Shown: piece by piece, positions 1-53,991 of the stretch | Position numbering within the stretch: position 1 is the first letter of the stretch | How the letters are laid out: the number at the start of each line of letters is the position of its first letter | Assembly (NCBI GenBank): GCA_021648625.1 | Contig: JAKISK010000002.1 | Span: 1-53,991 of the forward strand | DNA from: Thiomicrorhabdus sp. | GTDB taxonomy: Bacteria; Pseudomonadota; Gammaproteobacteria; Thiomicrospirales; Thiomicrospiraceae | Reading direction: 5' to 3' | DNA length: 53,991 bases | Position numbers and translations under genes: made by a program | Notes under the pieces: model-generated | The model's input: the letters and a program-made list of their open reading frames with translations, nothing else | Databases searched by the model: none | Told to the model about the DNA's origin: nothing

Positions 1-214
1 TAATGACTTTAAGGGCGGTTTTACGACGATTCAAGGCGAGTTCATCGGCTTGCTTGGGGCGATAGCCTCTCTTGCCTGTATTTCGCTTGATCTCCCTCCC
101 TATGGTTGAAATATGTCGGTTTAACTCGGACGCAATATTTTTATAGCTCATCCCTGTTTTCAAGTAGGCTTTTATCTGATATCGTTCTTCTATGGTCAAC
201 TGGTTATAGGTCAT
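1..214 (-). CDS. IS30-family transposase, N-terminal part (runs off window)
   Basis: The reverse strand reads from an ATG at 212-214 with no stop to the window edge, giving 71 residues that begin MTYNQLTIEERYQI and continue through IASELNRHISTIGREIKRN. This is the helix-turn-helix N-terminus of IS30-family transposases, which bind the element's inverted ends and move it by a DDE mechanism. The catalytic domain lies outside the window. Just upstream of the start (about 277-300) is the element's terminal sequence, TTGCACTTGTTATGCGAATT and a few further bases, abutting a bacteriocin-type peptide gene at 301. Similar terminal sequence recurs at 7613 and 12394, so the family has been active in this array. 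Confidence 0.88.
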   Translation of the reverse strand, partial: MTYNQLTIEERYQIKAYLKTGMSYKNIASELNRHISTIGREIKRNTGKRGYRPKQADELALNRRKTALKVI

Positions 215-276
215 ATGCAATTTCCTGTGGTAAGAAAAGGGCATTCTATTTCAGTTGGCCTTTTTCTTACAAGTTA

Positions 277-300
277 ATTGCACTTGTTATGCGAATTCAA
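277..300. repeat. Terminal end of the IS30-family element
   Basis: The bases ending GCGAATTCAA stop exactly where similarity to the other leader-peptide genes begins (GATGTTAAATTAAAC from 301). This places the insertion junction between 300 and 301, within the third codon of the original gene. The other end of the element lies outside the window. Confidence 0.7.
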
Positions 301-510
301 GATGTTAAATTAAACGGAATGAGAGAATTAAACTTTAATGAGATTGAGGAAGTTAGTGGGGGAAATCCTTGGCTTATTTACACTGCCTGGGTAGCTCTAG
401 GGACGTTTGTTACCCGGACTTTATATGTTCCTAAGCAGAGTGATTCTTGGACAGGTAGGTCTGATGGAGCTTGGGGGGATGGGCCTAGACAACCTGCTAT
501 ACGACGTTAA
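289..510 (+). CDS. Double-glycine leader peptide 1, start supplied by IS30 end
   Basis: This 73-residue peptide carries the leader segment MRELNFNEIEEVSGG found in four further genes in the window. It matches the double-glycine leaders of class II bacteriocins and microcins (compare the colicin V leader MRTLTLNELDSVSGG), which C39-peptidase ABC exporters cleave after GG. The predicted 48-residue core is hydrophobic at first (WLIYTAWVALGTFV) and Gly/Arg-rich later. The native start and upstream region are gone: the IS30 end provides an in-frame ATG at 289, so the protein starts MRIQDVKLN instead of MNDVKLN. No good ribosome binding site precedes this ATG, so expression is doubtful and the gene may be a disrupted remnant. 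Reading further upstream in this frame only enters the insertion element. Confidence 0.7.
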   Translation: MRIQDVKLNGMRELNFNEIEEVSGGNPWLIYTAWVALGTFVTRTLYVPKQSDSWTGRSDGAWGDGPRQPAIRR

Positions 511-579
511 ATGTAAATCATACATGACTGTGTGGGCAAAATATCGCCCATACAGATCTATATTTATTGAGACTTAAGT

Positions 580-1383
580 ATGTTTAAAAAAATTATGTTA
601 TGCCTGTTTTGGGTGTCTGCCCCTCTCAATAGAGAGCTATCTGTAATAAAAAAATTCTTAATCGTATTGGAAATTTCCCTCAGACTTATTGTCATGATAT
701 GGGCTTTTACCATTATATTACTATTGCCAGCATGGTTTTCTGAGAAGCACGTTATTAACGGCCATATTATTTATGCAAATAATAACGTGAATTCTGAATT
801 ATTACAAAATATACTAGATATAACTAATGAAAGAATGAAAAAAACTGGCATTGATGGATCTGAATCATTACTTACCATTTATTTACATAATAATGACATT
901 CTTTTTTCTCTGTCGGCAATCAGATTTCCTTCTAATGTAAAAGCTGTGCATGAAGGAATTATCTTTAAAAGAATGCACGTTAGCTTAAATGAAGAAGGTA
1001 TACATATCAACGGAATACCTAACCAAGACTGGTTAAGTATTATAATCACTCATGAAAGAATTCATAATCTACAATATAAACGCTATGGAATATTAACTTA
1101 TACACTATTTATCCCTGAATGGGTTAAAGAAGGTTATGCAGGATATATAAGCCGTGGCCGCGTTCCTTCTGATAAGGATTATGAGGAATGGTTAAGGAGA
1201 ATAAACGCAGGTGAAAATATTAATAAACATTTTGAATACTCGATTTTAGTGCGCCATGCAATTGACAAGATGGGATATAGCCCTGATGAGCTACATAATG
1301 ATGAAGTGGATCATGAAATGGTTAAAAAATCCTTGCTTATTTGGGTAGAAAAGGAGCTAAAACAAGCTGTCAAAAATGCATGA
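580..1383 (+). CDS. Membrane-anchored HExxH metallopeptidase-like protein
   Basis: This 267-residue protein has a hydrophobic segment at about residues 33-53, suggesting one N-terminal membrane anchor. A zinc-metallopeptidase signature HERIH lies at 158-162, followed 12 residues after the second His by a conserved-looking Glu (EGYAGY, about 174). The HExxH plus downstream Glu spacing resembles gluzincin peptidases. The second half would lie on the far side of the membrane. It follows leader peptide 1 by 70 bases and precedes a small hypothetical gene, all on the same strand. I do not recognise a named family. A role in maturation, immunity or neither is open; position in the array is the only functional hint. 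The start has only a weak ribosome binding site. Confidence 0.6.
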   Translation: MFKKIMLCLFWVSAPLNRELSVIKKFLIVLEISLRLIVMIWAFTIILLLPAWFSEKHVINGHIIYANNNVNSELLQNILDITNERMKKTGIDGSESLLTIYLHNNDILFSLSAIRFPSNVKAVHEGIIFKRMHVSLNEEGIHINGIPNQDWLSIIITHERIHNLQYKRYGILTYTLFIPEWVKEGYAGYISRGRVPSDKDYEEWLRRINAGENINKHFEYSILVRHAIDKMGYSPDELHNDEVDHEMVKKSLLIWVEKELKQAVKNA

Positions 1384-1406
1384 TTTTGAAAAAAAGGAAT
1401 ACAATA

Positions 1407-1787
1407 ATGAAGCTAATTAAGAATTTTAAACGTAATCGAGCTATAAAATCCTATATAAAAAATCTTCCAAACATGTTAGAAAAAGATTATGGAAGTCGAG
1501 CCTCTTATACACCAATGCAAGTCCATAAAACAATTGAGCGTTATCGTCTTAGTATTGTTTCAATTTCTGCTGGGATTGCTGTGTTTTCAACTAAAGAAGA
1601 ATTTGATCAATATTTTTATGAAACAGGCAACTCTTATAACTATGATGAAATTCGTTCTGAGATAGCAGACAAACATTTCCAAGGAAACATTGATTTTACA
1701 GTTGCAAGCTCTTCACCCATGCCATCTGCACATAACAATCACATAGATACCGACGGAGGTGGCGATGGGGGTGGAGGAGGTAGTTAA
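1407..1787 (+). CDS. Small protein with Gly/Asp-rich tail (DUF6559-like)
   Basis: The ATG at 1407 follows an AAGGA ribosome binding site and gives 126 residues; the same frame is open upstream but overlaps the preceding gene. The protein has a basic start, a middle with YTPMQVHKTIERY and FDQYFYETG, and ends in a run of Gly with Asp and Ser (about the last 15 residues). The pattern, including the glycine-rich tail, resembles proteins that I recall being grouped as DUF6559; this assignment is from memory and of moderate certainty. No function is known. It lies 23 bases after the metallopeptidase-like gene and is probably co-transcribed with it. Confidence 0.55.
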   Translation: MKLIKNFKRNRAIKSYIKNLPNMLEKDYGSRASYTPMQVHKTIERYRLSIVSISAGIAVFSTKEEFDQYFYETGNSYNYDEIRSEIADKHFQGNIDFTVASSSPMPSAHNNHIDTDGGGDGGGGGS

Positions 1788-1912
1788 CAAAAGAGCAAGC
1801 TTGTAATACAGCGTTTGGAGCAACGATCTGTTAGTGTTTCTAAAAAACTACCCCCCTCTCTCCTGTAATAAAAACACATTACAAAAACAACTAATTACCC
1901 TAAAAACACTCC

Positions 1913-1952
1913 TTTTGGCCTATAGACATTAATCATGGGTATGTTTAAATGG
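1913..1952 (+). promoter_or_regulatory. 40-bp conserved array element, copy 1
   Basis: This is a divergent copy beginning TTTTGGCCTATAGACATT and ending GTATGTTTAAATGG. It aligns over exactly 40 positions with seven others in the array. It lies just upstream of the ORF at 1986. TTGGCC and TATGTT could act as -35 and -10 boxes with a 19-bp spacer, but this is inference. Confidence 0.6.
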
Positions 1953-1985
1953 ATGCAATACATTAAGAGCATGTGATTAAACACG

Positions 1986-2279
1986 ATGCCACAACGTAGT
2001 GAAACTGAACATTTAAGAAATGAATCCATGATGAAAGAAACCCTATCAGAAGAAGCCAAAAAAATTGCAGGTACAAAAATGAAACTTGCTATCGGAATTA
2101 CCGTTCACTGTGCTGTTGTTATCTATATGATAGCACGGCTTTTTTATGATATTCCTCCTCCTAATTGGATGCTTGATGCTGCTACGATTTCCTATGCGGG
2201 GTTTGGTTCAATTTACTATTTAACTTTGATTTATAGATTAAACCTTAAGCTTAAACATGCCTCGCCTGATTTTCGTTGA
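1986..2279 (+). CDS. Small two-segment membrane protein (putative immunity family B)
   Basis: The 97-residue product has two hydrophobic stretches (about 35-52 and 63-82) and a basic C-terminus. Its H-AV-YM-FY pattern resembles the 60-residue protein at 5824-6006, so the two may form one family of small membrane proteins, possibly immunity proteins. It begins MPQRSETE; the same start, MPQRSETK then a stop, occurs at 7955 downstream of another copy of the 40-bp element, which suggests that this segment is conserved 5' sequence. The ATG at 2028 (MMKETLSEE) is an alternative start. No leader peptide gene lies immediately upstream. Confidence 0.5.
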   Translation: MPQRSETEHLRNESMMKETLSEEAKKIAGTKMKLAIGITVHCAVVIYMIARLFYDIPPPNWMLDAATISYAGFGSIYYLTLIYRLNLKLKHASPDFR

Positions 2280-2335
2280 CAACCTTGTGAATAGAGCTCC
2301 CACAAACAGTCTATTATTACTGGTGTAATACTCAA

Positions 2336-2677
2336 TTGCGATGCCAATGCTTAATTAAGACAATCCTTCAAACTAAAAAACTAGTATTCTTACTCACCAT
2401 ATATTTTTCTTTTTTTACGTTGCTTGCTATCTTTGATTACTACACATCTAATATTAAACTATTTCAAAATACAGAAAACATCACTGACTTCTTATCCTCC
2501 TATTTAATATTGTTTGCCCTTACCTATTTATACATGTTTTTAGACTGCTTTTACATTAAGATAATGAAAAACTATCTTAAGTTTACAAAAAAAGAGCTCC
2601 AACCTCACTCTAGAACTATATTTATAATGTCTTTTACATTAATTAATTTAGCTATATTAAATCGATCTTTATACTAA
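2336..2677 (+). CDS. Small membrane protein, putative immunity family A (copy 1)
   Basis: A TTG at 2336 is the probable start: no ATG is in frame nearby, and the resulting MRCQCL matches MWCKCL at the start of the homologue at 9627. The 113-residue protein has about three hydrophobic segments and a central motif DCFYIKIMK followed by KKELQPHS, which aligns with NCLY-MIKK-GY-EISPYS in the proteins at 4193 and 9627. Small hydrophobic proteins coded just after bacteriocin peptides are commonly immunity proteins; that role is inferred here. This copy has no adjacent leader peptide, so it may be an orphan immunity gene. Confidence 0.55.
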   Translation: MRCQCLIKTILQTKKLVFLLTIYFSFFTLLAIFDYYTSNIKLFQNTENITDFLSSYLILFALTYLYMFLDCFYIKIMKNYLKFTKKELQPHSRTIFIMSFTLINLAILNRSLY

Positions 2678-2700
2678 CTTGAATTCACCACATGAGAAGA

Positions 2701-3068
2701 CAAAATAAAGGGGTCAATCCTGTTTTACAATATATAAAAACGTCAGTACCATTTTTTCTTAAATACAATAAACATCAGCTCTAAATTTTCCAAAAAATAT
2801 CCCCCCCTACTCAAACGAATCAAAAAATTATTGTCTATTTTATAAACGAACAAACTCAATTCAAGCAATTCTTTACCACACGAAATGACGCAAGCACAAT
2901 GCTACCGATTTCACACATCACAACAAATATCCATATCCTAAAAATAGTTATTTTGACCTATAGACATTCCTTTTGGGTGTGTTTAAATGGACACAACAAA
3001 TTAAGAACACGTTATTAAAAAACGCACTTAATTCAAGACCACTAACCCAATCGTTTGGAGAGACAATT
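2701..3068 (+). repeat. Conserved upstream block of cassette 1
   Basis: This stretch without a gene is repeated with high similarity upstream of each NTF2-like gene. Recognisable parts are a CAATCCTGTTTTACAATATA segment, a C7 tract at 2811-2817, TTGTCTATTTTATAAACGAA, CAATGCTACCGATTTCAC, the 40-bp element, and ACACGTTATTAAAAAACGCA before a GGAGAG ribosome binding site. A short ORF across it is broken in other copies, so it looks regulatory, not coding. Confidence 0.75.
2951..2990 (+). promoter_or_regulatory. 40-bp conserved array element, copy 2
   Basis: Canonical copy, TTTTGACCTATAGACATTCC followed by TTTTGGGTGTGTTTAAATGG, 78 bp before the NTF2-like start at 3069. TTGACC is a near-perfect -35 box; the -10 is less clear. 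Confidence 0.65.
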
Positions 3069-3509
3069 ATGTTTAAAAAACTAACCATCGCCTTAGCCCT
3101 ATCCGCTTCCATGCTCAGTTATACCAACATGACATTTGCAAACAGTGACGTAGATGCAGCGCAACTAGAAGCCGTTATCACCGCTAAAATCGCCGCAACA
3201 TCAAAAGGGTCTGAGTCCATTGAAGACATAATGAGTACCATACACAGTGGTTCACCCGTTGCGCTAGAGACCCGAGCGCAAATGGAACAAATTCTTCCTG
3301 CTGTGGATATGAATGCATCTTTGGTAGAGTTTAGTTTTGTAGGACAAGCTGGCGATTATGCGGTTGCAAAAATCAAAGAAAAAGCAGAAAAAATCACCGG
3401 CCCTGCACAATTTAAAAGCAATGAAATGGAACAGTTAATTGTCTTTAAACAAGAAGATGGGCAATGGAAAATCTGGCAAGCCAGTGTTTTGGATATAAAG
3501 TATTTATAA
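3069..3509 (+). CDS. Secreted NTF2-like protein, copy 1
   Basis: The ATG at 3069 follows GGAGAG and opens a 146-residue protein; the open frame upstream (MGVFKWTQQ) only reflects the conserved 5' DNA. A clear signal peptide (MFKKLTIALALSASML, cleavage probably after FA at about 22) predicts export. The mature part ends with the pattern VFKQEDGQWKIWQASVLDIKYL-like, typical of SnoaL/NTF2-like domains with a final curved sheet. Four other copies in the window are almost identical, in contrast to the variable peptides that follow. It is separated from leader peptide 2 by a structured segment of 166 bases. A periplasmic role such as binding, chaperoning or protecting against the peptide is only inference. 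Confidence 0.75.
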   Translation: MFKKLTIALALSASMLSYTNMTFANSDVDAAQLEAVITAKIAATSKGSESIEDIMSTIHSGSPVALETRAQMEQILPAVDMNASLVEFSFVGQAGDYAVAKIKEKAEKITGPAQFKSNEMEQLIVFKQEDGQWKIWQASVLDIKYL

Positions 3510-3675
3510 CCGAATCTTAAAAACAAAAAACGCCCTGGTTAAATAAATAACCAAGGCGTTAAAAGTTTCCGGTGTTGGTTACTGCCAGTACCAGAAAAAA
3601 TGGCTTTTAAACAATTTTGTTTAGAAGCTTTACATAAGACAGCGTAATTATACGCTATTAATGAGGTAACTCAAA
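3510..3675 (+). promoter_or_regulatory. Structured intercistronic segment, copy 1
   Basis: Four potential hairpins follow each other: 3529-3560 (AACGCCCTGGTT / AACCAAGGCGTT), 3571-3592 (GGTGTTGG / CCAGTACC with G-U pairs), 3603-3628 (GCTTTTAAAC / GTTTAGAAGC) and 3641-3656 (AGCGTA / TACGCT). The ribosome binding site GAGGTAA for leader peptide 2 follows. The first hairpin lacks a proper T-run on this strand and would be a better terminator on the other. Conservation in four cassettes suggests an RNA that tunes expression between the two genes. Confidence 0.6.
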
Positions 3676-3897
3676 ATGAATGATGTTAAATTAAACGGAA
3701 TGAGAGAATTAAACTTTAATGAGATTGAGGAAGTTAGTGGGGGTTGGTTTATCCCTGGTGCTCTACTTGGTGGAGGCTATGCCGGTATTCGTCAAACCTA
3801 TGATAAGTTTGACGCAATACTTGATGGTAGAGAGATCCCTGATTATCGGCCTGGTGCTATTCTAGAAGCGGCTATATCGGGAGCTGGTGCAGGGTAA
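3676..3897 (+). CDS. Double-glycine leader peptide 2 (microcin-like)
   Basis: The ATG follows GAGGTAACTCAAA. The 73-residue product has the 23-residue leader starting MNDVKLNG and ending EEVSGG, then a 50-residue core rich in Gly and Ala with several small-xxx-small patterns (GALLGGGYAG, AAISGAGAG) of the type found in class II bacteriocins. The core resembles that of peptide 5 at 9291: both have GGG, TYD-F-AI, a Gly-x-x-x-Pro segment and a Gly/Ala-rich tail. Each of these two peptides is followed by an immunity family A gene. Processing would need a C39-type ABC exporter, which is not in the window. Assignment as bacteriocin precursor rests on leader and composition, not on known homologues of the core. 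Confidence 0.75.
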   Translation: MNDVKLNGMRELNFNEIEEVSGGWFIPGALLGGGYAGIRQTYDKFDAILDGREIPDYRPGAILEAAISGAGAG

Positions 3898-3985
3898 CTT
3901 AGGTGATAGATATTTTCCATCGCGCCGTTAAATAACAACGTTGTAAAATTAATATAGCATGATTACTAATTATTGGTCATGCTAT

Positions 3986-4151
3986 ACCCTAATCCCCAGA
4001 TAGAAAATACGTTTATAGCGCAAACCCTTGACGCACCTAAAAAATGTAAAAAAGGACGCATCACCAATAAGGTGACATTGTCTTTTTTACATTCAACTAT
4101 GCACATCAATTGCTTACACTCTAATTCGCATTTCTATCTAAGGATTAAGGC
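3986..4151. repeat. MITE-like element family M1, copy in the array
   Basis: A 166-bp palindromic element with ends CCCTAATCCCCAGATAGAAA and a degenerate right end TTTCTATCTAAGGATTAAGG. It is flanked by TAT on both sides, consistent with a 3-bp target duplication. The middle can fold (TGTAAAAAAGGAC / GTCTTTTTTACA and CACC / GGTG). It separates leader peptide 2 from its putative immunity gene. The short ORF across it is repeat sequence, not a gene. Confidence 0.85.
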
Positions 4152-4192
4152 TATTATATGAAAAACAGCCATATAAGCAAACCGAGTAAAAT

Positions 4193-4522
4193 ATGCCACA
4201 CAATTGTTTCACTAAAATACATTTTAAAATAACAAAAAATTTATTTAAATCCCATATTATACTGTTCACTTTACTGGCCGTTTTAAATGTTTATGTAGAC
4301 GTTTTATTCTTACCGAATACACCTATAAAATTTTTATTCGCTTATATCATTTTATTTATTTTTGCTTGGCTATCCAAGATTCCAAATTGTTTATATATCA
4401 ATTTTATGATAAAAAAAATGGGGTATGTAGAAAAAGAAATCAGCCCTTATTCATCTCCTGTATTTGCCGTTATCTTTTTACTCATTGCCACCCTACTCAT
4501 GTCTGTACTCGGAATACTGTAA
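4193..4522 (+). CDS. Small membrane protein, putative immunity family A (copy 2)
   Basis: This 109-residue protein has three hydrophobic segments (about 22-40, 45-63 and 89-108). Between the second and third lies PNCLYINFMIKKMGY followed by EKEISPYS. That signature is almost the same in the protein at 9627 and is recognisable in the one at 2336. It follows leader peptide 2, from which it is separated by an M1 element. Because peptides 2 and 5 resemble each other and both precede an A-type protein, a cognate immunity role is likely but not shown. Confidence 0.6.
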   Translation: MPHNCFTKIHFKITKNLFKSHIILFTLLAVLNVYVDVLFLPNTPIKFLFAYIILFIFAWLSKIPNCLYINFMIKKMGYVEKEISPYSSPVFAVIFLLIATLLMSVLGIL

Positions 4523-4549
4523 TCATCCAACAATAAACACCTAGCGCTC

Positions 4550-4836
4550 TAAATTATTCAAAAAATATCTCCCCTACTCAAACGAATCAAAAAATTATTG
4601 TCTATTTTATAAACGAACAAACTCAATTCAAGCAATTCTTTACCACACAAAATGACGCAAGCACAATGCTACCGATTTCACGCATCACAACAAATATCTA
4701 TATCCTCACAAATGATTATTTTGACCTATAGACATTCCTTTTGGGTGTGTTTAAATGGACACAACAAATTAAGAACACGTTATTAAAAAACGCACTTAAT
4801 TCAATACAACTAACCCAATCGTTTGGAGAGACAATT
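4550..4836 (+). repeat. Conserved upstream block of cassette 2
   Basis: Same sequence parts as the block at 2701-3068, starting about at CTCTAAATTATTCAAAAAAT. A single-base change near 4707 breaks the short frame open in copies 1, 3 and 5, supporting a non-coding role. Confidence 0.75.
4719..4758 (+). promoter_or_regulatory. 40-bp conserved array element, copy 3
   Basis: Canonical copy, identical to the one at 2951-2990, 78 bp upstream of the NTF2-like start at 4837. Confidence 0.65.
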
Positions 4837-5277
4837 ATGTTTAAAAAACTAACCATCGCCTTAGCCCTATCCGCTTCCATGTTTAGCTATACCAATATGG
4901 CATTTGCAAATAACGATGCGGATGTTGCGCAATTAGAAGCCGTTATCACCGCTAAAATCGCCGCAACATCAAAAGGGTCTGAGTCCATTGAAGACATAAT
5001 GAGCACCATACACAGTGGTTCACCCGTTGCGCTAGAGACCCGAGCGCAAATGGAACAAATTCTTCCTGCTGTGGATATGAATGCATCTTTGGTAGAGTTT
5101 AGTTTTGTAGGACAAGCTGGCGATTATGCGGTTGCAAAAATCAAAGAAAAAGCAGAAAAAATCACCGGCCCTGCACAATTTAAAAGCAATGAAATGGAAC
5201 AGTTAATTGTCTTTAAACAAGAAGATGGGCAATGGAAAATCTGGCAAGCCAGTGTTTTGGATATAAAGTATTTATAA
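4837..5277 (+). CDS. Secreted NTF2-like protein, copy 2
   Basis: An intact 146-residue copy with a GGAGAG ribosome binding site and signal peptide. It differs from copy 1 mainly around the signal-peptide end (AFANNDADVAQLE against TFANSDVDAAQLE), while the rest is nearly unchanged. The C-terminal QEDGQWKIWQASVLDI segment fits the NTF2-like fold. Near-identity over about 400 bp suggests recent duplication or gene conversion. It leads a cassette with leader peptide 3 and a small membrane protein. Confidence 0.75.
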   Translation: MFKKLTIALALSASMFSYTNMAFANNDADVAQLEAVITAKIAATSKGSESIEDIMSTIHSGSPVALETRAQMEQILPAVDMNASLVEFSFVGQAGDYAVAKIKEKAEKITGPAQFKSNEMEQLIVFKQEDGQWKIWQASVLDIKYL

Positions 5278-5443
5278 TCGAATCTTAAAAATAAAAAACG
5301 CCCTGGTTAAATAAATAACCAAGGCGTTAAAAGTTTCCGGTGTTGGTGACAGCCAATACCAGAAAAAATGGCTTTTAAACAATTTTGTTTAGAAGCTTTA
5401 ATAAAAGCAGCGTAATTATACGTTATTAATGAGGTAACTCAAA
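5278..5443 (+). promoter_or_regulatory. Structured intercistronic segment, copy 2
   Basis: The same four hairpins as at 3510-3675. Changes keep pairing: CCAGTACC becomes CCAATACC (a G-U pair becomes A-U), and the last stem AGCGTA / TACGTT keeps a G-U pair. The peptide 3 ribosome binding site GAGGTAA follows. Confidence 0.6.
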
Positions 5444-5692
5444 ATGAACGATGTTAAATTAAACGAAATGAGAGAATTAAACTTTAATGAGATTGAGGAA
5501 GTTAGTGGGGGGCTTGATTGGCGTGATACTTTTGGGATTGCGGGAGCTGCTGTCGGCACTGTATTAGGTAGAGGTAATGCTTGGGCTACAGCAGGAGGAA
5601 CAGCAGCAGGTCTGTCATTATATGACTATGGTAACACCTTATATCGTTCATGGGCACTTAACGACTACAATCGCAATCCTTATGGTTGGTAA
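5444..5692 (+). CDS. Double-glycine leader peptide 3 (microcin-like)
   Basis: An 82-residue product with the shared leader (one change, Gly to Glu at residue 8) and a 59-residue core. The core has a long small-residue region with GxxxG-type spacing (GIAGAAVGTVLG, TAGGTAAGLS) and an aromatic C-terminus (NRNPYGW). It is unlike the cores of the other four peptides. A 60-residue membrane protein of putative immunity family B follows. The GAGGTAA ribosome binding site and the structured upstream segment are intact, so this is one of the best preserved cassettes. Confidence 0.75.
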   Translation: MNDVKLNEMRELNFNEIEEVSGGLDWRDTFGIAGAAVGTVLGRGNAWATAGGTAAGLSLYDYGNTLYRSWALNDYNRNPYGW

Positions 5693-5823
5693 CAAATTCA
5701 AAGAAGCTAAATTTAACACCAAAAATTAAAATTAAGCTTTGAAGAAATTGGCCTATCTATAAAAAGTTAATGAGTATATAACTCATTAACTTAAGGGACT
5801 CTAAATCTATTTTTGGATAAAAA

Positions 5824-6006
5824 ATGAAAAAAACAACCGAACTTAATTTTTATTTGAATATGGTTACCCATGTTGCAGTTGCAACATACATGTTTTTAAA
5901 TTTTTTCTATGGCGTGGAATGGAACATCGATATACTAGTTTTTATAATAACGGGAATATTCCCTATATTTTACTTAATTAAACTCAGGGCAACAAAGAAA
6001 GAATAA
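5824..6006 (+). CDS. Small membrane protein, putative immunity family B
   Basis: This 60-residue protein has two hydrophobic stretches (about 11-28 and 35-53) and a basic tail (KLRATKKE). Its VTHVAVATYMFLNFFYG region resembles ITVHCAVVIYMIARLFYD in the protein at 1986. It lies 131 bases after leader peptide 3 and before the next cassette, where a cognate immunity protein would be expected. The role is inferred from size, topology and place only. Confidence 0.5.
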   Translation: MKKTTELNFYLNMVTHVAVATYMFLNFFYGVEWNIDILVFIITGIFPIFYLIKLRATKKE

Positions 6007-6377
6007 AAAGGTCAGTGCCATTTATCCTTCATAAGGCTAATTTTTCTTCAAAAAAATAGAAAATTGGTGCATTTGTTCTTGAACACAACAAGGATAAGCT
6101 CTCAATTATTCAAAAATACCCCCCTACTTAAAGAAATCATTGTCTATTTTATAAACGAACAAATTCAATTCAGGCAATTCTTTACCACACAAAATGACGC
6201 AAGCACAATGCTACCGATTTCACGTATCACAACAAATATCCATATCCTCAAAATGATTATTTTGACCTATAGACATTCCTTTTGGGTGTGTTTAAATGGA
6301 CACAACAAATTAAGAACACGTTATTAAAAAACGCACTTAATTCAATACCACTAACCCAATCGTTTAGAGAGACAATT
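6007..6377 (+). repeat. Conserved upstream block of cassette 3
   Basis: Contains the shared parts AAAAGGTCAG, GTGCATTTGT-CTTGAACACAA, TTGTCTATTTTATAAACGAA, the 40-bp element and the conserved 5' untranslated stretch. An 87-codon ORF crosses it, but its frame is broken in copies 2 and 4. Confidence 0.75.
6260..6299 (+). promoter_or_regulatory. 40-bp conserved array element, copy 4
   Basis: Canonical copy, 78 bp upstream of the frameshifted NTF2-like gene at 6378. Confidence 0.65.
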
Positions 6378-6820
6378 ATGTTTAAAAAACTAACCATCGC
6401 CTTAGCCCTATCCGCTTCCATGTTTAGCTATACCAATATGGCATTTGCAAACAGTGACGTAGATGCACAGCTCAACTAGAAGCCGTTATCACCGCTAAAA
6501 TCGCCGCAACAACAAAAGAGTCCGAATCCATTGATGACATGATGAAAACCATACACAGTAGCTCACCCATTGCGTTAGAGTCCAGAGCGCAAATGGAGCA
6601 AATATTTCCTGTTGTGGATATGAACACTTCTTTAATTGAGTTTAGCTTTGTCGGACAAGCGGGCGATTATGCGGTTGCCAAAATCAAAGAAAAAATAGAA
6701 AAAGTGACAGGTCCTGCGCAATTTAAAAGCAATGAAATGGAACAGTTAATTGTCTTTAAACAAGAAGATGGGCAATGGAAAATCTGGCAAGCCAGTGTTT
6801 TGGATATAAAGTATTTATAA
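6378..6820 (+). pseudogene. NTF2-like gene, copy 3, frameshifted
   Basis: The gene starts like the other copies with an intact signal peptide. It has two extra bases near 6467 (GATGCACAGCTCAACTAG against GATGCAGCTCAACTAG), so translation ends at 6479 after about 33 residues. The rest of the protein, from ITAKIAAT to the usual end DIKYL, continues in another frame to 6820. The second half is also the most divergent copy (MKTIHSSSPIALESRAQ), which suggests an older copy. Upstream element, hairpins and peptide gene remain, so the cassette may still make peptide 4 without its secreted partner. Confidence 0.8.
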
Positions 6821-6986
6821 TCGAATCTTAAAAACAAAAAACGCCCTGATTAAATAAATAACCAAGGCGTTAAAAGTTTCCGGTGTTGGTTACTGCCAAT
6901 ACCAGAAAAAACGGCTTTTAAACAATTTTGTTTAGAAGCTTTAATAAAAGCAGCGTAATTATACGCTATTAATGAGGTAACTCAAA
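6821..6986 (+). promoter_or_regulatory. Structured intercistronic segment, copy 3
   Basis: Same four hairpins; the first stem has CGCCCTGATT opposite AACCAAGGCG, so one pair is lost, while stems two to four are kept. The ribosome binding site for peptide 4 follows. Confidence 0.55.
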
Positions 6987-7268
6987 ATGAATGATGTTAA
7001 ATTAAACGGAATGAGAGAATTAAACTTTAATGAGATTGGGGAAGTTAGTGGGGGGTCATTTTTTCAGAATTTTTTCCCTGCACACACTGCACAATTTAGC
7101 AAAAATCCTATTGGTGGTTCTCCAGAGTCTCAAGTACGCTATGCTAACTCTATTAACTTATTTCGAGAAATATCAACAACAACCGCTGGTTTTTTTGGGA
7201 ACAAAGGAGTTGATTTCGCTACTAAACAAATACCAATATTTGTTTTTAATAATCCTTGGAATTATTAA
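6987..7268 (+). CDS. Double-glycine leader peptide 4
   Basis: A 93-residue product with the shared leader (Glu to Gly at residue 18, giving IGEVSGG) and the longest core, 70 residues. The core is less Gly/Ala-rich than the others. It starts SFFQNFFPAHTAQF and ends in an aromatic stretch, PIFVFNNPWNY. It is not clearly related to the other cores. A 57-residue hydrophobic protein and a 101-residue membrane protein follow. The leader makes export by a C39-type transporter likely; the function of the core is unknown. Confidence 0.7.
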   Translation: MNDVKLNGMRELNFNEIGEVSGGSFFQNFFPAHTAQFSKNPIGGSPESQVRYANSINLFREISTTTAGFFGNKGVDFATKQIPIFVFNNPWNY

Positions 7269-7416
7269 AAAATATTTTTTTAGTCCTAAGCCTAAATGAA
7301 ATATTATATCCTTTATTTTTTATATGCTTAAATCAGTCGATCATTAAGTCACTAAAAAATGTGGCTACTTGGTACCTACTAGGTAGTCACAACAAAATAA
7401 ATATTTAAGGCGCCTT

Positions 7417-7590
7417 ATGGATTTAATAATTACTTTTATTATTGAAATGTCACGAATTATCGGTAGACGTATTGTTCGATTTTTAAATTTTACTGACATT
7501 AATGAAGAAATAGAGAGTGTAATAGGTTTAATTTTTATAGCTACTTTAATAGCTACTTTAATATTTATTGGAATCAAAACCCTATTTTAA
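7417..7590 (+). CDS. Small hydrophobic protein MDLIITF, copy 1 (putative immunity family C)
   Basis: An ATG after AAGGCGCCTT opens 57 residues. These begin MDLIITFIIEMSRIIGRRIV and end in a long hydrophobic helix (about 36-57, ending IFIGIKTLF). A second copy at 10651 has the same start and context (AAATAAATATTTAAGGCGCC) with conservative changes such as Arg to Lys and Phe to Leu. That substitution pattern suggests selection on the protein. It lies 148 bases after leader peptide 4 and may be its immunity protein. Confidence 0.6.
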   Translation: MDLIITFIIEMSRIIGRRIVRFLNFTDINEEIESVIGLIFIATLIATLIFIGIKTLF

Positions 7591-7612
7591 GTAAAAACAC
7601 AAAAAGAAGTAA

Positions 7613-7640
7613 ACTTGAATTCGCATCATAAACACAACTG
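7613..7640. repeat. Relic of an IS30-type terminal sequence
   Basis: ACTTGAATTCGCATCATAAA resembles the reverse complement of the IS30-element end at 277-300. No transposase remains. Around it, 7591-8002 has no gene: a GC-rich patch near 7700-7725, a partial copy of the conserved upstream block from about 7737, and the 40-bp element. Confidence 0.4.
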
Positions 7641-7880
7641 ATCCTAAGCTGTTAATAAATCAACAGATTTCTCTAGAAACATCTCAACAGGCTATTTTCC
7701 GTCTCGCGACTTTCGAGAGGCCGTCTATTGAAAAAAAAAGAGGGCTATCCTGCTTTACAACAGATAAAACCAGGCAGATTAAATTCAATCAACTCTCTAA
7801 TGCTTTACCGCACGAAATGACGCAAACTCAATGCTACCGACTTCACTTATCAAAACAAATACCCTACCCTAAAATGGTTG

Positions 7881-7920
7881 TTTTGACCTATAGACATTCC
7901 TTTTGGGTATGCTTAAATGG
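7881..7920 (+). promoter_or_regulatory. 40-bp conserved array element, copy 5
   Basis: One of the two copies with GGTATG-TTAAATGG; here TATGC replaces TATGT. It precedes the truncated MPQRSET stub and the membrane protein at 8003, not an NTF2-like gene. Confidence 0.6.
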
Positions 7921-8002
7921 ACACAACAAATTAAGAACATTTGATTAAACTGCGATGCCACAACGTAGTGAAACTAAACAATAGTTATTATGAGAAAATC
8001 GC

Positions 8003-8308
8003 ATGAATAATCTAACTGGGTATCTAATAGATGCAATAAGGTCAAGTATCATTGGAATACTAGCCTTAAGCATCATTTTTTTTTCCGAAGCTCTCTCAAC
8101 CTCTTGGTTCGCTTTATTGACGACAGTATCAATAATAACGATTTGTCGAGCAACAACAACCTTTATTCTGTTATACACTTTTCGTAAAAAACATAAACCC
8201 ATTGGAAACATAACTATCTATATATATGAAGGAATAAACTTTATTGGCATAGCCTCTGCCGTGTTTATTGGAGCATCAATTATGAACGAAAGCCTTCAAT
8301 TCTCATAG
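8003..8308 (+). CDS. Small membrane protein of unknown family
   Basis: A 101-residue protein with about three hydrophobic segments (15-30, 33-60 and 72-93) and a basic loop RKKHKPIG between the second and third. It follows a partial upstream block with the 40-bp element and a nine-codon stub (MPQRSETKQ-stop at 7955-7984), which matches the start of the ORF at 1986. It may be an immunity-type protein that has replaced the original gene behind this promoter. I do not recognise a family. Confidence 0.5.
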   Translation: MNNLTGYLIDAIRSSIIGILALSIIFFSEALSTSWFALLTTVSIITICRATTTFILLYTFRKKHKPIGNITIYIYEGINFIGIASAVFIGASIMNESLQFS

Positions 8309-8317
8309 TTAGAAGGA

Positions 8318-8688
8318 AACAACCCTATTTTACAATATATAAAAGCATAAAAAGGTCAGGACAAGGCTAATTCCTCGACCCTGTAAAAAAAACAGTGCAT
8401 TTGTCCTTGAACACAATAAGGATAAGCTCTTAATTTTTCAAAAATACCCCCCCCCCTACTCAAAAAAATCAAGAAATCATTGTCTATTTCATAATCGAAC
8501 AAATTCAATTCAGGCAATAATGCTACCGATTTCACACATCACAACAAATATCCATATCCTCAAAATGATTATTTTGACCTATAGACATTCCTTTTGGGTG
8601 TGTTTAAATGGACACAACAAATTAAGAACACGTTATTAAAAAACGCACTTAATTCATACAACTAACCCAAGAGTTTGGAGAAACCATT
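8318..8688 (+). repeat. Conserved upstream block of cassette 4
   Basis: Contains the same parts as the other blocks. A C10 tract lies at 8447-8456, and a deletion removes the CTTTACCACACGAAATGACG part. The 40-bp element and 5' untranslated stretch are intact. Confidence 0.75.
8572..8611 (+). promoter_or_regulatory. 40-bp conserved array element, copy 6
   Basis: Canonical copy upstream of the NTF2-like gene at 8689. Confidence 0.65.
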
Positions 8689-9129
8689 ATGCTTAAAAAA
8701 CTAACCATCGCATTAGCCCTATCCGCTTCCATGCTCAGTTATACCAACATGGCATTTGCAAACAGTGACGTAGATGCAGCTCAACTAGAAGCCGTTATTA
8801 CCGCTAAAATCGTCGCAACATCAAAAGGGTCTGAGTCCATTGAAGACATAATGAGCACCATACACAGTGGTTCACCCGTTGCGCTAGAGACCCGAGCGCA
8901 AATGGAGCAAATTCTTCCTGCTGTGGATATGAATGCATCTTTGGTAGAGTTTAGTTTTGTAGGACAAGCTGGCGATTATGCGGTTGCAAAAATCAAAGAA
9001 AAAGCAGAAAAAATCACCGGCCCTGCACAATTTAAAAGCAATGAAATGGAGCAGTTAATTGTCTTTAAACAAGAAGATGGGCAATGGAAAATCTGGCAAG
9101 CCAGTGTTTTGGATATAAAGTATTTATAA
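8689..9129 (+). CDS. Secreted NTF2-like protein, copy 4
   Basis: An intact 146-residue copy starting MLKKLTIALALSASML behind a GGAGAAACC ribosome binding site. It is nearly identical to copies 1 and 2; the visible differences are a Leu at residue 2 and Val for Ala in ITAKIVAT. Signal peptide and terminal DGQWKIWQ segment are kept. It heads the cassette with leader peptide 5 and an immunity family A protein. The antisense ORF over its 3' end is a shadow. Confidence 0.75.
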   Translation: MLKKLTIALALSASMLSYTNMAFANSDVDAAQLEAVITAKIVATSKGSESIEDIMSTIHSGSPVALETRAQMEQILPAVDMNASLVEFSFVGQAGDYAVAKIKEKAEKITGPAQFKSNEMEQLIVFKQEDGQWKIWQASVLDIKYL

Positions 9130-9290
9130 TCGAATCTTAAAAAAAACGCCCTGGTTAAATAAATAACCAAGGCGTTAAAAGTTTCCAGTGTTGGCTGTAA
9201 CCAATACCAGAAAAAATGGCTTTTAAACAATTTTGTTTAGAAGCTTTAATAAAGCAGCGTAATTATACGCTATTAATGAGGTAACTCAAA
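9130..9290 (+). promoter_or_regulatory. Structured intercistronic segment, copy 4
   Basis: Same layout as the other three copies: ACGCCCTGGTT / AACCAAGGCGT, GTGTTGG / CCAATAC with a different loop (CTGTAA), GCTTTTAAAC / GTTTAGAAGC, and AGCGTA / TACGCT. The loop change with kept stems supports base pairing. Confidence 0.6.
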
Positions 9291-9548
9291 ATGAATGATG
9301 TTAAATTAAACAGAATGAGAGAATTAAACTTTAATGAGATTGAGGAAGTTAGTGGGGGGCGTAATGATTTTTGGCCTGGCGGACCTATTGGTGGGGGAAT
9401 TTATGTGTTTAACCATACGTACGATAGCTTTCAGGCAATCGGTCAAGGTAAACCCTTACCAGAGTTTAGTAGTGGTGACTTTGCACAATCCATATTTGGC
9501 GGAGCTATTGCAGGCGGAGCATTAAGCCACTGGCGTAAATTCTTCTAG
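9291..9548 (+). CDS. Double-glycine leader peptide 5 (microcin-like)
   Basis: An 85-residue product with the shared leader (Gly to Arg at residue 8) and a 62-residue core. The core shares a skeleton with peptide 2: GGG near the start, TYDSFQAI against TYDKFDAI, a Gly-Lys-Pro-Leu-Pro segment, and a Gly/Ala-rich end (IFGGAIAGGALS). It then adds a basic aromatic tail (HWRKFF). Small-xxx-small motifs fit membrane-active class II bacteriocins. The next gene, at 9627, is an immunity family A protein, as after peptide 2. The ribosome binding site GAGGTAA is intact. Confidence 0.78.
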   Translation: MNDVKLNRMRELNFNEIEEVSGGRNDFWPGGPIGGGIYVFNHTYDSFQAIGQGKPLPEFSSGDFAQSIFGGAIAGGALSHWRKFF

Positions 9549-9626
9549 ATTTAGGTTATTTATAAAGAGTCAGAATTTTGTTCTGGCTCCCCTTTTTCTC
9601 TGAAGGACTATAAGGAAAAATACTAC

Positions 9627-9965
9627 ATGTGGTGTAAATGTTTAAATGAAATAAACCCTCTACTGATTTTGAAAGGGTCTGTTTATAAAAAAATTTTACA
9701 GCTCAGCATCTTTGTGCTATATATTCTAGCCGCCCATTTCTTGGGTTTCTCTATCATTTCTTGGTCAACATCTTTCCAAGAAACATTGTGGGGATATGTG
9801 ATTCTTATTATTTTCATATGGCTTTCGCTATACCCTAACTGCCTATATACTGAAACTATGATAAAAAAATTTGGTTATAAAAAAGAAGAAATTAGCCCTT
9901 ATTCAATCTATATTTTTATAGTCATTTTTTTATTTATTGCTATTACAGTTATAAAAATTATGTAG
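9627..9965 (+). CDS. Small membrane protein, putative immunity family A (copy 3)
   Basis: A 112-residue protein with three hydrophobic segments and the signature YPNCLYTETMIKKFGY followed by EEISPYS. It is closely similar to the protein at 4193 and more distantly to the one at 2336. It starts MWCKCL, which matches the TTG-initiated start at 2336. The short distance (78 bases) to leader peptide 5 suggests co-expression and a cognate immunity role. Confidence 0.62.
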   Translation: MWCKCLNEINPLLILKGSVYKKILQLSIFVLYILAAHFLGFSIISWSTSFQETLWGYVILIIFIWLSLYPNCLYTETMIKKFGYKKEEISPYSIYIFIVIFLFIAITVIKIM

Positions 9966-9981
9966 TTTAAAATAGATTGAG

Positions 9982-9998
9982 ACCTTTACACGAGCACC
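9982..9998. repeat. Fragment of element family M2 end
   Basis: GAGACCTTTACACGAGC resembles the end GAGACCTTTGCACGA of the elements at 29660 and 43338. No second end is visible nearby, so it is a relic. Confidence 0.35.
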
Positions 9999-10023
9999 AA
10001 ATATTTTCTATCAAACCTAATAA

Positions 10024-10422
10024 AAAAAGGGAACAATCCTGTTTTACAATATATAAAAGCATAAAAAGGTCAGCATAAGTCTAACCCCTCTCCAAAAAAA
10101 CAGTGCATTTGTCCTTGAACACAATAAGGATAAGCTCTCAATTTTTCAAAAATATCCCCCCTACTCAAACAAATCAAGAAATCATTGTCTATTTCATAAA
10201 CGAACAAATTCAATTCAGGCAATTCTTTACCACACGAAATGACACAAGCGCAATGCTACCGATTTCACTCATCACAACAAATATCCATATCCTCAAAATG
10301 ATTATTTTGACCTATAGACATTCCTTTTGGGTATGTTTAAATGGACACAATAAATTAAGAACACGTTATTAAAAAACGCACTTAATTCAATATCACTAAC
10401 CCAATCGTTTGGAGAGACAATT
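10024..10422 (+). repeat. Conserved upstream block of cassette 5
   Basis: A full block with AATCCTGTTTTACAATATAT, the CTTGAACACAATAAGGATAA segment, TTGTCTATTTCATAAACGAA and the 40-bp element. An 89-codon ORF across it is not conserved in frame between copies. Confidence 0.75.
10305..10344 (+). promoter_or_regulatory. 40-bp conserved array element, copy 7
   Basis: A copy with GGGTATGTTTAAATGG, in which TATGTT is a closer -10 candidate than in the TGTGTT copies. It precedes the truncated NTF2-like gene. Confidence 0.65.
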
Positions 10423-10626
10423 ATGTTTAAAAAACTAACCATCGCCTTAGCCCTATCCGCTTCCATGTTTAGCTATACCAATATGGCATTTGCAAATAAC
10501 GATGAGGATGTTGCGCAATTAGAAGCCGTTATTACCGCTAAAATCGCCGCAACAACAAAAGACTCAGAATCCATTGAAAATATTATGAAAACCATCCACA
10601 GCAGTTCACCTGTTGAACTAGTATAG
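10423..10626 (+). pseudogene. NTF2-like gene, copy 5, truncated by recombination
   Basis: The signal peptide and about 60 residues are normal (to KTIHSSSPVEL). After two more residues a stop follows, and at about 10625 the sequence switches to AGCAAAATAAATATTTAAGG, the leader of the MDLIITF gene seen at about 7393. The rest of the NTF2-like domain, the hairpin segment and a leader peptide are missing. A deletion between two cassettes explains this. The 67-residue product keeps a signal peptide but not the fold, so it is probably non-functional. Confidence 0.75.
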
Positions 10627-10650
10627 CAAAATAAATATTTAAGGCGCCTT

Positions 10651-10824
10651 ATGGATTTAATAATTACTTTTATTATTGAAATGTCACGAATTGTTGGTAA
10701 ACGTATTGTCCGAATTTTAAATTTAACTGAGCTTAATGAAGAAATGGAAAGCATAATAGGTTTAATTTTTATATCTACTTTAATCGCTATTTTAATATTT
10801 ATTGGGATCGCAATCCTATTTTAA
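10651..10824 (+). CDS. Small hydrophobic protein MDLIITF, copy 2 (putative immunity family C)
   Basis: A 57-residue paralogue of the protein at 7417, with the same start and AAGGCGCCTT context, and a C-terminal membrane helix ending IFIGIAILF. Differences are conservative (RIVGKRIV against RIIGRRIV, TELNEEMES against TDINEEIES). The deletion that truncated the upstream gene put it directly behind the NTF2-like start, so it is now driven by that promoter without a peptide gene. This would fit an orphan immunity gene kept after its toxin was lost. Confidence 0.6.
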   Translation: MDLIITFIIEMSRIVGKRIVRILNLTELNEEMESIIGLIFISTLIAILIFIGIAILF

Positions 10825-10948
10825 ATAAAAAATTCAATCGAAAAAAGAACGGTATTCAATTCCATTAAATTAAGAAATAACTTAGTACCCTAATCCCTCT
10901 TCTATGCCCTGTAATGCACAAAAAAATCATCTATTCTTAAAATAGTTC

Positions 10949-10988
10949 TTCTGGCCTATCGACACTTAGTTTAAGTATGTTTAAATGG
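10949..10988 (+). promoter_or_regulatory. 40-bp conserved array element, copy 8
   Basis: The most divergent copy: TTCTGGCCTATCGACACTTA then GTTTAAGTATGTTTAAATGG. It lies 31 bp before the membrane protein gene at 11020. Its -35-like TGGCC and TATGTT positions are kept. Confidence 0.5.
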
Positions 10989-11019
10989 ACACCACTGATT
11001 CAATATAACGAAATAAAAT

Positions 11020-12018
11020 ATGGAACCACAATTAATTGTATCTCTATCAGGGCTCTTAGGAATGACAGTTACCTTGATGGTAATTGGCATTACTTGGCTA
11101 AAAAGAAAGCCTTTAAATTCAGATTTCAATCAAGACTGTAAGGTATTTTATATCCGACCTGAGATACGTTTTTTGGGGCTATTTTTAGCTATTATCTCTA
11201 TTACCGTGATGACTCTCGTAGTTTTTCTAATTCCTGTAGAAGAATTTAAGCCTAGTGACTGGGTAATGGCTTTTATATTTGGCATATTCATCGGTGGCTT
11301 TGGAAGTATAAGTGGCGTTATGCTGTTCATTATTCGCGCAAAGGTTAATAAGCATGGCGTATTAGGCTACTCTGCTTTAGGCATACCGCGCTTTATGGCA
11401 TGGAGTGATTTAAACTTGATTGAATTTAGTGGAGGAATGCAAAGTTATAAATTGATAGGTTGTTCAGGCCATATTTACGTTTCAACATTAATTGAAAAAA
11501 AAACCGAATTTATTGCATTATTAAAACAAAATATTTTACCTGAAAAATTTGAAATAGACTTAAAGTCTCATCTTAATTCTAACGATTGTCCCGAAAAATT
11601 CATGTCTAAAAAACATTTTGAAAGCATGGTAAAACACGCGCCTACGGCATCAATATTACTCACTTTTTTTATCACGTTTTCTTTTCTATTTTTACCTCCC
11701 TATGCTTATGCTCTGTTTATTTCTGCTCTAGCAGGAATCATGCTTATAGGTAGCGCTACTGCTCGATATATATGGCCGAATTTACCAAGTTATTGGCTTA
11801 TTATTTTAGATTTTTTAAGTATTATGTCTATGTCCATTCTTTCTAATTTAGCATGGTCAAAATATACACTTTATTTGGAGAGTCAAAATAGCATTGATAA
11901 CTACACTCAGGTTTTTATTATGTTACAAACGCTCGGTACAACGATGTTATTTGTATTTTTAACGTTAATTACGGTCAAAAAAATGTATCTAACGAAAAAA
12001 ATAGCTAAACATAAATGA
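11020..12018 (+). CDS. Multi-pass membrane protein with PH-like central region
   Basis: A 332-residue protein with about seven hydrophobic segments: three in the first 105 residues and four in the last 120. Between them lies a soluble region of about 100 residues with the pattern GVLGYSALGIPRFMAWSDL...I, which resembles bacterial PH-like (YdbT/YcxB-type) domains. The function is unknown. It lies just downstream of the last 40-bp element and overlaps the lipoprotein gene by four bases (ATGA at 12015), so the two are surely co-expressed. It belongs to the accessory array by context, but similarity to its smaller membrane proteins is not evident. Confidence 0.6.
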   Translation: MEPQLIVSLSGLLGMTVTLMVIGITWLKRKPLNSDFNQDCKVFYIRPEIRFLGLFLAIISITVMTLVVFLIPVEEFKPSDWVMAFIFGIFIGGFGSISGVMLFIIRAKVNKHGVLGYSALGIPRFMAWSDLNLIEFSGGMQSYKLIGCSGHIYVSTLIEKKTEFIALLKQNILPEKFEIDLKSHLNSNDCPEKFMSKKHFESMVKHAPTASILLTFFITFSFLFLPPYAYALFISALAGIMLIGSATARYIWPNLPSYWLIILDFLSIMSMSILSNLAWSKYTLYLESQNSIDNYTQVFIMLQTLGTTMLFVFLTLITVKKMYLTKKIAKHK

Positions 12019-12365
12019 AAAAACTATTACGCTTATTTTCAGCATTATTATTGTCCGCTCTACTTTTTGGTTGCAGCGAAGTCAATGTAACAAACACAAA
12101 ATGGACATGTGAAAAAAATAAACAAACATGCAATGTTGTTTTTTCTGTCATCAATAAAAGTAACGAATCCGTAAGTACAGCCATTCTTATTCGAGCTTAT
12201 GACCGAGTAGGCAGAGGTAAAGGAGCGATATCCAATATTCTTATTGGTGAAAAAACGATTAACATTATTTTGCTCCCAAATGAACACGTTTTTTTAAATG
12301 AAACACTCACCGTTCATGGGCGTGTATCAATGCTTGTTGCGACCATTATTAATAATAAAGACTAA
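12015..12365 (+). CDS. Small lipoprotein
   Basis: A 116-residue protein with a typical lipoprotein signal: MKKLLRLF, a hydrophobic stretch and the lipobox LLFGC with the lipidated Cys at about 20. The mature part has two further Cys (WTCEKNKQTC) that may form a disulfide, and a beta-rich FxVxN-like pattern (VVFSVINKSNESV) seen in small immunoglobulin-like lipoproteins. It overlaps the upstream membrane protein gene by four bases. Function unknown. Confidence 0.65.
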   Translation: MKKLLRLFSALLLSALLFGCSEVNVTNTKWTCEKNKQTCNVVFSVINKSNESVSTAILIRAYDRVGRGKGAISNILIGEKTINIILLPNEHVFLNETLTVHGRVSMLVATIINNKD

Positions 12366-12393
12366 AAAATTTTAACATCTAAGGTTAGAATCC

Positions 12394-12470
12394 GTTGCAC
12401 TTATGATTCGAATTCAAGATATATTTTAGACCTTTGCACGAAAGGATACACAAATAAAAAAGGCTATTGT
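12394..12470. repeat. Relics of IS30-type and M2 element ends
   Basis: GTTGCACTTATGATTCGAAT plus TCAAG (12394-12418) resembles the IS30-type end at 277-300. It is followed at 12429 by AGACCTTTGCACGAAAGGAT and AAAAAAGGCT, which match one end of the M2 family at 29660 and 43338. Both are fragments. They mark the right edge of the cassette array. Confidence 0.45.
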
Positions 12471-12526
12471 TAAATGAAACTCTCTCTTAAAACTTAGGTA
12501 CAATCAATGTCAAAAAAAGGGGATTC

Positions 12527-12814
12527 ATGGAAGAAATAATTTCTTTTATATTTATTTTGTTCTTTGTTGAAATCATTATGTTTGGTTTTTTTTATAGTAC
12601 AGGATATTTTTTGACGCCAATCGTCTCACTGGGTAAATGGAAGCCCGATAAGGTCTTTAAAGAAGTGGACGTTAAGGTCAAAATTAAGCATCAATCGGGC
12701 ATTTTATTGTTCAAAAAATCTACCCATGTTTACCTTGGCGTGGGTGGTGTGATTGGTTTAGGCGTTACGTTTTGGATTTTAGTTGTCGTCTTATTTTGGG
12801 TCACTCAGTCCTGA
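12527..12814 (+). CDS. Small two-helix membrane protein
   Basis: A 95-residue protein with an N-terminal hydrophobic stretch (about 5-25), a polar middle with KWKPDKVFKEVDVKVK, and a second hydrophobic stretch (about 70-92, GVGGVIGLGVTFWILVVVLF). A GGGG sequence precedes the ATG as ribosome binding site. It is the last + strand gene before a convergent oxidoreductase gene. No family recognised. Confidence 0.55.
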   Translation: MEEIISFIFILFFVEIIMFGFFYSTGYFLTPIVSLGKWKPDKVFKEVDVKVKIKHQSGILLFKKSTHVYLGVGGVIGLGVTFWILVVVLFWVTQS

Positions 12815-12914
12815 ATTTGTAACGTCACTGCGGCATAAAACTTAAGCTATTGATTTATTACACTCAGGTTAAAGTATGTAATCAATAAAGGGGATTTTCT
12901 CCCCCCCTCCTTAA

Positions 12915-13694
12915 CTAACGACTCGGATAATTTCCTCTGGCAATCAAGCCACCGTCTAACGTTAATACACTGCCCGTCATCCATGCGGTGGCATCCGATA
13001 GTAAATACGCCGTGGCTTCGCCCATCTCTTCGGTGGTGCCGTAGCGCCCTGCGGGGATTTTATCGTGCCATTTTTTGGCCATGCTGGGTTCTGATAAAAT
13101 GGTTTGGGTGCGTTCCACGGGGACTACGCCTGGTGCCAATACATTGACTCGAATACCATGTTGCCCCCACTCGACCGCCTGAACTTTGCTCATGGCATCT
13201 AAACCCGCTTTGGAGGCGGCGTAGGCCGAAAACCATTCGCAGGTGGCTTGTGCATGGATGCTGCTGTTATTAACAATTGCACCCCCCTGTTTGGCGGCAA
13301 TGCAGGCCTTTGCAAAGGCGGTGCTTAACAAGTAAGGGGCTTGTAAATTAACCGCCAAGGTGTTCATAAATTGTGTGCCGTCTGTGTCTTTTAAGGCGGT
13401 GGTTTTTGCAACCACCCCTGCATTGTTCACCAAACCGTCCAAGCCATTAAACACCGACCATGCCTGTTGAAAAAAGGGATTTATGGTCTCGGACTGTCTA
13501 AAGTCACACTGTAAAATCGTTGCATCTGCACCCAGCTCGGTTACCACTTTTAGGGTATTTTCAATGCCCGACTGATTACGATTAAAGTGCAACACCAGCT
13601 TGCACCCTTCACGTGCCAACACCTTTGCCATGCCAGCACCAATACCGCTGGATGCGCCGGTAATTAAAATACTCTTTCCTTTTAATCCTTTCAC
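12915..13694 (-). CDS. Short-chain dehydrogenase/reductase (SDR) family oxidoreductase
   Basis: A 259-residue protein with all features of classical SDRs: the cofactor motif TGASSGIG at 12-19, NNAG at 90-93, a catalytic Ser around 144, and YxxxK at Tyr158/Lys162 (YAASK). RVNVLAPGVV and the C-terminal GSVLTLDGG complete the fold. These enzymes use NAD(P)H to interconvert hydroxyl and carbonyl groups; the substrate cannot be read from the sequence. The phenotype is closest to glucose-dehydrogenase- or 3-oxoacyl-reductase-like SDRs. A DUF1461 membrane protein gene ends two bases upstream on the same strand, so the pair is probably one operon. Confidence 0.88.
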   Translation of the reverse strand: MKGLKGKSILITGASSGIGAGMAKVLAREGCKLVLHFNRNQSGIENTLKVVTELGADATILQCDFRQSETINPFFQQAWSVFNGLDGLVNNAGVVAKTTALKDTDGTQFMNTLAVNLQAPYLLSTAFAKACIAAKQGGAIVNNSSIHAQATCEWFSAYAASKAGLDAMSKVQAVEWGQHGIRVNVLAPGVVPVERTQTILSEPSMAKKWHDKIPAGRYGTTEEMGEATAYLLSDATAWMTGSVLTLDGGLIARGNYPSR

Positions 13695-13696
13695 TT

Positions 13697-14434
13697 TTAG
13701 TCCCTTCTTAACACTCTATTTATTGCCCACAAAACGACCGCACAATATAAAAAACCCAGCCCCAAGAGCAATACCGCAATGGCGGCAAAAATATCAGGGG
13801 CTTTCATCAAGGTGGTCATTAACGACTCTTGATAATAAAAAAACCATTGATGCTCTGCTGGAAAAACCAAGGTATGCAGTGCATAAAAAATGGCTTGAGC
13901 ATCCCATGCCATCACCATCGCACTTAACCCGAGCAAACTCGCTAATGTCCAACTCAGCGTATGGGCAAGGCGATTAAAGGTGTGCTTTAGTGCTTTAAAC
14001 ACAACAACCAGCAACACCAACAACCCCATCGCCCAATAGGCCGCTCGGGTTAATGCGTCTAATAAATTGGCCACGTCTTGCAGGTGAATGACTTCGGCTT
14101 GGTGTAAAAAGGTATCCACCACCTTACCTTGTAAATCGTAATACACCATATTGGCCAACCCTTGCCCACCATGATTAATGGCGGCCACAATCTCACCAAA
14201 CAGCGCAATGTGTTGCGCACGCTCGGTCTGTTCAAACCCCGTTTTATGAATATTAAGCGGCGCATACTGTTCGATAATGGAAGCAAAATCCAGCGTATCG
14301 TACAAAAGAGGATAAAGAAAATTAACCCAACTTAAGGTGTGCCACGCAAAAAACAACGCCACAAAAAAAGCCAACAACACGATGCTGGCTTGAGCGGTGA
14401 AAAAGAGTGGTTTAACAAAAAAAGAATTAGACAT
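13697..14434 (-). CDS. DUF1461 integral membrane protein
   Basis: A 245-residue protein with membrane segments at about 12-35, 134-152, 160-180 and 215-240. A large extracytoplasmic loop lies after the first segment and contains the family pattern EVIHLQDVANLLDAL. Size and topology fit the DUF1461 family (TIGR01906), whose function is unknown. The gene lies two bases upstream of the SDR gene on the same strand, which suggests translational coupling. Confidence 0.7.
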   Translation of the reverse strand: MSNSFFVKPLFFTAQASIVLLAFFVALFFAWHTLSWVNFLYPLLYDTLDFASIIEQYAPLNIHKTGFEQTERAQHIALFGEIVAAINHGGQGLANMVYYDLQGKVVDTFLHQAEVIHLQDVANLLDALTRAAYWAMGLLVLLVVVFKALKHTFNRLAHTLSWTLASLLGLSAMVMAWDAQAIFYALHTLVFPAEHQWFFYYQESLMTTLMKAPDIFAAIAVLLLGLGFLYCAVVLWAINRVLRRD

Positions 14435-14547
14435 GCCCTCTCCCGCTACCCAACCAAGCGTTGTAAACTGTCTTCACACGACGCCTTAAAAGCCGCTTCG
14501 CTTGCAAACAGTCATACAACTCCAAATTCACCTCATATCGTTGCAGA

Positions 14548-15609
14548 TCACGCCTCCTCCCTTTTCTCTTTCAAAGCGGCAATGGCGGCTTGATGCTCTC
14601 GTTGCAGTTCTCGTATTAGCTCTGATTCGCTGGGCAAGTAGGGTAAATATTTGGCGGAAAAGAGTTGTTTTTGGTCGGCTAAAACGGAATATTTTGCCAC
14701 GGCTTCACTTTTTTCGCTGCATAAAATTAGGCCAATGGTGGGGTTGTCATCGGGACGTTTTTGCTGTTCATCGTAAAGGCGTACATAGGTATCCATTTGC
14801 CCAACGTCCTGATGTTTGAGTTTGCCGAGCTTTAGATCAATCAATAAAAAGCATTTGAGTTTAAAATTGTAAAACACCAGATCGATGTAAAAATCTTCGT
14901 CATCAAATCGAATCCGTTGTTGGCGTTCAACAAAGGCAAAGCCTTTGCCCAGCTCAAGCAAAAAATGTTGCAGGTTGGAAATAATGCTCTGTTCCAATTC
15001 GCTTTCTTGATAGGTTTTGTCTTGTAAATTAAGAAAGTCTAAAATATAGGGATCGCGCAGGTAGTCTTTTACGGTTTCTTGTAGGGGGGTTGTTTTTTCT
15101 GTTGCCTCTATTGCCACTGTATTTTTATCTTTACTGGCAATAAGCCTTTCGTAATACAGCTTGCTTATTTGGCGATCTAGTGCGCGCGCGCTCCAGTTTT
15201 GTTCAATTGATTCACGAAGATACCACTCTCTCGCGCTGGCATTTTCTAAGCGGGTAAGGCTACGGTAATGCGTCCAGTTTAATTCGAGACGCACTGCGTC
15301 TCGTTTTGGAAATGCGAGATAAAAGCGACGCATATTCCGTAGGTTTGTAATATCAAATCCTTTTCCGTACTCTTTTGTAAGCTGTTTTGAAATGAGTTTT
15401 AGCTGCTGCTGACCATAACCCGCTCGCTCTTGGCCGGCCTGTTCATCTTCGATAATAAGTTGCCCAATATCCCAATAAGCCAACACCATTGCCGCATTAA
15501 CCGCTTGCCTGACCTGTAATCTTGCCTGATTGATGATAGAGGAAATACCTTGAACTAACACGCCTGCTTCTTTTGTTTGGTGTTCTGTTTGTATAAGGTC
15601 ATTACTCAT
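14548..15609 (-). CDS. yhcG: YhcG-type PDDEXK nuclease domain protein (DUF1016)
   Basis: A 353-residue protein in two parts. The N-terminal half (about 20-150) matches the DUF1016 N-terminal region (AYWDIGQLI, FDITNLRNMRRFYLAFP, NWTHYRSLTRLE). The C-terminal half has a PDDEXK nuclease core with Asp243 in YIDLVFYN and Asp258-Leu-Lys260 in CFLLIDLKLGKL. The family is often found with type I restriction systems and mobile elements and has been linked to DNA repair or restriction, but its exact activity is unsettled. Its start overlaps the stop of a 43-codon hsdM remnant (ATGA), supporting an origin in a type I restriction operon. Confidence 0.85.
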   Translation of the reverse strand: MSNDLIQTEHQTKEAGVLVQGISSIINQARLQVRQAVNAAMVLAYWDIGQLIIEDEQAGQERAGYGQQQLKLISKQLTKEYGKGFDITNLRNMRRFYLAFPKRDAVRLELNWTHYRSLTRLENASAREWYLRESIEQNWSARALDRQISKLYYERLIASKDKNTVAIEATEKTTPLQETVKDYLRDPYILDFLNLQDKTYQESELEQSIISNLQHFLLELGKGFAFVERQQRIRFDDEDFYIDLVFYNFKLKCFLLIDLKLGKLKHQDVGQMDTYVRLYDEQQKRPDDNPTIGLILCSEKSEAVAKYSVLADQKQLFSAKYLPYLPSESELIRELQREHQAAIAALKEKREEA

Positions 15610-15737
15610 AACTTCAACCCTAAAATATCGACTATTAATCCTTCAGCCAGAATTTTCGCTTTAAGATAAACGTCACGTAGGCGGTCTGCAATGGACCAAA
15701 TAAAAGAGATCAGTTTATTGTGTGCGCTGTGGTTCAT
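15606..15737 (-). pseudogene. Remnant of type I restriction methyltransferase hsdM (N-terminus)
   Basis: A 43-codon frame begins MNHSAHNKLISFIWSIADRL and continues RDVYLK, the characteristic start of one HsdM class (typically FIWxIADxxLRDVYVRGKYRDVILP). After that it changes to AKILAEGLIVDILGLKL, which does not fit HsdM, and stops at 15606. Only the first third of the usual N-terminal region remains. The stop overlaps the yhcG start (TTATGA), so the fragment may still serve as a leader ORF. The 100 bases further upstream (15738-15840) show no gene. Confidence 0.65.
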
Positions 15738-15840
15738 TTAGTGGTTCTCTTGGTGTGCGTATTTAAAATAACTTACGGTTTCATAAACCCCATCAACAAC
15801 GTTGCAATGTTAGCGCGAAAAATTGATGTAAGCCGTGACG

Positions 15841-16668
15841 CTATGCCAACGTAATTTTTTCAGATGATAAGGTGATTTTTTTCGCTTTATACAGTCGTCC
15901 CAGCGTTTTTTTATAGTTGGCTTTACTGGTTCGATACTCTTTAAAAATGGCATCGGGTGAACTTTTATCGGTTAAGCTGGATTCGCCATTATTTTCGGCT
16001 AAAAAGGCCAAAATACGTTCACCCAATTCATCACGAGCTGCCGCACCATGTCGCTGTATTCTTAGGTTAATTTTATGGTCTGGACGAATGCCTTTAATGT
16101 ACCCTTTGAGCTTTTGCCCCATACGCAGTGGCTGTAAAATATCCGAACTATGAATTAAGCCCAAATGCGTTCCGTTAATGACTGCGGTATACCCTAAATC
16201 GCTACGGCTTACCACTTGCAATTTTACTTCTTGGCCACTTTTAAAGTCGCCATTTTTTTCATGCAAATACCAACTTAATTTACTCGATGCGGCAACGCGC
16301 CCTGTGTTGTCCACATAAAGGTAAACACAATAAGAACGGTTTTCTTCCATTGGCACTCGCTGTTCTGCAAAGGGAACCATCAAATCTTTTGGCATTCCCC
16401 AATCTAAAAAAGCGCCCGTTCGATTTACTTGGTTTACCCTCAAATAAACCACCTCACCAACGGAAGCCAAGGGTTTATCGGTGGTTGCGACCAGGCGGTC
16501 TTGCGAATCTAAGTAAATAAAAAGATCCAGCACTTGGCCTACTTCTGTATTGTCTGGTACATAGCGAGCGGGCAATAGAATTTCACCCAAGTCACCTCCA
16601 TCAACGTACACGCCAAATTCAACTAATTTAACGACTTTTAAAGGATTTATTTGCCCTATGTTTGCCAT
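15841..16668 (-). CDS. S1-domain RNA-binding protein, CvfB/YitL family
   Basis: A 275-residue protein of the length typical for CvfB/YitL. It starts with an S1-like domain (about 1-65: VKLVEFGVYVDGGDLGEILLP), then a second (about 68-130: FLDWGMPKDLMVP) and a third (about 145-205: GYTAVINGTHLGLIHSSDI). A C-terminal winged-helix part ends with YRTSKANYKKTLGRLYKAKKI. The family binds RNA; in staphylococci CvfB affects virulence gene expression. It is a single gene here, flanked by unrelated genes. Confidence 0.85.
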   Translation of the reverse strand: MANIGQINPLKVVKLVEFGVYVDGGDLGEILLPARYVPDNTEVGQVLDLFIYLDSQDRLVATTDKPLASVGEVVYLRVNQVNRTGAFLDWGMPKDLMVPFAEQRVPMEENRSYCVYLYVDNTGRVAASSKLSWYLHEKNGDFKSGQEVKLQVVSRSDLGYTAVINGTHLGLIHSSDILQPLRMGQKLKGYIKGIRPDHKINLRIQRHGAAARDELGERILAFLAENNGESSLTDKSSPDAIFKEYRTSKANYKKTLGRLYKAKKITLSSEKITLA

Positions 16669-16753
16669 GCTGTAACCCCCCTATCAAAATAAATTCCCAT
16701 TATAACGGGAGAACGCACCCCCCACGTAATATTCACCGAATGCATTCAGAACA

Positions 16754-17524
16754 TCATCTTCGTAAAAACTGAATCCAATGGTTTCCCTGTTGTTTTATCA
16801 TTTGCTTTGCCTCGTTTGTTCTTGGGTAATGTTGCATGACCAAAGCCCAAAACTTTTGAGAGTGATTGGGGTGAATTCGGTGGCACAATTCATGCACAAT
16901 TACATAATCAATCACCCATTCTGGGGCTTGCCATAAACGCCAATTAAATTGCAACCGCCCGTCTAAACAACAACTGCCCCAGCGTGATTTATAGCCTTTA
17001 ACGGTCACGCTTTGATAAGTCACGCCTATGCGTTGTGCATAATATTTTAATTTAGAGGGCAAGTAGGCTTGTGCGGTTTGAATCAAAAATTGTTCAAGAA
17101 CAAAGCACACGTGTTGTTTGGATTGAGTGCCGCCAACAACGAAACAATGCGCACCTTTAATATGCACCTGTGGCATGGAATCATTTTTACCCCCCCCCTC
17201 ATTGGAATGATTTGATTGCAAGACAATCGTCACGTTGCGACCTAAAAAGTGAAAAAATTCACCATTCTTTCCATGAAATTTTTGCACTTGTGGCTGGGTT
17301 TGTAATGTGTGTTCCAGCTTAGGTAAGGTGTGTATTAGCCATGTTTGATTGAGTGACAGCACGTTTTTCAAACGCTTATTTGAGTAGTGCTTAGGCACCA
17401 ACACCACTATTTTATTGGCTTTAACTTTGAGTGCAATGGAGCTTTTGCGAGCCGTGCGCACAATTTCAAGCGTTTGATTGCCCACGGTGTGATGTGTTAG
17501 AGGGGAAGTAGATGATTTAAACAT
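16754..17524 (-). CDS. YgjP-like (DUF45/M48) metallopeptidase domain protein
   Basis: A 256-residue protein with the zinc motif HELCH at 211-215 and the third ligand in NHSQKFW at 221, the pattern of YgjP/SprT-like proteins. The family signature RWGSCC...LQFNWRLWQAP lies at 181-201. A C9 tract at 17190-17198 codes for Gly110-Gly112 in frame; gain or loss of one base would end the protein before the active site. The physiological role of the family is unknown. Confidence 0.85.
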   Translation of the reverse strand: MFKSSTSPLTHHTVGNQTLEIVRTARKSSIALKVKANKIVVLVPKHYSNKRLKNVLSLNQTWLIHTLPKLEHTLQTQPQVQKFHGKNGEFFHFLGRNVTIVLQSNHSNEGGGKNDSMPQVHIKGAHCFVVGGTQSKQHVCFVLEQFLIQTAQAYLPSKLKYYAQRIGVTYQSVTVKGYKSRWGSCCLDGRLQFNWRLWQAPEWVIDYVIVHELCHRIHPNHSQKFWALVMQHYPRTNEAKQMIKQQGNHWIQFLRR

Positions 17525-17626
17525 GGATTAAAACTGTTTTCACTTTAAAAATTAAGAGGGATTGTAAAGGAAAGCGATAAACTGATTTATACTAATGTAT
17601 CTTATTTACACTATTTTTGATGCCAC

Positions 17627-18550
17627 ATGCCGCTACCTGACAAACAACATTTTACAATTTTTATCTCCATTTCAGGACTGTCTGCGCTTGAAAATTTATA
17701 TGTGTTTTTACAATCCCAAACCGACCTAATCAACCTAAACATCAGTAAACAGATGCTAAAAAATTACGCTCAACGAGGCGCTATTTGGCTCAGTCGCCAT
17801 TCAAACACACGTAAGCCTGAACGTTTAAGACGGCTCAAAAAAGTATTGTCACCCAATGATCGGCTTGAGTTTTACTATGAGCCAAGCCTCTTACACTCCG
17901 AGCCAACCCCACCCACCTTAATTGCAGACTATGAACAGTATTCCGTTTGGCTTAAACCCCGGGGCATGTTATCCCAAGGTTCTAAATGGGCCGACCATAC
18001 TGCGTTGTATCGCTGGGTCGAGATGCATTACCAACCCAATAACCAACCACGACAATGTTGGATAGTGCACCGTTTAGATCGTGCCACCTGTGGCTTAATG
18101 TTACTGGCTCACAGTAAAAAAATGGCGGCAAAATTAAGTGCGCTGTTCGAACAAAAGCAAATTCATAAACGCTATCAAGCCAATGTTTGGGGGGATTTTC
18201 CTTGCACGCCACAAACATTCAACACCCCTGTTCAAGATAAACCTGCGGTGAGCCACGTGCAGTTATTAGAAAAATTATCCCCCCCCTCTTTCAGCTTAAC
18301 CTTACCCAGTATATCGAGCGTTCAAATTACCATTGAAACAGGACGAAAACACCAAATACGTACCCACTTGTCACACGCTGGCTACCCTATTGTGGGGGAT
18401 CGTTTGTATGGAAACAATGCGTACGACGATGAAAGTAAAGTGAAATTTGACTTGCAATTAACCGCCGATCAGCTTGAGTTTATCTGCCCCATAACTCAAG
18501 TAACACGTACTTTTGCATTAACCGAAGCACAACGAAACTTATACCTCTAA
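17627..18550 (+). CDS. RluA-family pseudouridine synthase
   Basis: A 307-residue protein with the catalytic motif HRLDRATCGL at 148-157 (Asp151 the nucleophile) and the family's GRKHQIRTHLSHAGYPIVGDRLYG segment near 250. It isomerises uridine to pseudouridine in rRNA or tRNA; the target cannot be set from sequence. The N-terminal 90 residues have a weak S4-like character (KQMLKNYAQRGAIWLSR). A C8 tract at 18279-18286 codes for Ser-Pro-Pro-Ser within a loop. A HIRAN-domain gene follows at 18572 on the same strand. Confidence 0.88.
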   Translation: MPLPDKQHFTIFISISGLSALENLYVFLQSQTDLINLNISKQMLKNYAQRGAIWLSRHSNTRKPERLRRLKKVLSPNDRLEFYYEPSLLHSEPTPPTLIADYEQYSVWLKPRGMLSQGSKWADHTALYRWVEMHYQPNNQPRQCWIVHRLDRATCGLMLLAHSKKMAAKLSALFEQKQIHKRYQANVWGDFPCTPQTFNTPVQDKPAVSHVQLLEKLSPPSFSLTLPSISSVQITIETGRKHQIRTHLSHAGYPIVGDRLYGNNAYDDESKVKFDLQLTADQLEFICPITQVTRTFALTEAQRNLYL

Positions 18551-18571
18551 TCCATAAAACGAGCCATCGGC

Positions 18572-18997
18572 ATGACAAAAACCATTCAGTTTCCCATTAA
18601 AGGTACGTTTTATTATGCCGCCGATTTAGCAATTGAGGCGCAGTGCCTCACCCTAAAAACGCGCTTAACGTTTAAACGCGAACCAGACAATATTTATGAC
18701 GCTCATGCCATTCAAATCTGGAGCAACCATTCAGCGCAAAAAGATGCCGCCCCTCAATTACTCTTAGGGTATGTGCCACGTGCATTAGCCAAGCAGCTTT
18801 CACCTGCGATGCAAGCGGGTATTCAATACTCGCCCTGCGTGATTCATGTTGCCCAAAAAGGCAAACAGATTGAAATTGATTGCCAAGTTCAGGTTAATTT
18901 TTCTTGGTTTATAACACTAAAAGTTCAACTAATCTGTTTTTGGATAAAACAACAACAGACATTCAAGCAGTTTAAAAATCAATTTAAAAATTCATAA
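18572..18997 (+). CDS. HIRAN-domain protein
   Basis: A 141-residue protein with the HIRAN pattern LTFKREPDNIYDAHAIQIW (about 33-52), then LLLGYVPRALAKQLSPAM. HIRAN domains in helicases such as HLTF bind single-stranded 3' DNA ends; stand-alone bacterial versions are often near DNA repair or mobile genes. Here it stands between a pseudouridine synthase and, beyond a nested repeat, an exonuclease gene. The C-terminal 35 residues are hydrophobic then Lys/Gln-rich and not part of the domain. Confidence 0.82.
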   Translation: MTKTIQFPIKGTFYYAADLAIEAQCLTLKTRLTFKREPDNIYDAHAIQIWSNHSAQKDAAPQLLLGYVPRALAKQLSPAMQAGIQYSPCVIHVAQKGKQIEIDCQVQVNFSWFITLKVQLICFWIKQQQTFKQFKNQFKNS

Positions 18998-19006
18998 CAG
19001 GGGTTA

Positions 19007-19361
19007 CCCCTAATCTCCAGATAGAAATACAACCCTAATCCCCAGATAGAAACACGAATTAGAGTGCAAGTAATTGATGTGCATAGTGAATTCAAAAAAG
19101 GTAAAGTCACCTTATTGGTGATGCGCTCTTTTTTGGATTTGCTAGGTACGTCAAGGACTTGTGCTATAAACGTGTTTTCTATCTGGGGATTAGGGTACAA
19201 GTTAGAGTGTACCAACAGTAGGCGCTTTTAGGCGAGCAATGATATGCATAGCGAATGTAAAAAAGACAACGTCACCTTATTGGTGATGCGTCCTTTTTTA
19301 CATTTGCTAGGTGCGTTAAGGGCTTGCGCTATAAACGTATTTTCTATCTGGAGATTAGGGG
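19007..19361. repeat. Element family M1, outer copy interrupted by another M1 copy
   Basis: The outer copy begins CCCCTAATCTCCAGATAGAA and ends TTTCTATCTGGAGATTAGGG plus one G, flanked by TTA on both sides (19004-19006 and 19362-19364). It is split at about 19031 by a second M1 element. The part after the insertion carries extra bases (19200-19245) not in other copies. The double structure fills the space between the HIRAN and exonuclease genes. Confidence 0.85.
19032..19196. repeat. Element family M1, inner nested copy
   Basis: A full 165-bp copy from ACCCTAATCCCCAGATAGAA to its inverted end, flanked by ACA at 19029-19031 and 19197-19199. The duplication within the outer copy shows that it inserted later. 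The internal arms CAAAAAAGG / CTTTTTTG can fold. Confidence 0.88.
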
Positions 19362-19401
19362 TTACAATCAACACACATAATTTAACGTTAGAGAAAATAA
19401 T

Positions 19402-20283
19402 ATGACCGATCCAAATTCATTAGCACAGTGCGCCGAACAACTTAATCAATCCGGTGACTATCAAGTACTTGCAAGGCTTGCGCCCAAAACGACCTTTAAC
19501 GACCCTACGCCCGAAAACTGCCACCGTATCTGTGTCATTGACACAGAAACCACTGGGTTAGATACCGATGTTTGTGAAATCATTGAGCTGGGGTATCAAA
19601 TCATTGAATTTGATTCATCTGGCCACTTTTATAAGGTTCTGTGCGCCAAAAACTTTTTAAACGAACCCAAAGGGGAAATCAGTGCCGAAGTGACCCGTGT
19701 AACAGGCCTTACGATGGAAGACGTGCAAGGACACAGCATTCCTTGGGAGGAAGTGGAGGCTGACATTCAATCTGTGCAACTGTGTGTGGCGCATAATGCT
19801 GGATTTGATCGCCCTGTGGTGGAGCGCTATAGCGAGGTATTTATGTCCAAAATCTGGGGCTGTTCGGTGGCACAAATTGATTGGACAACCTTGGCTAAGG
19901 TTGGCTCAAAAAGCCAAGAATTTTTATGCTGGAAAATTGGCCAGTTTTTCTACTCTGCTCACCGCGCATTAGATGATGTACAAGCGCTGTGCCAGTTGCT
20001 TTCGCTTCCTATTTCGGATGCTCAACAACCCGCCCTTAGTTTTTTATTGCACGCGGTTCGTCAAAGTAAATCACTGGTTAAAGCCTCTGGTGCACCGTTT
20101 GATATTAAAGATGATTTACGTAGCCGTGGCTATCGCTGGAATGTCTCTGAACGTGTGTGGCAAAAAGTCATTGAAGATGCACTATTACAGGACGAGCTGG
20201 CTTGGCTAATTGAACACAACACCCCCAATCCAAATGTAATTAAGTTGAGTGCGACAGACAGTTTTTCTGTACGCGCCAGATAG
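19402..20283 (+). CDS. DEDDh 3'-5' exonuclease (DNA polymerase III epsilon-like)
   Basis: A 293-residue protein with the three Exo motifs: IDTETTGLD (Asp47, Glu49), AHNAGFD (Asp136) and HRALDD (His187, Asp192). This arrangement is that of DEDDh exonucleases, which remove nucleotides from 3' ends with two metal ions. The C-terminal 80 residues (KASGAPFDIKDDLRSRGYRWN) add a small domain found in stand-alone exonucleases of this type, not in DnaQ of the polymerase. It is a lone gene between M1 repeats. Confidence 0.85.
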   Translation: MTDPNSLAQCAEQLNQSGDYQVLARLAPKTTFNDPTPENCHRICVIDTETTGLDTDVCEIIELGYQIIEFDSSGHFYKVLCAKNFLNEPKGEISAEVTRVTGLTMEDVQGHSIPWEEVEADIQSVQLCVAHNAGFDRPVVERYSEVFMSKIWGCSVAQIDWTTLAKVGSKSQEFLCWKIGQFFYSAHRALDDVQALCQLLSLPISDAQQPALSFLLHAVRQSKSLVKASGAPFDIKDDLRSRGYRWNVSERVWQKVIEDALLQDELAWLIEHNTPNPNVIKLSATDSFSVRAR

Positions 20284-20308
20284 ACAAATAAAATTCCATA
20301 AAACCTAA

Positions 20309-20342
20309 GCCCTAATCCCCAGATAGAAATGCGGATTAGGGC
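20309..20342. repeat. 34-bp internally deleted M1 derivative
   Basis: GCCCTAATCCCCAGATAGAA runs directly into TGCGGATTAGGGC: one end is full and the other is shortened. It is flanked by TAA on both sides (20306-20308 and 20343-20345), so even this small version has a duplicated target. Confidence 0.7.
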
Positions 20343-20398
20343 TAAGTAATTCTAGGAATTGTCATTTTCTTAAACCTTGGCATACTGATTCTCATTAA

Positions 20399-20563
20399 AC
20401 CCTAATCCCCAGATAGAAAATACGTTTATAGCGCAAGCCCTTGACGCACCTAGCAAATGTAAAAAAGGACGCATCACCAATAAGGTGACATTGTCTTTTT
20501 TACATTCACTATGCACATCAATTGCTTACACTCTAATTCGCATTTCTATCTGGGGATTAGGGT
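20399..20563. repeat. Element family M1 copy, upstream of the chemoreceptor gene
   Basis: A 165-bp copy with perfect ends, flanked by TAA (20396-20398 and 20564-20566). The interior is nearly identical to the copy at 23948, so both are recent. Confidence 0.88.
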
Positions 20564-20591
20564 TAAAAATGAAAATGAACACCTTAAATTC

Positions 20592-20607
20592 AGGAACCTA
20601 CGTTCCT
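20592..20607. promoter_or_regulatory. Inverted repeat upstream of the chemoreceptor gene
   Basis: AGGAACCTACGTTCCT is a perfect 6-bp inverted repeat with a 4-base spacer, about 70 bases before the chemoreceptor start. It could be an operator or a small hairpin; nothing else supports either. Confidence 0.25.
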
Positions 20608-20677
20608 AAGCTAAGCGCATTAAAAAAACTCAATTTTTTTTGGGCCTGAAAAGTCCTTTATATATGGGAATTAAAGT

Positions 20678-22402
20678 ATGTTTTGTTCAGCAGAAAAAAA
20701 AGAAATCTGTCTTTTAAAAGAGCAAGTAGAAGAACTTGATGCAACGCAAGAAGCCTTTAAAGCCTTTACTGCTGTTATCGTATTCAATCCCGATGGCTCG
20801 GTATTAAGAGCCAATGACCACTTTTTAAATCTTGTGGGTTACAGTGAAAATGAGGTGGTGAACCAACATCATTCGATGTTTTTAACCGAAAAAGATAAAA
20901 ACAGCCCAAGCTATAAGCGCTTTTGGGATGAACTGGCCACAGGCCATGTGCAGTCTGGCAATTTTAAGCGCGTCAAAAAAGACGGTTCTTTTTGCCACAT
21001 TCATGCCACCTACTTTCCCGTTAAAAATGCCCAAGGCTCCGTGTTTAAAGTCGTTAAGCTGGCGGATGACGTAACCGAAGACATTATTAAAAAACAAGCC
21101 AGACTCGCAGAATTGAATGCAATCAGCAAAGTGCTTGGTCGCATTGTATTTGATACAACGGGCATTATTTTAGATGCCAACCAAAATTTTTTAGACATTG
21201 TGGGGTACGACCTCAATGAAATTGTAGGCAAACACCACTCTATGTTTGTCACCGACACCTATCGTAACTCAAAAGAATATAAAACCTTTTGGCCTAACTT
21301 AGCAAAAGGAGAGCTGGTTAGCGGACGTTTTAAACGTGTCGGTAAAGGAGGCGAAATTGCTTGGCTGGAAGGCAACTACAACCCCATTTTTGATGCCGAT
21401 GGTAATTCGATACGAGTTATGAAGCTCGTTCAAAACATCACTCAGCAAGTCCAAGATGAAAAAATACTGGAACTCAGTGCCAACATTTTAAAGACCATGG
21501 CAAAAGGCGATTTAACCCAAAAGATTGATATGGAGTGTAGTGGCGACTGGAACCGTTTAAAGACGGCCGTCAATGAGAGTAACCAACAACTCAGCCAATC
21601 TTTTGGCAAGCTAAAAACACAAGCCCACCAGATTGCGGATAACGCTCAAAAAGTATCCCAATCCAATCAAGAACTGTCGCAAAGCATTCAAAAACAAGCC
21701 GCTGACATTGAAGAAACCTCCTGCACCATGCAAGAGCTAAGCAGCCAAATCAATGAATCATCCGAAAGCTCTAAACGTTCTCAGAGCATTACGGAATCCG
21801 CAATGGCTTCTGTACAAGAGGGAAGCGTGTCGATGCAAGAGAGCATTGATGCCATGGAAAGCATTAAAGAGGTCAGTGAACAGATAACCAATATTGTCTC
21901 GCTGATTGATGGCATTGCCTTTCAAACCAACCTATTGGCATTGAATGCGGCTGTAGAAGCGGCACGAGCAGGTGAACACGGACGTGGATTTGCGGTGGTG
22001 GCCAGTGAAGTAAGAAATTTAGCCGGTCGTTCTGCCGATGCAGCCAAAGAAATTGGTCAACTCATCAATCAAACCTCAGAACGAGTGAAACTCGGTACCG
22101 AAAAAGTTCAAAACACCTCTAAACTGCTTAAAATTACCGAAAATCAAGTCACCGAAATTAACACATTAGTCTCTGAAATTGCCAATAAAACCGATGAACA
22201 ATCTCAAAGTGTTCAACAAAGTTCAGATGCCATCACTAAAATAGACCAATCTCTGCAACAAAATACCGCACAAGTACAAGAAAATACCGCGTTATCAGAG
22301 CAACTCTATTCATTAGGCGAGCAACTGAAAGACTTAGCGGATCAATACCAAACTCAGGACTCAGCAGGCGATAATGTTAACGCCCAATTACTCTCCAAAT
22401 AA
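20678..22402 (+). CDS. Soluble PAS-PAS methyl-accepting chemotaxis protein
   Basis: A 574-residue protein without membrane segments. Two PAS domains (about 25-145 and 148-265) each contain the same GYxxNEVVxxHHSMFLT-type segment, so they arose by duplication. A short linker ([23 protein letters not shown]) leads to a cytoplasmic MCP signalling domain (about 300-560) with the hairpin tip [20 protein letters not shown] near 410. The layout is that of BdlA/Aer-like cytosolic receptors that sense redox state or ligands through PAS-bound cofactors and signal to CheA. The bound cofactor cannot be read. A Rho-independent terminator follows. Confidence 0.9.
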
Positions 22403-22453
22403 GGCATAAGGAAAGTTTTTTGTACTTTGTCTCAAACCTGAATTATTAGCCCT

Positions 22454-22480
22454 TAAAAGCGTCTTTTGACGCTTTTTTTA
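22454..22480 (+). terminator. Rho-independent terminator after the chemoreceptor gene
   Basis: AAAAGCGTC TTTT GACGCTTTTTTT: an 8-bp stem and T-run, about 50 bases after the stop codon. Confidence 0.85.
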
Positions 22481-22532
22481 TTTCTGCTTTTCAAGCCCCT
22501 TCCAAACCCCTTATACTACCCATCATTATATT

Positions 22533-22697
22533 ACCCTAATCCCCAGATAGAAAGCACGTTTATAGCACAAGCCCTTGACGCACCTAGCAAATTCAAAAAA
22601 GAGCGCATCACCAACAAGGTGACTTTGCCTTTTTTGAATTCACTATGCACATCAATCACTTGCACTCTAATTCGTATTTCTATCTGGGGATTAGGGT
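22533..22697. repeat. Element family M1 copy
   Basis: A 165-bp copy with full ends and ATT duplications at 22530-22532 and 22698-22700. The interior variant CAAATTCAAAAAAGAG / CTTTTTTGAATTC shows compensating changes against other copies (CAAATGTAAAAAAGGAC / GTCTTTTTTACATT), which supports a folded form. Confidence 0.88.
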
Positions 22698-22734
22698 ATT
22701 ACTGTAATTTACTGCAATAAAATGAGAACCGAAC

Positions 22735-23595
22735 ATGTCACCCGACCTATTAACCCAAGTGGTTCTGCCCGCCTCGCTGTTTATTATTATGTTTGGCATG
22801 GGGCTCTCTTTAAAAATTGCCAATTTTCAATCCGTATTGAAAAGCCCTAAAGCGGTAGGCATTGGTATTTTTGCACAAATGGTTCTGTTGCCTCTACTGG
22901 CGTTTATGATTGCTGTCTTGCTCTCACTACCACCTGAAATAGCGGTCGGCTTGATGATTATTGCATTGGCACCGGGTGGCGCAACGTCTAATTTATTCAC
23001 TTATTTAGCCAAAGGCGATGTCTCTTTATCCATCAGTTTAACGGCAGTCGTTAGCTTACTCATTCCATTTACGTTGCCCATTATGGTTGCATTAAGTATG
23101 CACTACTTTATGGAAAGTGATGTGTCCTTTACACTGCCTATTGTTCCAACCATTTTACAACTCTTTATGATTACACTGCTTCCCGTTGCACTGGGGATGA
23201 TGGTATTGGTACGTTGGGAAAATATCGCAACAAAAATAGAACAGGTATTAAAGTGGTTTTCAGCCTTATTTTTGGGGTTGATTATTGCACTTATCGTCCT
23301 AAAAAACATGGATCAAATGTCTGCTTTTTTTGCTCAAGCGGGCATGGCAACACTGTTGCTCAATACCGGTGCACTGTTGATAGGCTATAAACTGGCAAAT
23401 TTAACACAGTTATCCCAACCTCAAGCGACCTCGGTTGGATTTGAAGTAGGGATACAGAATGGTACTTTGGCATTGGTGGTAGCGGGGTCGCTTATCGGCA
23501 ATGAGGTGATGATGATTCCTGCGATCACCTACTCCATTTTAATGTTTTTTTCTGGCGGGTTGTTTGCATGGTGGTTACACAAAAAAAGGGGCTAA
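22735..23595 (+). CDS. Bile acid:sodium symporter (BASS) family transporter
   Basis: A 286-residue protein with nine to ten hydrophobic segments over its whole length. The BASS/SBF patterns FGMGLSLKIANFQ near the start, IIALAPGGATSNLFTYLAKGDV (about 85-105) and GFEVGIQNGTLALVVAG (about 237-253) are present; the last two line the sodium and substrate sites in this family. Bacterial members carry organic anions such as pantoate or keto acids with sodium; the substrate here is unknown. A C9 tract follows the stop codon. Confidence 0.88.
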   Translation: MSPDLLTQVVLPASLFIIMFGMGLSLKIANFQSVLKSPKAVGIGIFAQMVLLPLLAFMIAVLLSLPPEIAVGLMIIALAPGGATSNLFTYLAKGDVSLSISLTAVVSLLIPFTLPIMVALSMHYFMESDVSFTLPIVPTILQLFMITLLPVALGMMVLVRWENIATKIEQVLKWFSALFLGLIIALIVLKNMDQMSAFFAQAGMATLLLNTGALLIGYKLANLTQLSQPQATSVGFEVGIQNGTLALVVAGSLIGNEVMMIPAITYSILMFFSGGLFAWWLHKKRG

Positions 23596-23610
23596 AATAC
23601 CCCCCCCCTT

Positions 23611-23629
23611 TTTATCTGGGGATTAGGGT
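23611..23629. repeat. Solo M1 end
   Basis: TTTATCTGGGGATTAGGGT is one end of the M1 element with a base missing and no partner end close by. It overlaps the space between the BASS gene and the HicA-like gene. Confidence 0.6.
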
Positions 23630-23896
23630 TTAAAGTTTATCTGGCGTTAATCCCACTTGCTCTAAAAAGTGCCTCAATCGAGTCACTTCAGATTTATCTG
23701 AAATTTCATGCCCATGATGGGGCAAGTGCAGTGAAATTTCAGTGTCATTAAGCTTTACTTTGGCGTGATTATTTTTGGATAACTCAATCTTTGCACCGTA
23801 GTGTTCCAATGCGTGAGATAGCTTTTTCCAATCCAAATTAGTTGCAATAGGGTGGGCAAATATTTTTTCTAAAATGACTTTATGTTTATGGCTCAT
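23630..23896 (-). CDS. HicA-like small protein without HicB partner
   Basis: An 88-residue protein with the double-stranded-RNA-binding-like pattern of HicA/YcfA proteins: KHKVILEKIFAHPIATNLDWKK at the start, LEHYGAKIE, HLPHHGHE with His where HicA toxins have their catalytic His, and RLRHFLEQVGLTP at the end. HicA toxins are mRNA interferases normally paired with a HicB antitoxin. No HicB gene lies beside it: M1 elements flank it on both sides. Stand-alone members of this kind occur in many proteobacteria, so it need not be a toxin. Confidence 0.6.
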   Translation of the reverse strand: MSHKHKVILEKIFAHPIATNLDWKKLSHALEHYGAKIELSKNNHAKVKLNDTEISLHLPHHGHEISDKSEVTRLRHFLEQVGLTPDKL

Positions 23897-23947
23897 AACG
23901 TACTCCTTTTTGGTGTGTTACCTTTTTATTATACCCCTTTAAGTACT

Positions 23948-24112
23948 ACCCTAATCCCCAGATAGAAAATACGTTTATAGCGCAAGCCCTTGACGCACCT
24001 AGCAAATGTAAAAAAGGACGCATCACCAATAAGGTGACATTGTCTTTTTTACATTCACTATGCACATCAATTGCTTACACTCTAATTCGCATTTCTATCT
24101 GGGGATTAGGGT
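23948..24112. repeat. Element family M1 copy adjoining murU
   Basis: A 165-bp copy with perfect ends and ACT duplications (23945-23947 and 24113-24115). The right duplication overlaps the murU stop codon at 24114-24116, so the insertion is immediately at the gene's end. It probably acts as the 3' hairpin of the amgK-murU transcript. Confidence 0.88.
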
Positions 24113-24113
24113 A

Positions 24114-24824
24114 CTATTTACACCCCAATTGTTTTTGCGTTTCTGCTAGCCGTTTAACCGTTCCAACATCCGACCAATACCCTGTAAACAAACAGCCCGA
24201 GACCAGATTTTTTTGCATCGCCTCTCTTAAGATCGGGGCGAGTTTAAGAAACGCCACGTCATAGTGTTTAAACAGCTTTGGCGACAACACACTTAACCCT
24301 GCAAAGGTTTCATTGCCCGCTTCAATAACGTGTTGTTGCTCGGTCAAAGCAAAATCTCCTGTTTGATTGTGTTCGGGACTGGGAACCAATATGAGGTGCG
24401 CTAAACAGGTTGAATTTTCACGCATTTTTTTCGCCTGGTTCAATAGGTGTTCAAATTGAAAATCACAATAGACATCACCATTAATGACCAAAAATGGCGA
24501 CTCACCCAATAAGGGCAATGCATTTATAATGCCCCCCGCGGTTTCCAGCCCGCCTTCTGGTTCTGGCGAATAGTAAAGCTTTACCCCCCAGCGTTCACCA
24601 TGACCTAAGTGTTGTTCCAGCGTTTGACCCAACCAAGCATGATTGATTACAATTTCTGTGACGCCAATGGCGGCAAGTTTTTCAATATGGTATTCAATCA
24701 GTGGCTTGCCACAGACGGGAATCAAAGGCTTGGGCAAGGTATCGGTTAACGGACGTAAGCGATTGCCTCGCCCTGCGGCTAAAATCATCGCTTTAATGGG
24801 GGAAAAACGCACGTTATCGCTCAT
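24114..24824 (-). CDS. murU: N-acetylmuramate-1-phosphate uridylyltransferase MurU
   Basis: A 236-residue nucleotidyltransferase with the signature MILAAGRGNRLRPLTDTLPKP at about 13-33 (GxGxRLxPLT), a metal-binding NGDVYCD at about 114-120, and GYWSDVGTVKRL near the end. It makes UDP-MurNAc from MurNAc-1-phosphate in the cell-wall recycling route that bypasses de novo synthesis and lowers fosfomycin sensitivity. It overlaps amgK by four bases, as in other Proteobacteria. Without that context it could be called a glucose- or mannose-1-phosphate nucleotidyltransferase. Confidence 0.88.
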   Translation of the reverse strand: MSDNVRFSPIKAMILAAGRGNRLRPLTDTLPKPLIPVCGKPLIEYHIEKLAAIGVTEIVINHAWLGQTLEQHLGHGERWGVKLYYSPEPEGGLETAGGIINALPLLGESPFLVINGDVYCDFQFEHLLNQAKKMRENSTCLAHLILVPSPEHNQTGDFALTEQQHVIEAGNETFAGLSVLSPKLFKHYDVAFLKLAPILREAMQKNLVSGCLFTGYWSDVGTVKRLAETQKQLGCK

Positions 24825-25852
24825 ATTGCATCGCTTAATTTTGGCAACACTTTGTCCTCAATCAAACGTACTAAATCAGCCATTTCTGCGTACTGCGCAC
24901 CCACTTGTGTGATGTACTGCAAGGTCAACGGAATGTCATTTAAATAGTTCGTTTTACCGTCTCGATGGTTAAGTCGGGCAAAGATACCACTGGCTTTTAA
25001 GTGACGCTGAATCCCCATTAAATCCATTGATTGTTGAAATGCCTTCCATTCATCTTTTCGCATCAAATTTTGAGCGCACAATTGCAAAAAATAGACACGT
25101 TGCCATTCAGTCACCTGCTCGGCCGGCCATGCGATGTAACAGTCTCGTAAAAGCGACACCGCATCGTAAGTTAAGGCCCCTTGAACGGCATCTTGAAAAT
25201 CTAAAATACCCGGCGAATTCCCCGTGTTAACCATTAAATTACGGCTGTGATAATCTCGATGAACATAGACTTGAGGTTGTGCTAAGGCTGAACGTTGCAA
25301 ACACAACTTTACCGATTGCCACTGTTGTGCTTCAACCTTATCGAGTGTCTGATTTAAATGCGTGCCTAGTAACCAATCTGAAAACAAATCCATCTCAGTA
25401 TCCAATAAAGTCGCATCATAATCTGGCAAGCGCTTAGCCATTGCCTGCCCTTTGCTTTGCAGCGTAACCAAGGCGGTTAATGCTTGTTGATAGAGCGTAT
25501 CAGCTTCCGACTCGGTTGCATGTTCCAGTGCAAACAAGTAAGTCTCACTGCCTAAATCGGTTAGTAATAAAAACCCTTGTTCAAGATTTTTAGCCAGTAC
25601 TTTGGGCGCTTGTAATCCTATCTTGATAAATTGTTCTGAAATACGAATGAATGGACGACAGTCTTCAAACTCAATAGGCGCATCCATAATGATGTACGAG
25701 GTGTCTTGTCCGTCATGATTTGTGGCATAAATTCTAAAGTAACGCCGAAAGCTGGCGTCGTTTGATGCAGGGAGGGGGGGGGAGATTTTTTGTTGGGCAA
25801 AAAAAGGAAGCTGGGTCACCCAGCTCAACATCGTTTCAAATCTTTCAGTCAT
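24821..25852 (-). CDS. amgK: Anomeric N-acetylmuramate/N-acetylglucosamine kinase AmgK
   Basis: A 343-residue protein of the aminoglycoside phosphotransferase fold. It has an N-terminal FRRYFRIY region, the catalytic HRDYHSRNLMV (His-x-Asp) at about 200, and LDFQDAVQGALTYD with the metal-binding Asp. It phosphorylates MurNAc and GlcNAc at C1 for peptidoglycan recycling. The ATGA overlap with murU shows coupling. A C9 tract (25774-25782 on the + strand) codes for Ser-Pro-Pro-Leu-Pro near residue 25, so a length change would end translation early. lptD starts divergently 43 bases away. Confidence 0.9.
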   Translation of the reverse strand: MTERFETMLSWVTQLPFFAQQKISPPLPASNDASFRRYFRIYATNHDGQDTSYIIMDAPIEFEDCRPFIRISEQFIKIGLQAPKVLAKNLEQGFLLLTDLGSETYLFALEHATESEADTLYQQALTALVTLQSKGQAMAKRLPDYDATLLDTEMDLFSDWLLGTHLNQTLDKVEAQQWQSVKLCLQRSALAQPQVYVHRDYHSRNLMVNTGNSPGILDFQDAVQGALTYDAVSLLRDCYIAWPAEQVTEWQRVYFLQLCAQNLMRKDEWKAFQQSMDLMGIQRHLKASGIFARLNHRDGKTNYLNDIPLTLQYITQVGAQYAEMADLVRLIEDKVLPKLSDAI

Positions 25853-25894
25853 TTATAAAATACTCGGTTAAAATAAGCAATCTATGAATAATTA

Positions 25895-28282
25895 ATGATT
25901 ATCCTCTTAATGTCAAACATTGCGCCACAATTTAAAGCACGATTCTTAAATTTTCTACCCCCACTATCATGGGGGTTTCAGGGGGTTGGTGTTATTTTAT
26001 TAAGTGGATTCAGTGTACAAAGCATTGCAGGCGAGGATGAAAATCGTCTTAATAAAATTTCTCCCCCCCCCTGTGCGCCGTCTCTCATAACGCCTTTACA
26101 GCTTTCCCCCTTATCGTTTTCTAAGCACAGTAAAACGATAATGGTGGATTTAAACCAATCGGTAAAAAAGCTTGAAGCCAATCAACTGGTTCAACCCACG
26201 CCCAATAGCTACCTATTTAAGGGCAATGCTAAATTTACACAACCTAACTTGGCGGTGCTAAGCGATCAGATGTTGTTTAATAAAGTACAACAAACCGCGC
26301 AGTTTAAAGGGCACGTTGAAATTCATCAGCCCGAGATGTTACTTATGGCAAACCAAGTGGACATGAGTGAAACAGAGCAAACCTCAACGCTCAAAGAGGC
26401 TCGCTATCAAATATTACCCAGCCGCATGTATGGCCAAGCCAGTCAAATTTTCTTAGAACAAAAAATCTCTAAAGCCACGCTTAACCAAGCAACCTTAACG
26501 GCCTGCACGCAACAGCCCAATCAATCGCTCACTTGGCAGCTCAAGTTTGAAGAGGTCAAAATAAACCAGCAGACCGAGCAAGTGACAACTCGTCACGCCA
26601 AGCTGTTAATCAAAGGCGTTCCCGTGCTGTACACCCCCTATTTTTCCTACAGCTTGGCCGACCGAGCCAGTGGTTTTTTGTTTGCCTCATTGGGGAGCAT
26701 TAAATCGGTTACTCAAAAAGACCATTTACAATTTATTAAAATTCCCTATTTCTTTAATATTGCACCCAACATCGACAGCACGTTAACGGTCATTCCAATG
26801 GATAAACGGGGGCTTATTTTTGATAATGAATTTCGTTATCTCGATAAAACGCATAAGGTCAAGCTGGATCTGTCTTCCCTTCAAGATCAACTCACCTCAA
26901 AAGAGGGGCTAAGCAACACCGACACTGCTGGCAATGTTTCTTACGATGAAAAAATAACACACCGCTGGCGCGCCAGCCTTAATGCCAGACAAAACTGGGG
27001 GAATGGCCTCACCAGTAGCGTATTGTGGCATGAAGCCTCCGATGAGAACTTTTACGCCGATATTCCCGTTCAGTCTAGATACAACACCGTCACCCAAATA
27101 CCTAGGCATCTTAAGCTCAACTATCAAAAAGGGAACTTACAAACCTATGCCGTCGCTTCCAGTTATCTGCGCTTGAGAAACGCACCATTAAACTATGAAA
27201 AACGTCCCGAAGTGGGGTTGCGTTATCGCCATCAAATCGACAAAATAAGTTTAAACCTTCAATCCAGCATAACGGATTTTGTGCTGCCCATTTCATCCAC
27301 CACCAAGCCCGAGGCGTTACGCTTTAATATAAAGCCTTCCATTGAGTATCAAATAAACAAGCCTTATGGCTTTGTAAAGGCGACATTAGTCGGTAATCAA
27401 ACGCTGTACCAAATGCGTGATAATGCAAACAATACAACGGGGGCAAAATCACACAATTTATTTGCGCCACAGTTTGCGTTAAGGGGGGGGTTAATTTTTG
27501 AACGTGCCGTACAAATTTTTGGTCAAACCTATACTCAAACGCTTGAACCAGAGGTGCAATATTTATACACCCCTTACCAAAATCAAAAAAACTTACCTTT
27601 ATTTGATACCCGTAACCGAAGCCTTTCTTTTAGTAATTTATTTTCGCTCAACCGTTTTACCGGCTCAGATCGAATTGGAGATGCCAATCAAATCACAACC
27701 GCCTTAACCACTAGGTTTTTAAATGAAAATGGCCGTCAACTGTTGGATGCTGGAATTGGGCAAATCACCTACTTTGAAGAGCGCCGCGTTGGATTAACCA
27801 AAGAGACGGTTCTGGCTGACACCAGCTCTGATGTATTTTTAAAATTGGGGTTAAATATTGGGGCGCTCAACCTCTCATCTACCCTGCAATTTACCCAACA
27901 AAAATACGATTTATTACACGCCAATAGCCGACTAAAATACCGTTCACCACAGTACGGAACGCTACTGGCAAACTATGTATTATCCAATAAAGATACCCCC
28001 TCTCAAAAAGAGAGCTTAAGCATGGGGGGCTATACTGCATTAGCGCAAAACTGGCAAGTTGGCGTATATCTTAATTACGATCTGTATAATGAACAGCTTG
28101 ATCAAGGAAGTCTTGGTTTGCGATACGATGCCTGTTGCTGGGCCATAGAATTTATGACGGAACGCACACAACTTGACAATGGCTTGTATAATGATGAGTT
28201 TAGAATGCAATTTGATTTAAAAGGCTTAAGCACATCCAATCCAGCCTTTAAAAAATTCTTAGCCAGAAAATTACGATTTTAA
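25895..28282 (+). CDS. lptD: LPS-assembly protein LptD
   Basis: A 795-residue outer-membrane protein of usual length. A signal sequence (FQGVGVILLSGFSVQSIAG) ends around 48. An OstA/LptA-like domain follows (about 90-215: YLFKGNAKFTQPNLAVLSDQ), then a long beta-barrel domain to the C-terminal aromatic end KFLARKLRF. LptD with the lipoprotein LptE inserts lipopolysaccharide into the outer leaflet. The start may be at 25913 (MSNIAPQF), which gives a more normal signal peptide. A C9 tract (26063-26071) and a G8 tract (27483-27490) lie inside the frame of this essential gene. surA follows 57 bases later. Confidence 0.92.
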   Translation: MIILLMSNIAPQFKARFLNFLPPLSWGFQGVGVILLSGFSVQSIAGEDENRLNKISPPPCAPSLITPLQLSPLSFSKHSKTIMVDLNQSVKKLEANQLVQPTPNSYLFKGNAKFTQPNLAVLSDQMLFNKVQQTAQFKGHVEIHQPEMLLMANQVDMSETEQTSTLKEARYQILPSRMYGQASQIFLEQKISKATLNQATLTACTQQPNQSLTWQLKFEEVKINQQTEQVTTRHAKLLIKGVPVLYTPYFSYSLADRASGFLFASLGSIKSVTQKDHLQFIKIPYFFNIAPNIDSTLTVIPMDKRGLIFDNEFRYLDKTHKVKLDLSSLQDQLTSKEGLSNTDTAGNVSYDEKITHRWRASLNARQNWGNGLTSSVLWHEASDENFYADIPVQSRYNTVTQIPRHLKLNYQKGNLQTYAVASSYLRLRNAPLNYEKRPEVGLRYRHQIDKISLNLQSSITDFVLPISSTTKPEALRFNIKPSIEYQINKPYGFVKATLVGNQTLYQMRDNANNTTGAKSHNLFAPQFALRGGLIFERAVQIFGQTYTQTLEPEVQYLYTPYQNQKNLPLFDTRNRSLSFSNLFSLNRFTGSDRIGDANQITTALTTRFLNENGRQLLDAGIGQITYFEERRVGLTKETVLADTSSDVFLKLGLNIGALNLSSTLQFTQQKYDLLHANSRLKYRSPQYGTLLANYVLSNKDTPSQKESLSMGGYTALAQNWQVGVYLNYDLYNEQLDQGSLGLRYDACCWAIEFMTERTQLDNGLYNDEFRMQFDLKGLSTSNPAFKKFLARKLRF

Positions 28283-28339
28283 AAAGAAAACGCTTATTTT
28301 TTACCCCTCCCTTCTTACTGAAATAAACAATTGAATACG

Positions 28340-29656
28340 ATGACAAACATTATGAAACCATTATTATCCAAGCAACGATTATCTAAGCTATTTTTAGCCT
28401 TTTTTTTCATGTTCTCACTACAACAGACCGCACAGGCCGATGCATTAATCGACCGTATTGTAGCGGTGGTCAATACGGATGTTATTCTAAAAAGTGAACT
28501 GAACGAGCACATGCTGTCTCAACAGCAAGCGCTAGAAGAGCAAGGAATTCCCCAGCCCAGCATCGACATTTTGCAACAACAAGTACTGGATTCGCTTATT
28601 TTAGAAAAATTACAATTAGAGCGTGCTGGGCAATTGGGCATTGAAGTGCCAGATGAAAAAATTACCGAACAACTTGAAGGCATTGCCAAACAAAATAGCA
28701 TGAGCTTAATTGCGCTTAGAAAGCGCTTAAACCTTGAAATTCCAAATGGGTTTAACGCGCTTCGTCAACAAATTAAAAACAAAATGACCATTCAAGCCGT
28801 ACGCGAGGCCGAAGTGTTAAGCCAGACACAAGTATCGGAATCTGAAGTTAAAAACCTCATCAACCGCCAAGCGCTTAATAATCATCAAGAAGAACTTCAT
28901 TTAGGCCACATATTAATTGAACTGCCTAACTCTCCCACCCCTCAACAACGTGAAATGACGCTTAGAAAAGCCAATGCAATACACCAACGGCTACAAGCGG
29001 GGGGCGATTTTCGCCAACTTGCGGTTCAACACTCTGATGGCAGCAAGGCACTTAAAGGAGGTTCGTTAGGTTGGTTAAAACATTCTGAAATTCCCTCATT
29101 TTTTGACGAGGCCATTACAGGACTTAACTCAGGTGAGTTCAGCCCAGTCATTCACAGCCCTAGTGGCTTTCACATTGTAAAACTTATTGATAAAAAAGAG
29201 ACAGGTTCACCCAGCAACACGCTGTCGTATCACCTACACCGTTTTATTTTACCCAGCGACCAAGCTCTGCAACAAAAAAAACCTAAAGAGCTGTCTAACT
29301 TAGTGAGTTCATTGAACAGCATTGAAGCGTTTAATGCACTTAAAAATCACTTTCCTGAAGTTCCCAAAGAAGTAAATCAACAAAGCGATTTAGGCTGGCG
29401 AGTGCTGAGTGAGTTGCCCGAAGCCTTACGACCAAGCGTAAAAACTTTACAACCAAACCAAGCCCTTGAACCCATCCCAACACCGCAAGGCTGGATGGTT
29501 CTGTTCTTAGAAGCGGTAAAAGAAACGCCGCTTGACGCCGAAAACGTACAACAACAAGCCATGCAAGAGATTCGTATGCGCAAAGCCAATGAGATGTTTG
29601 AACGCTGGCTACAACAGCTAAAGAATGAAGCCTTCATTGAAATTAAACTTAATTAA
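28340..29656 (+). CDS. surA: Periplasmic peptidyl-prolyl isomerase and chaperone SurA
   Basis: A 438-residue protein. An ATG at 28340 is preferred over a TTG three codons earlier. A signal peptide (FFMFSLQQTAQA) precedes ALIDRIVAVVNTDVILKSELNE, the typical SurA N-terminus. The first parvulin domain is complete (LHLGHILIE...GSLGWL...FSPVIHSPSGFHIVKL); the second is divergent (LGWRVLSELPEALRP...). SurA escorts outer-membrane proteins such as LptD through the periplasm, which fits its place after lptD. Confidence 0.92.
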   Translation: MTNIMKPLLSKQRLSKLFLAFFFMFSLQQTAQADALIDRIVAVVNTDVILKSELNEHMLSQQQALEEQGIPQPSIDILQQQVLDSLILEKLQLERAGQLGIEVPDEKITEQLEGIAKQNSMSLIALRKRLNLEIPNGFNALRQQIKNKMTIQAVREAEVLSQTQVSESEVKNLINRQALNNHQEELHLGHILIELPNSPTPQQREMTLRKANAIHQRLQAGGDFRQLAVQHSDGSKALKGGSLGWLKHSEIPSFFDEAITGLNSGEFSPVIHSPSGFHIVKLIDKKETGSPSNTLSYHLHRFILPSDQALQQKKPKELSNLVSSLNSIEAFNALKNHFPEVPKEVNQQSDLGWRVLSELPEALRPSVKTLQPNQALEPIPTPQGWMVLFLEAVKETPLDAENVQQQAMQEIRMRKANEMFERWLQQLKNEAFIEIKLN

Positions 29657-29659
29657 TAC

Positions 29660-29818
29660 GAGACCTTTGCGCGAGAGGGGCGCGAGAGGAAAAAGTGATA
29701 AAATTTGACTGATTGAGGCGGAAACCGCAGGGAATAGCTGGCTATTCGCAAGGTTTTCAACGAAAATCAGGGTTATTTTAGCCTTTTTCATCCGTGCATC
29801 CTTTCGTGCAAAGGTCTC
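29660..29818. repeat. Element family M2 copy between surA and pdxA
   Basis: A 159-bp element with inverted ends GAGACCTTTGCGCGA and TCGTGCAAAGGTCTC, flanked by AATAC on both sides (29655-29659 and 29819-29823), a 5-bp duplication. It has no coding capacity. It starts three bases after the surA stop and lies within the surA-pdxA operon, so it is transcribed. Confidence 0.85.
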
Positions 29819-29840
29819 AATACGAGTAAACAACTTTAAC

Positions 29841-30860
29841 ATGACGCACAACACGCCACACCCAACAACGCAACGATTTGTCATTACCTCTGGCGAACCT
29901 GCGGGCATTGGCCCAGACTTGGTTTTACAACTGGCACAATCGGACTGGCCAATGGAACTGGTGGTGATTGCAGACAAACGCCTATTAACCCAACGAGCAA
30001 AAATGCTTGGACTGCCCATCTCGTTTAAAGCCTATCAAGCCGATTTACCCCCCCAGCCCAGTCAACAAGGTCAAATAACATTATTACACATTGAAACCAA
30101 TACGCCCGTTAAGGCAGGTCAACTGAATGTGAAAAATGCAGACTATGTGATTCGCATGTTAAAAACCGCCATTCAAGGCTGTTTAAAACAAAAATTTTCA
30201 GCCATGATTACAGGACCGATTCACAAAGGAATCATTAATGAAGCAGGGCTTCCCTTTACAGGGCACACCGAACTCTTAGCCCAAGAAAGCAACACCAAGC
30301 AAGTGGTGATGATGCTTGCCACCCCCGGTTTACGAGTCGCGCTGGTAACCACGCACTTGCCTTTACTCGAGGTTCCCAACGCCATTACCCCTACGCTATT
30401 AACCGATGTATTGCACATTACCCACAACGCCCTAACACAGCAATTTGGCATTAAAGATCCCACCATACTCGTTGCAGGGTTAAACCCCCATGCGGGCGAA
30501 GAGGGTCACATGGGACGCGAAGAAATTGATATTATTTGTCCTGTTTTAAACACCTTAAAATCTCAAATGAACTTAAACGGCCCCTTGCCCGCAGACACCC
30601 TCTTTACTCCAAAGTATTTAGAGCAAGCCGATGCGGTATTGGCGATGTATCACGATCAAGGTTTACCCGTTTTAAAACACATTGGCTTCGGTAATGCCGT
30701 CAATATTACGTTAGGGTTGCCTTTTGTTCGTACCTCGGTGGATCATGGAACCGCTTTATCGCTTGCTGGCACAGGTGAGGCCGATGCACAAAGTTTTCGG
30801 TACGCAATTCGCGTTGCACAAGAAATGACACAAGCACCCATCCCCCAAACCCCCTCTTAG
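29841..30860 (+). CDS. pdxA: 4-hydroxythreonine-4-phosphate dehydrogenase PdxA
   Basis: A 339-residue protein beginning with the family motif [12 protein letters not shown]. It has GHTELLAQ (metal-binding His), [16 protein letters not shown] and [16 protein letters not shown] near the C-terminus, and TSVDHGTAL at the end. It oxidises 4-phosphohydroxythreonine with NAD in pyridoxal phosphate synthesis. A C7 tract at 30048-30054 codes for DLPPQP. rsmA follows nine bases later. The surA-pdxA-rsmA-apaH order is the usual one. Confidence 0.94.
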
Positions 30861-30869
30861 AGAACCCAT

Positions 30870-31715
30870 ATGGCAAAACAAACTTCTGGACGTTCCAGCA
30901 CACATAAACATAAAAAACAGTTTGGGCAAAACTTCTTAAACAACGGTCGAATCATAGATCAGATTGTCGCCGCCATTCGCCCCCAAAAAAACGATCACAT
31001 GGTCGAAATTGGTCCAGGTGAGGCTGCCCTAACCCGCCCTTTAATTGATCGTGTTAAAACGCTGGACATTATCGAGATCGACAACGACCTCATTGCGCCA
31101 CTCAAAATTCAATTTGCCAGCAAGCCAGCCTTTAACCTACACCACACCGATGCGCTTAAGTTTGACTACGCCACACTGCTTTCAAACAGCAAAAACGAAT
31201 CCGAAGCAACACAATCCCTTCGAATCGTAGGCAATCTCCCCTACAACATTTCAAGCCCACTCATGTTTCACCTACTCACCTATGCCGAATGCATTCAAGA
31301 CATGCACTTTATGTTGCAAAAAGAGGTGGTTGACCGAATTACCGCACAACCAGGCATCAAAGCCTATGGCCGTTTAAGTGTGATGTTGCAATACGCCTGC
31401 CAAACCGAATCGCTGTTTACCGTGGGACCCGAAAATTTTACCCCCCCCCCTAAAGTCGATTCGGCCATTGTGCGGTTAATTCCACACGCCAGCAAACCTT
31501 TTGTGGCAGAAAATGAGAAAGCGTTTAAAGATATCGTAAGGCAGTCGTTTAGCCAAAAACGCAAAACACTGCGTAACAACCTAAAAGGCTGGTTAAGCGT
31601 TGAACAAATCGAACAGTGTGGCATTGATCCCAGTATACGTGCAGAAACCATTCCCGTAGAAGGCTTTGTGAAACTTGCTAACCTGCATTTTCAATGCAAT
31701 CAACCATCTCCATAA
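30870..31715 (+). CDS. rsmA: 16S rRNA dimethyladenosine transferase RsmA (KsgA)
   Basis: A 281-residue protein with KKQFGQNFLNNGRIIDQIV at the start, the SAM site VEIGPGEAALTRPL, the catalytic NLPYNISSPL (about 118-127), and FTPPPKVDSAIVRL. It dimethylates A1518 and A1519 of 16S rRNA. The PPP of the last motif is written with ten consecutive C (31441-31450), so slippage would truncate the C-terminal domain. apaH follows within the operon. Confidence 0.95.
   Translation: MAKQTSGRSSTHKHKKQFGQNFLNNGRIIDQIVAAIRPQKNDHMVEIGPGEAALTRPLIDRVKTLDIIEIDNDLIAPLKIQFASKPAFNLHHTDALKFDYATLLSNSKNESEATQSLRIVGNLPYNISSPLMFHLLTYAECIQDMHFMLQKEVVDRITAQPGIKAYGRLSVMLQYACQTESLFTVGPENFTPPPKVDSAIVRLIPHASKPFVAENEKAFKDIVRQSFSQKRKTLRNNLKGWLSVEQIEQCGIDPSIRAETIPVEGFVKLANLHFQCNQPSP
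31441..31450. repeat. C10 tract inside rsmA
   Basis: Ten C in a row within the conserved TPPPK codons. Synonymous codons could have avoided the run, so it is either tolerated or maintained in this genome. Confidence 0.7.
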
Positions 31716-31749
31716 TCTCGTACAAATACAAAATAAGGCGTTAAACACA

Positions 31750-32619
31750 ATGACCACCTATGTAATTGGCGATTTACAAGGCTGTTACGATGAACTCCAA
31801 GCCCTGTTAAAACACATTGACTACCAACCCAAACACGACTTTTTATGGTTTGCGGGCGATCTCGTCAACCGAGGGCCAAAATCGTTAGAGTGCCTACAAT
31901 TTGTGAAACAGCTCGAACAACAAGGTCAAGCCAAAACCGTTTTAGGCAATCATGACCTTCACCTCTTAGCCGCCTACGCAGGCTTTGAAAAATTTCGTTC
32001 AAAATCCGATACACTGCAAGATATTTTACAGTCCTCAGAAGTGGATGAACTCATGCACTGGCTAAGACAACAACCGTTTATGGTCAAACACCCCGTTTAC
32101 AACAGCGTAATGGTTCATGCAGGCATCCCGCCACAATGGAGCATTAAAACCGCATTAAACCATGCCAAAGAGGTCGAAGATTTACTGCAACGTGACGACT
32201 GGAAAAACACCCTAGTCAAGCACCTGTTTGGCAATACACCCAATGAATGGCAAGAGACCTTATCGGGCTGGGACAGAGCGCGTTATATTCTCAACGCCTT
32301 TACCAGAATGCGCTACTGTGATGCCAATGGCGCACTGGAGTTCTCATTAAAATCCGCGCCCGAGAGCGATCAAAAACGACACGAGGCATTTCCTTTCGAA
32401 CCTTGGTTTGTCTTTCCAAACCGAAAAAACAAAGACTGCGAAATATTTTTTGGACACTGGTCAACATTAGGCGATATTGATGCCTATCAAATCCACTCAA
32501 CCGATTCGGGTTGCCTATGGGGGGGTAAATTAACCGCCTACGCCCTTGAGAGCAAACAACGTTTTTCAATCCCCTGTGCCCAACAATGCCAGCCTAAAAA
32601 AGGGTTAAAAAAATCATGA
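31750..32619 (+). CDS. apaH: Symmetrical bis(5'-nucleosyl)-tetraphosphatase ApaH
   Basis: The ATG at 31750 gives MTTYVIGDLQGCYDEL, the conserved ApaH start; the longer frame overlaps rsmA. The 289-residue enzyme has the metallophosphoesterase motifs GDLQG, GDLVNRGPKS and GNHDLHLLA. It splits Ap4A into two ADP and also removes Np4 caps from RNA. The next gene overlaps its stop by four bases. Confidence 0.94.
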   Translation: MTTYVIGDLQGCYDELQALLKHIDYQPKHDFLWFAGDLVNRGPKSLECLQFVKQLEQQGQAKTVLGNHDLHLLAAYAGFEKFRSKSDTLQDILQSSEVDELMHWLRQQPFMVKHPVYNSVMVHAGIPPQWSIKTALNHAKEVEDLLQRDDWKNTLVKHLFGNTPNEWQETLSGWDRARYILNAFTRMRYCDANGALEFSLKSAPESDQKRHEAFPFEPWFVFPNRKNKDCEIFFGHWSTLGDIDAYQIHSTDSGCLWGGKLTAYALESKQRFSIPCAQQCQPKKGLKKS

Positions 32620-33218
32620 GTGCACTCGATAAGCTCCCTCACGAAAGCAATGAGCACCAAGCAGAACGTATTCCCACGCCAGAAGAGATGTTAACGCGTC
32701 TTCACCAAATTGATTCCAAAACATTTGACATCCGAGCAATTGCCGACAAGTTAAAAGGCAACAAAGTTTGGATCTCCATTTTAACCCTGCCCGTAAGCGC
32801 CACCCTACTTGCCGTTTTTACCCTATTAGGTGCGTTCTTATTTGACAGCCCCATCCTCAGCTTTTTAATCACCGCCGCCCTACTCTTTTGGGTAGGCAAA
32901 CTCTTTGATAACCAACAAAAATTTTACACCGTTGCCGCACGACAAGAAGTCATGCAGCGTATTGCAGAAATTGAAAAAGATTTTGGATTCTTGCCACACT
33001 TTAAAGCGTTTTTACCCGAAAAATACCGCCACCTATGGCAATCAATTCGTAAAGGAAACTACCTCTACATCGAACAATACACGCAAGCAATTTTACTGTT
33101 GCAAAAAAAATTAGATGCCGAAAAATTCACCGCCATCTGGTACCTAACCTACCCAGAAACAGACCCCAATAGCAGTGAATACATTGCTCAGAATATGAAT
33201 GAGCCTGCAATTACGTAA
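32616..33218 (+). CDS. Two-helix membrane protein of unknown function
   Basis: A 200-residue protein coupled to apaH by an ATGA overlap. A polar N-terminus is followed by two adjacent hydrophobic segments (about 52-72 and 77-93) and a soluble C-terminal half that is helical and mostly polar (FYTVAARQEVMQRIAEIEKDF...). I do not recognise a family. Coupling to apaH is the only hint at a role. Confidence 0.6.
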   Translation: MSALDKLPHESNEHQAERIPTPEEMLTRLHQIDSKTFDIRAIADKLKGNKVWISILTLPVSATLLAVFTLLGAFLFDSPILSFLITAALLFWVGKLFDNQQKFYTVAARQEVMQRIAEIEKDFGFLPHFKAFLPEKYRHLWQSIRKGNYLYIEQYTQAILLLQKKLDAEKFTAIWYLTYPETDPNSSEYIAQNMNEPAIT

Positions 33219-33261
33219 GATTTTGGTGAGATTGAATGCGTTGACCCTGGGGGGGGATTTT

Positions 33262-34473
33262 TTAACTCCGATATTCCGCATTAATTTTAACGTAGTCGTA
33301 CGAAAAATCCGTTGTCCACACCACTTCCTTTACGTCACCACGATTTAATACAATGGTAATGGTAATGTCGGTTTGGTCCATCACGGCTTGCCCAGCTGCT
33401 TCGGTATAGCTTTCTGCTCGTCCGCCATGTTCAACAATACACACATCGCCTAAATACAGTTTAATCGTATCAATGTCTAAGTTTTGAACACCTGCCCGAC
33501 CAACTGCCGCTAAAATACGCCCCCAATTAGGGTCAGATGCAAATAACGCGGTTTTCACCAACGGTGACAATGCCACCGCATGTGCGACTTTTAAACACTC
33601 TTCAGAATTCTCCCCCCCCTCTACCGAGACGGTGACAAACTTGGTCGCGCCTTCGCCATCTCGAATAATCATTTGCGCCAACTCAATCATAATATCACGC
33701 ATTGCGACTGAAAAATCTTGATAGGCTTGTGACTCTAACGAATCAATCAAGGGCATATCCACTTGTTGCGTTGCCGTTAAGGTGCAGGCATCGTTGGTGG
33801 AGGTATCTCCATCCACGGTAATACGATTAAACGAGGCATTTACCGCATCGCTTAAACACTGCTGTAAACAGCTCTGAGTAATTTTTGCGTCTGTGGCAAC
33901 AAATCCCAGCATGGTCGCCATATTGGGGTGAATCATGCCTGACCCTTTGGACATCCCCGTCACCCGAATGGAGTGCCCATCCACTAAAATGACTTTGCTT
34001 ACCGCTTTGGGCACTAAATCGGTGGTCATAATGCCCGCGCAAGCTTGTGCCCATCCTGTAGTCGATAAACTTGCGAGTGCCTTTGGAATACCTCGTTGCA
34101 ACGTGTCCATCGGTAAATTTTCACCAATCACCCCCGTTGAAAAAGGCAACACCTCGGATGGCTTACACCCTAATTCTTCTGCAACCCAAGCACACGTTTG
34201 CTTCGCATCTAACAACCCTTGCTCCCCTGTTCCTGCATTGGCATTACCACTGTTAATCACCAATGCACGCGGGGAAACATCTAGCAAATTCTGCTTAGCA
34301 ACCGTAACGGGTGCGGCACAAAATGCATTTTGTGTAAAACTCGCCACAGTAACACTGCCTTCTGCCAGTTCCATAATCACCAAATCGGCTTGACCATTTT
34401 TTTTAATGTTTGCCGCACACGTTCCTAAATACACGCCTGAAACTGGGTGCATCTCTACGGTTAATTGACTCAT
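33262..34473 (-). CDS. argJ: Bifunctional ornithine acetyltransferase / N-acetylglutamate synthase ArgJ
   Basis: The start is MSQLTVEMHP at 34473; the open frame to 34530 crosses a terminator and a G tract. The 403-residue precursor has the autocleavage motif KGSGMIHPNMATML with Thr187 as nucleophile, dividing it into alpha and beta chains. It moves the acetyl group from N-acetylornithine to glutamate in arginine synthesis. A run of nine G forms the ribosome binding site, so its length may affect translation; an eight-base run (33612-33619) lies inside the gene. Confidence 0.94.
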   Translation of the reverse strand: MSQLTVEMHPVSGVYLGTCAANIKKNGQADLVIMELAEGSVTVASFTQNAFCAAPVTVAKQNLLDVSPRALVINSGNANAGTGEQGLLDAKQTCAWVAEELGCKPSEVLPFSTGVIGENLPMDTLQRGIPKALASLSTTGWAQACAGIMTTDLVPKAVSKVILVDGHSIRVTGMSKGSGMIHPNMATMLGFVATDAKITQSCLQQCLSDAVNASFNRITVDGDTSTNDACTLTATQQVDMPLIDSLESQAYQDFSVAMRDIMIELAQMIIRDGEGATKFVTVSVEGGENSEECLKVAHAVALSPLVKTALFASDPNWGRILAAVGRAGVQNLDIDTIKLYLGDVCIVEHGGRAESYTEAAGQAVMDQTDITITIVLNRGDVKEVVWTTDFSYDYVKINAEYRS

Positions 34474-34480
34474 TTTTTCT

Positions 34481-34489
34481 CCCCCCCCC
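34481..34489 (-). repeat. G9 tract at the argJ ribosome binding site
   Basis: On the coding strand GGGGGGGGGAGAAAAAATG: the tract supplies the Shine-Dalgarno sequence, six to seven bases before the ATG. Length changes would alter spacing or strength, not frame. Confidence 0.6.
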
Positions 34490-34510
34490 TTACTGACCCC
34501 TAAAATCAAA

Positions 34511-34550
34511 ACGATTAAAAAACCCACCAAAAGGTGGGTTTTTTAATCGT
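34511..34550. terminator. Bidirectional terminator between secA and argJ
   Basis: ACGATTAAAAAACCCACC and GGTGGGTTTTTTAATCGT pair perfectly around AAAA. The T-run within the stem allows termination on either strand. It ends the secA transcript and isolates argJ. Confidence 0.9.
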
Positions 34551-34576
34551 TTATACCATGTGTTCTCTCAAACCCG

Positions 34577-37303
34577 TTACGTTAACTTACCGCAACACTG
34601 TTTGTATTTTTTACCCGAGCCACACGTACAAGGGTCATTACGACCTACTTTAGGTGATTCACGTCTGAACGTACTTTCACCTTCCGCAGATGACTCGCCT
34701 TGTTGTTTGGCTCTATCGGCCATTCCTGCGGCTTCTGGGTGTGTTGCTTCTAAATTTTGAGTACGATTAGCTTCATTTTGTTTATCAAACTCATCCACAT
34801 CTTTTCTGCCCTCAATTTGAACCAGTGACAATACTTTCACGGTTTCAAACATCACCTCTTGCAAGAAGCTTTTAAACATTCCGGTGGATTCACGTCGGTA
34901 CTCTTGAAACGGATCTTTTTGGGCATAGCCCCTTAGATGAATGCCTTTGCGTAAATAATCCATTTCCCCCAAATGTTCACGCCATTTTTTATCAATGGTA
35001 CGCAACAACACTTCTTTTTCAAAGTGGTGACGTGTTTCTGGATTAACCACCGTCATTTTAGTGTTATAAATCTCTTCCAGTTCCGTGACCAATTTCTCAA
35101 TCAACGTTTCTTCATACAGATCTTTGTCTTCATCCAACCAAGCTTGAATATCAAACTCCGTACCCAACTCTTCATGAACCGCTAGCGTTAGCCCAGGTAC
35201 ATCCCACTGCTCCGCTAAAGAACCTTTTGGGATGTACGTTGCCACCAACTGTTCAACCACTTGGGCGCGTAAATCATCCAATACGTCTGACACATCGTCC
35301 GACGCCATCAACTCATTACGCTGAGTGTAAACGACCTTACGTTGTTCATTGGAAATGTCATCAAACTTCAATAAATTAGCACGTTCATCTTGATGTAAAC
35401 GTTCCACTTGTTTTTGTGCGCGTTCAATGGATTTACTGACCATGTTATGCTCAATCGCTTCGCCCGATGTCATGCCCAAACGCTTCATCATGGACTTCAC
35501 TTTTTCAGACGCAAAACGACGCATTAAATCATCGTCTAACGAAAGATAAAAACGAGTAAGCCCCGGATCTCCTTGACGACCCGAACGACCACGCAACTGG
35601 TTATCAATACGGCGAGATTCATGACGTTCCGAACCAATGACCATTAATCCACCATAGCTTAATACGGCATCGTGGCGTTCTTGCCAAGCTTTCGTCACCT
35701 CGGCAATCTTTTCTTCGCTGGGATTTTTTAATAGAGACACTTCTGTTTCCAAACTGCCACCCAATACAATATCCGTTCCACGTCCTGCCATATTGGTTGC
35801 AATGGTGATCGCACCAGGCATCCCTGCATTGGCAATAATGTGTGCTTCATTTTCATGATGTTTTGCATTAAGAACGCTGTGCTTAACACCCGCCTTTTTT
35901 AATAGGCCAGACAAAAGTTCAGACATTTCAATTGAGGCGGTTCCCACCAAGATAGGCTGTTGTGTTTTGGTCACTTCGCTAATCTCTTGGACAATAGCCG
36001 CAAACTTACCTTCAATGTCTAAAAAGACCAAATCGGGTAAATCTTGACGTTTTGGAACTTTATCAGACGGAATGACAACCACTTCCAAACTATAAGTGGA
36101 TAAAAACTCACCCGCTTCGGTATCTGCCGTTCCCGTCATACCTGATAAACGTTTGTATTGTCTAAAATAGTTTTGAAAGGTAATCGATGCAAAGGTTTGA
36201 CTCTCTTGCTGGATCTTAACGCCTTCCTTCGCTTCTATCGCTTGATGCAATCCTTCACTCCAGCGACGACCGGACATTTTTCGCCCTGTGTACTCATCAA
36301 TAATCACCACTTCATTATCTTCAACAATGTAGTCACGATCTTTTTCAAATAATAAATTTGCACGAAGTGCCGCATTAATGTGAATCATTAAACCAATGTT
36401 CACGGCATCGTAAAGGCTGTCGCCCTCTTCAAGCAAGCCAATTTCGGCCAATAACTCTTCAACCTTTGCGTGGCCTTGATCGGTTAAATAAATCTGTTTT
36501 GATTTTGCATCAATCGTAAAGTCACCCGAAGAACTTTTGGACTCTTTATCTTCTTCACCCTGCTCTAAGTGCTGAATTAAGGGGTTAATTTTTTGGTATA
36601 ACTCGGCTTTATCTTCCGCAGGCCCTGAAATAATTAAGGGCGTACGCGCCTCATCAATTAAGATGGAATCCACTTCATCAATTACTGCAAACGGCTGCCC
36701 ACGCATAACTTTTTCGGCGGAAAAAATCGCCATATTGTCACGCAAATAATCAAAACCAAATTCATTATTGGTTCCGTAAGTAATGTCTTTTGAGTAAGCT
36801 AACTGCTTCTCTTCTTGAGACTGTCCACTTAAAATAACCCCTGTTGATAAGCCTAAAAACTCAAACAGTTTTCCCATCCACTCCGAGTCACGCTTAGCAA
36901 GGTAGTCGTTTACGGTAATAACATGAACACCTTCACCCGACAAACCATTTAAATAAACGGGTAAGGTCGCAACTAGGGTCTTTCCTTCCCCTGTGCGCAT
37001 CTCTGCAATTCGACCTTCGTGCAGCGCCATGCCTCCAATCATTTGCACATCATAATGACGCATACCAAAGACACGTTTACCCGCTTCTCGAACGACGGAA
37101 AAAACTTCTGGTAACAGTTCATCCAATGTTTTTCCAGCGGAAATCGCGGCCTTAAACTCGGGCGTTTTTTGCTGTAACTGCTCATCCGTTAGGGCGGCCA
37201 TTTCGGCCTCTAATGCATTAATTGCTTGTACGCTTTTACTATACTGTTTAAGCATTCGTTCATTACGACTGCCAAAGATTTTTTGAAAGAATTTAAGGGC
37301 CAT
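34577..37303 (-). CDS. secA: Protein translocase ATPase SecA
   Basis: A 908-residue protein of usual length. It has [18 protein letters not shown] (Walker A), [20 protein letters not shown] (Walker B), [13 protein letters not shown] and the [13 protein letters not shown] motif of the second helicase domain. A C-terminal zinc-binding SEC-C tail, [13 protein letters not shown], binds SecB. It drives preproteins through SecYEG. dciA starts divergently about 130 bases upstream. Confidence 0.96.
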
Positions 37304-37429
37304 TAAAGGTATTTTCCGATTTAAAATTTAAACAACTTAAAAGTGATACAACGGCATATTTTACGCTTGCCTTCGCAATAATGCGATAAAATGACAAAAT
37401 ATTTTACCACATCCATAGATAATATCTGC

Positions 37430-37867
37430 ATGAAACCTCTACTAAATCAAGCCCGTGGCGCACTCAATACCCTACTAGAAAGTGCGCAACTGTATCAAGC
37501 GTTGCTTGAGGTTGGGCAAGACACCCTTCCTAAAACACTGCAACCCCATTTAATAGGGGTCAGTTTTGAGCAACAAACACTTATTTTGCAAATTGATGAC
37601 AATATTTGGGCGACCCAGCTGCGATTTTATGAACCCACACTGCTGGGTATTTTTCAAGAACACTTTCCACATTTAGAACTTAACAGCGTTAAGGTAAAAG
37701 TGGTTCTTCAACCCACTGCAACTAAAAAAGAGTGGCAAGTCACCAGTTTTCCCAGCGATCAAGATGCGATTGACATGCAACAACTAAGCGAACAAGTACC
37801 TTCAGAAGGCCTTAAAAAAGCGCTGAATAAACTCAGTCTTCGAGCCAAAAAAAACCCTAATTTATAG
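37430..37867 (+). CDS. dciA: DciA-like (DUF721) protein
   Basis: A start at 37430 (MKPLLNQARGAL) is preferred over 37391. The 145-residue protein fits DUF721: LYQALLEVGQDTLPKTLQPHL and ILQIDDNIWATQLRFYEPTLL, in which the Trp-Ala-x-xLR pattern is characteristic. DciA is the common bacterial loader of the DnaB replicative helicase. Its place between lpxC and secA is the same as in Pseudomonas, which supports the call. Here it faces lpxC convergently. Confidence 0.8.
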   Translation: MKPLLNQARGALNTLLESAQLYQALLEVGQDTLPKTLQPHLIGVSFEQQTLILQIDDNIWATQLRFYEPTLLGIFQEHFPHLELNSVKVKVVLQPTATKKEWQVTSFPSDQDAIDMQQLSEQVPSEGLKKALNKLSLRAKKNPNL

Positions 37868-37902
37868 GGGTCTACTTTCAAAAAAAATTAAGCCATTCAA
37901 CT

Positions 37903-38826
37903 CTACAACAATATTTTACTGCTGCCGTATCGAATTGGCTGATTGCCATCATTTTCATACGTTACCAACTCAAACGCATCTTTTTGTTCTATCAATGCCC
38001 GTAACAGTTGATTATTTAATGTATGCCCCGACTTATGCGCGGTAAACTCGCCCACAATGGGATGACCCAGCATGTATAAATCACCGACTGCATCTAAAAT
38101 TTTATGACGTACAAATTCATCTTTATCCCGCAAGCCTTCCGCGTTCATAACCCCTTCATCATCCAAACCAATGGCATTTTTTAAGCTCGCTCCCAACCCT
38201 AAGTTTTTAGCACGCAACATTTCCATGTCTTTCATAAACCCGAAGGTACGCGCACGGCTTACTTCTTTAAAATACGACGTAGATGAAAAATTTAATGTCA
38301 TTTTTTCTGCGGTTGTTTGAAATGCAGGGTGCTCAAAATCAATTGAAAAATTTAATCGAAAACCATTATGAGGCTTAAACTCTGCAAACCCACCCTTATC
38401 ATTTTCAACACGAATTGAGCTTAAAATTCTTACAAACGTTTTAGGCGCATCCTGAATTTTAATGCCTGCGGACTGCAATAAAAAAATAAAATGAGACGCA
38501 CTGCCATCCATAATCGGCACTTCATCAGACGTAATATCAATATAAAGATTGTCGATGCCAATGCCAGCAATGGCAGACATTAAATGCTCAATGGTTGCAA
38601 TTTTAACCTCTTTATTGTGCTGCTCTTTTACAATCGTGGTGCACAACATTGTCTCACCCACGATATCAGGCGAAACTTTAAACTCAACCACTGGGTCACA
38701 ATCAATACGACGAAAAACCACCCCAGTGTTTACAGGCGCGGGTTTTAATGTCATCACCGACTCGTGTCCAGTGTGTAACCCAATACCTTTGGCTTTAATT
38801 TGGTTTGCAACGGTTCTCTGATTCAA
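37903..38826 (-). CDS. lpxC: UDP-3-O-acyl-N-acetylglucosamine deacetylase LpxC
   Basis: A 307-residue enzyme of usual length starting NQRTVANQIKAKGIGLHTG. It has the zinc-binding His81 in TIEHLMSAIAG, DGSASHFIF, the second zinc site in HKILDAVGDLYMLG and the catalytic HKSGHTLNN. It commits UDP-acyl-GlcNAc to lipid A. Usually ftsZ lies directly upstream; here it is ftsA, 82 bases away. Confidence 0.96.
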   Translation of the reverse strand: MNQRTVANQIKAKGIGLHTGHESVMTLKPAPVNTGVVFRRIDCDPVVEFKVSPDIVGETMLCTTIVKEQHNKEVKIATIEHLMSAIAGIGIDNLYIDITSDEVPIMDGSASHFIFLLQSAGIKIQDAPKTFVRILSSIRVENDKGGFAEFKPHNGFRLNFSIDFEHPAFQTTAEKMTLNFSSTSYFKEVSRARTFGFMKDMEMLRAKNLGLGASLKNAIGLDDEGVMNAEGLRDKDEFVRHKILDAVGDLYMLGHPIVGEFTAHKSGHTLNNQLLRALIEQKDAFELVTYENDGNQPIRYGSSKILL

Positions 38827-38908
38827 GGGCTTTCCAACTGTGTTGTATACATCATCTTAAAAAAGTATTTTAACATAACTTATTTAGGCTGCTTTTACAT
38901 TAGAACAA

Positions 38909-40156
38909 TTAAAAGCTCGACTTAAACCAATTTCGCATTCGATCAAAAATATCCATGACACCGAGTGATTTTGTTTTTTCAGGCGCTTCATGTAAAACAC
39001 CACCAAAATGCTCTTTTGCGTACATTAATAACCCCACTGTAGTGGCAAATGAAGGGCTGTTTACTTCCTCAGTTAAACCACTCACTCCCTGTGGATACCC
39101 GAGTCGAACGGGCATGTGAAACACCTCTTCGGCCAGTTCAACCGCACCATCAACCAAAGAACTTCCTCCCGTCAACACGACGCCAGCGGCCAAAATATCT
39201 TCAAATCCTGCACTGCGTAACTCTGCTTGAATCAACTGAAACAGTTCTTCGTATCTTGGCTCAACCACTTCCACCAAGGTACGTCTTGATAAACAACGTG
39301 CAGGACGATCCCCCACACTTGGCACTTCAATCTCTTCGTCTTTGTCTATCAACTGAGGCAGAGCACATGCGTACTGTTTTTTAATTTTTTCAGCGGCTGG
39401 GGTTGGCGTTCGAAATGCAACGGCAATGTCATTCGTAACTTGATCTCCTGCCACAGAAATCACGGCGGTATGTCGAATGGCACCATTCTGAAATACAGCA
39501 ATATCGGTGGTTCCCCCGCCAATATCCACCAAACAAACGCCCAGCTCTTTTTCATCTTCCGATAATACCGATTCACTGGAGGCCAACTGCTCGAGAATAA
39601 TATCCGCAACGGCTAAATGACACCGCTCAACACACTTAATAATATTTTGTGCGGCACTCACCGATCCTGTGACCATGTGTACTTTGGCCTCAAGCCGCAC
39701 ACCCGACATACCTATTGGCTCTCGAATGCCGCCTTGATTATCAATAATATACTCTTGCGACAATATATGTAACACACGCTCACCGCCAGGTATCGCAATG
39801 GTCTGCGCGGCTTCCATCACCCGATCAATGTCATCGGGTTGCACATCTTGATTTCGAATGGCCACCATGCCATTGGAATTAAAGCTTTTAATATGGCTAC
39901 CCGCAATCCCGACATACACAGAATTTGCGGTAAAACCTGACATTCTTTCGGCTTCATCAATAGCATGTTGAATCGATTCAACCGTTGCATCGATATTAAC
40001 CACAACGCCTTTTTTTAAACCTTTTGAAGGGTGCGTGCCTAGGCCAACGACTTCAATTTCGCCATCTGGTTTTATTTTTCCTATAATCGCAGCAATCTTT
40101 GAGGTTCCAATGTCCAACCCAACGACCATGTTAGAAGCTTGCTGTTTTCGCGCCAT
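38909..40156 (-). CDS. ftsA: Cell division protein FtsA
   Basis: The start at 40156 (MARKQQASNMVVGLDIGTSK) fits the family; the open frame further upstream lacks similarity. The 415-residue actin-like protein has the ATP-site segments GLDIGTSKIAAIIG and CLVDIGGGTTDIAVF, the FtsA-specific 1C domain after residue 80, and the C-terminal membrane-targeting amphipathic helix IFDRMRNWFKSSF. FtsA tethers FtsZ filaments to the membrane. No ftsZ follows. Confidence 0.95.
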   Translation of the reverse strand: MARKQQASNMVVGLDIGTSKIAAIIGKIKPDGEIEVVGLGTHPSKGLKKGVVVNIDATVESIQHAIDEAERMSGFTANSVYVGIAGSHIKSFNSNGMVAIRNQDVQPDDIDRVMEAAQTIAIPGGERVLHILSQEYIIDNQGGIREPIGMSGVRLEAKVHMVTGSVSAAQNIIKCVERCHLAVADIILEQLASSESVLSEDEKELGVCLVDIGGGTTDIAVFQNGAIRHTAVISVAGDQVTNDIAVAFRTPTPAAEKIKKQYACALPQLIDKDEEIEVPSVGDRPARCLSRRTLVEVVEPRYEELFQLIQAELRSAGFEDILAAGVVLTGGSSLVDGAVELAEEVFHMPVRLGYPQGVSGLTEEVNSPSFATTVGLLMYAKEHFGGVLHEAPEKTKSLGVMDIFDRMRNWFKSSF

Positions 40157-40261
40157 ACTCTGTATTACCTTATTTAAAAAAATAACTACTCCGCGAGCAG
40201 TCAATATACAAACCGATAAGAGACCGTTATATAAGTATATAAGCCTGTACATAAATCTCAG

Positions 40262-40972
40262 TTATTGTGCGTTCCCCACAATAAAACCGTTACTATAGCG
40301 TAAATCATACACTTGTGCAGACTTTCTCAACGTCTTTGCAAGCTGAGGATAAGCGGCAATAAAGGTCTCTAATTTATATTCACCCTTTTTAGAATCCAAA
40401 ACAATTTCAGACCCGTTGAGCAACCTTATCCACCAGACACCATCTAGCTGATGCTTTAAAGATACGATTGTAAACTCAATCGCATTTAACTGAGCTTGAA
40501 AAACCACCAGCGCACTTAACATTTTTTTTGCATCAACCTCTTCGCCTTCTAGCAATACGAGAGCATTAAATTCGCCACGCTCTTTAGGAAAAAACACCTC
40601 TCCTGTTTGATTAATTAATCCAGAACCGCCCCAACGCGCCACAGGCTTTTGCTCTTCAATTGCCACATACAAACGATTTGGCCATTGACGCTTTACCACC
40701 GCTTGGCTCACCCACTCTAGCTGCACTAAATCAGATTGAATTTCATCCAAATTCACCTGCCAAAAAGAGAAGCCAAAATAGTGGTTCAAAACCTGATCTA
40801 CTGCCTCTGGTTGAATAAAATGCAATTCACCTGCCAGCTCATAATGTTCAATCGGCTTAAAAAGTGGGGACGCTTTATCACTAAACAACCAAGAGATGCC
40901 CCAAGTGCTTAATAAAACAACCGCCAAAATAGCCAATCCACCTCGTTTAATCACTCGTTCTCCAGAGGGCAA
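40262..40972 (-). CDS. ftsQ: Cell division protein FtsQ
   Basis: A 236-residue protein with one N-terminal membrane segment (LAILAVVLLSTWGISWLF) followed by a POTRA domain (about 38-105, with WVSQAVVKRQWPNRLYVAIEEQKPVARW, the conserved FtsQ signature) and a beta domain. It links FtsB/FtsL to the divisome. It lies between ddlB and ftsA, as expected. Confidence 0.93.
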   Translation of the reverse strand: MPSGERVIKRGGLAILAVVLLSTWGISWLFSDKASPLFKPIEHYELAGELHFIQPEAVDQVLNHYFGFSFWQVNLDEIQSDLVQLEWVSQAVVKRQWPNRLYVAIEEQKPVARWGGSGLINQTGEVFFPKERGEFNALVLLEGEEVDAKKMLSALVVFQAQLNAIEFTIVSLKHQLDGVWWIRLLNGSEIVLDSKKGEYKLETFIAAYPQLAKTLRKSAQVYDLRYSNGFIVGNAQ

Positions 40973-41011
40973 AATTTTGTAAACAAAACTGCGCGAACGC
41001 TTTATTTTCCA

Positions 41012-41920
41012 TCACTCGTCTTCAATCGACTGTAATATTTCAACCACGAGTTGCTCAAATGAGTGCCCCGCCGCTTGGGCTGCCATTGGAACCAAGCTAT
41101 GATCCGTCATTCCTGGCACGGTATTGAGTTCAATCAACCACGGTCTACTTTGATCATCCAACATAAAATCTACTCGTCCCCAACCCTGTGCGCCGATCAC
41201 ATTAAACGCTTCTAATACCAATGTTTTAAGGGTGATTTCAAGTTCAGAATCCAAGTTACACGGACACAGATACTGTGTATCATTCGAACAATATTTCGCA
41301 TCAAAATCATAAAAATCATGCGATGTTTTTAACTCGATCAGTGGCAAGGCATTGCCTTTTAACACGGCTCCCGTATACTCTCGCCCCGTAATCCACTGTT
41401 CAATTAGAACATCAGAATCATACTGCTGGGCATACGCCACCGCATCGGCAAGCTCAGAAAGGCAACCCACCTTACGCATACCAATACTTGAACCTTCACG
41501 TGAGGGTTTTACAATAACGGGAAAAGGGATTGAAAAGGCCGCCACATCCAAAGGCGTTTGTTCAGAAACCCAAATGAACTTTGGTGTATTTAATCCCGCG
41601 CCCAACCAAAGCCATTTGGTTCTTAGCTTATCCATTGCAATCGCAGAAGCCGCCACGCCACTCCCTGTATAAGGAAGCTTTAGGTCGTCTAAAATTGCCT
41701 GAACCACACCATCTTCACCCCAGCGACCGTGCAATGCAATAAAAGCACGATCGTAGTGTTTTGCCACCGCAATTAAATCATGCAATGTACGCACATCCAC
41801 TGCTGTGGCATCAATACCTTGGTTTTTTAATGCACGTGTTACCGCTTGACCACTGTTTAAAGAGACGTCTCTTTCCGCAGCCTGACCACCCATCAAGACT
41901 GCAACCTTACCAAAATTCAT
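41012..41920 (-). CDS. ddlB: D-alanine--D-alanine ligase DdlB
   Basis: A 302-residue ATP-grasp enzyme of the short Ddl type: VAVLMGGQAAERDVSLNSG at the start, ALHGRWGEDGVVQ, VKPSREGSSIGM and LIELNTVPGMTDHSL. It joins two D-Ala for the peptidoglycan stem. It lies 19 bases after murC on the same strand. Confidence 0.95.
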   Translation of the reverse strand: MNFGKVAVLMGGQAAERDVSLNSGQAVTRALKNQGIDATAVDVRTLHDLIAVAKHYDRAFIALHGRWGEDGVVQAILDDLKLPYTGSGVAASAIAMDKLRTKWLWLGAGLNTPKFIWVSEQTPLDVAAFSIPFPVIVKPSREGSSIGMRKVGCLSELADAVAYAQQYDSDVLIEQWITGREYTGAVLKGNALPLIELKTSHDFYDFDAKYCSNDTQYLCPCNLDSELEITLKTLVLEAFNVIGAQGWGRVDFMLDDQSRPWLIELNTVPGMTDHSLVPMAAQAAGHSFEQLVVEILQSIEDE

Positions 41921-41939
41921 TTATTCTATGCCCTCTTTA

Positions 41940-43316
41940 TCAGTCGTCTTGCCACTGTTTTGCAACTTGGCCAATGTCTCCTGCCCCCATAACCAATAAC
42001 ACATCGTCATCCTGCAACACTTCTTCTGCAATCACATTCAACTGTGCCGAATCTTCTGCAAAAAAACCAATTCCACCACGTACTCTTAATGCTTGCAGTA
42101 GAGCTTTCGAATCAAAATTGGGTAAATGCGCCTCACCCGCAGAATACACCTCGGTCAGCACAACTAAATCGGTCATAAGCAAAGCCTTTACAAACTCGTC
42201 AAACAAATCTCGGGTTCGGCTATAACGATGAGGTTGAAACACCAAGACTAATCGCTGATCTGGAAAGGCTGCTTTTGCGGTTTTAATGGTTGCCGTTAGC
42301 TCTGTTGGATGATGACCATAATCATCTACCAATGTCACATTTGCATGACCTATTTTACGATTTGGATAGACCTCAAAACGTCGTCCAACCCCACCAAACT
42401 CAAGTAAGGCTTGTTGAATAGCCTCAACCGAAACGTCCAATTTTAACGCAATACTAATGGCGGCAAGTGCATTCAATACATTGTGATGACCGGGTGTATT
42501 TAACACCACATCAAAACTTTGTTCACGCCCCACCAATACCTGAAAGCGCATTTGCAACCCTTTCGCCTCAACATTAATGGCTCGAACATCCGCTTCTTCA
42601 TTAAAACCATACGTGCTAAACTTGCGCGCAAGTCTTGGAAGCATCGTGCGTACATTATCATCATCAATACAGACAATCACTTCGCCATAAAAAGGCAAAC
42701 GGTGAATAAATTCCACAAACGTATTTTCTAAATTTTGATAATCGCCCTGATAGGTTTCCATATGATCTTCATCAATATTGGTCACCACCGACATCATCGG
42801 CGAGAGATGTAAAAACGAGGCATCCGATTCATCCGCTTCTGCCAATAAATAACGGCTCGTACCCAATCGCGCATTGGCGCCCACTTGATTCAGCTTGCCA
42901 CCAATAACAAAGGTAGGATCCATTCCGCCTTGCGTTAAAATGGCGGCCGCTAAACTGGTAGTGGTGGTTTTTCCGTGCGTTCCTGCAATGGCAATACCAA
43001 ATTGCATTCGCATCAACTCGGCCAACATTTCTGCACGAGGAATCACTGGCACACGCGCCTCTTTCGCCCAGTTTACTTCAAGGTTTTCCTTTCCAATTGC
43101 GGTGGAAACCACCACCACGTCCGTCTGCTTTACATGCAAAGCCTCATGCCCTAACTGAATCAAGCACCCTAAAGACTCTAACCGTGCAACCGTTTTATTA
43201 TGCTTAAGATCAGAACCACTCACTGTATACCCAAGGTTTAAACACACCTCAGCAATTCCAGCCATTCCAACACCACCAATACCGACAAAATGTATTTGCC
43301 TTACCTGATCTTTCAT
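41940..43316 (-). CDS. murC: UDP-N-acetylmuramate--L-alanine ligase MurC
   Basis: A 458-residue Mur ligase with IHFVGIGGVGMAGIAEV at the start, the ATP site GTHGKTTTTSL (about 111-121), NIDEDHMETYQ and VDDYGHHPTE. It adds L-Ala to UDP-MurNAc. In the standard division cluster murG precedes it; here an M2 element and a thioredoxin-like gene do. Confidence 0.96.
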   Translation of the reverse strand: MKDQVRQIHFVGIGGVGMAGIAEVCLNLGYTVSGSDLKHNKTVARLESLGCLIQLGHEALHVKQTDVVVVSTAIGKENLEVNWAKEARVPVIPRAEMLAELMRMQFGIAIAGTHGKTTTTSLAAAILTQGGMDPTFVIGGKLNQVGANARLGTSRYLLAEADESDASFLHLSPMMSVVTNIDEDHMETYQGDYQNLENTFVEFIHRLPFYGEVIVCIDDDNVRTMLPRLARKFSTYGFNEEADVRAINVEAKGLQMRFQVLVGREQSFDVVLNTPGHHNVLNALAAISIALKLDVSVEAIQQALLEFGGVGRRFEVYPNRKIGHANVTLVDDYGHHPTELTATIKTAKAAFPDQRLVLVFQPHRYSRTRDLFDEFVKALLMTDLVVLTEVYSAGEAHLPNFDSKALLQALRVRGGIGFFAEDSAQLNVIAEEVLQDDDVLLVMGAGDIGQVAKQWQDD

Positions 43317-43337
43317 AATAATTACAACTTTTATTTT

Positions 43338-43497
43338 GAGACCTTTGCACGATAGGGGCGCGAGAGAAAAAAGAGATGAAAATTGACTGATTGAGGCGGA
43401 AAATGCAGGGAATAGCTAGCTATTCACAAGATTCCCAACGAAAATCAGGGGGTTTTCAGCCTTTTTTTATCCGTGCATCCTGTCGTGCAAAGGTCTC
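43338..43497. repeat. Element family M2 copy upstream of murC
   Basis: A 160-bp copy with ends GAGACCTTTGCACGA and TCGTGCAAAGGTCTC, flanked by ATTTT on both sides (43333-43337 and 43498-43502). It is about 85% like the copy at 29660 by eye. It lies 21 bases upstream of the murC start and may carry or disrupt its promoter. Confidence 0.85.
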
Positions 43498-43615
43498 ATT
43501 TTATTAAACGGATTTTATGCGCCATATAATACAACGATTTTATAAATGAAACGAATAAAAAATTACGGGAAGGAGCGCCACAAAATTGGTATGTGAGGTG
43601 CTCAGAGAAACCGAA

Positions 43616-44074
43616 TTAAAGGATCGACCGTTGAATTTGTTCAATAAACTGTTGAGGTGAAATGCGACTGGTTTTACGAATCCATCGTATCTCAATCTCG
43701 TCTTTTTTATTAAGAACAACAAACACCATTGGGTAACCAATCACCCCAAACTCTTTTGCCAAACCCGCCACATCTGCACCCCGCTCAGGATTAATTTTAA
43801 CCGCCAACACATCATTTTCTATAAATGCTTTTACCTCGAGTGAAGACAGTATATCGGCCTTTAATACCTTACAACTGCCGCACCAGTCGGTATAAAACAA
43901 AACCACAATAGGTTTACCGCTTTGCTTTTGCTGTTGCAATGCCTTTGCATAACCTGTCGCTTGGCTCTCCCAGTCATTTAAACTTACATCACGAGACAGG
44001 TTCTTCAAACCAAGCACAATAAACGCAAGGCCGAACAATACAGCAGCCATAATTGATAACTTTTTTCTATTCAT
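43616..44074 (-). CDS. Membrane-anchored thioredoxin-like protein
   Basis: A 152-residue protein with one N-terminal hydrophobic segment (about 7-24) and a thioredoxin fold. The active site is YTDWCGSCKVLK (Cys65, Cys68), and the cis-Pro is in VIGYPMVFVV. The sequence around the active site resembles the C-terminal domain of DsbD, so a periplasmic disulfide-reducing role is likely. It lies 18 bases downstream of jetD on the same strand and might be co-transcribed with the defence genes by chance. Confidence 0.82.
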   Translation of the reverse strand: MNRKKLSIMAAVLFGLAFIVLGLKNLSRDVSLNDWESQATGYAKALQQQKQSGKPIVVLFYTDWCGSCKVLKADILSSLEVKAFIENDVLAVKINPERGADVAGLAKEFGVIGYPMVFVVLNKKDEIEIRWIRKTSRISPQQFIEQIQRSIL

Positions 44075-44092
44075 AACCTTGTCTCCTTAATT

Positions 44093-45301
44093 TCACTGTG
44101 ACGCCAGAGCCAGCCAAGCATCTAATTTTTTGTGTATATAATCAGGCGACAATCTCTCTTGTTCCAATCTCGTATTGAAATACTTGCCCATTTTTAACGC
44201 CAAAAAAAGTTGAGCTTCCTGCTCTGTCAAAAATCCCAATGGGTGCTCAAACGGTTCAGGCTCAACCACCATACGACCTTCATGGAGAGTCAGCGATTCA
44301 ATATCCATCATAATGGCTTGAACCGAGGAAAGCTTAGAGCGCACATCGCTCAATATCGACAAACCCCAAGTATCAATATCACCCCAATAAGCAACGCGTT
44401 TAGATTTAAGCCAACGGGCATCCATCCAACTCACATTCTTTCCGCCACCAAATACGGCAATCGTATCTTTCAGAAAGGGCAGACCTAACCCCGACTGCAT
44501 ATTTTCCACCACAAGGATGTTAGTCGCAGGCAGTGCATGCTCTCGTAAAATATCGCTATGAAGCTGCATGACGGGAAAGCCTCCCATATTCGCCTTCACA
44601 CTTTCACAAAGTGGGCGAACAGTAAGCCAGCCTTTGGGATTTTTAAGGCAACCAAGCCACTCAAGCATCCCCCCTCTTTCAGTCACCTCCCCTCCGTGCA
44701 ACACATCTAATATATCTGAAACAAGTGTTTGGTAGTTTTCTAAAAACTTAGTGTCTACCCCCACCAAGGGCAGTGCGCGTAAATATTGCCCTACCCCCAT
44801 CTGAAAAGACAACTGTTTAACCAAACTACTCAGCAATTCAGCCTCAAGCAAACTCATTTGCTCTACTGTTTTTAAGTGTTTGACCAATACCGGATAAAGG
44901 GCTTCATTTAACGACAGCATCGGCGCCATATTTTTGTCCCATTTATTGCGTCGATCGATCGCCTCTTTGCCAATAAAGTGAATTAGATCATCCATGTTTT
45001 CAAGTACAAAAAAGGTAGGCACGGTTTGCTCTAAAAGCATTCTGTATGTTCGAGTCTCCCAAAGGATGTGTTTTTGAACAGGGTACGATTGCCACGCTCT
45101 AATAAACGTTTGAAAATGCATTAGATCATCCACCGCAGAACGACCCGTGGGGGGCTTTAACCCAATACGAATAGGAAAAGGTTTACGGTTTAAAAGACGC
45201 GCTTTCAAGCCCGCTTCACTGTGCCACTCTCGTTTTAAAACCAGTGCTTTCACTGCTGAGGGCAACAACCCCCAGCCTTGAGGGGGTGAGCTTAGACCCA
45301 T
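44093..45301 (-). CDS. jetD: Wadjet nuclease subunit JetD (DUF3322/DUF2220)
   Basis: A 402-residue protein. The N-terminal half fits DUF3322 (LLNRKPFPIRIGLKPPTG). The C-terminal half fits the Toprim-like DUF2220, with NILVVENMQSGLGLP and AYWGDIDTWGLSILSDVR, the acidic residues of a TOPRIM/topoVI-like nuclease. In type I Wadjet, JetD cuts small circular DNA after JetABC has extruded it. Its ATG overlaps the jetC stop (TAATG). Confidence 0.9.
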   Translation of the reverse strand: MGLSSPPQGWGLLPSAVKALVLKREWHSEAGLKARLLNRKPFPIRIGLKPPTGRSAVDDLMHFQTFIRAWQSYPVQKHILWETRTYRMLLEQTVPTFFVLENMDDLIHFIGKEAIDRRNKWDKNMAPMLSLNEALYPVLVKHLKTVEQMSLLEAELLSSLVKQLSFQMGVGQYLRALPLVGVDTKFLENYQTLVSDILDVLHGGEVTERGGMLEWLGCLKNPKGWLTVRPLCESVKANMGGFPVMQLHSDILREHALPATNILVVENMQSGLGLPFLKDTIAVFGGGKNVSWMDARWLKSKRVAYWGDIDTWGLSILSDVRSKLSSVQAIMMDIESLTLHEGRMVVEPEPFEHPLGFLTEQEAQLFLALKMGKYFNTRLEQERLSPDYIHKKLDAWLALASQ

Positions 45302-48300
45302 TACTCCGCTCCTACATCGATTTTTAGATCGATACCCAAAGCATCGGCTTCACTTTTGATTTTTGCTTCACGCGTTTCATTTAACTGACGATCAATCTCC
45401 TCCCAAGTGACTTCACAAAGGTGGCTTTCATGTTTCACTTGATCTCGCTCTGCAATAAGCAGTGAACGTGCGGACTCTCTCGCAAGGTTGAGATTTTTAT
45501 AAGGTGTAATCAAGTTCACATGAATATGCAACGCCTTAAAGACCCTAAGCACTCTACGACTCACGGCTTCTGCGGTATTGGAAAATGCTTCATCTAAAAA
45601 TACGGTGCAGTAGACAGGTCGGTCAAAGCCATCAGGAGTTAAAACATACGCCAAACTTGCCGCAACAATGGTTCCCGCAAAAGACTCTTTTTCTCCCCCC
45701 GACTTGCCACTTGAAGATTTTAAAACATCACGAATCTCGTATGTTTTTGCATCCAACTCTTCAGCATAAAAGGACATTTGATAACGAGGGTCAAGCAGTC
45801 GCATACTCTCTAATGAGCCTGATGTACTTGGATTGCATGCCTTTTCCAAAATTTCCACCACACACTTTAACTGCTGAAAACGTGCATCATAGTCCTCACT
45901 GGTTGCCTGGCTGAGTACCTTAGAAATATGTCGATTAAACTCAATCACATGCGGGTACTTTTCGATTGCGGTCCCCAGCTTAAGATGAGAGCCTACACGA
46001 AATTCGGTTCGTGTCAGTACTTTATTAATCGTCTCAATGCGTTCAAGAATATCATCTCGTTCAGAGTCAAGGCGTTGCCGAATACGCGCTAAAGATTGTG
46101 TGGCATGTTTATTTAAACGCTTAGTAAACTGCTCTACTAAATTAGGAAGCCCCTCTTTTTCAAGTGTCGCTAAATGCTCAAGGTACTCTTCTAAGCTCAA
46201 AATATCACAACGCCAGTCAACGGCAATCACCTCCCATTTTTGTCTAAATGAGGACATAATACCCGTGGCAGTATTTTCGTAACGACTTCGATCACTCCGC
46301 CGTTTTTCCAGCAATTTTTCAATTTCTTGCCTAAAACGAGACTCCCATGACGAGGCTTTTTCAAGATCACTCGCCTTAAAAGTGCCAACCCGTTTATCCA
46401 GCAAGGCGCGTACAGTTTCATCCACACCATTTTTTGCCGCATTTTTTGCTAATGTTTGCTGCACAGTGGCATCATCCCGCTTGCCTCTTAACTCACCTTC
46501 ACGAACTTTATGCCACTCTTTTTCATTTCTTCTCTCTGTAAGTGCTTGTTTGGCTTGTTCCCAACGTTGTCTGGCTTTATCAAGACTGCTTCCAGCCTGC
46601 TCCAACATCCGAATTTCTTCCTGCATTTGAGCTACTTTTTTCTCCCAATGAGGCGCATTAATCTCGTCCCATTGATACTCTTGTAGTTTTTTCCAAAGCA
46701 ATTCCCACTGACTGATCGCATCCAAATTTTCTCTCGCTTTTTCGACCAACCGTAAGGTATCGGCGACTTGCTGCACCACTGTTTGTTGATCACTCTGCAA
46801 AATAGCCAATCTTGATTGATTAGAAAACCCCAATTGCCAGCGACGTCGATCATCAATTTTATGTTGGTCTTTTTTCTCAAACCGACCTTTATCCATATGC
46901 ACCAACCCTTGCTGAGTCATGGAAAAGGGGGTTAAGTCCAGCTCTTCCGTTGATGCAACACACAATAAGTCAAAACGAGACAAATGCTTTTTAAGCCACT
47001 CTCTATAAGGGTGTTTACGCCAAACAAGCTTTTTTAAAAATCCATTGCTTTTAAAATCTGCTTGCTCTTTCATGCGCCCTGTACTCTCTCTAACCACCTG
47101 TACGCGCACATGCAGCCCCGTGTGTCGAGTATTAAGCCAACGGGTGACCATCGAAAAGCAATCAGCAGGTACCGCTAAGGTCGTACGCAAACCACCCAGC
47201 GCTCGCTCAATCGCCCCTTGCCAAACGCTTTGAGTCTCTGCAACATCAATCAACTCGCCAATAAAAAGACATCTCTCTCGATCAAGACCCAACGATTCGA
47301 TCAGTTCATCACGCAACTTCTGAAACCTAACATCAATGTTTGAATCTGGGCGTGCTGTTATCTCGATAAGCTCCTTTTCAACCTCTTTTTTCTGGGTTTG
47401 AAAATGGCTCAACTGCCCGCTTGCTTCGGCAAATTTATCCTGCGCCACACGATTATCGTCTTTAATTGCGTTGAGCCGTTCCTCCACCTGAGATTGATTT
47501 TCAATAAACCGAGCCTCAAGCAACTGATCGTTTAAACCCAAACTACGCGCATCGGCTTGGTAGCGGGATGCACGGATCGTAATTCGTTCAAATTGAATCA
47601 CTTCGGAGTTCAATGTGTTTTTTAACCCCTCAATGCGACCACCCCCCACTTTAATGTAGTCTTCATGACGCTGCTCTGCTAATAAATTTGCATCAGACTC
47701 TTGCTCTGTCACTTGTTTAATCGAGAGTGACAAGGCTTCCAATTCAGACTGTAACTCCGCTATTTTTTGATTCCATAACCGTTCGCACAGCTCGCCAAAA
47801 TAAGCAACCAAACCATCTCGCTCACTGGTAAAACGCTCCAATTCACTTTCCGCACGATCCAAGACTTTCTTCAATTCTGGTAGCTTATCCAAATGCTCCT
47901 TTTGTGCGCGTGCATCCATGAGTTTATGATGAATTGCGACAAGATCCGAAAACTCCTCAACGACTTTTTTAGCATCCTCTTTTACCGTGCTGGGTTCTAA
48001 CACCAACCCCCGAATCAATTCTGTCAAGTCATCTATTTTTTTCAACCCCAAAGCTCTGGAAAGTAAAGCGGGAGCATTTTTGTTGTCCATGTACAAAAGC
48101 TTTCGATACAGCGCTTGATAGTCCGAAAAGCGATCGTCACAACACGTGATAGTCGAATCACTTCTGAGCCAGTTTTTCATAGATCGTGCATTACCCTCAC
48201 CAAAGGCATCAAGAATTTCTTTCAACGATACATTCCGCTTTGCCACCACATAAACACGTTTAACATCGGATAAAGCATTACTGGACTGAGTTGTCCAAAA

Positions 48301-48699
48301 AATAGCCGCCAATGTAATGCAAGAACCATCATCACCCCGATAAAGCGCTCGCAACCCTGTCACAACCGCGCCTTCTCGCTTACTTTTCACCCGTGTGCTG
48401 CTTCCATCATGAACCGAACCAAAGCTACCGCGCATATAAGAAAGCAGCGTTCTATCCGAACGATCACCCTGAGCCGCAGCCACATTAAACGTGGCACGAC
48501 CTGCGGGTAAAATCAACGCCATCAATCCATCAATAAAGGTTGTTTTACCAGAGCCATTATCTCCCGTTACCAATGTTCCAAAAGGGTCAAATCTTGCCGT
48601 ATGCAATCCGTCAAAAGACCCCCAATTAAACACAGACAGCTCTGCCAATCGAATTTGGCCTACGCTAAATAACGTGTTATTAATTTGGCGCACGATCAC
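45301..48699 (-). CDS. jetC: Wadjet SMC-like ATPase JetC
   Basis: An 1132-residue SMC-like protein: Walker A GDNGSGKTTFIDGL at 46-59, long coiled coils (about 230-480 and 640-900), the ABC signature region KSGGEKESFAGTIVAASLAYVL and Walker B VFLDEAFSNTAEAVS near 1040. It resembles MukB/MksB. As the motor of type I Wadjet it forms a dimer that extrudes DNA loops. It overlaps jetB by 20 bases. Confidence 0.92.
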   Translation of the reverse strand: MIVRQINNTLFSVGQIRLAELSVFNWGSFDGLHTARFDPFGTLVTGDNGSGKTTFIDGLMALILPAGRATFNVAAAQGDRSDRTLLSYMRGSFGSVHDGSSTRVKSKREGAVVTGLRALYRGDDGSCITLAAIFWTTQSSNALSDVKRVYVVAKRNVSLKEILDAFGEGNARSMKNWLRSDSTITCCDDRFSDYQALYRKLLYMDNKNAPALLSRALGLKKIDDLTELIRGLVLEPSTVKEDAKKVVEEFSDLVAIHHKLMDARAQKEHLDKLPELKKVLDRAESELERFTSERDGLVAYFGELCERLWNQKIAELQSELEALSLSIKQVTEQESDANLLAEQRHEDYIKVGGGRIEGLKNTLNSEVIQFERITIRASRYQADARSLGLNDQLLEARFIENQSQVEERLNAIKDDNRVAQDKFAEASGQLSHFQTQKKEVEKELIEITARPDSNIDVRFQKLRDELIESLGLDRERCLFIGELIDVAETQSVWQGAIERALGGLRTTLAVPADCFSMVTRWLNTRHTGLHVRVQVVRESTGRMKEQADFKSNGFLKKLVWRKHPYREWLKKHLSRFDLLCVASTEELDLTPFSMTQQGLVHMDKGRFEKKDQHKIDDRRRWQLGFSNQSRLAILQSDQQTVVQQVADTLRLVEKARENLDAISQWELLWKKLQEYQWDEINAPHWEKKVAQMQEEIRMLEQAGSSLDKARQRWEQAKQALTERRNEKEWHKVREGELRGKRDDATVQQTLAKNAAKNGVDETVRALLDKRVGTFKASDLEKASSWESRFRQEIEKLLEKRRSDRSRYENTATGIMSSFRQKWEVIAVDWRCDILSLEEYLEHLATLEKEGLPNLVEQFTKRLNKHATQSLARIRQRLDSERDDILERIETINKVLTRTEFRVGSHLKLGTAIEKYPHVIEFNRHISKVLSQATSEDYDARFQQLKCVVEILEKACNPSTSGSLESMRLLDPRYQMSFYAEELDAKTYEIRDVLKSSSGKSGGEKESFAGTIVAASLAYVLTPDGFDRPVYCTVFLDEAFSNTAEAVSRRVLRVFKALHIHVNLITPYKNLNLARESARSLLIAERDQVKHESHLCEVTWEEIDRQLNETREAKIKSEADALGIDLKIDVGAE

Positions 48700-49585
48700 T
48701 CCCCGATTCGGTTAAGTTAACCGAATCGTTACTCTGTAATGCCACATCATCAGCCTCTTTACCTCCCTCTTTATGAGCAAGATTTTGATACGTTTCCAAC
48801 ATCTTCTCTAAAAACTCCGCATTCACAACGTAACGAATAATGGGCGTGATTTCAAAACGATCCTCACTGCCTCTCACTTTTGACAGCAAATGTTTTTCAA
48901 CCATTTTATTCAGTGAAGCACTTATTTTTCGCTGATCCGATTTCATACTGTTTGTAAGTGGGAGGAAGGGGGTAAGATATGCCTCTATTCGTTCAATATC
49001 AATAATAATTCGCAGCTCTCCAGCGCTCTCCCTTTCTTGATAATGCTTACGCAAAACCAACAACACCAACGTATCGTAAAGAGAGAGCGTTCTGCGCGTC
49101 ATTAACGACACCATATCCGTCTCTTCCATTTCACTTTCATCCATTTGAGCCACAAATGCGACCCCAGATTTTTCATCCAGAACAAGCTTTAAATACACAT
49201 CCGAAAGATGGTTTTGAATCGAAGGTTGGTATCGACAAACAATCTCAAAAAGTGTCTTTTTTTGTGCCGCTAAAATCACGCCATGCTTCAGCAAATACAC
49301 TAAAACACGCCTTGCCTCTGGCGGCATTTTTCCACGCTCAAACCCTAACTCACTTTCAGAATCTATCTCTTGTTCAGTGGATTCAGGCGAACCTAAAAAT
49401 TCGTTTTTTTGTTCTTCTTCTGTCTTGAGTGATGGCTCTTGAATAGGCTTATTTTCCACAGGTACATCTTGGCTCGCTCTCTTTTGATTCACTTGCTCTT
49501 GGTTCAACTGTATCTGACGTAACCGCTCTTGTAAGCCCGTTCCACCCATCGCAGAGTCGGTTTTTTCTACCTCTTTCTTACTCAT
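48680..49585 (-). CDS. jetB: Wadjet subunit JetB (DUF4194, MukE-like)
   Basis: A 301-residue protein. The first 85 residues are charged and look disordered. A DUF4194 domain follows (RRVLVYLLKHGVILAAQKKTLFEIVCRYQ; TRRTLSLYDTLVLLVLRKHY; LTNSMKSDQRKISASLNKMVEKHLL), the winged-helix, MukE-like kite subunit of Wadjet. It starts within the last codons of jetA (four-base overlap). Confidence 0.88.
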   Translation of the reverse strand: MSKKEVEKTDSAMGGTGLQERLRQIQLNQEQVNQKRASQDVPVENKPIQEPSLKTEEEQKNEFLGSPESTEQEIDSESELGFERGKMPPEARRVLVYLLKHGVILAAQKKTLFEIVCRYQPSIQNHLSDVYLKLVLDEKSGVAFVAQMDESEMEETDMVSLMTRRTLSLYDTLVLLVLRKHYQERESAGELRIIIDIERIEAYLTPFLPLTNSMKSDQRKISASLNKMVEKHLLSKVRGSEDRFEITPIIRYVVNAEFLEKMLETYQNLAHKEGGKEADDVALQSNDSVNLTESGSDRAPN

Positions 49586-51054
49586 ATCACCATATCGTCT
49601 ATATTTTCAGGAAATAAATCCGCACTTAATAAATATTTTGGAATGGATGCCTTAAAATAAATGCCTTGTTTATCCAACACATCAACGTCCTCTTTATCCA
49701 GCAACGTGGTTGCCCCCACTGATTTTGCCACACGCAAATAAGCCACCAGCTCCTCCAGTCCAGAGGTCATTGGATGTATTGACACAACCGAAGCGATGGT
49801 CAACGCCCCCTCTCGTCGCAACGTATCTCGTATTCGGTAAGCCACTTCTTTTACCTGAACAGCATCAAGGCAAGCAAGCATATCCGTACTCGGAATCTTC
49901 GCGTTAATGGCCTCTTCCACGCCAGAAGTATCCAACGTTTCATCAGGACTTTTTAATCGCATGGTTTCTGGCGAAGAAATCTGAATATTGCCCACGGGCA
50001 ATCGCAAAGACAACGTTTTTTTAAGCACACTTGAAAAATCAGGTAATGTCTCCTTTAATTCAACCGCCGATTGTTCCAGCTGATTAAGCAGCTTATCCAC
50101 CGCACGGCTCTCAAAAGCCGCGCCACTTTCAATATAAGCCCTTAGACTCTCCTCTGTTCTTCGCCTGATTTTGAATACCCGATCACTCTCTCGTGTTAGC
50201 TCACGCATCAACTGACTCAAGAATTGCTGCTGTTGATGCGTAAGTTGCTCTGAAACTGATTGGCTCAAAATACTACGCAATTGATCTCTAAATTCAATGG
50301 ATCGATTCTCATCACACAAAAGTTGAAAAAAACCTTCAAACGCACTGCCAGCATCGGTGCTGGCCAACAACGCTTCTTTTTCCATCACCGAGAGTAAAAT
50401 ATCCCCCCGTGTTTGACCACTTTCAATCATTTGCACACGAATGCCTTGATCCAACGCTCGAATCTCATCCTCAACTCGACGAAAATCCCCCGTTAACACC
50501 GAAGCCAATTGATAAATTTCTCGAATTCGTTCACGCTGTTGCGCCTCAGAAAGCGTTGTCACAACCCCCGCATTCAAGGCATCAATTTCTCGCTGTATCT
50601 CTGTTTTCCGAGAGGTAAGCAGTGCAATCCGCTCATCAGAATTGGAGCTCATTGCCATCGAAAAATCTCGCACGGCTTCCTGAACAATTCTAAGGTGCGA
50701 TGCCGTTGTGCCAACCCCTCTTTGATCCAATCCTTGAGAAAAACGCAACGCCACCTCACACGCATCGGTTTTCATCAATTGATCGTTCATCTCACGTAGC
50801 CAGCCCGAACGAATCCATTGATTCAAATAACTACCCGCCGTTGTTTCGCTCTCCCAAAGCCCCTGCTCACGACACTGCTCTAACTCCGCATCCAACACAA
50901 TGCGAGCACGTCCAAAAGGCACCTCACTCTCATCCGAAAACATATCGGCAATAAACGCCAAAATAATAGGCGCATTGTCCGCTCTAAGCAACTTCCAAGC
51001 AGCACTCTCCTGAAACAAACGTCGATATTTAGCCTGCAAGCCCTGAAAACTCAC
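49582..51054 (-). CDS. jetA: Wadjet subunit JetA (DUF3375, MukF-like kleisin)
   Basis: A 490-residue protein of DUF3375: LQAKYRRLFQESAAWKLLRADNAPIILAFI at the start, FSDESEVPFGRARIVLDAEL, an N-terminal winged helix (GSYLNQWIRSGWLRE), then a helical middle. It is the kleisin-like subunit bridging JetC heads. It is the first gene of jetABCD, and the order and overlaps are complete, so the system is probably functional. Confidence 0.9.
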   Translation of the reverse strand: MSFQGLQAKYRRLFQESAAWKLLRADNAPIILAFIADMFSDESEVPFGRARIVLDAELEQCREQGLWESETTAGSYLNQWIRSGWLREMNDQLMKTDACEVALRFSQGLDQRGVGTTASHLRIVQEAVRDFSMAMSSNSDERIALLTSRKTEIQREIDALNAGVVTTLSEAQQRERIREIYQLASVLTGDFRRVEDEIRALDQGIRVQMIESGQTRGDILLSVMEKEALLASTDAGSAFEGFFQLLCDENRSIEFRDQLRSILSQSVSEQLTHQQQQFLSQLMRELTRESDRVFKIRRRTEESLRAYIESGAAFESRAVDKLLNQLEQSAVELKETLPDFSSVLKKTLSLRLPVGNIQISSPETMRLKSPDETLDTSGVEEAINAKIPSTDMLACLDAVQVKEVAYRIRDTLRREGALTIASVVSIHPMTSGLEELVAYLRVAKSVGATTLLDKEDVDVLDKQGIYFKASIPKYLLSADLFPENIDDMVI

Positions 51055-51131
51055 CTAACTCTCCTTTCACATGAACTACCCCAAATTTTAATGATACCGT
51101 TGAATCGTTTTGGATAGAGAGGGGGATAATT

Positions 51132-51139
51132 CCCCCCCC
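51132..51139. repeat. C8 tract between the Nif11-like gene and jetA
   Basis: This tract lies about 80 bases upstream of the jetA start, in the 113-base space between jetA and the Nif11-like gene. A length change here could affect expression of the defence operon. Confidence 0.5.
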
Positions 51140-51167
51140 ATTCACACATTCATACTCAAACATACGT

Positions 51168-51383
51168 TTAATGATACTCACCAGGAAGCTGAGTTTTTTG
51201 AACTGTAACCCTGCCAAATTTTTTGCCTGACATTCTTAATAATTCATCACCTGAAAACTCAAAGCCAAGCTTTAATGCAACTCGCGCCACATCATCTGCC
51301 GTTGTTTTTGCCAACACCTCCTCTTTAAGTTCAGGTTCAGACTGCATTTTTTTTAAAAATTCTTCAAGTTGATCTAATGCCAT
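51168..51383 (-). CDS. Nif11-family small protein (RiPP-leader-like)
   Basis: The ATG at 51383 follows AGGAG at a good distance and gives 71 residues. MALDQLEEFLKKMQSEPEL, then EEVLAKTTADDVARVALKLG and FEFSGDELLRM, is the Nif11 domain as found in leaders of some ribosomally made peptides (nif11-like leader family). The usual Gly-Gly cleavage site and a Cys-rich core are absent; after the domain only about 20 residues remain (SGKKFGRVTVQKTQLPGEYH). It lies 113 bases upstream of jetA on the same strand. Confidence 0.72.
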   Translation of the reverse strand: MALDQLEEFLKKMQSEPELKEEVLAKTTADDVARVALKLGFEFSGDELLRMSGKKFGRVTVQKTQLPGEYH

Positions 51384-51476
51384 GTTTAACACTCCTATTC
51401 TCATTCATTGCGAATCCCTAATATATTAACAGGAAACAGAAGAAGATCGGTTTCAAATCTCAGTTTATAAAATTCT

Positions 51477-51486
51477 CCCCCCCCCC
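51477..51486. repeat. C10 tract upstream of hrpB
   Basis: A ten-base C run 45 bases before the hrpB start, in the divergent intergenic region shared with the Nif11-like gene. It could modulate promoter spacing. Confidence 0.5.
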
Positions 51487-51531
51487 TTATTTACCTCATT
51501 AAGCATTCATAAGACCTTTATAATAACCAAC

Positions 51532-53991
51532 ATGCCAACACCAACCCTACCCATTCAAGCACTACTACCCAATATTCAAGCGAGCCTAGCACAACATAAT
51601 CGTGTGATTTTACAAGCCGAACCAGGCGCTGGAAAATCCACTCAAGTACCGCTGCATTTAATGAATGCGCCTTGGTTAAAAGGGCAAAAAATCATTTTAT
51701 TAGAACCACGTCGCCTTGCGGTAAGAGCCTTAGCGGGGTTTTTATCTGCTCAATTAGGTGAAAAAATAGGGCAACGTGTGGGGTATCAAGTGCGTAATGA
51801 TCGCAAACTATCGTCGCAAACGCAGTTGGAGATTATGACCGAAGGGGTACTGGTTCGGCGTATTCAGCAAGACCCCGAGCTTACTGGCGTTGGGCTTATT
51901 ATTTTTGATGAATTTCACGAACGTGCATTAGAGGCGGATTTGGCTCTGGCACTGACGTTAGAGTGCCAAACCGAATTACGAGAAGAACTAAAAATTCTTC
52001 TGATGTCCGCCACGTTAGAAAGTGATGCACTGAGCACATTTTTATCACCCGCACCTGTCATACAGTGTCCGGGTCGGAGCTTTCCAGTACATCGCCACTA
52101 TTTGCCCAAACCTGTTGACCACAACACCTATGGCGAACCTTATAAAACATTGATGTGCCTCTTGAATAACGTGGTTCAAAACCACGCTCAAGATTGCTTA
52201 ATTTTTTTACCCGGTCAAAAAGAGATTATGACCGCCATTCGTCATGCCCAAGAAATACTGGATGAACAGAAATTTTCCCTTCTGCCACTTTATGGCGGGT
52301 TATCCGCTGAAGCGCAAAGTGCAGTGCTCCAAAAAGACACTCAACACCGTCGAAAAATCATTTTTGCCACCAACATTGCCGAAACCAGTCTGACCATTGA
52401 AGGCATTGATTCGGTGATTGACAGCGGCTTGGTGCGTAAAGCCATTTACGATTCCAGCAGTGGCATGACTCGAATGGTGACGCAAAAAATTTCTAAAGCG
52501 TCAGCCAAACAACGCTCGGGAAGAGCGGGACGTTTATCAGTTGGCCATGCGTACTGTTTATGGACGGAATCGGAGCAACAGCAAAAAGCCGACTTTGAAG
52601 CCGAAGCGATGTTGATGTCGGATTTAAGCGATTTAACCTTAGAAGTGGCGATGTGGGGCGAAAGCTCACCTTATCATTTACGCTGGCTCACCCCGCCGCC
52701 CAAAGCACACTATGAGATTGCCAAACAGTTGCTGATCCAACTCGGGTTTTTAACCCCCCCTGGCAACATCACATCTAAAGGCGCATTGGCAGCTCAACTT
52801 GGGCTCTCTTCTCGCTTGGCGAATATGCTGTTAAGCGCCCCGCTCAAGGCACAACAAATGGCGTGTGACTTAGCGGCGATATTGAGCGAACGCGACCTCT
52901 TTAAACACAGTCGTGAAGCCAGTCACGGCATTAATATTGAAGACCGTCTTCAAGCGTTACAGTTGTATCGAAACACACCGAAACAGGCCATTAAAACCAC
53001 GCCTATTATCCCTTCGGTTGCGAAAGAAGCCCTTAAAAACAGTGCCAAATGGCATAATACCTTAGTTAAAATGAAGCTCGACACATCGGTGTTAAAATTT
53101 TCTCCCCCCCTATCCGATACCCCTTCTATAGGACAATTGGTCGCCTTGGCGTATCCTGATCGCATTGCAAAACGTCGTTCCAATCAAGAGAGTCGCTATC
53201 AACTGAGCAATGGAAAAGGTACGGTATTAAGGCCTCATGACCCTCTCGTTCAAGAACCTTGGTTGGTCGTGGCACACTTAGATGGACAGCGCCGTGAAGG
53301 ACAAGCCTATATGGCGTGCGCCATTACCTTGTCTGATATTAAAGCGCTTTTTTCACCTCAGATAACAGAAGACTCAAGCATTAAGTTTGACGCTAAAAAA
53401 CAGCGTATTCAAGGCACCAAAACCCAAAAACTGGGTGCAATTACCCTGCAAGAATCGGTCATTAAAACGCTCAGCCCACGACAGGTTCAATCGTGCCTCA
53501 TCAACACCCTTAAAACATCGGGGCTAAAGCAATTGCCATGGTCGGAAAAGTCGCTCGGTTGGCTCAATCGGGTACGTTGGTTGGCTCAACATATGCCTGA
53601 ATTTCAAGGGTTTTCAGAACAAGCGTTAATTGACGATTTTGACCACTGGTGTGCGCCTTATTTAACCCACATTAAAGCGTGGCATGACTTGGCTAAGCTG
53701 GATGTATTGAGTTTATTAAAAGCCCGTCTGAACTTTGAGCAACTCAACACCCTTGAACGAGAAGCACCGAGTGTTTACACTGCGCCCTCAACAAAACGGG
53801 TAGCCATACAATACCAAATGGGAAAACCGCCTTATGTAGCCATTCAACTGCAAGAGCTGTTTGGTGAAACCCGCTCTCCCTGCTTAGCCAATGGTAAAAT
53901 ACCCTTAACCTTTGAACTGCTGTCCCCTGCACGGCAACCCATTCAAATCACCAGCGATTTAGCCCATTTTTGGCAAACCCCTTACATACAA
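51532..53991 (+). CDS. hrpB: ATP-dependent helicase HrpB (3' end outside window)
   Basis: The ATG at 51532 opens 820 codons without a stop to the window end; family length suggests that only a short tail is missing. Motifs are ILQAEPGAGKSTQVPLHL (I), LEPRRLAVRALAGFL (Ia), IIFDEFHERALEADL (II, DEFH), LLMSATLES (III), FATNIAETSLTIEGI and AKQRSGRAGR (VI). The HrpB-specific C-terminal region follows. HrpB is a DEAH-box helicase of unclear role. C7 tracts at 52754-52760 and 53104-53110 code for Pro-Pro within it. Confidence 0.93.
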   Translation, partial: MPTPTLPIQALLPNIQASLAQHNRVILQAEPGAGKSTQVPLHLMNAPWLKGQKIILLEPRRLAVRALAGFLSAQLGEKIGQRVGYQVRNDRKLSSQTQLEIMTEGVLVRRIQQDPELTGVGLIIFDEFHERALEADLALALTLECQTELREELKILLMSATLESDALSTFLSPAPVIQCPGRSFPVHRHYLPKPVDHNTYGEPYKTLMCLLNNVVQNHAQDCLIFLPGQKEIMTAIRHAQEILDEQKFSLLPLYGGLSAEAQSAVLQKDTQHRRKIIFATNIAETSLTIEGIDSVIDSGLVRKAIYDSSSGMTRMVTQKISKASAKQRSGRAGRLSVGHAYCLWTESEQQQKADFEAEAMLMSDLSDLTLEVAMWGESSPYHLRWLTPPPKAHYEIAKQLLIQLGFLTPPGNITSKGALAAQLGLSSRLANMLLSAPLKAQQMACDLAAILSERDLFKHSREASHGINIEDRLQALQLYRNTPKQAIKTTPIIPSVAKEALKNSAKWHNTLVKMKLDTSVLKFSPPLSDTPSIGQLVALAYPDRIAKRRSNQESRYQLSNGKGTVLRPHDPLVQEPWLVVAHLDGQRREGQAYMACAITLSDIKALFSPQITEDSSIKFDAKKQRIQGTKTQKLGAITLQESVIKTLSPRQVQSCLINTLKTSGLKQLPWSEKSLGWLNRVRWLAQHMPEFQGFSEQALIDDFDHWCAPYLTHIKAWHDLAKLDVLSLLKARLNFEQLNTLEREAPSVYTAPSTKRVAIQYQMGKPPYVAIQLQELFGETRSPCLANGKIPLTFELLSPARQPIQITSDLAHFWQTPYIQ

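What the first reader, a model, noticed from the sequence alone, without database searches (positions are those of the whole stretch)
3676..9965. Peptide core and putative immunity protein vary together
The cores of peptides 2 (3676) and 5 (9291) share GGG, TYD-F-AI, a Gly-x-x-x-Pro segment and a Gly/Ala tail, and each is followed by a closely related family A membrane protein (4193 and 9627, NCLY-MIKK-GY-EISPYS). Peptides 3 and 4 have other cores and are followed by other small membrane proteins. Co-variation of the toxin core with the adjacent gene is what cognate toxin-immunity pairs show.
Basis: partly seen in the sequence, partly recalled or inferred. Interest (0 to 1): 0.75.

Follow-up and report, generated by a model that had tools for sequence, protein, structure and literature searches.

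The report
Paired bacteriocin–immunity modules in one regulon
A sulfur-oxidising bacterium appears to carry a row of small secreted toxin genes that share a switch and an export tag but differ in their active part, and the two toxins with related active parts are each followed by a related small membrane protein that probably protects the producer.

Summary
Of 21 core pairs among seven leader peptides, only p2/p5 are alike; their neighbours 4193 and 9627 are the only alike pair of neighbours that both stand behind a peptide. As proof of co-variation this is thin: one matched pair, a 1-in-10 coincidence within the array, and block duplication would look the same. Family A was found in no other genome searched, so the matched-tree test could not be run.

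Other evidence makes a class II microcin locus likely. The one C39-peptidase exporter found in this genome lies on another contig with HlyD, TolC and LuxR-type genes. A 36-bp box has 10 sites in the genome, all in the array or this exporter locus. Four units share a 92-96% identical front block that stops at the Gly-Gly codons; beyond it core and neighbour differ, so core plus neighbour is the exchangeable module. Peptide-less copies of all three neighbour families exist, like orphan immunity genes.

Most likely: a co-regulated set of microcins with cognate membrane immunity proteins. It works like the pneumococcal blp region but is not a member of it. Killing and immunity are untested.

The parts
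289..510 (+). Peptide 1: leader preserved from residue 4 on, 5' end replaced next to an insertion-sequence end; core unrelated to the others
580..1383 (+). 267-aa protein with one hydrophobic segment and an HExxH motif behind peptide 1; not a typical immunity gene
   Evidence: no Pfam match
1915..1950 (+). Dyad box, unit without a leader peptide
1986..2279 (+). Peptide-less relative of 5824 (family B)
   Evidence: z 10.4, 0 of 500
2336..2677 (+). Peptide-less distant family A protein
2953..2988 (+). Dyad box, unit c
3069..3509 (+). Secreted SnoaL/DUF4440-like protein (146 aa), unit c
   Evidence: (below Pfam cut-offs)
3676..3897 (+). Peptide 2, double-glycine leader plus core
3986..4150 (+). 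Repeat element with inverted ends, inserted between peptide 2 and 4193
4193..4522 (+). Family A membrane protein, candidate immunity protein of peptide 2
4721..4756 (+). Dyad box, unit d
4837..5277 (+). Secreted SnoaL-like protein, unit d
5444..5692 (+). Peptide 3 (weak MccV and Bacteriocin_IIc matches below cut-off)
5824..6006 (+). 60-aa membrane protein, candidate immunity protein of peptide 3 (family B)
6262..6297 (+). Dyad box, unit e
6378..6820 (+). Secreted SnoaL-like gene of unit e, reading frame broken
6987..7268 (+). Peptide 4
7417..7590 (+). 57-aa membrane protein, candidate immunity protein of peptide 4 (family C)
7883..7918 (+). Dyad box before 8003
8003..8308 (+). Membrane protein without a leader peptide beside it, not assignable to families A-C
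8574..8609 (+). Dyad box, unit g
8689..9129 (+). Secreted SnoaL-like protein, unit g
9291..9548 (+). Peptide 5
9627..9965 (+). Family A membrane protein, candidate immunity protein of peptide 5
10307..10342 (+). Dyad box, deleted unit h
10423..10626 (+). Cut-off secreted SnoaL-like gene of unit h
10651..10824 (+). Peptide-less copy of 7417 (family C), 45 of 57 residues identical
10951..10986 (+). Dyad box before the 332-aa ORF at 11020

Best explanation
The window holds a row of class II microcin-like units. A full unit is: dyad box (inferred promoter/operator for the LuxR-type regulator encoded beside the exporter), secreted SnoaL-like protein, hairpin, double-glycine leader peptide with a variable core, small membrane protein. 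The leader would send every core to one C39-peptidase ABC/HlyD/TolC exporter on another contig, which cuts after Gly-Gly and releases the core. The small membrane protein behind each core would sit in the producer's inner membrane and block that core. Core and immunity gene are inherited together as one module behind a homogenised front block; families A, B and C are three immunity types. Peptide-less copies would be orphan immunity genes, left after loss of a toxin or kept against neighbours' toxins. Shown: sequences, family relations, module borders, box distribution, exporter. Inferred: killing, immunity, regulation by the LuxR-type protein, site of action.
For: Core and neighbour similarity coincide. 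The front block is 92-96% identical in all 6 pairs of four units and ends at the Gly-Gly codons. p2/p5 cores (dS 0.97) and neighbours (dS saturated) are far more diverged than the secreted protein of units d and g (dS 0.17). 4193/9627 show fewer amino-acid changes than neutral (102 of 154, p 0.0001), as do 1986/5824 (67 of 98, p 0.01). One Peptidase_C39 match in the genome, its domain aligned to solved double-glycine proteases, with HlyD, TolC (453+ aa) and LuxR-type genes. Box pattern: 10 sites, 8 in the array and 2 in the exporter locus, 0 with the reversed control. Neighbours of peptides 2-5 are 57-112 aa with 1-3 hydrophobic segments, within the published range for microcin immunity proteins (PMC9746304, passages). 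Peptide-less copies of families A, B and C.
Against: Only one matched pair; chance coincidence 1 in 10 in the array. Peptides 1 and 6 have no typical immunity neighbour. No profile library places the peptides above its cut-off. Selection on the cores (49 of 69, p 0.20) and on the family C pair (13 of 19, p 0.23) is not shown. The exporter is on another contig of a 79.6% complete draft. No activity data.
Confidence: 0.76

Rival explanations
1. Linkage only: a two-gene block (core plus a membrane gene of another function, such as a helper of maturation or transport) was duplicated and diverged; the neighbour is not an immunity protein.
For: One duplication explains the p2/p5 match. No functional data. 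A shared exporter could need helpers.
Against: A helper serving the shared leader and exporter should be conserved between units, but the neighbours of peptides 2, 3 and 4 are unrelated. Peptide-less copies of each type make little sense for a core-specific helper.
Confidence: 0.14
2. The peptides are signals (pheromones) rather than toxins, and the membrane proteins are receptors or processing factors matched to each signal.
For: Double-glycine leaders also serve pheromones (recalled; also the BlpC example in PMC4860687, passages). A LuxR-type regulator is nearby.
Against: Cores of 48-70 residues are long for known double-glycine pheromones (recalled). No kinase gene was seen in the stretches read around the array and exporter, though the whole genome was not searched for one.
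Confidence: 0.06
3. The array is an integron: each unit is a gene cassette and the box is the recombination site.
For: An integron integrase gene lies elsewhere in the genome (416 bits, above cut-off), and a box stands at the head of each unit after the first.
Against: A box also stands before the 157-aa gene that opens the exporter locus, with a weaker one before the exporter operon. GTTRRRY and RYYYAAC core sites do not fall at the unit borders.
Confidence: 0.03

Closest known systems
Class II microcin systems (five-part description in PMC9746304, passages; microcin V as type)
   Same: Double-glycine precursor, small hydrophobic neighbour of 51-216 aa, C39 ABC exporter, HlyD-type adaptor, TolC-type channel
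   Different: Several units in a row with a homogenised front block and a secreted SnoaL-like protein; exporter on another contig; common box; non-enterobacterial host; activity unknown
Pneumococcal blp bacteriocin immunity region (PMC4860687, PMC6422914, passages)
   Same: Several double-glycine bacteriocins and immunity genes, one transporter, common regulator sites, more immunity than toxin genes, an orphan immunity gene behind a truncated toxin gene (pncFout)
   Different: Gram-positive; two-component regulator with a peptide signal instead of a LuxR-type protein; proteins not compared here by sequence
Moraxella catarrhalis mcbABCI (PMC2761928, passages)
   Same: Double-glycine bacteriocin in a Gram-negative with a small downstream gene proven to be its immunity factor
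   Different: A single toxin/immunity pair; 74-aa immunity protein
Orphan immunity gene arrays of Vibrio cholerae type VI secretion (PMC5361080, listing and start of abstract only)
   Same: Immunity genes kept after their toxin was replaced
   Different: Different toxins and delivery system

Membership tests
Class II microcin system | Precursor with double-glycine leader | tested here: met
   MRELNFNEIEEVSGG in 6 peptides of this genome; leader type judged by motif
Class II microcin system | C39-peptidase ABC transporter | tested here: met
   PF03412 125.9 bits, cut-off 22; aligned to a solved double-glycine protease with Cys, His and Asp kept (which residues are catalytic: for CvaB, otherwise recalled)
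Class II microcin system | HlyD-type adaptor and TolC-type channel | tested here: met
   HlyD_3 59 bits and OEP 140 bits, both above cut-off; full TolC frame
Class II microcin system | Immunity protein of 51-216 aa close to the peptide, with transmembrane helices | tested here: met
   Peptides 2-5: 109, 60, 57, 112 aa with 1-3 hydrophobic segments; not for peptide 1 (267 aa) or peptide 6
Class II microcin system | Antibacterial activity and specific immunity | not testable with these tools
   needs bench work
Pfam MccV family (PF17508) | Score above the curated cut-off | tested here: not met
   Best is peptide 3, 26.2 bits against 27; not filed as a member
blp bacteriocin immunity region | Two-component regulator BlpRH and peptide signal BlpC | not tested
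   A LuxR-type gene is the regulator seen next to the exporter; the genome was not searched for BlpRHC
Integron cassette array | attC core sites at cassette borders next to intI | tested here: not met
   Consensus core sites do not fall at unit borders; intI is on contig C27

The most novel reading that the evidence does not exclude
A Gram-negative counterpart of the pneumococcal bacteriocin immunity region, built by plugging core-plus-immunity modules, with the border at the Gly-Gly codons, into a homogenised front block that includes a secreted SnoaL-like protein. A LuxR-type regulator drives units and exporter through one box, and orphan immunity genes are kept under the same box as a shield against neighbours' microcins.
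Probability: 0.4. Interest if true: 0.65.

Novelty: new variant of a known kind. Interest (0 to 1): 0.52.

Why it matters
Verified microcin immunity proteins show little or no sequence similarity to each other (PMC9746304, passages), so they are hard to recognise. A locus in which three small-membrane-protein families occur both with and without their toxins gives a direct way to name immunity families and test their specificity. It would also show how a free-living sulfur oxidiser exchanges toxin specificity, and it ties toxins, immunity genes and exporter together by one recognisable box.

Tried and rejected
Wider test of matched phylogenies: the family A profile was sought in 62 family genomes, in 'order' (which returned the same 62 genomes), in genome contigs and in viral contigs; the single protein 9627 was sought in plasmids and phages. 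No convincing relative turned up outside this genome; one 19-bit match with 3 stops in G032 was dropped. Leader peptides: 27 pattern stretches in genome contigs gave 1 relative; 110 in viral contigs gave none. Peptide 5 and the secreted protein had no match in plasmids. The secreted protein was found in 2 of 62 family genomes, the box in 3 of 62, the exporter at E 1e-100 in 4 of 62.

The integron idea was rejected as the cause of the array (see rivals). Rfam gave no match in 1-13000. Structure models: family A has low confidence (mean pLDDT 63.8, helices only) and the secreted protein's model is useless (38.8), so no fold search was made. A looser script for the box (two half-sites, variable gap, up to 4 mismatches) also gave scattered hits elsewhere; I take those as chance.

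My slips: one neighbour (i1b) was read out of frame and two were started late; the neighbour comparison was therefore repeated with all 78 pairs, which is the one cited. In one search the unit c secreted protein was read one base late; that pair is void and the d/g pair is cited. The dN/dS counts and the test are simple and ignore transition bias.

Full report
What was checked. The two peptides and the two neighbours are present at the stated places. After removing the leader I compared all 21 pairs of the seven cores found: five in the window, one on contig C23, one in a related genome. Only p2/p5 match (score 95, z 16, 0 of 2000 shuffles); in the other 20 pairs at least 323 of 2000 shuffles reach the score. 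Among all 78 pairs of 13 proteins that stand behind a peptide or alone in the array, five match with 0 of 500 shuffles: 4193/9627, 2336/4193 and 2336/9627 (family A), 1986/5824 (family B), 7417/10651 (family C). The next best pairs are reached by 12, 15 and 16 of 500 shuffles, as expected by chance among 78. So the only matched pair of cores falls on the only matched pair of neighbours that both stand behind a peptide.

How strong that is. With five array peptides the coincidence has odds of 1 in 10, with seven peptides 1 in 21 (arithmetic). Linked duplication would produce it too. The genome is an unnamed draft, 79.6% complete, in 96 contigs. Its relative with the leader (G045, same genus) matches a record titled Thiomicrorhabdus sp., a metagenome-assembled genome.

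Module structure. In the four full units (c, d, e, g = peptides 2, 3, 4, 5) the stretch from the box through the secreted protein and the hairpin to the Gly-Gly codons is 92-96% identical in all 6 pairs. Directly after those codons identity falls to 18-34% of alignment columns for cores, except 44% for p2/p5; shuffled cores give a mean of 28% and a maximum of 39% in 40 trials. Neighbour genes are at 49% for 4193/9627 and 23-42% for the other five pairs; the 42% is between two genes of similar length (5824/7417) whose proteins are not alike. The spacer after the neighbour gene is again partly shared. The p2/p5 cores are at dS 0.97 and dN 0.65 and the neighbours at dN 0.58 with dS saturated, while the secreted protein of units d and g is at dS 0.17. 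Core and neighbour have thus diverged together while the front block stayed alike, presumably by recombination (inference). 4193/9627 show fewer amino-acid changes than neutral expectation (102 of 154, p 0.0001), as do 1986/5824 (67 of 98, p 0.01); the cores (49 of 69, p 0.20) and 7417/10651 (13 of 19, p 0.23) do not significantly.

The exporter and the box. The genome search returned one Peptidase_C39 gene, at C94:30564. With it lie a HlyD-type gene, a TolC-type gene of at least 453 aa and a LuxR-type gene similar to EpsA but below that model's cut-off; its autoinducer domain is also below cut-off. The C39 domain matches solved double-glycine proteases. A pattern for the dyad box with up to 3 mismatches hits 10 places in the genome: 8 in the array, 1 before the 157-aa gene that opens the exporter locus, 1 after the LuxR-type gene; the reversed pattern hits none. 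A weaker box before the exporter operon itself was seen only by a looser script. 3 of 62 family genomes have the box. In G040 the order is ABC-TolC-LuxR-box-secreted protein up to the contig end; in the present genome the secreted-protein start at that place is cut by the repeat element. I read the box as the promoter/operator of one regulon. That the LuxR-type protein binds it is inference from position.

Orphans. The units starting at boxes 1915, 7883 and 10307 contain no leader match. They hold a family B and a family A relative (1986, 2336), an unassigned membrane protein (8003), and a family C gene behind a cut-off secreted-protein gene (10651). In the pneumococcal blp locus pncFout, downstream of a truncated toxin gene and behind a BlpR site, protects (PMC6422914, passages), and immunity genes outnumber toxin genes (PMC4860687, passages).

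Caveats. The join between peptide 2 and 4193 crosses a 165-bp repeat with 35 other copies by my count, where only 40 of 136 candidates were scored. A wrong join would rarely land on a family A gene, so the match itself argues for the assembly. Peptides 1 and 6 lack a typical immunity neighbour. The relative's peptide ends SEG instead of SGG, and its genome gave no exporter match at E 1e-100, so that copy may be decaying. The secreted protein's SnoaL likeness is below Pfam cut-offs.

Place among known things. By parts it meets the published description of class II microcin systems (PMC9746304, passages), without activity shown. It works like the blp region but is not filed there. Nine searches of the held library (listings and abstract starts) showed me no paper on such a locus in Thiomicrorhabdus; one paper holds both that genus name and 'bacteriocin' (listing only). 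Most subscription journals are not in that library.

Noticed in passing
3986-4150; also 20396-20575 and 23947-24118: A 165-bp repeat element with inverted ends; 35 other copies counted in the list (40 of 136 candidates scored).
   Followed up: partly
284-301, 7614-7631 (minus), 12395-12420: The same short sequence occurs three times; it looks like an insertion-sequence end and replaces the start of peptide 1's leader.
   Followed up: no
L016 7786-8052 (minus; contig C23): Sixth leader peptide, with a Pro/Ser-rich core, followed by a 166-aa and a 353-aa protein instead of a small membrane protein; a relative of the 353-aa protein stands right behind a box in G040 C64.
   Followed up: partly
580-1383: Membrane-anchored HExxH protein behind peptide 1; whether it is an unusual immunity protein is open.
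   Followed up: no
L017 266-1606 (G045 C270): Syntenic locus in a relative: leader peptide ending SEG, a 104-aa protein unrelated to families A-C, then box, lipoprotein (window 12015 homologue), box, SDR gene (window 12915 homologue).
   Followed up: partly
9130-9291 and the same place in the other full units: Strong hairpins between the secreted protein and the leader gene (z -5.3 and -4.8); role unknown, perhaps attenuation.
   Followed up: partly
L046 908-1882 (contig C27): Integron integrase gene (416 bits); its cassettes were not looked for.
   Followed up: no
L047 1915-2220 (contig C94): Box and the first bases of a secreted-protein gene cut by the repeat element directly behind the LuxR-type gene of the exporter locus.
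   Followed up: partly
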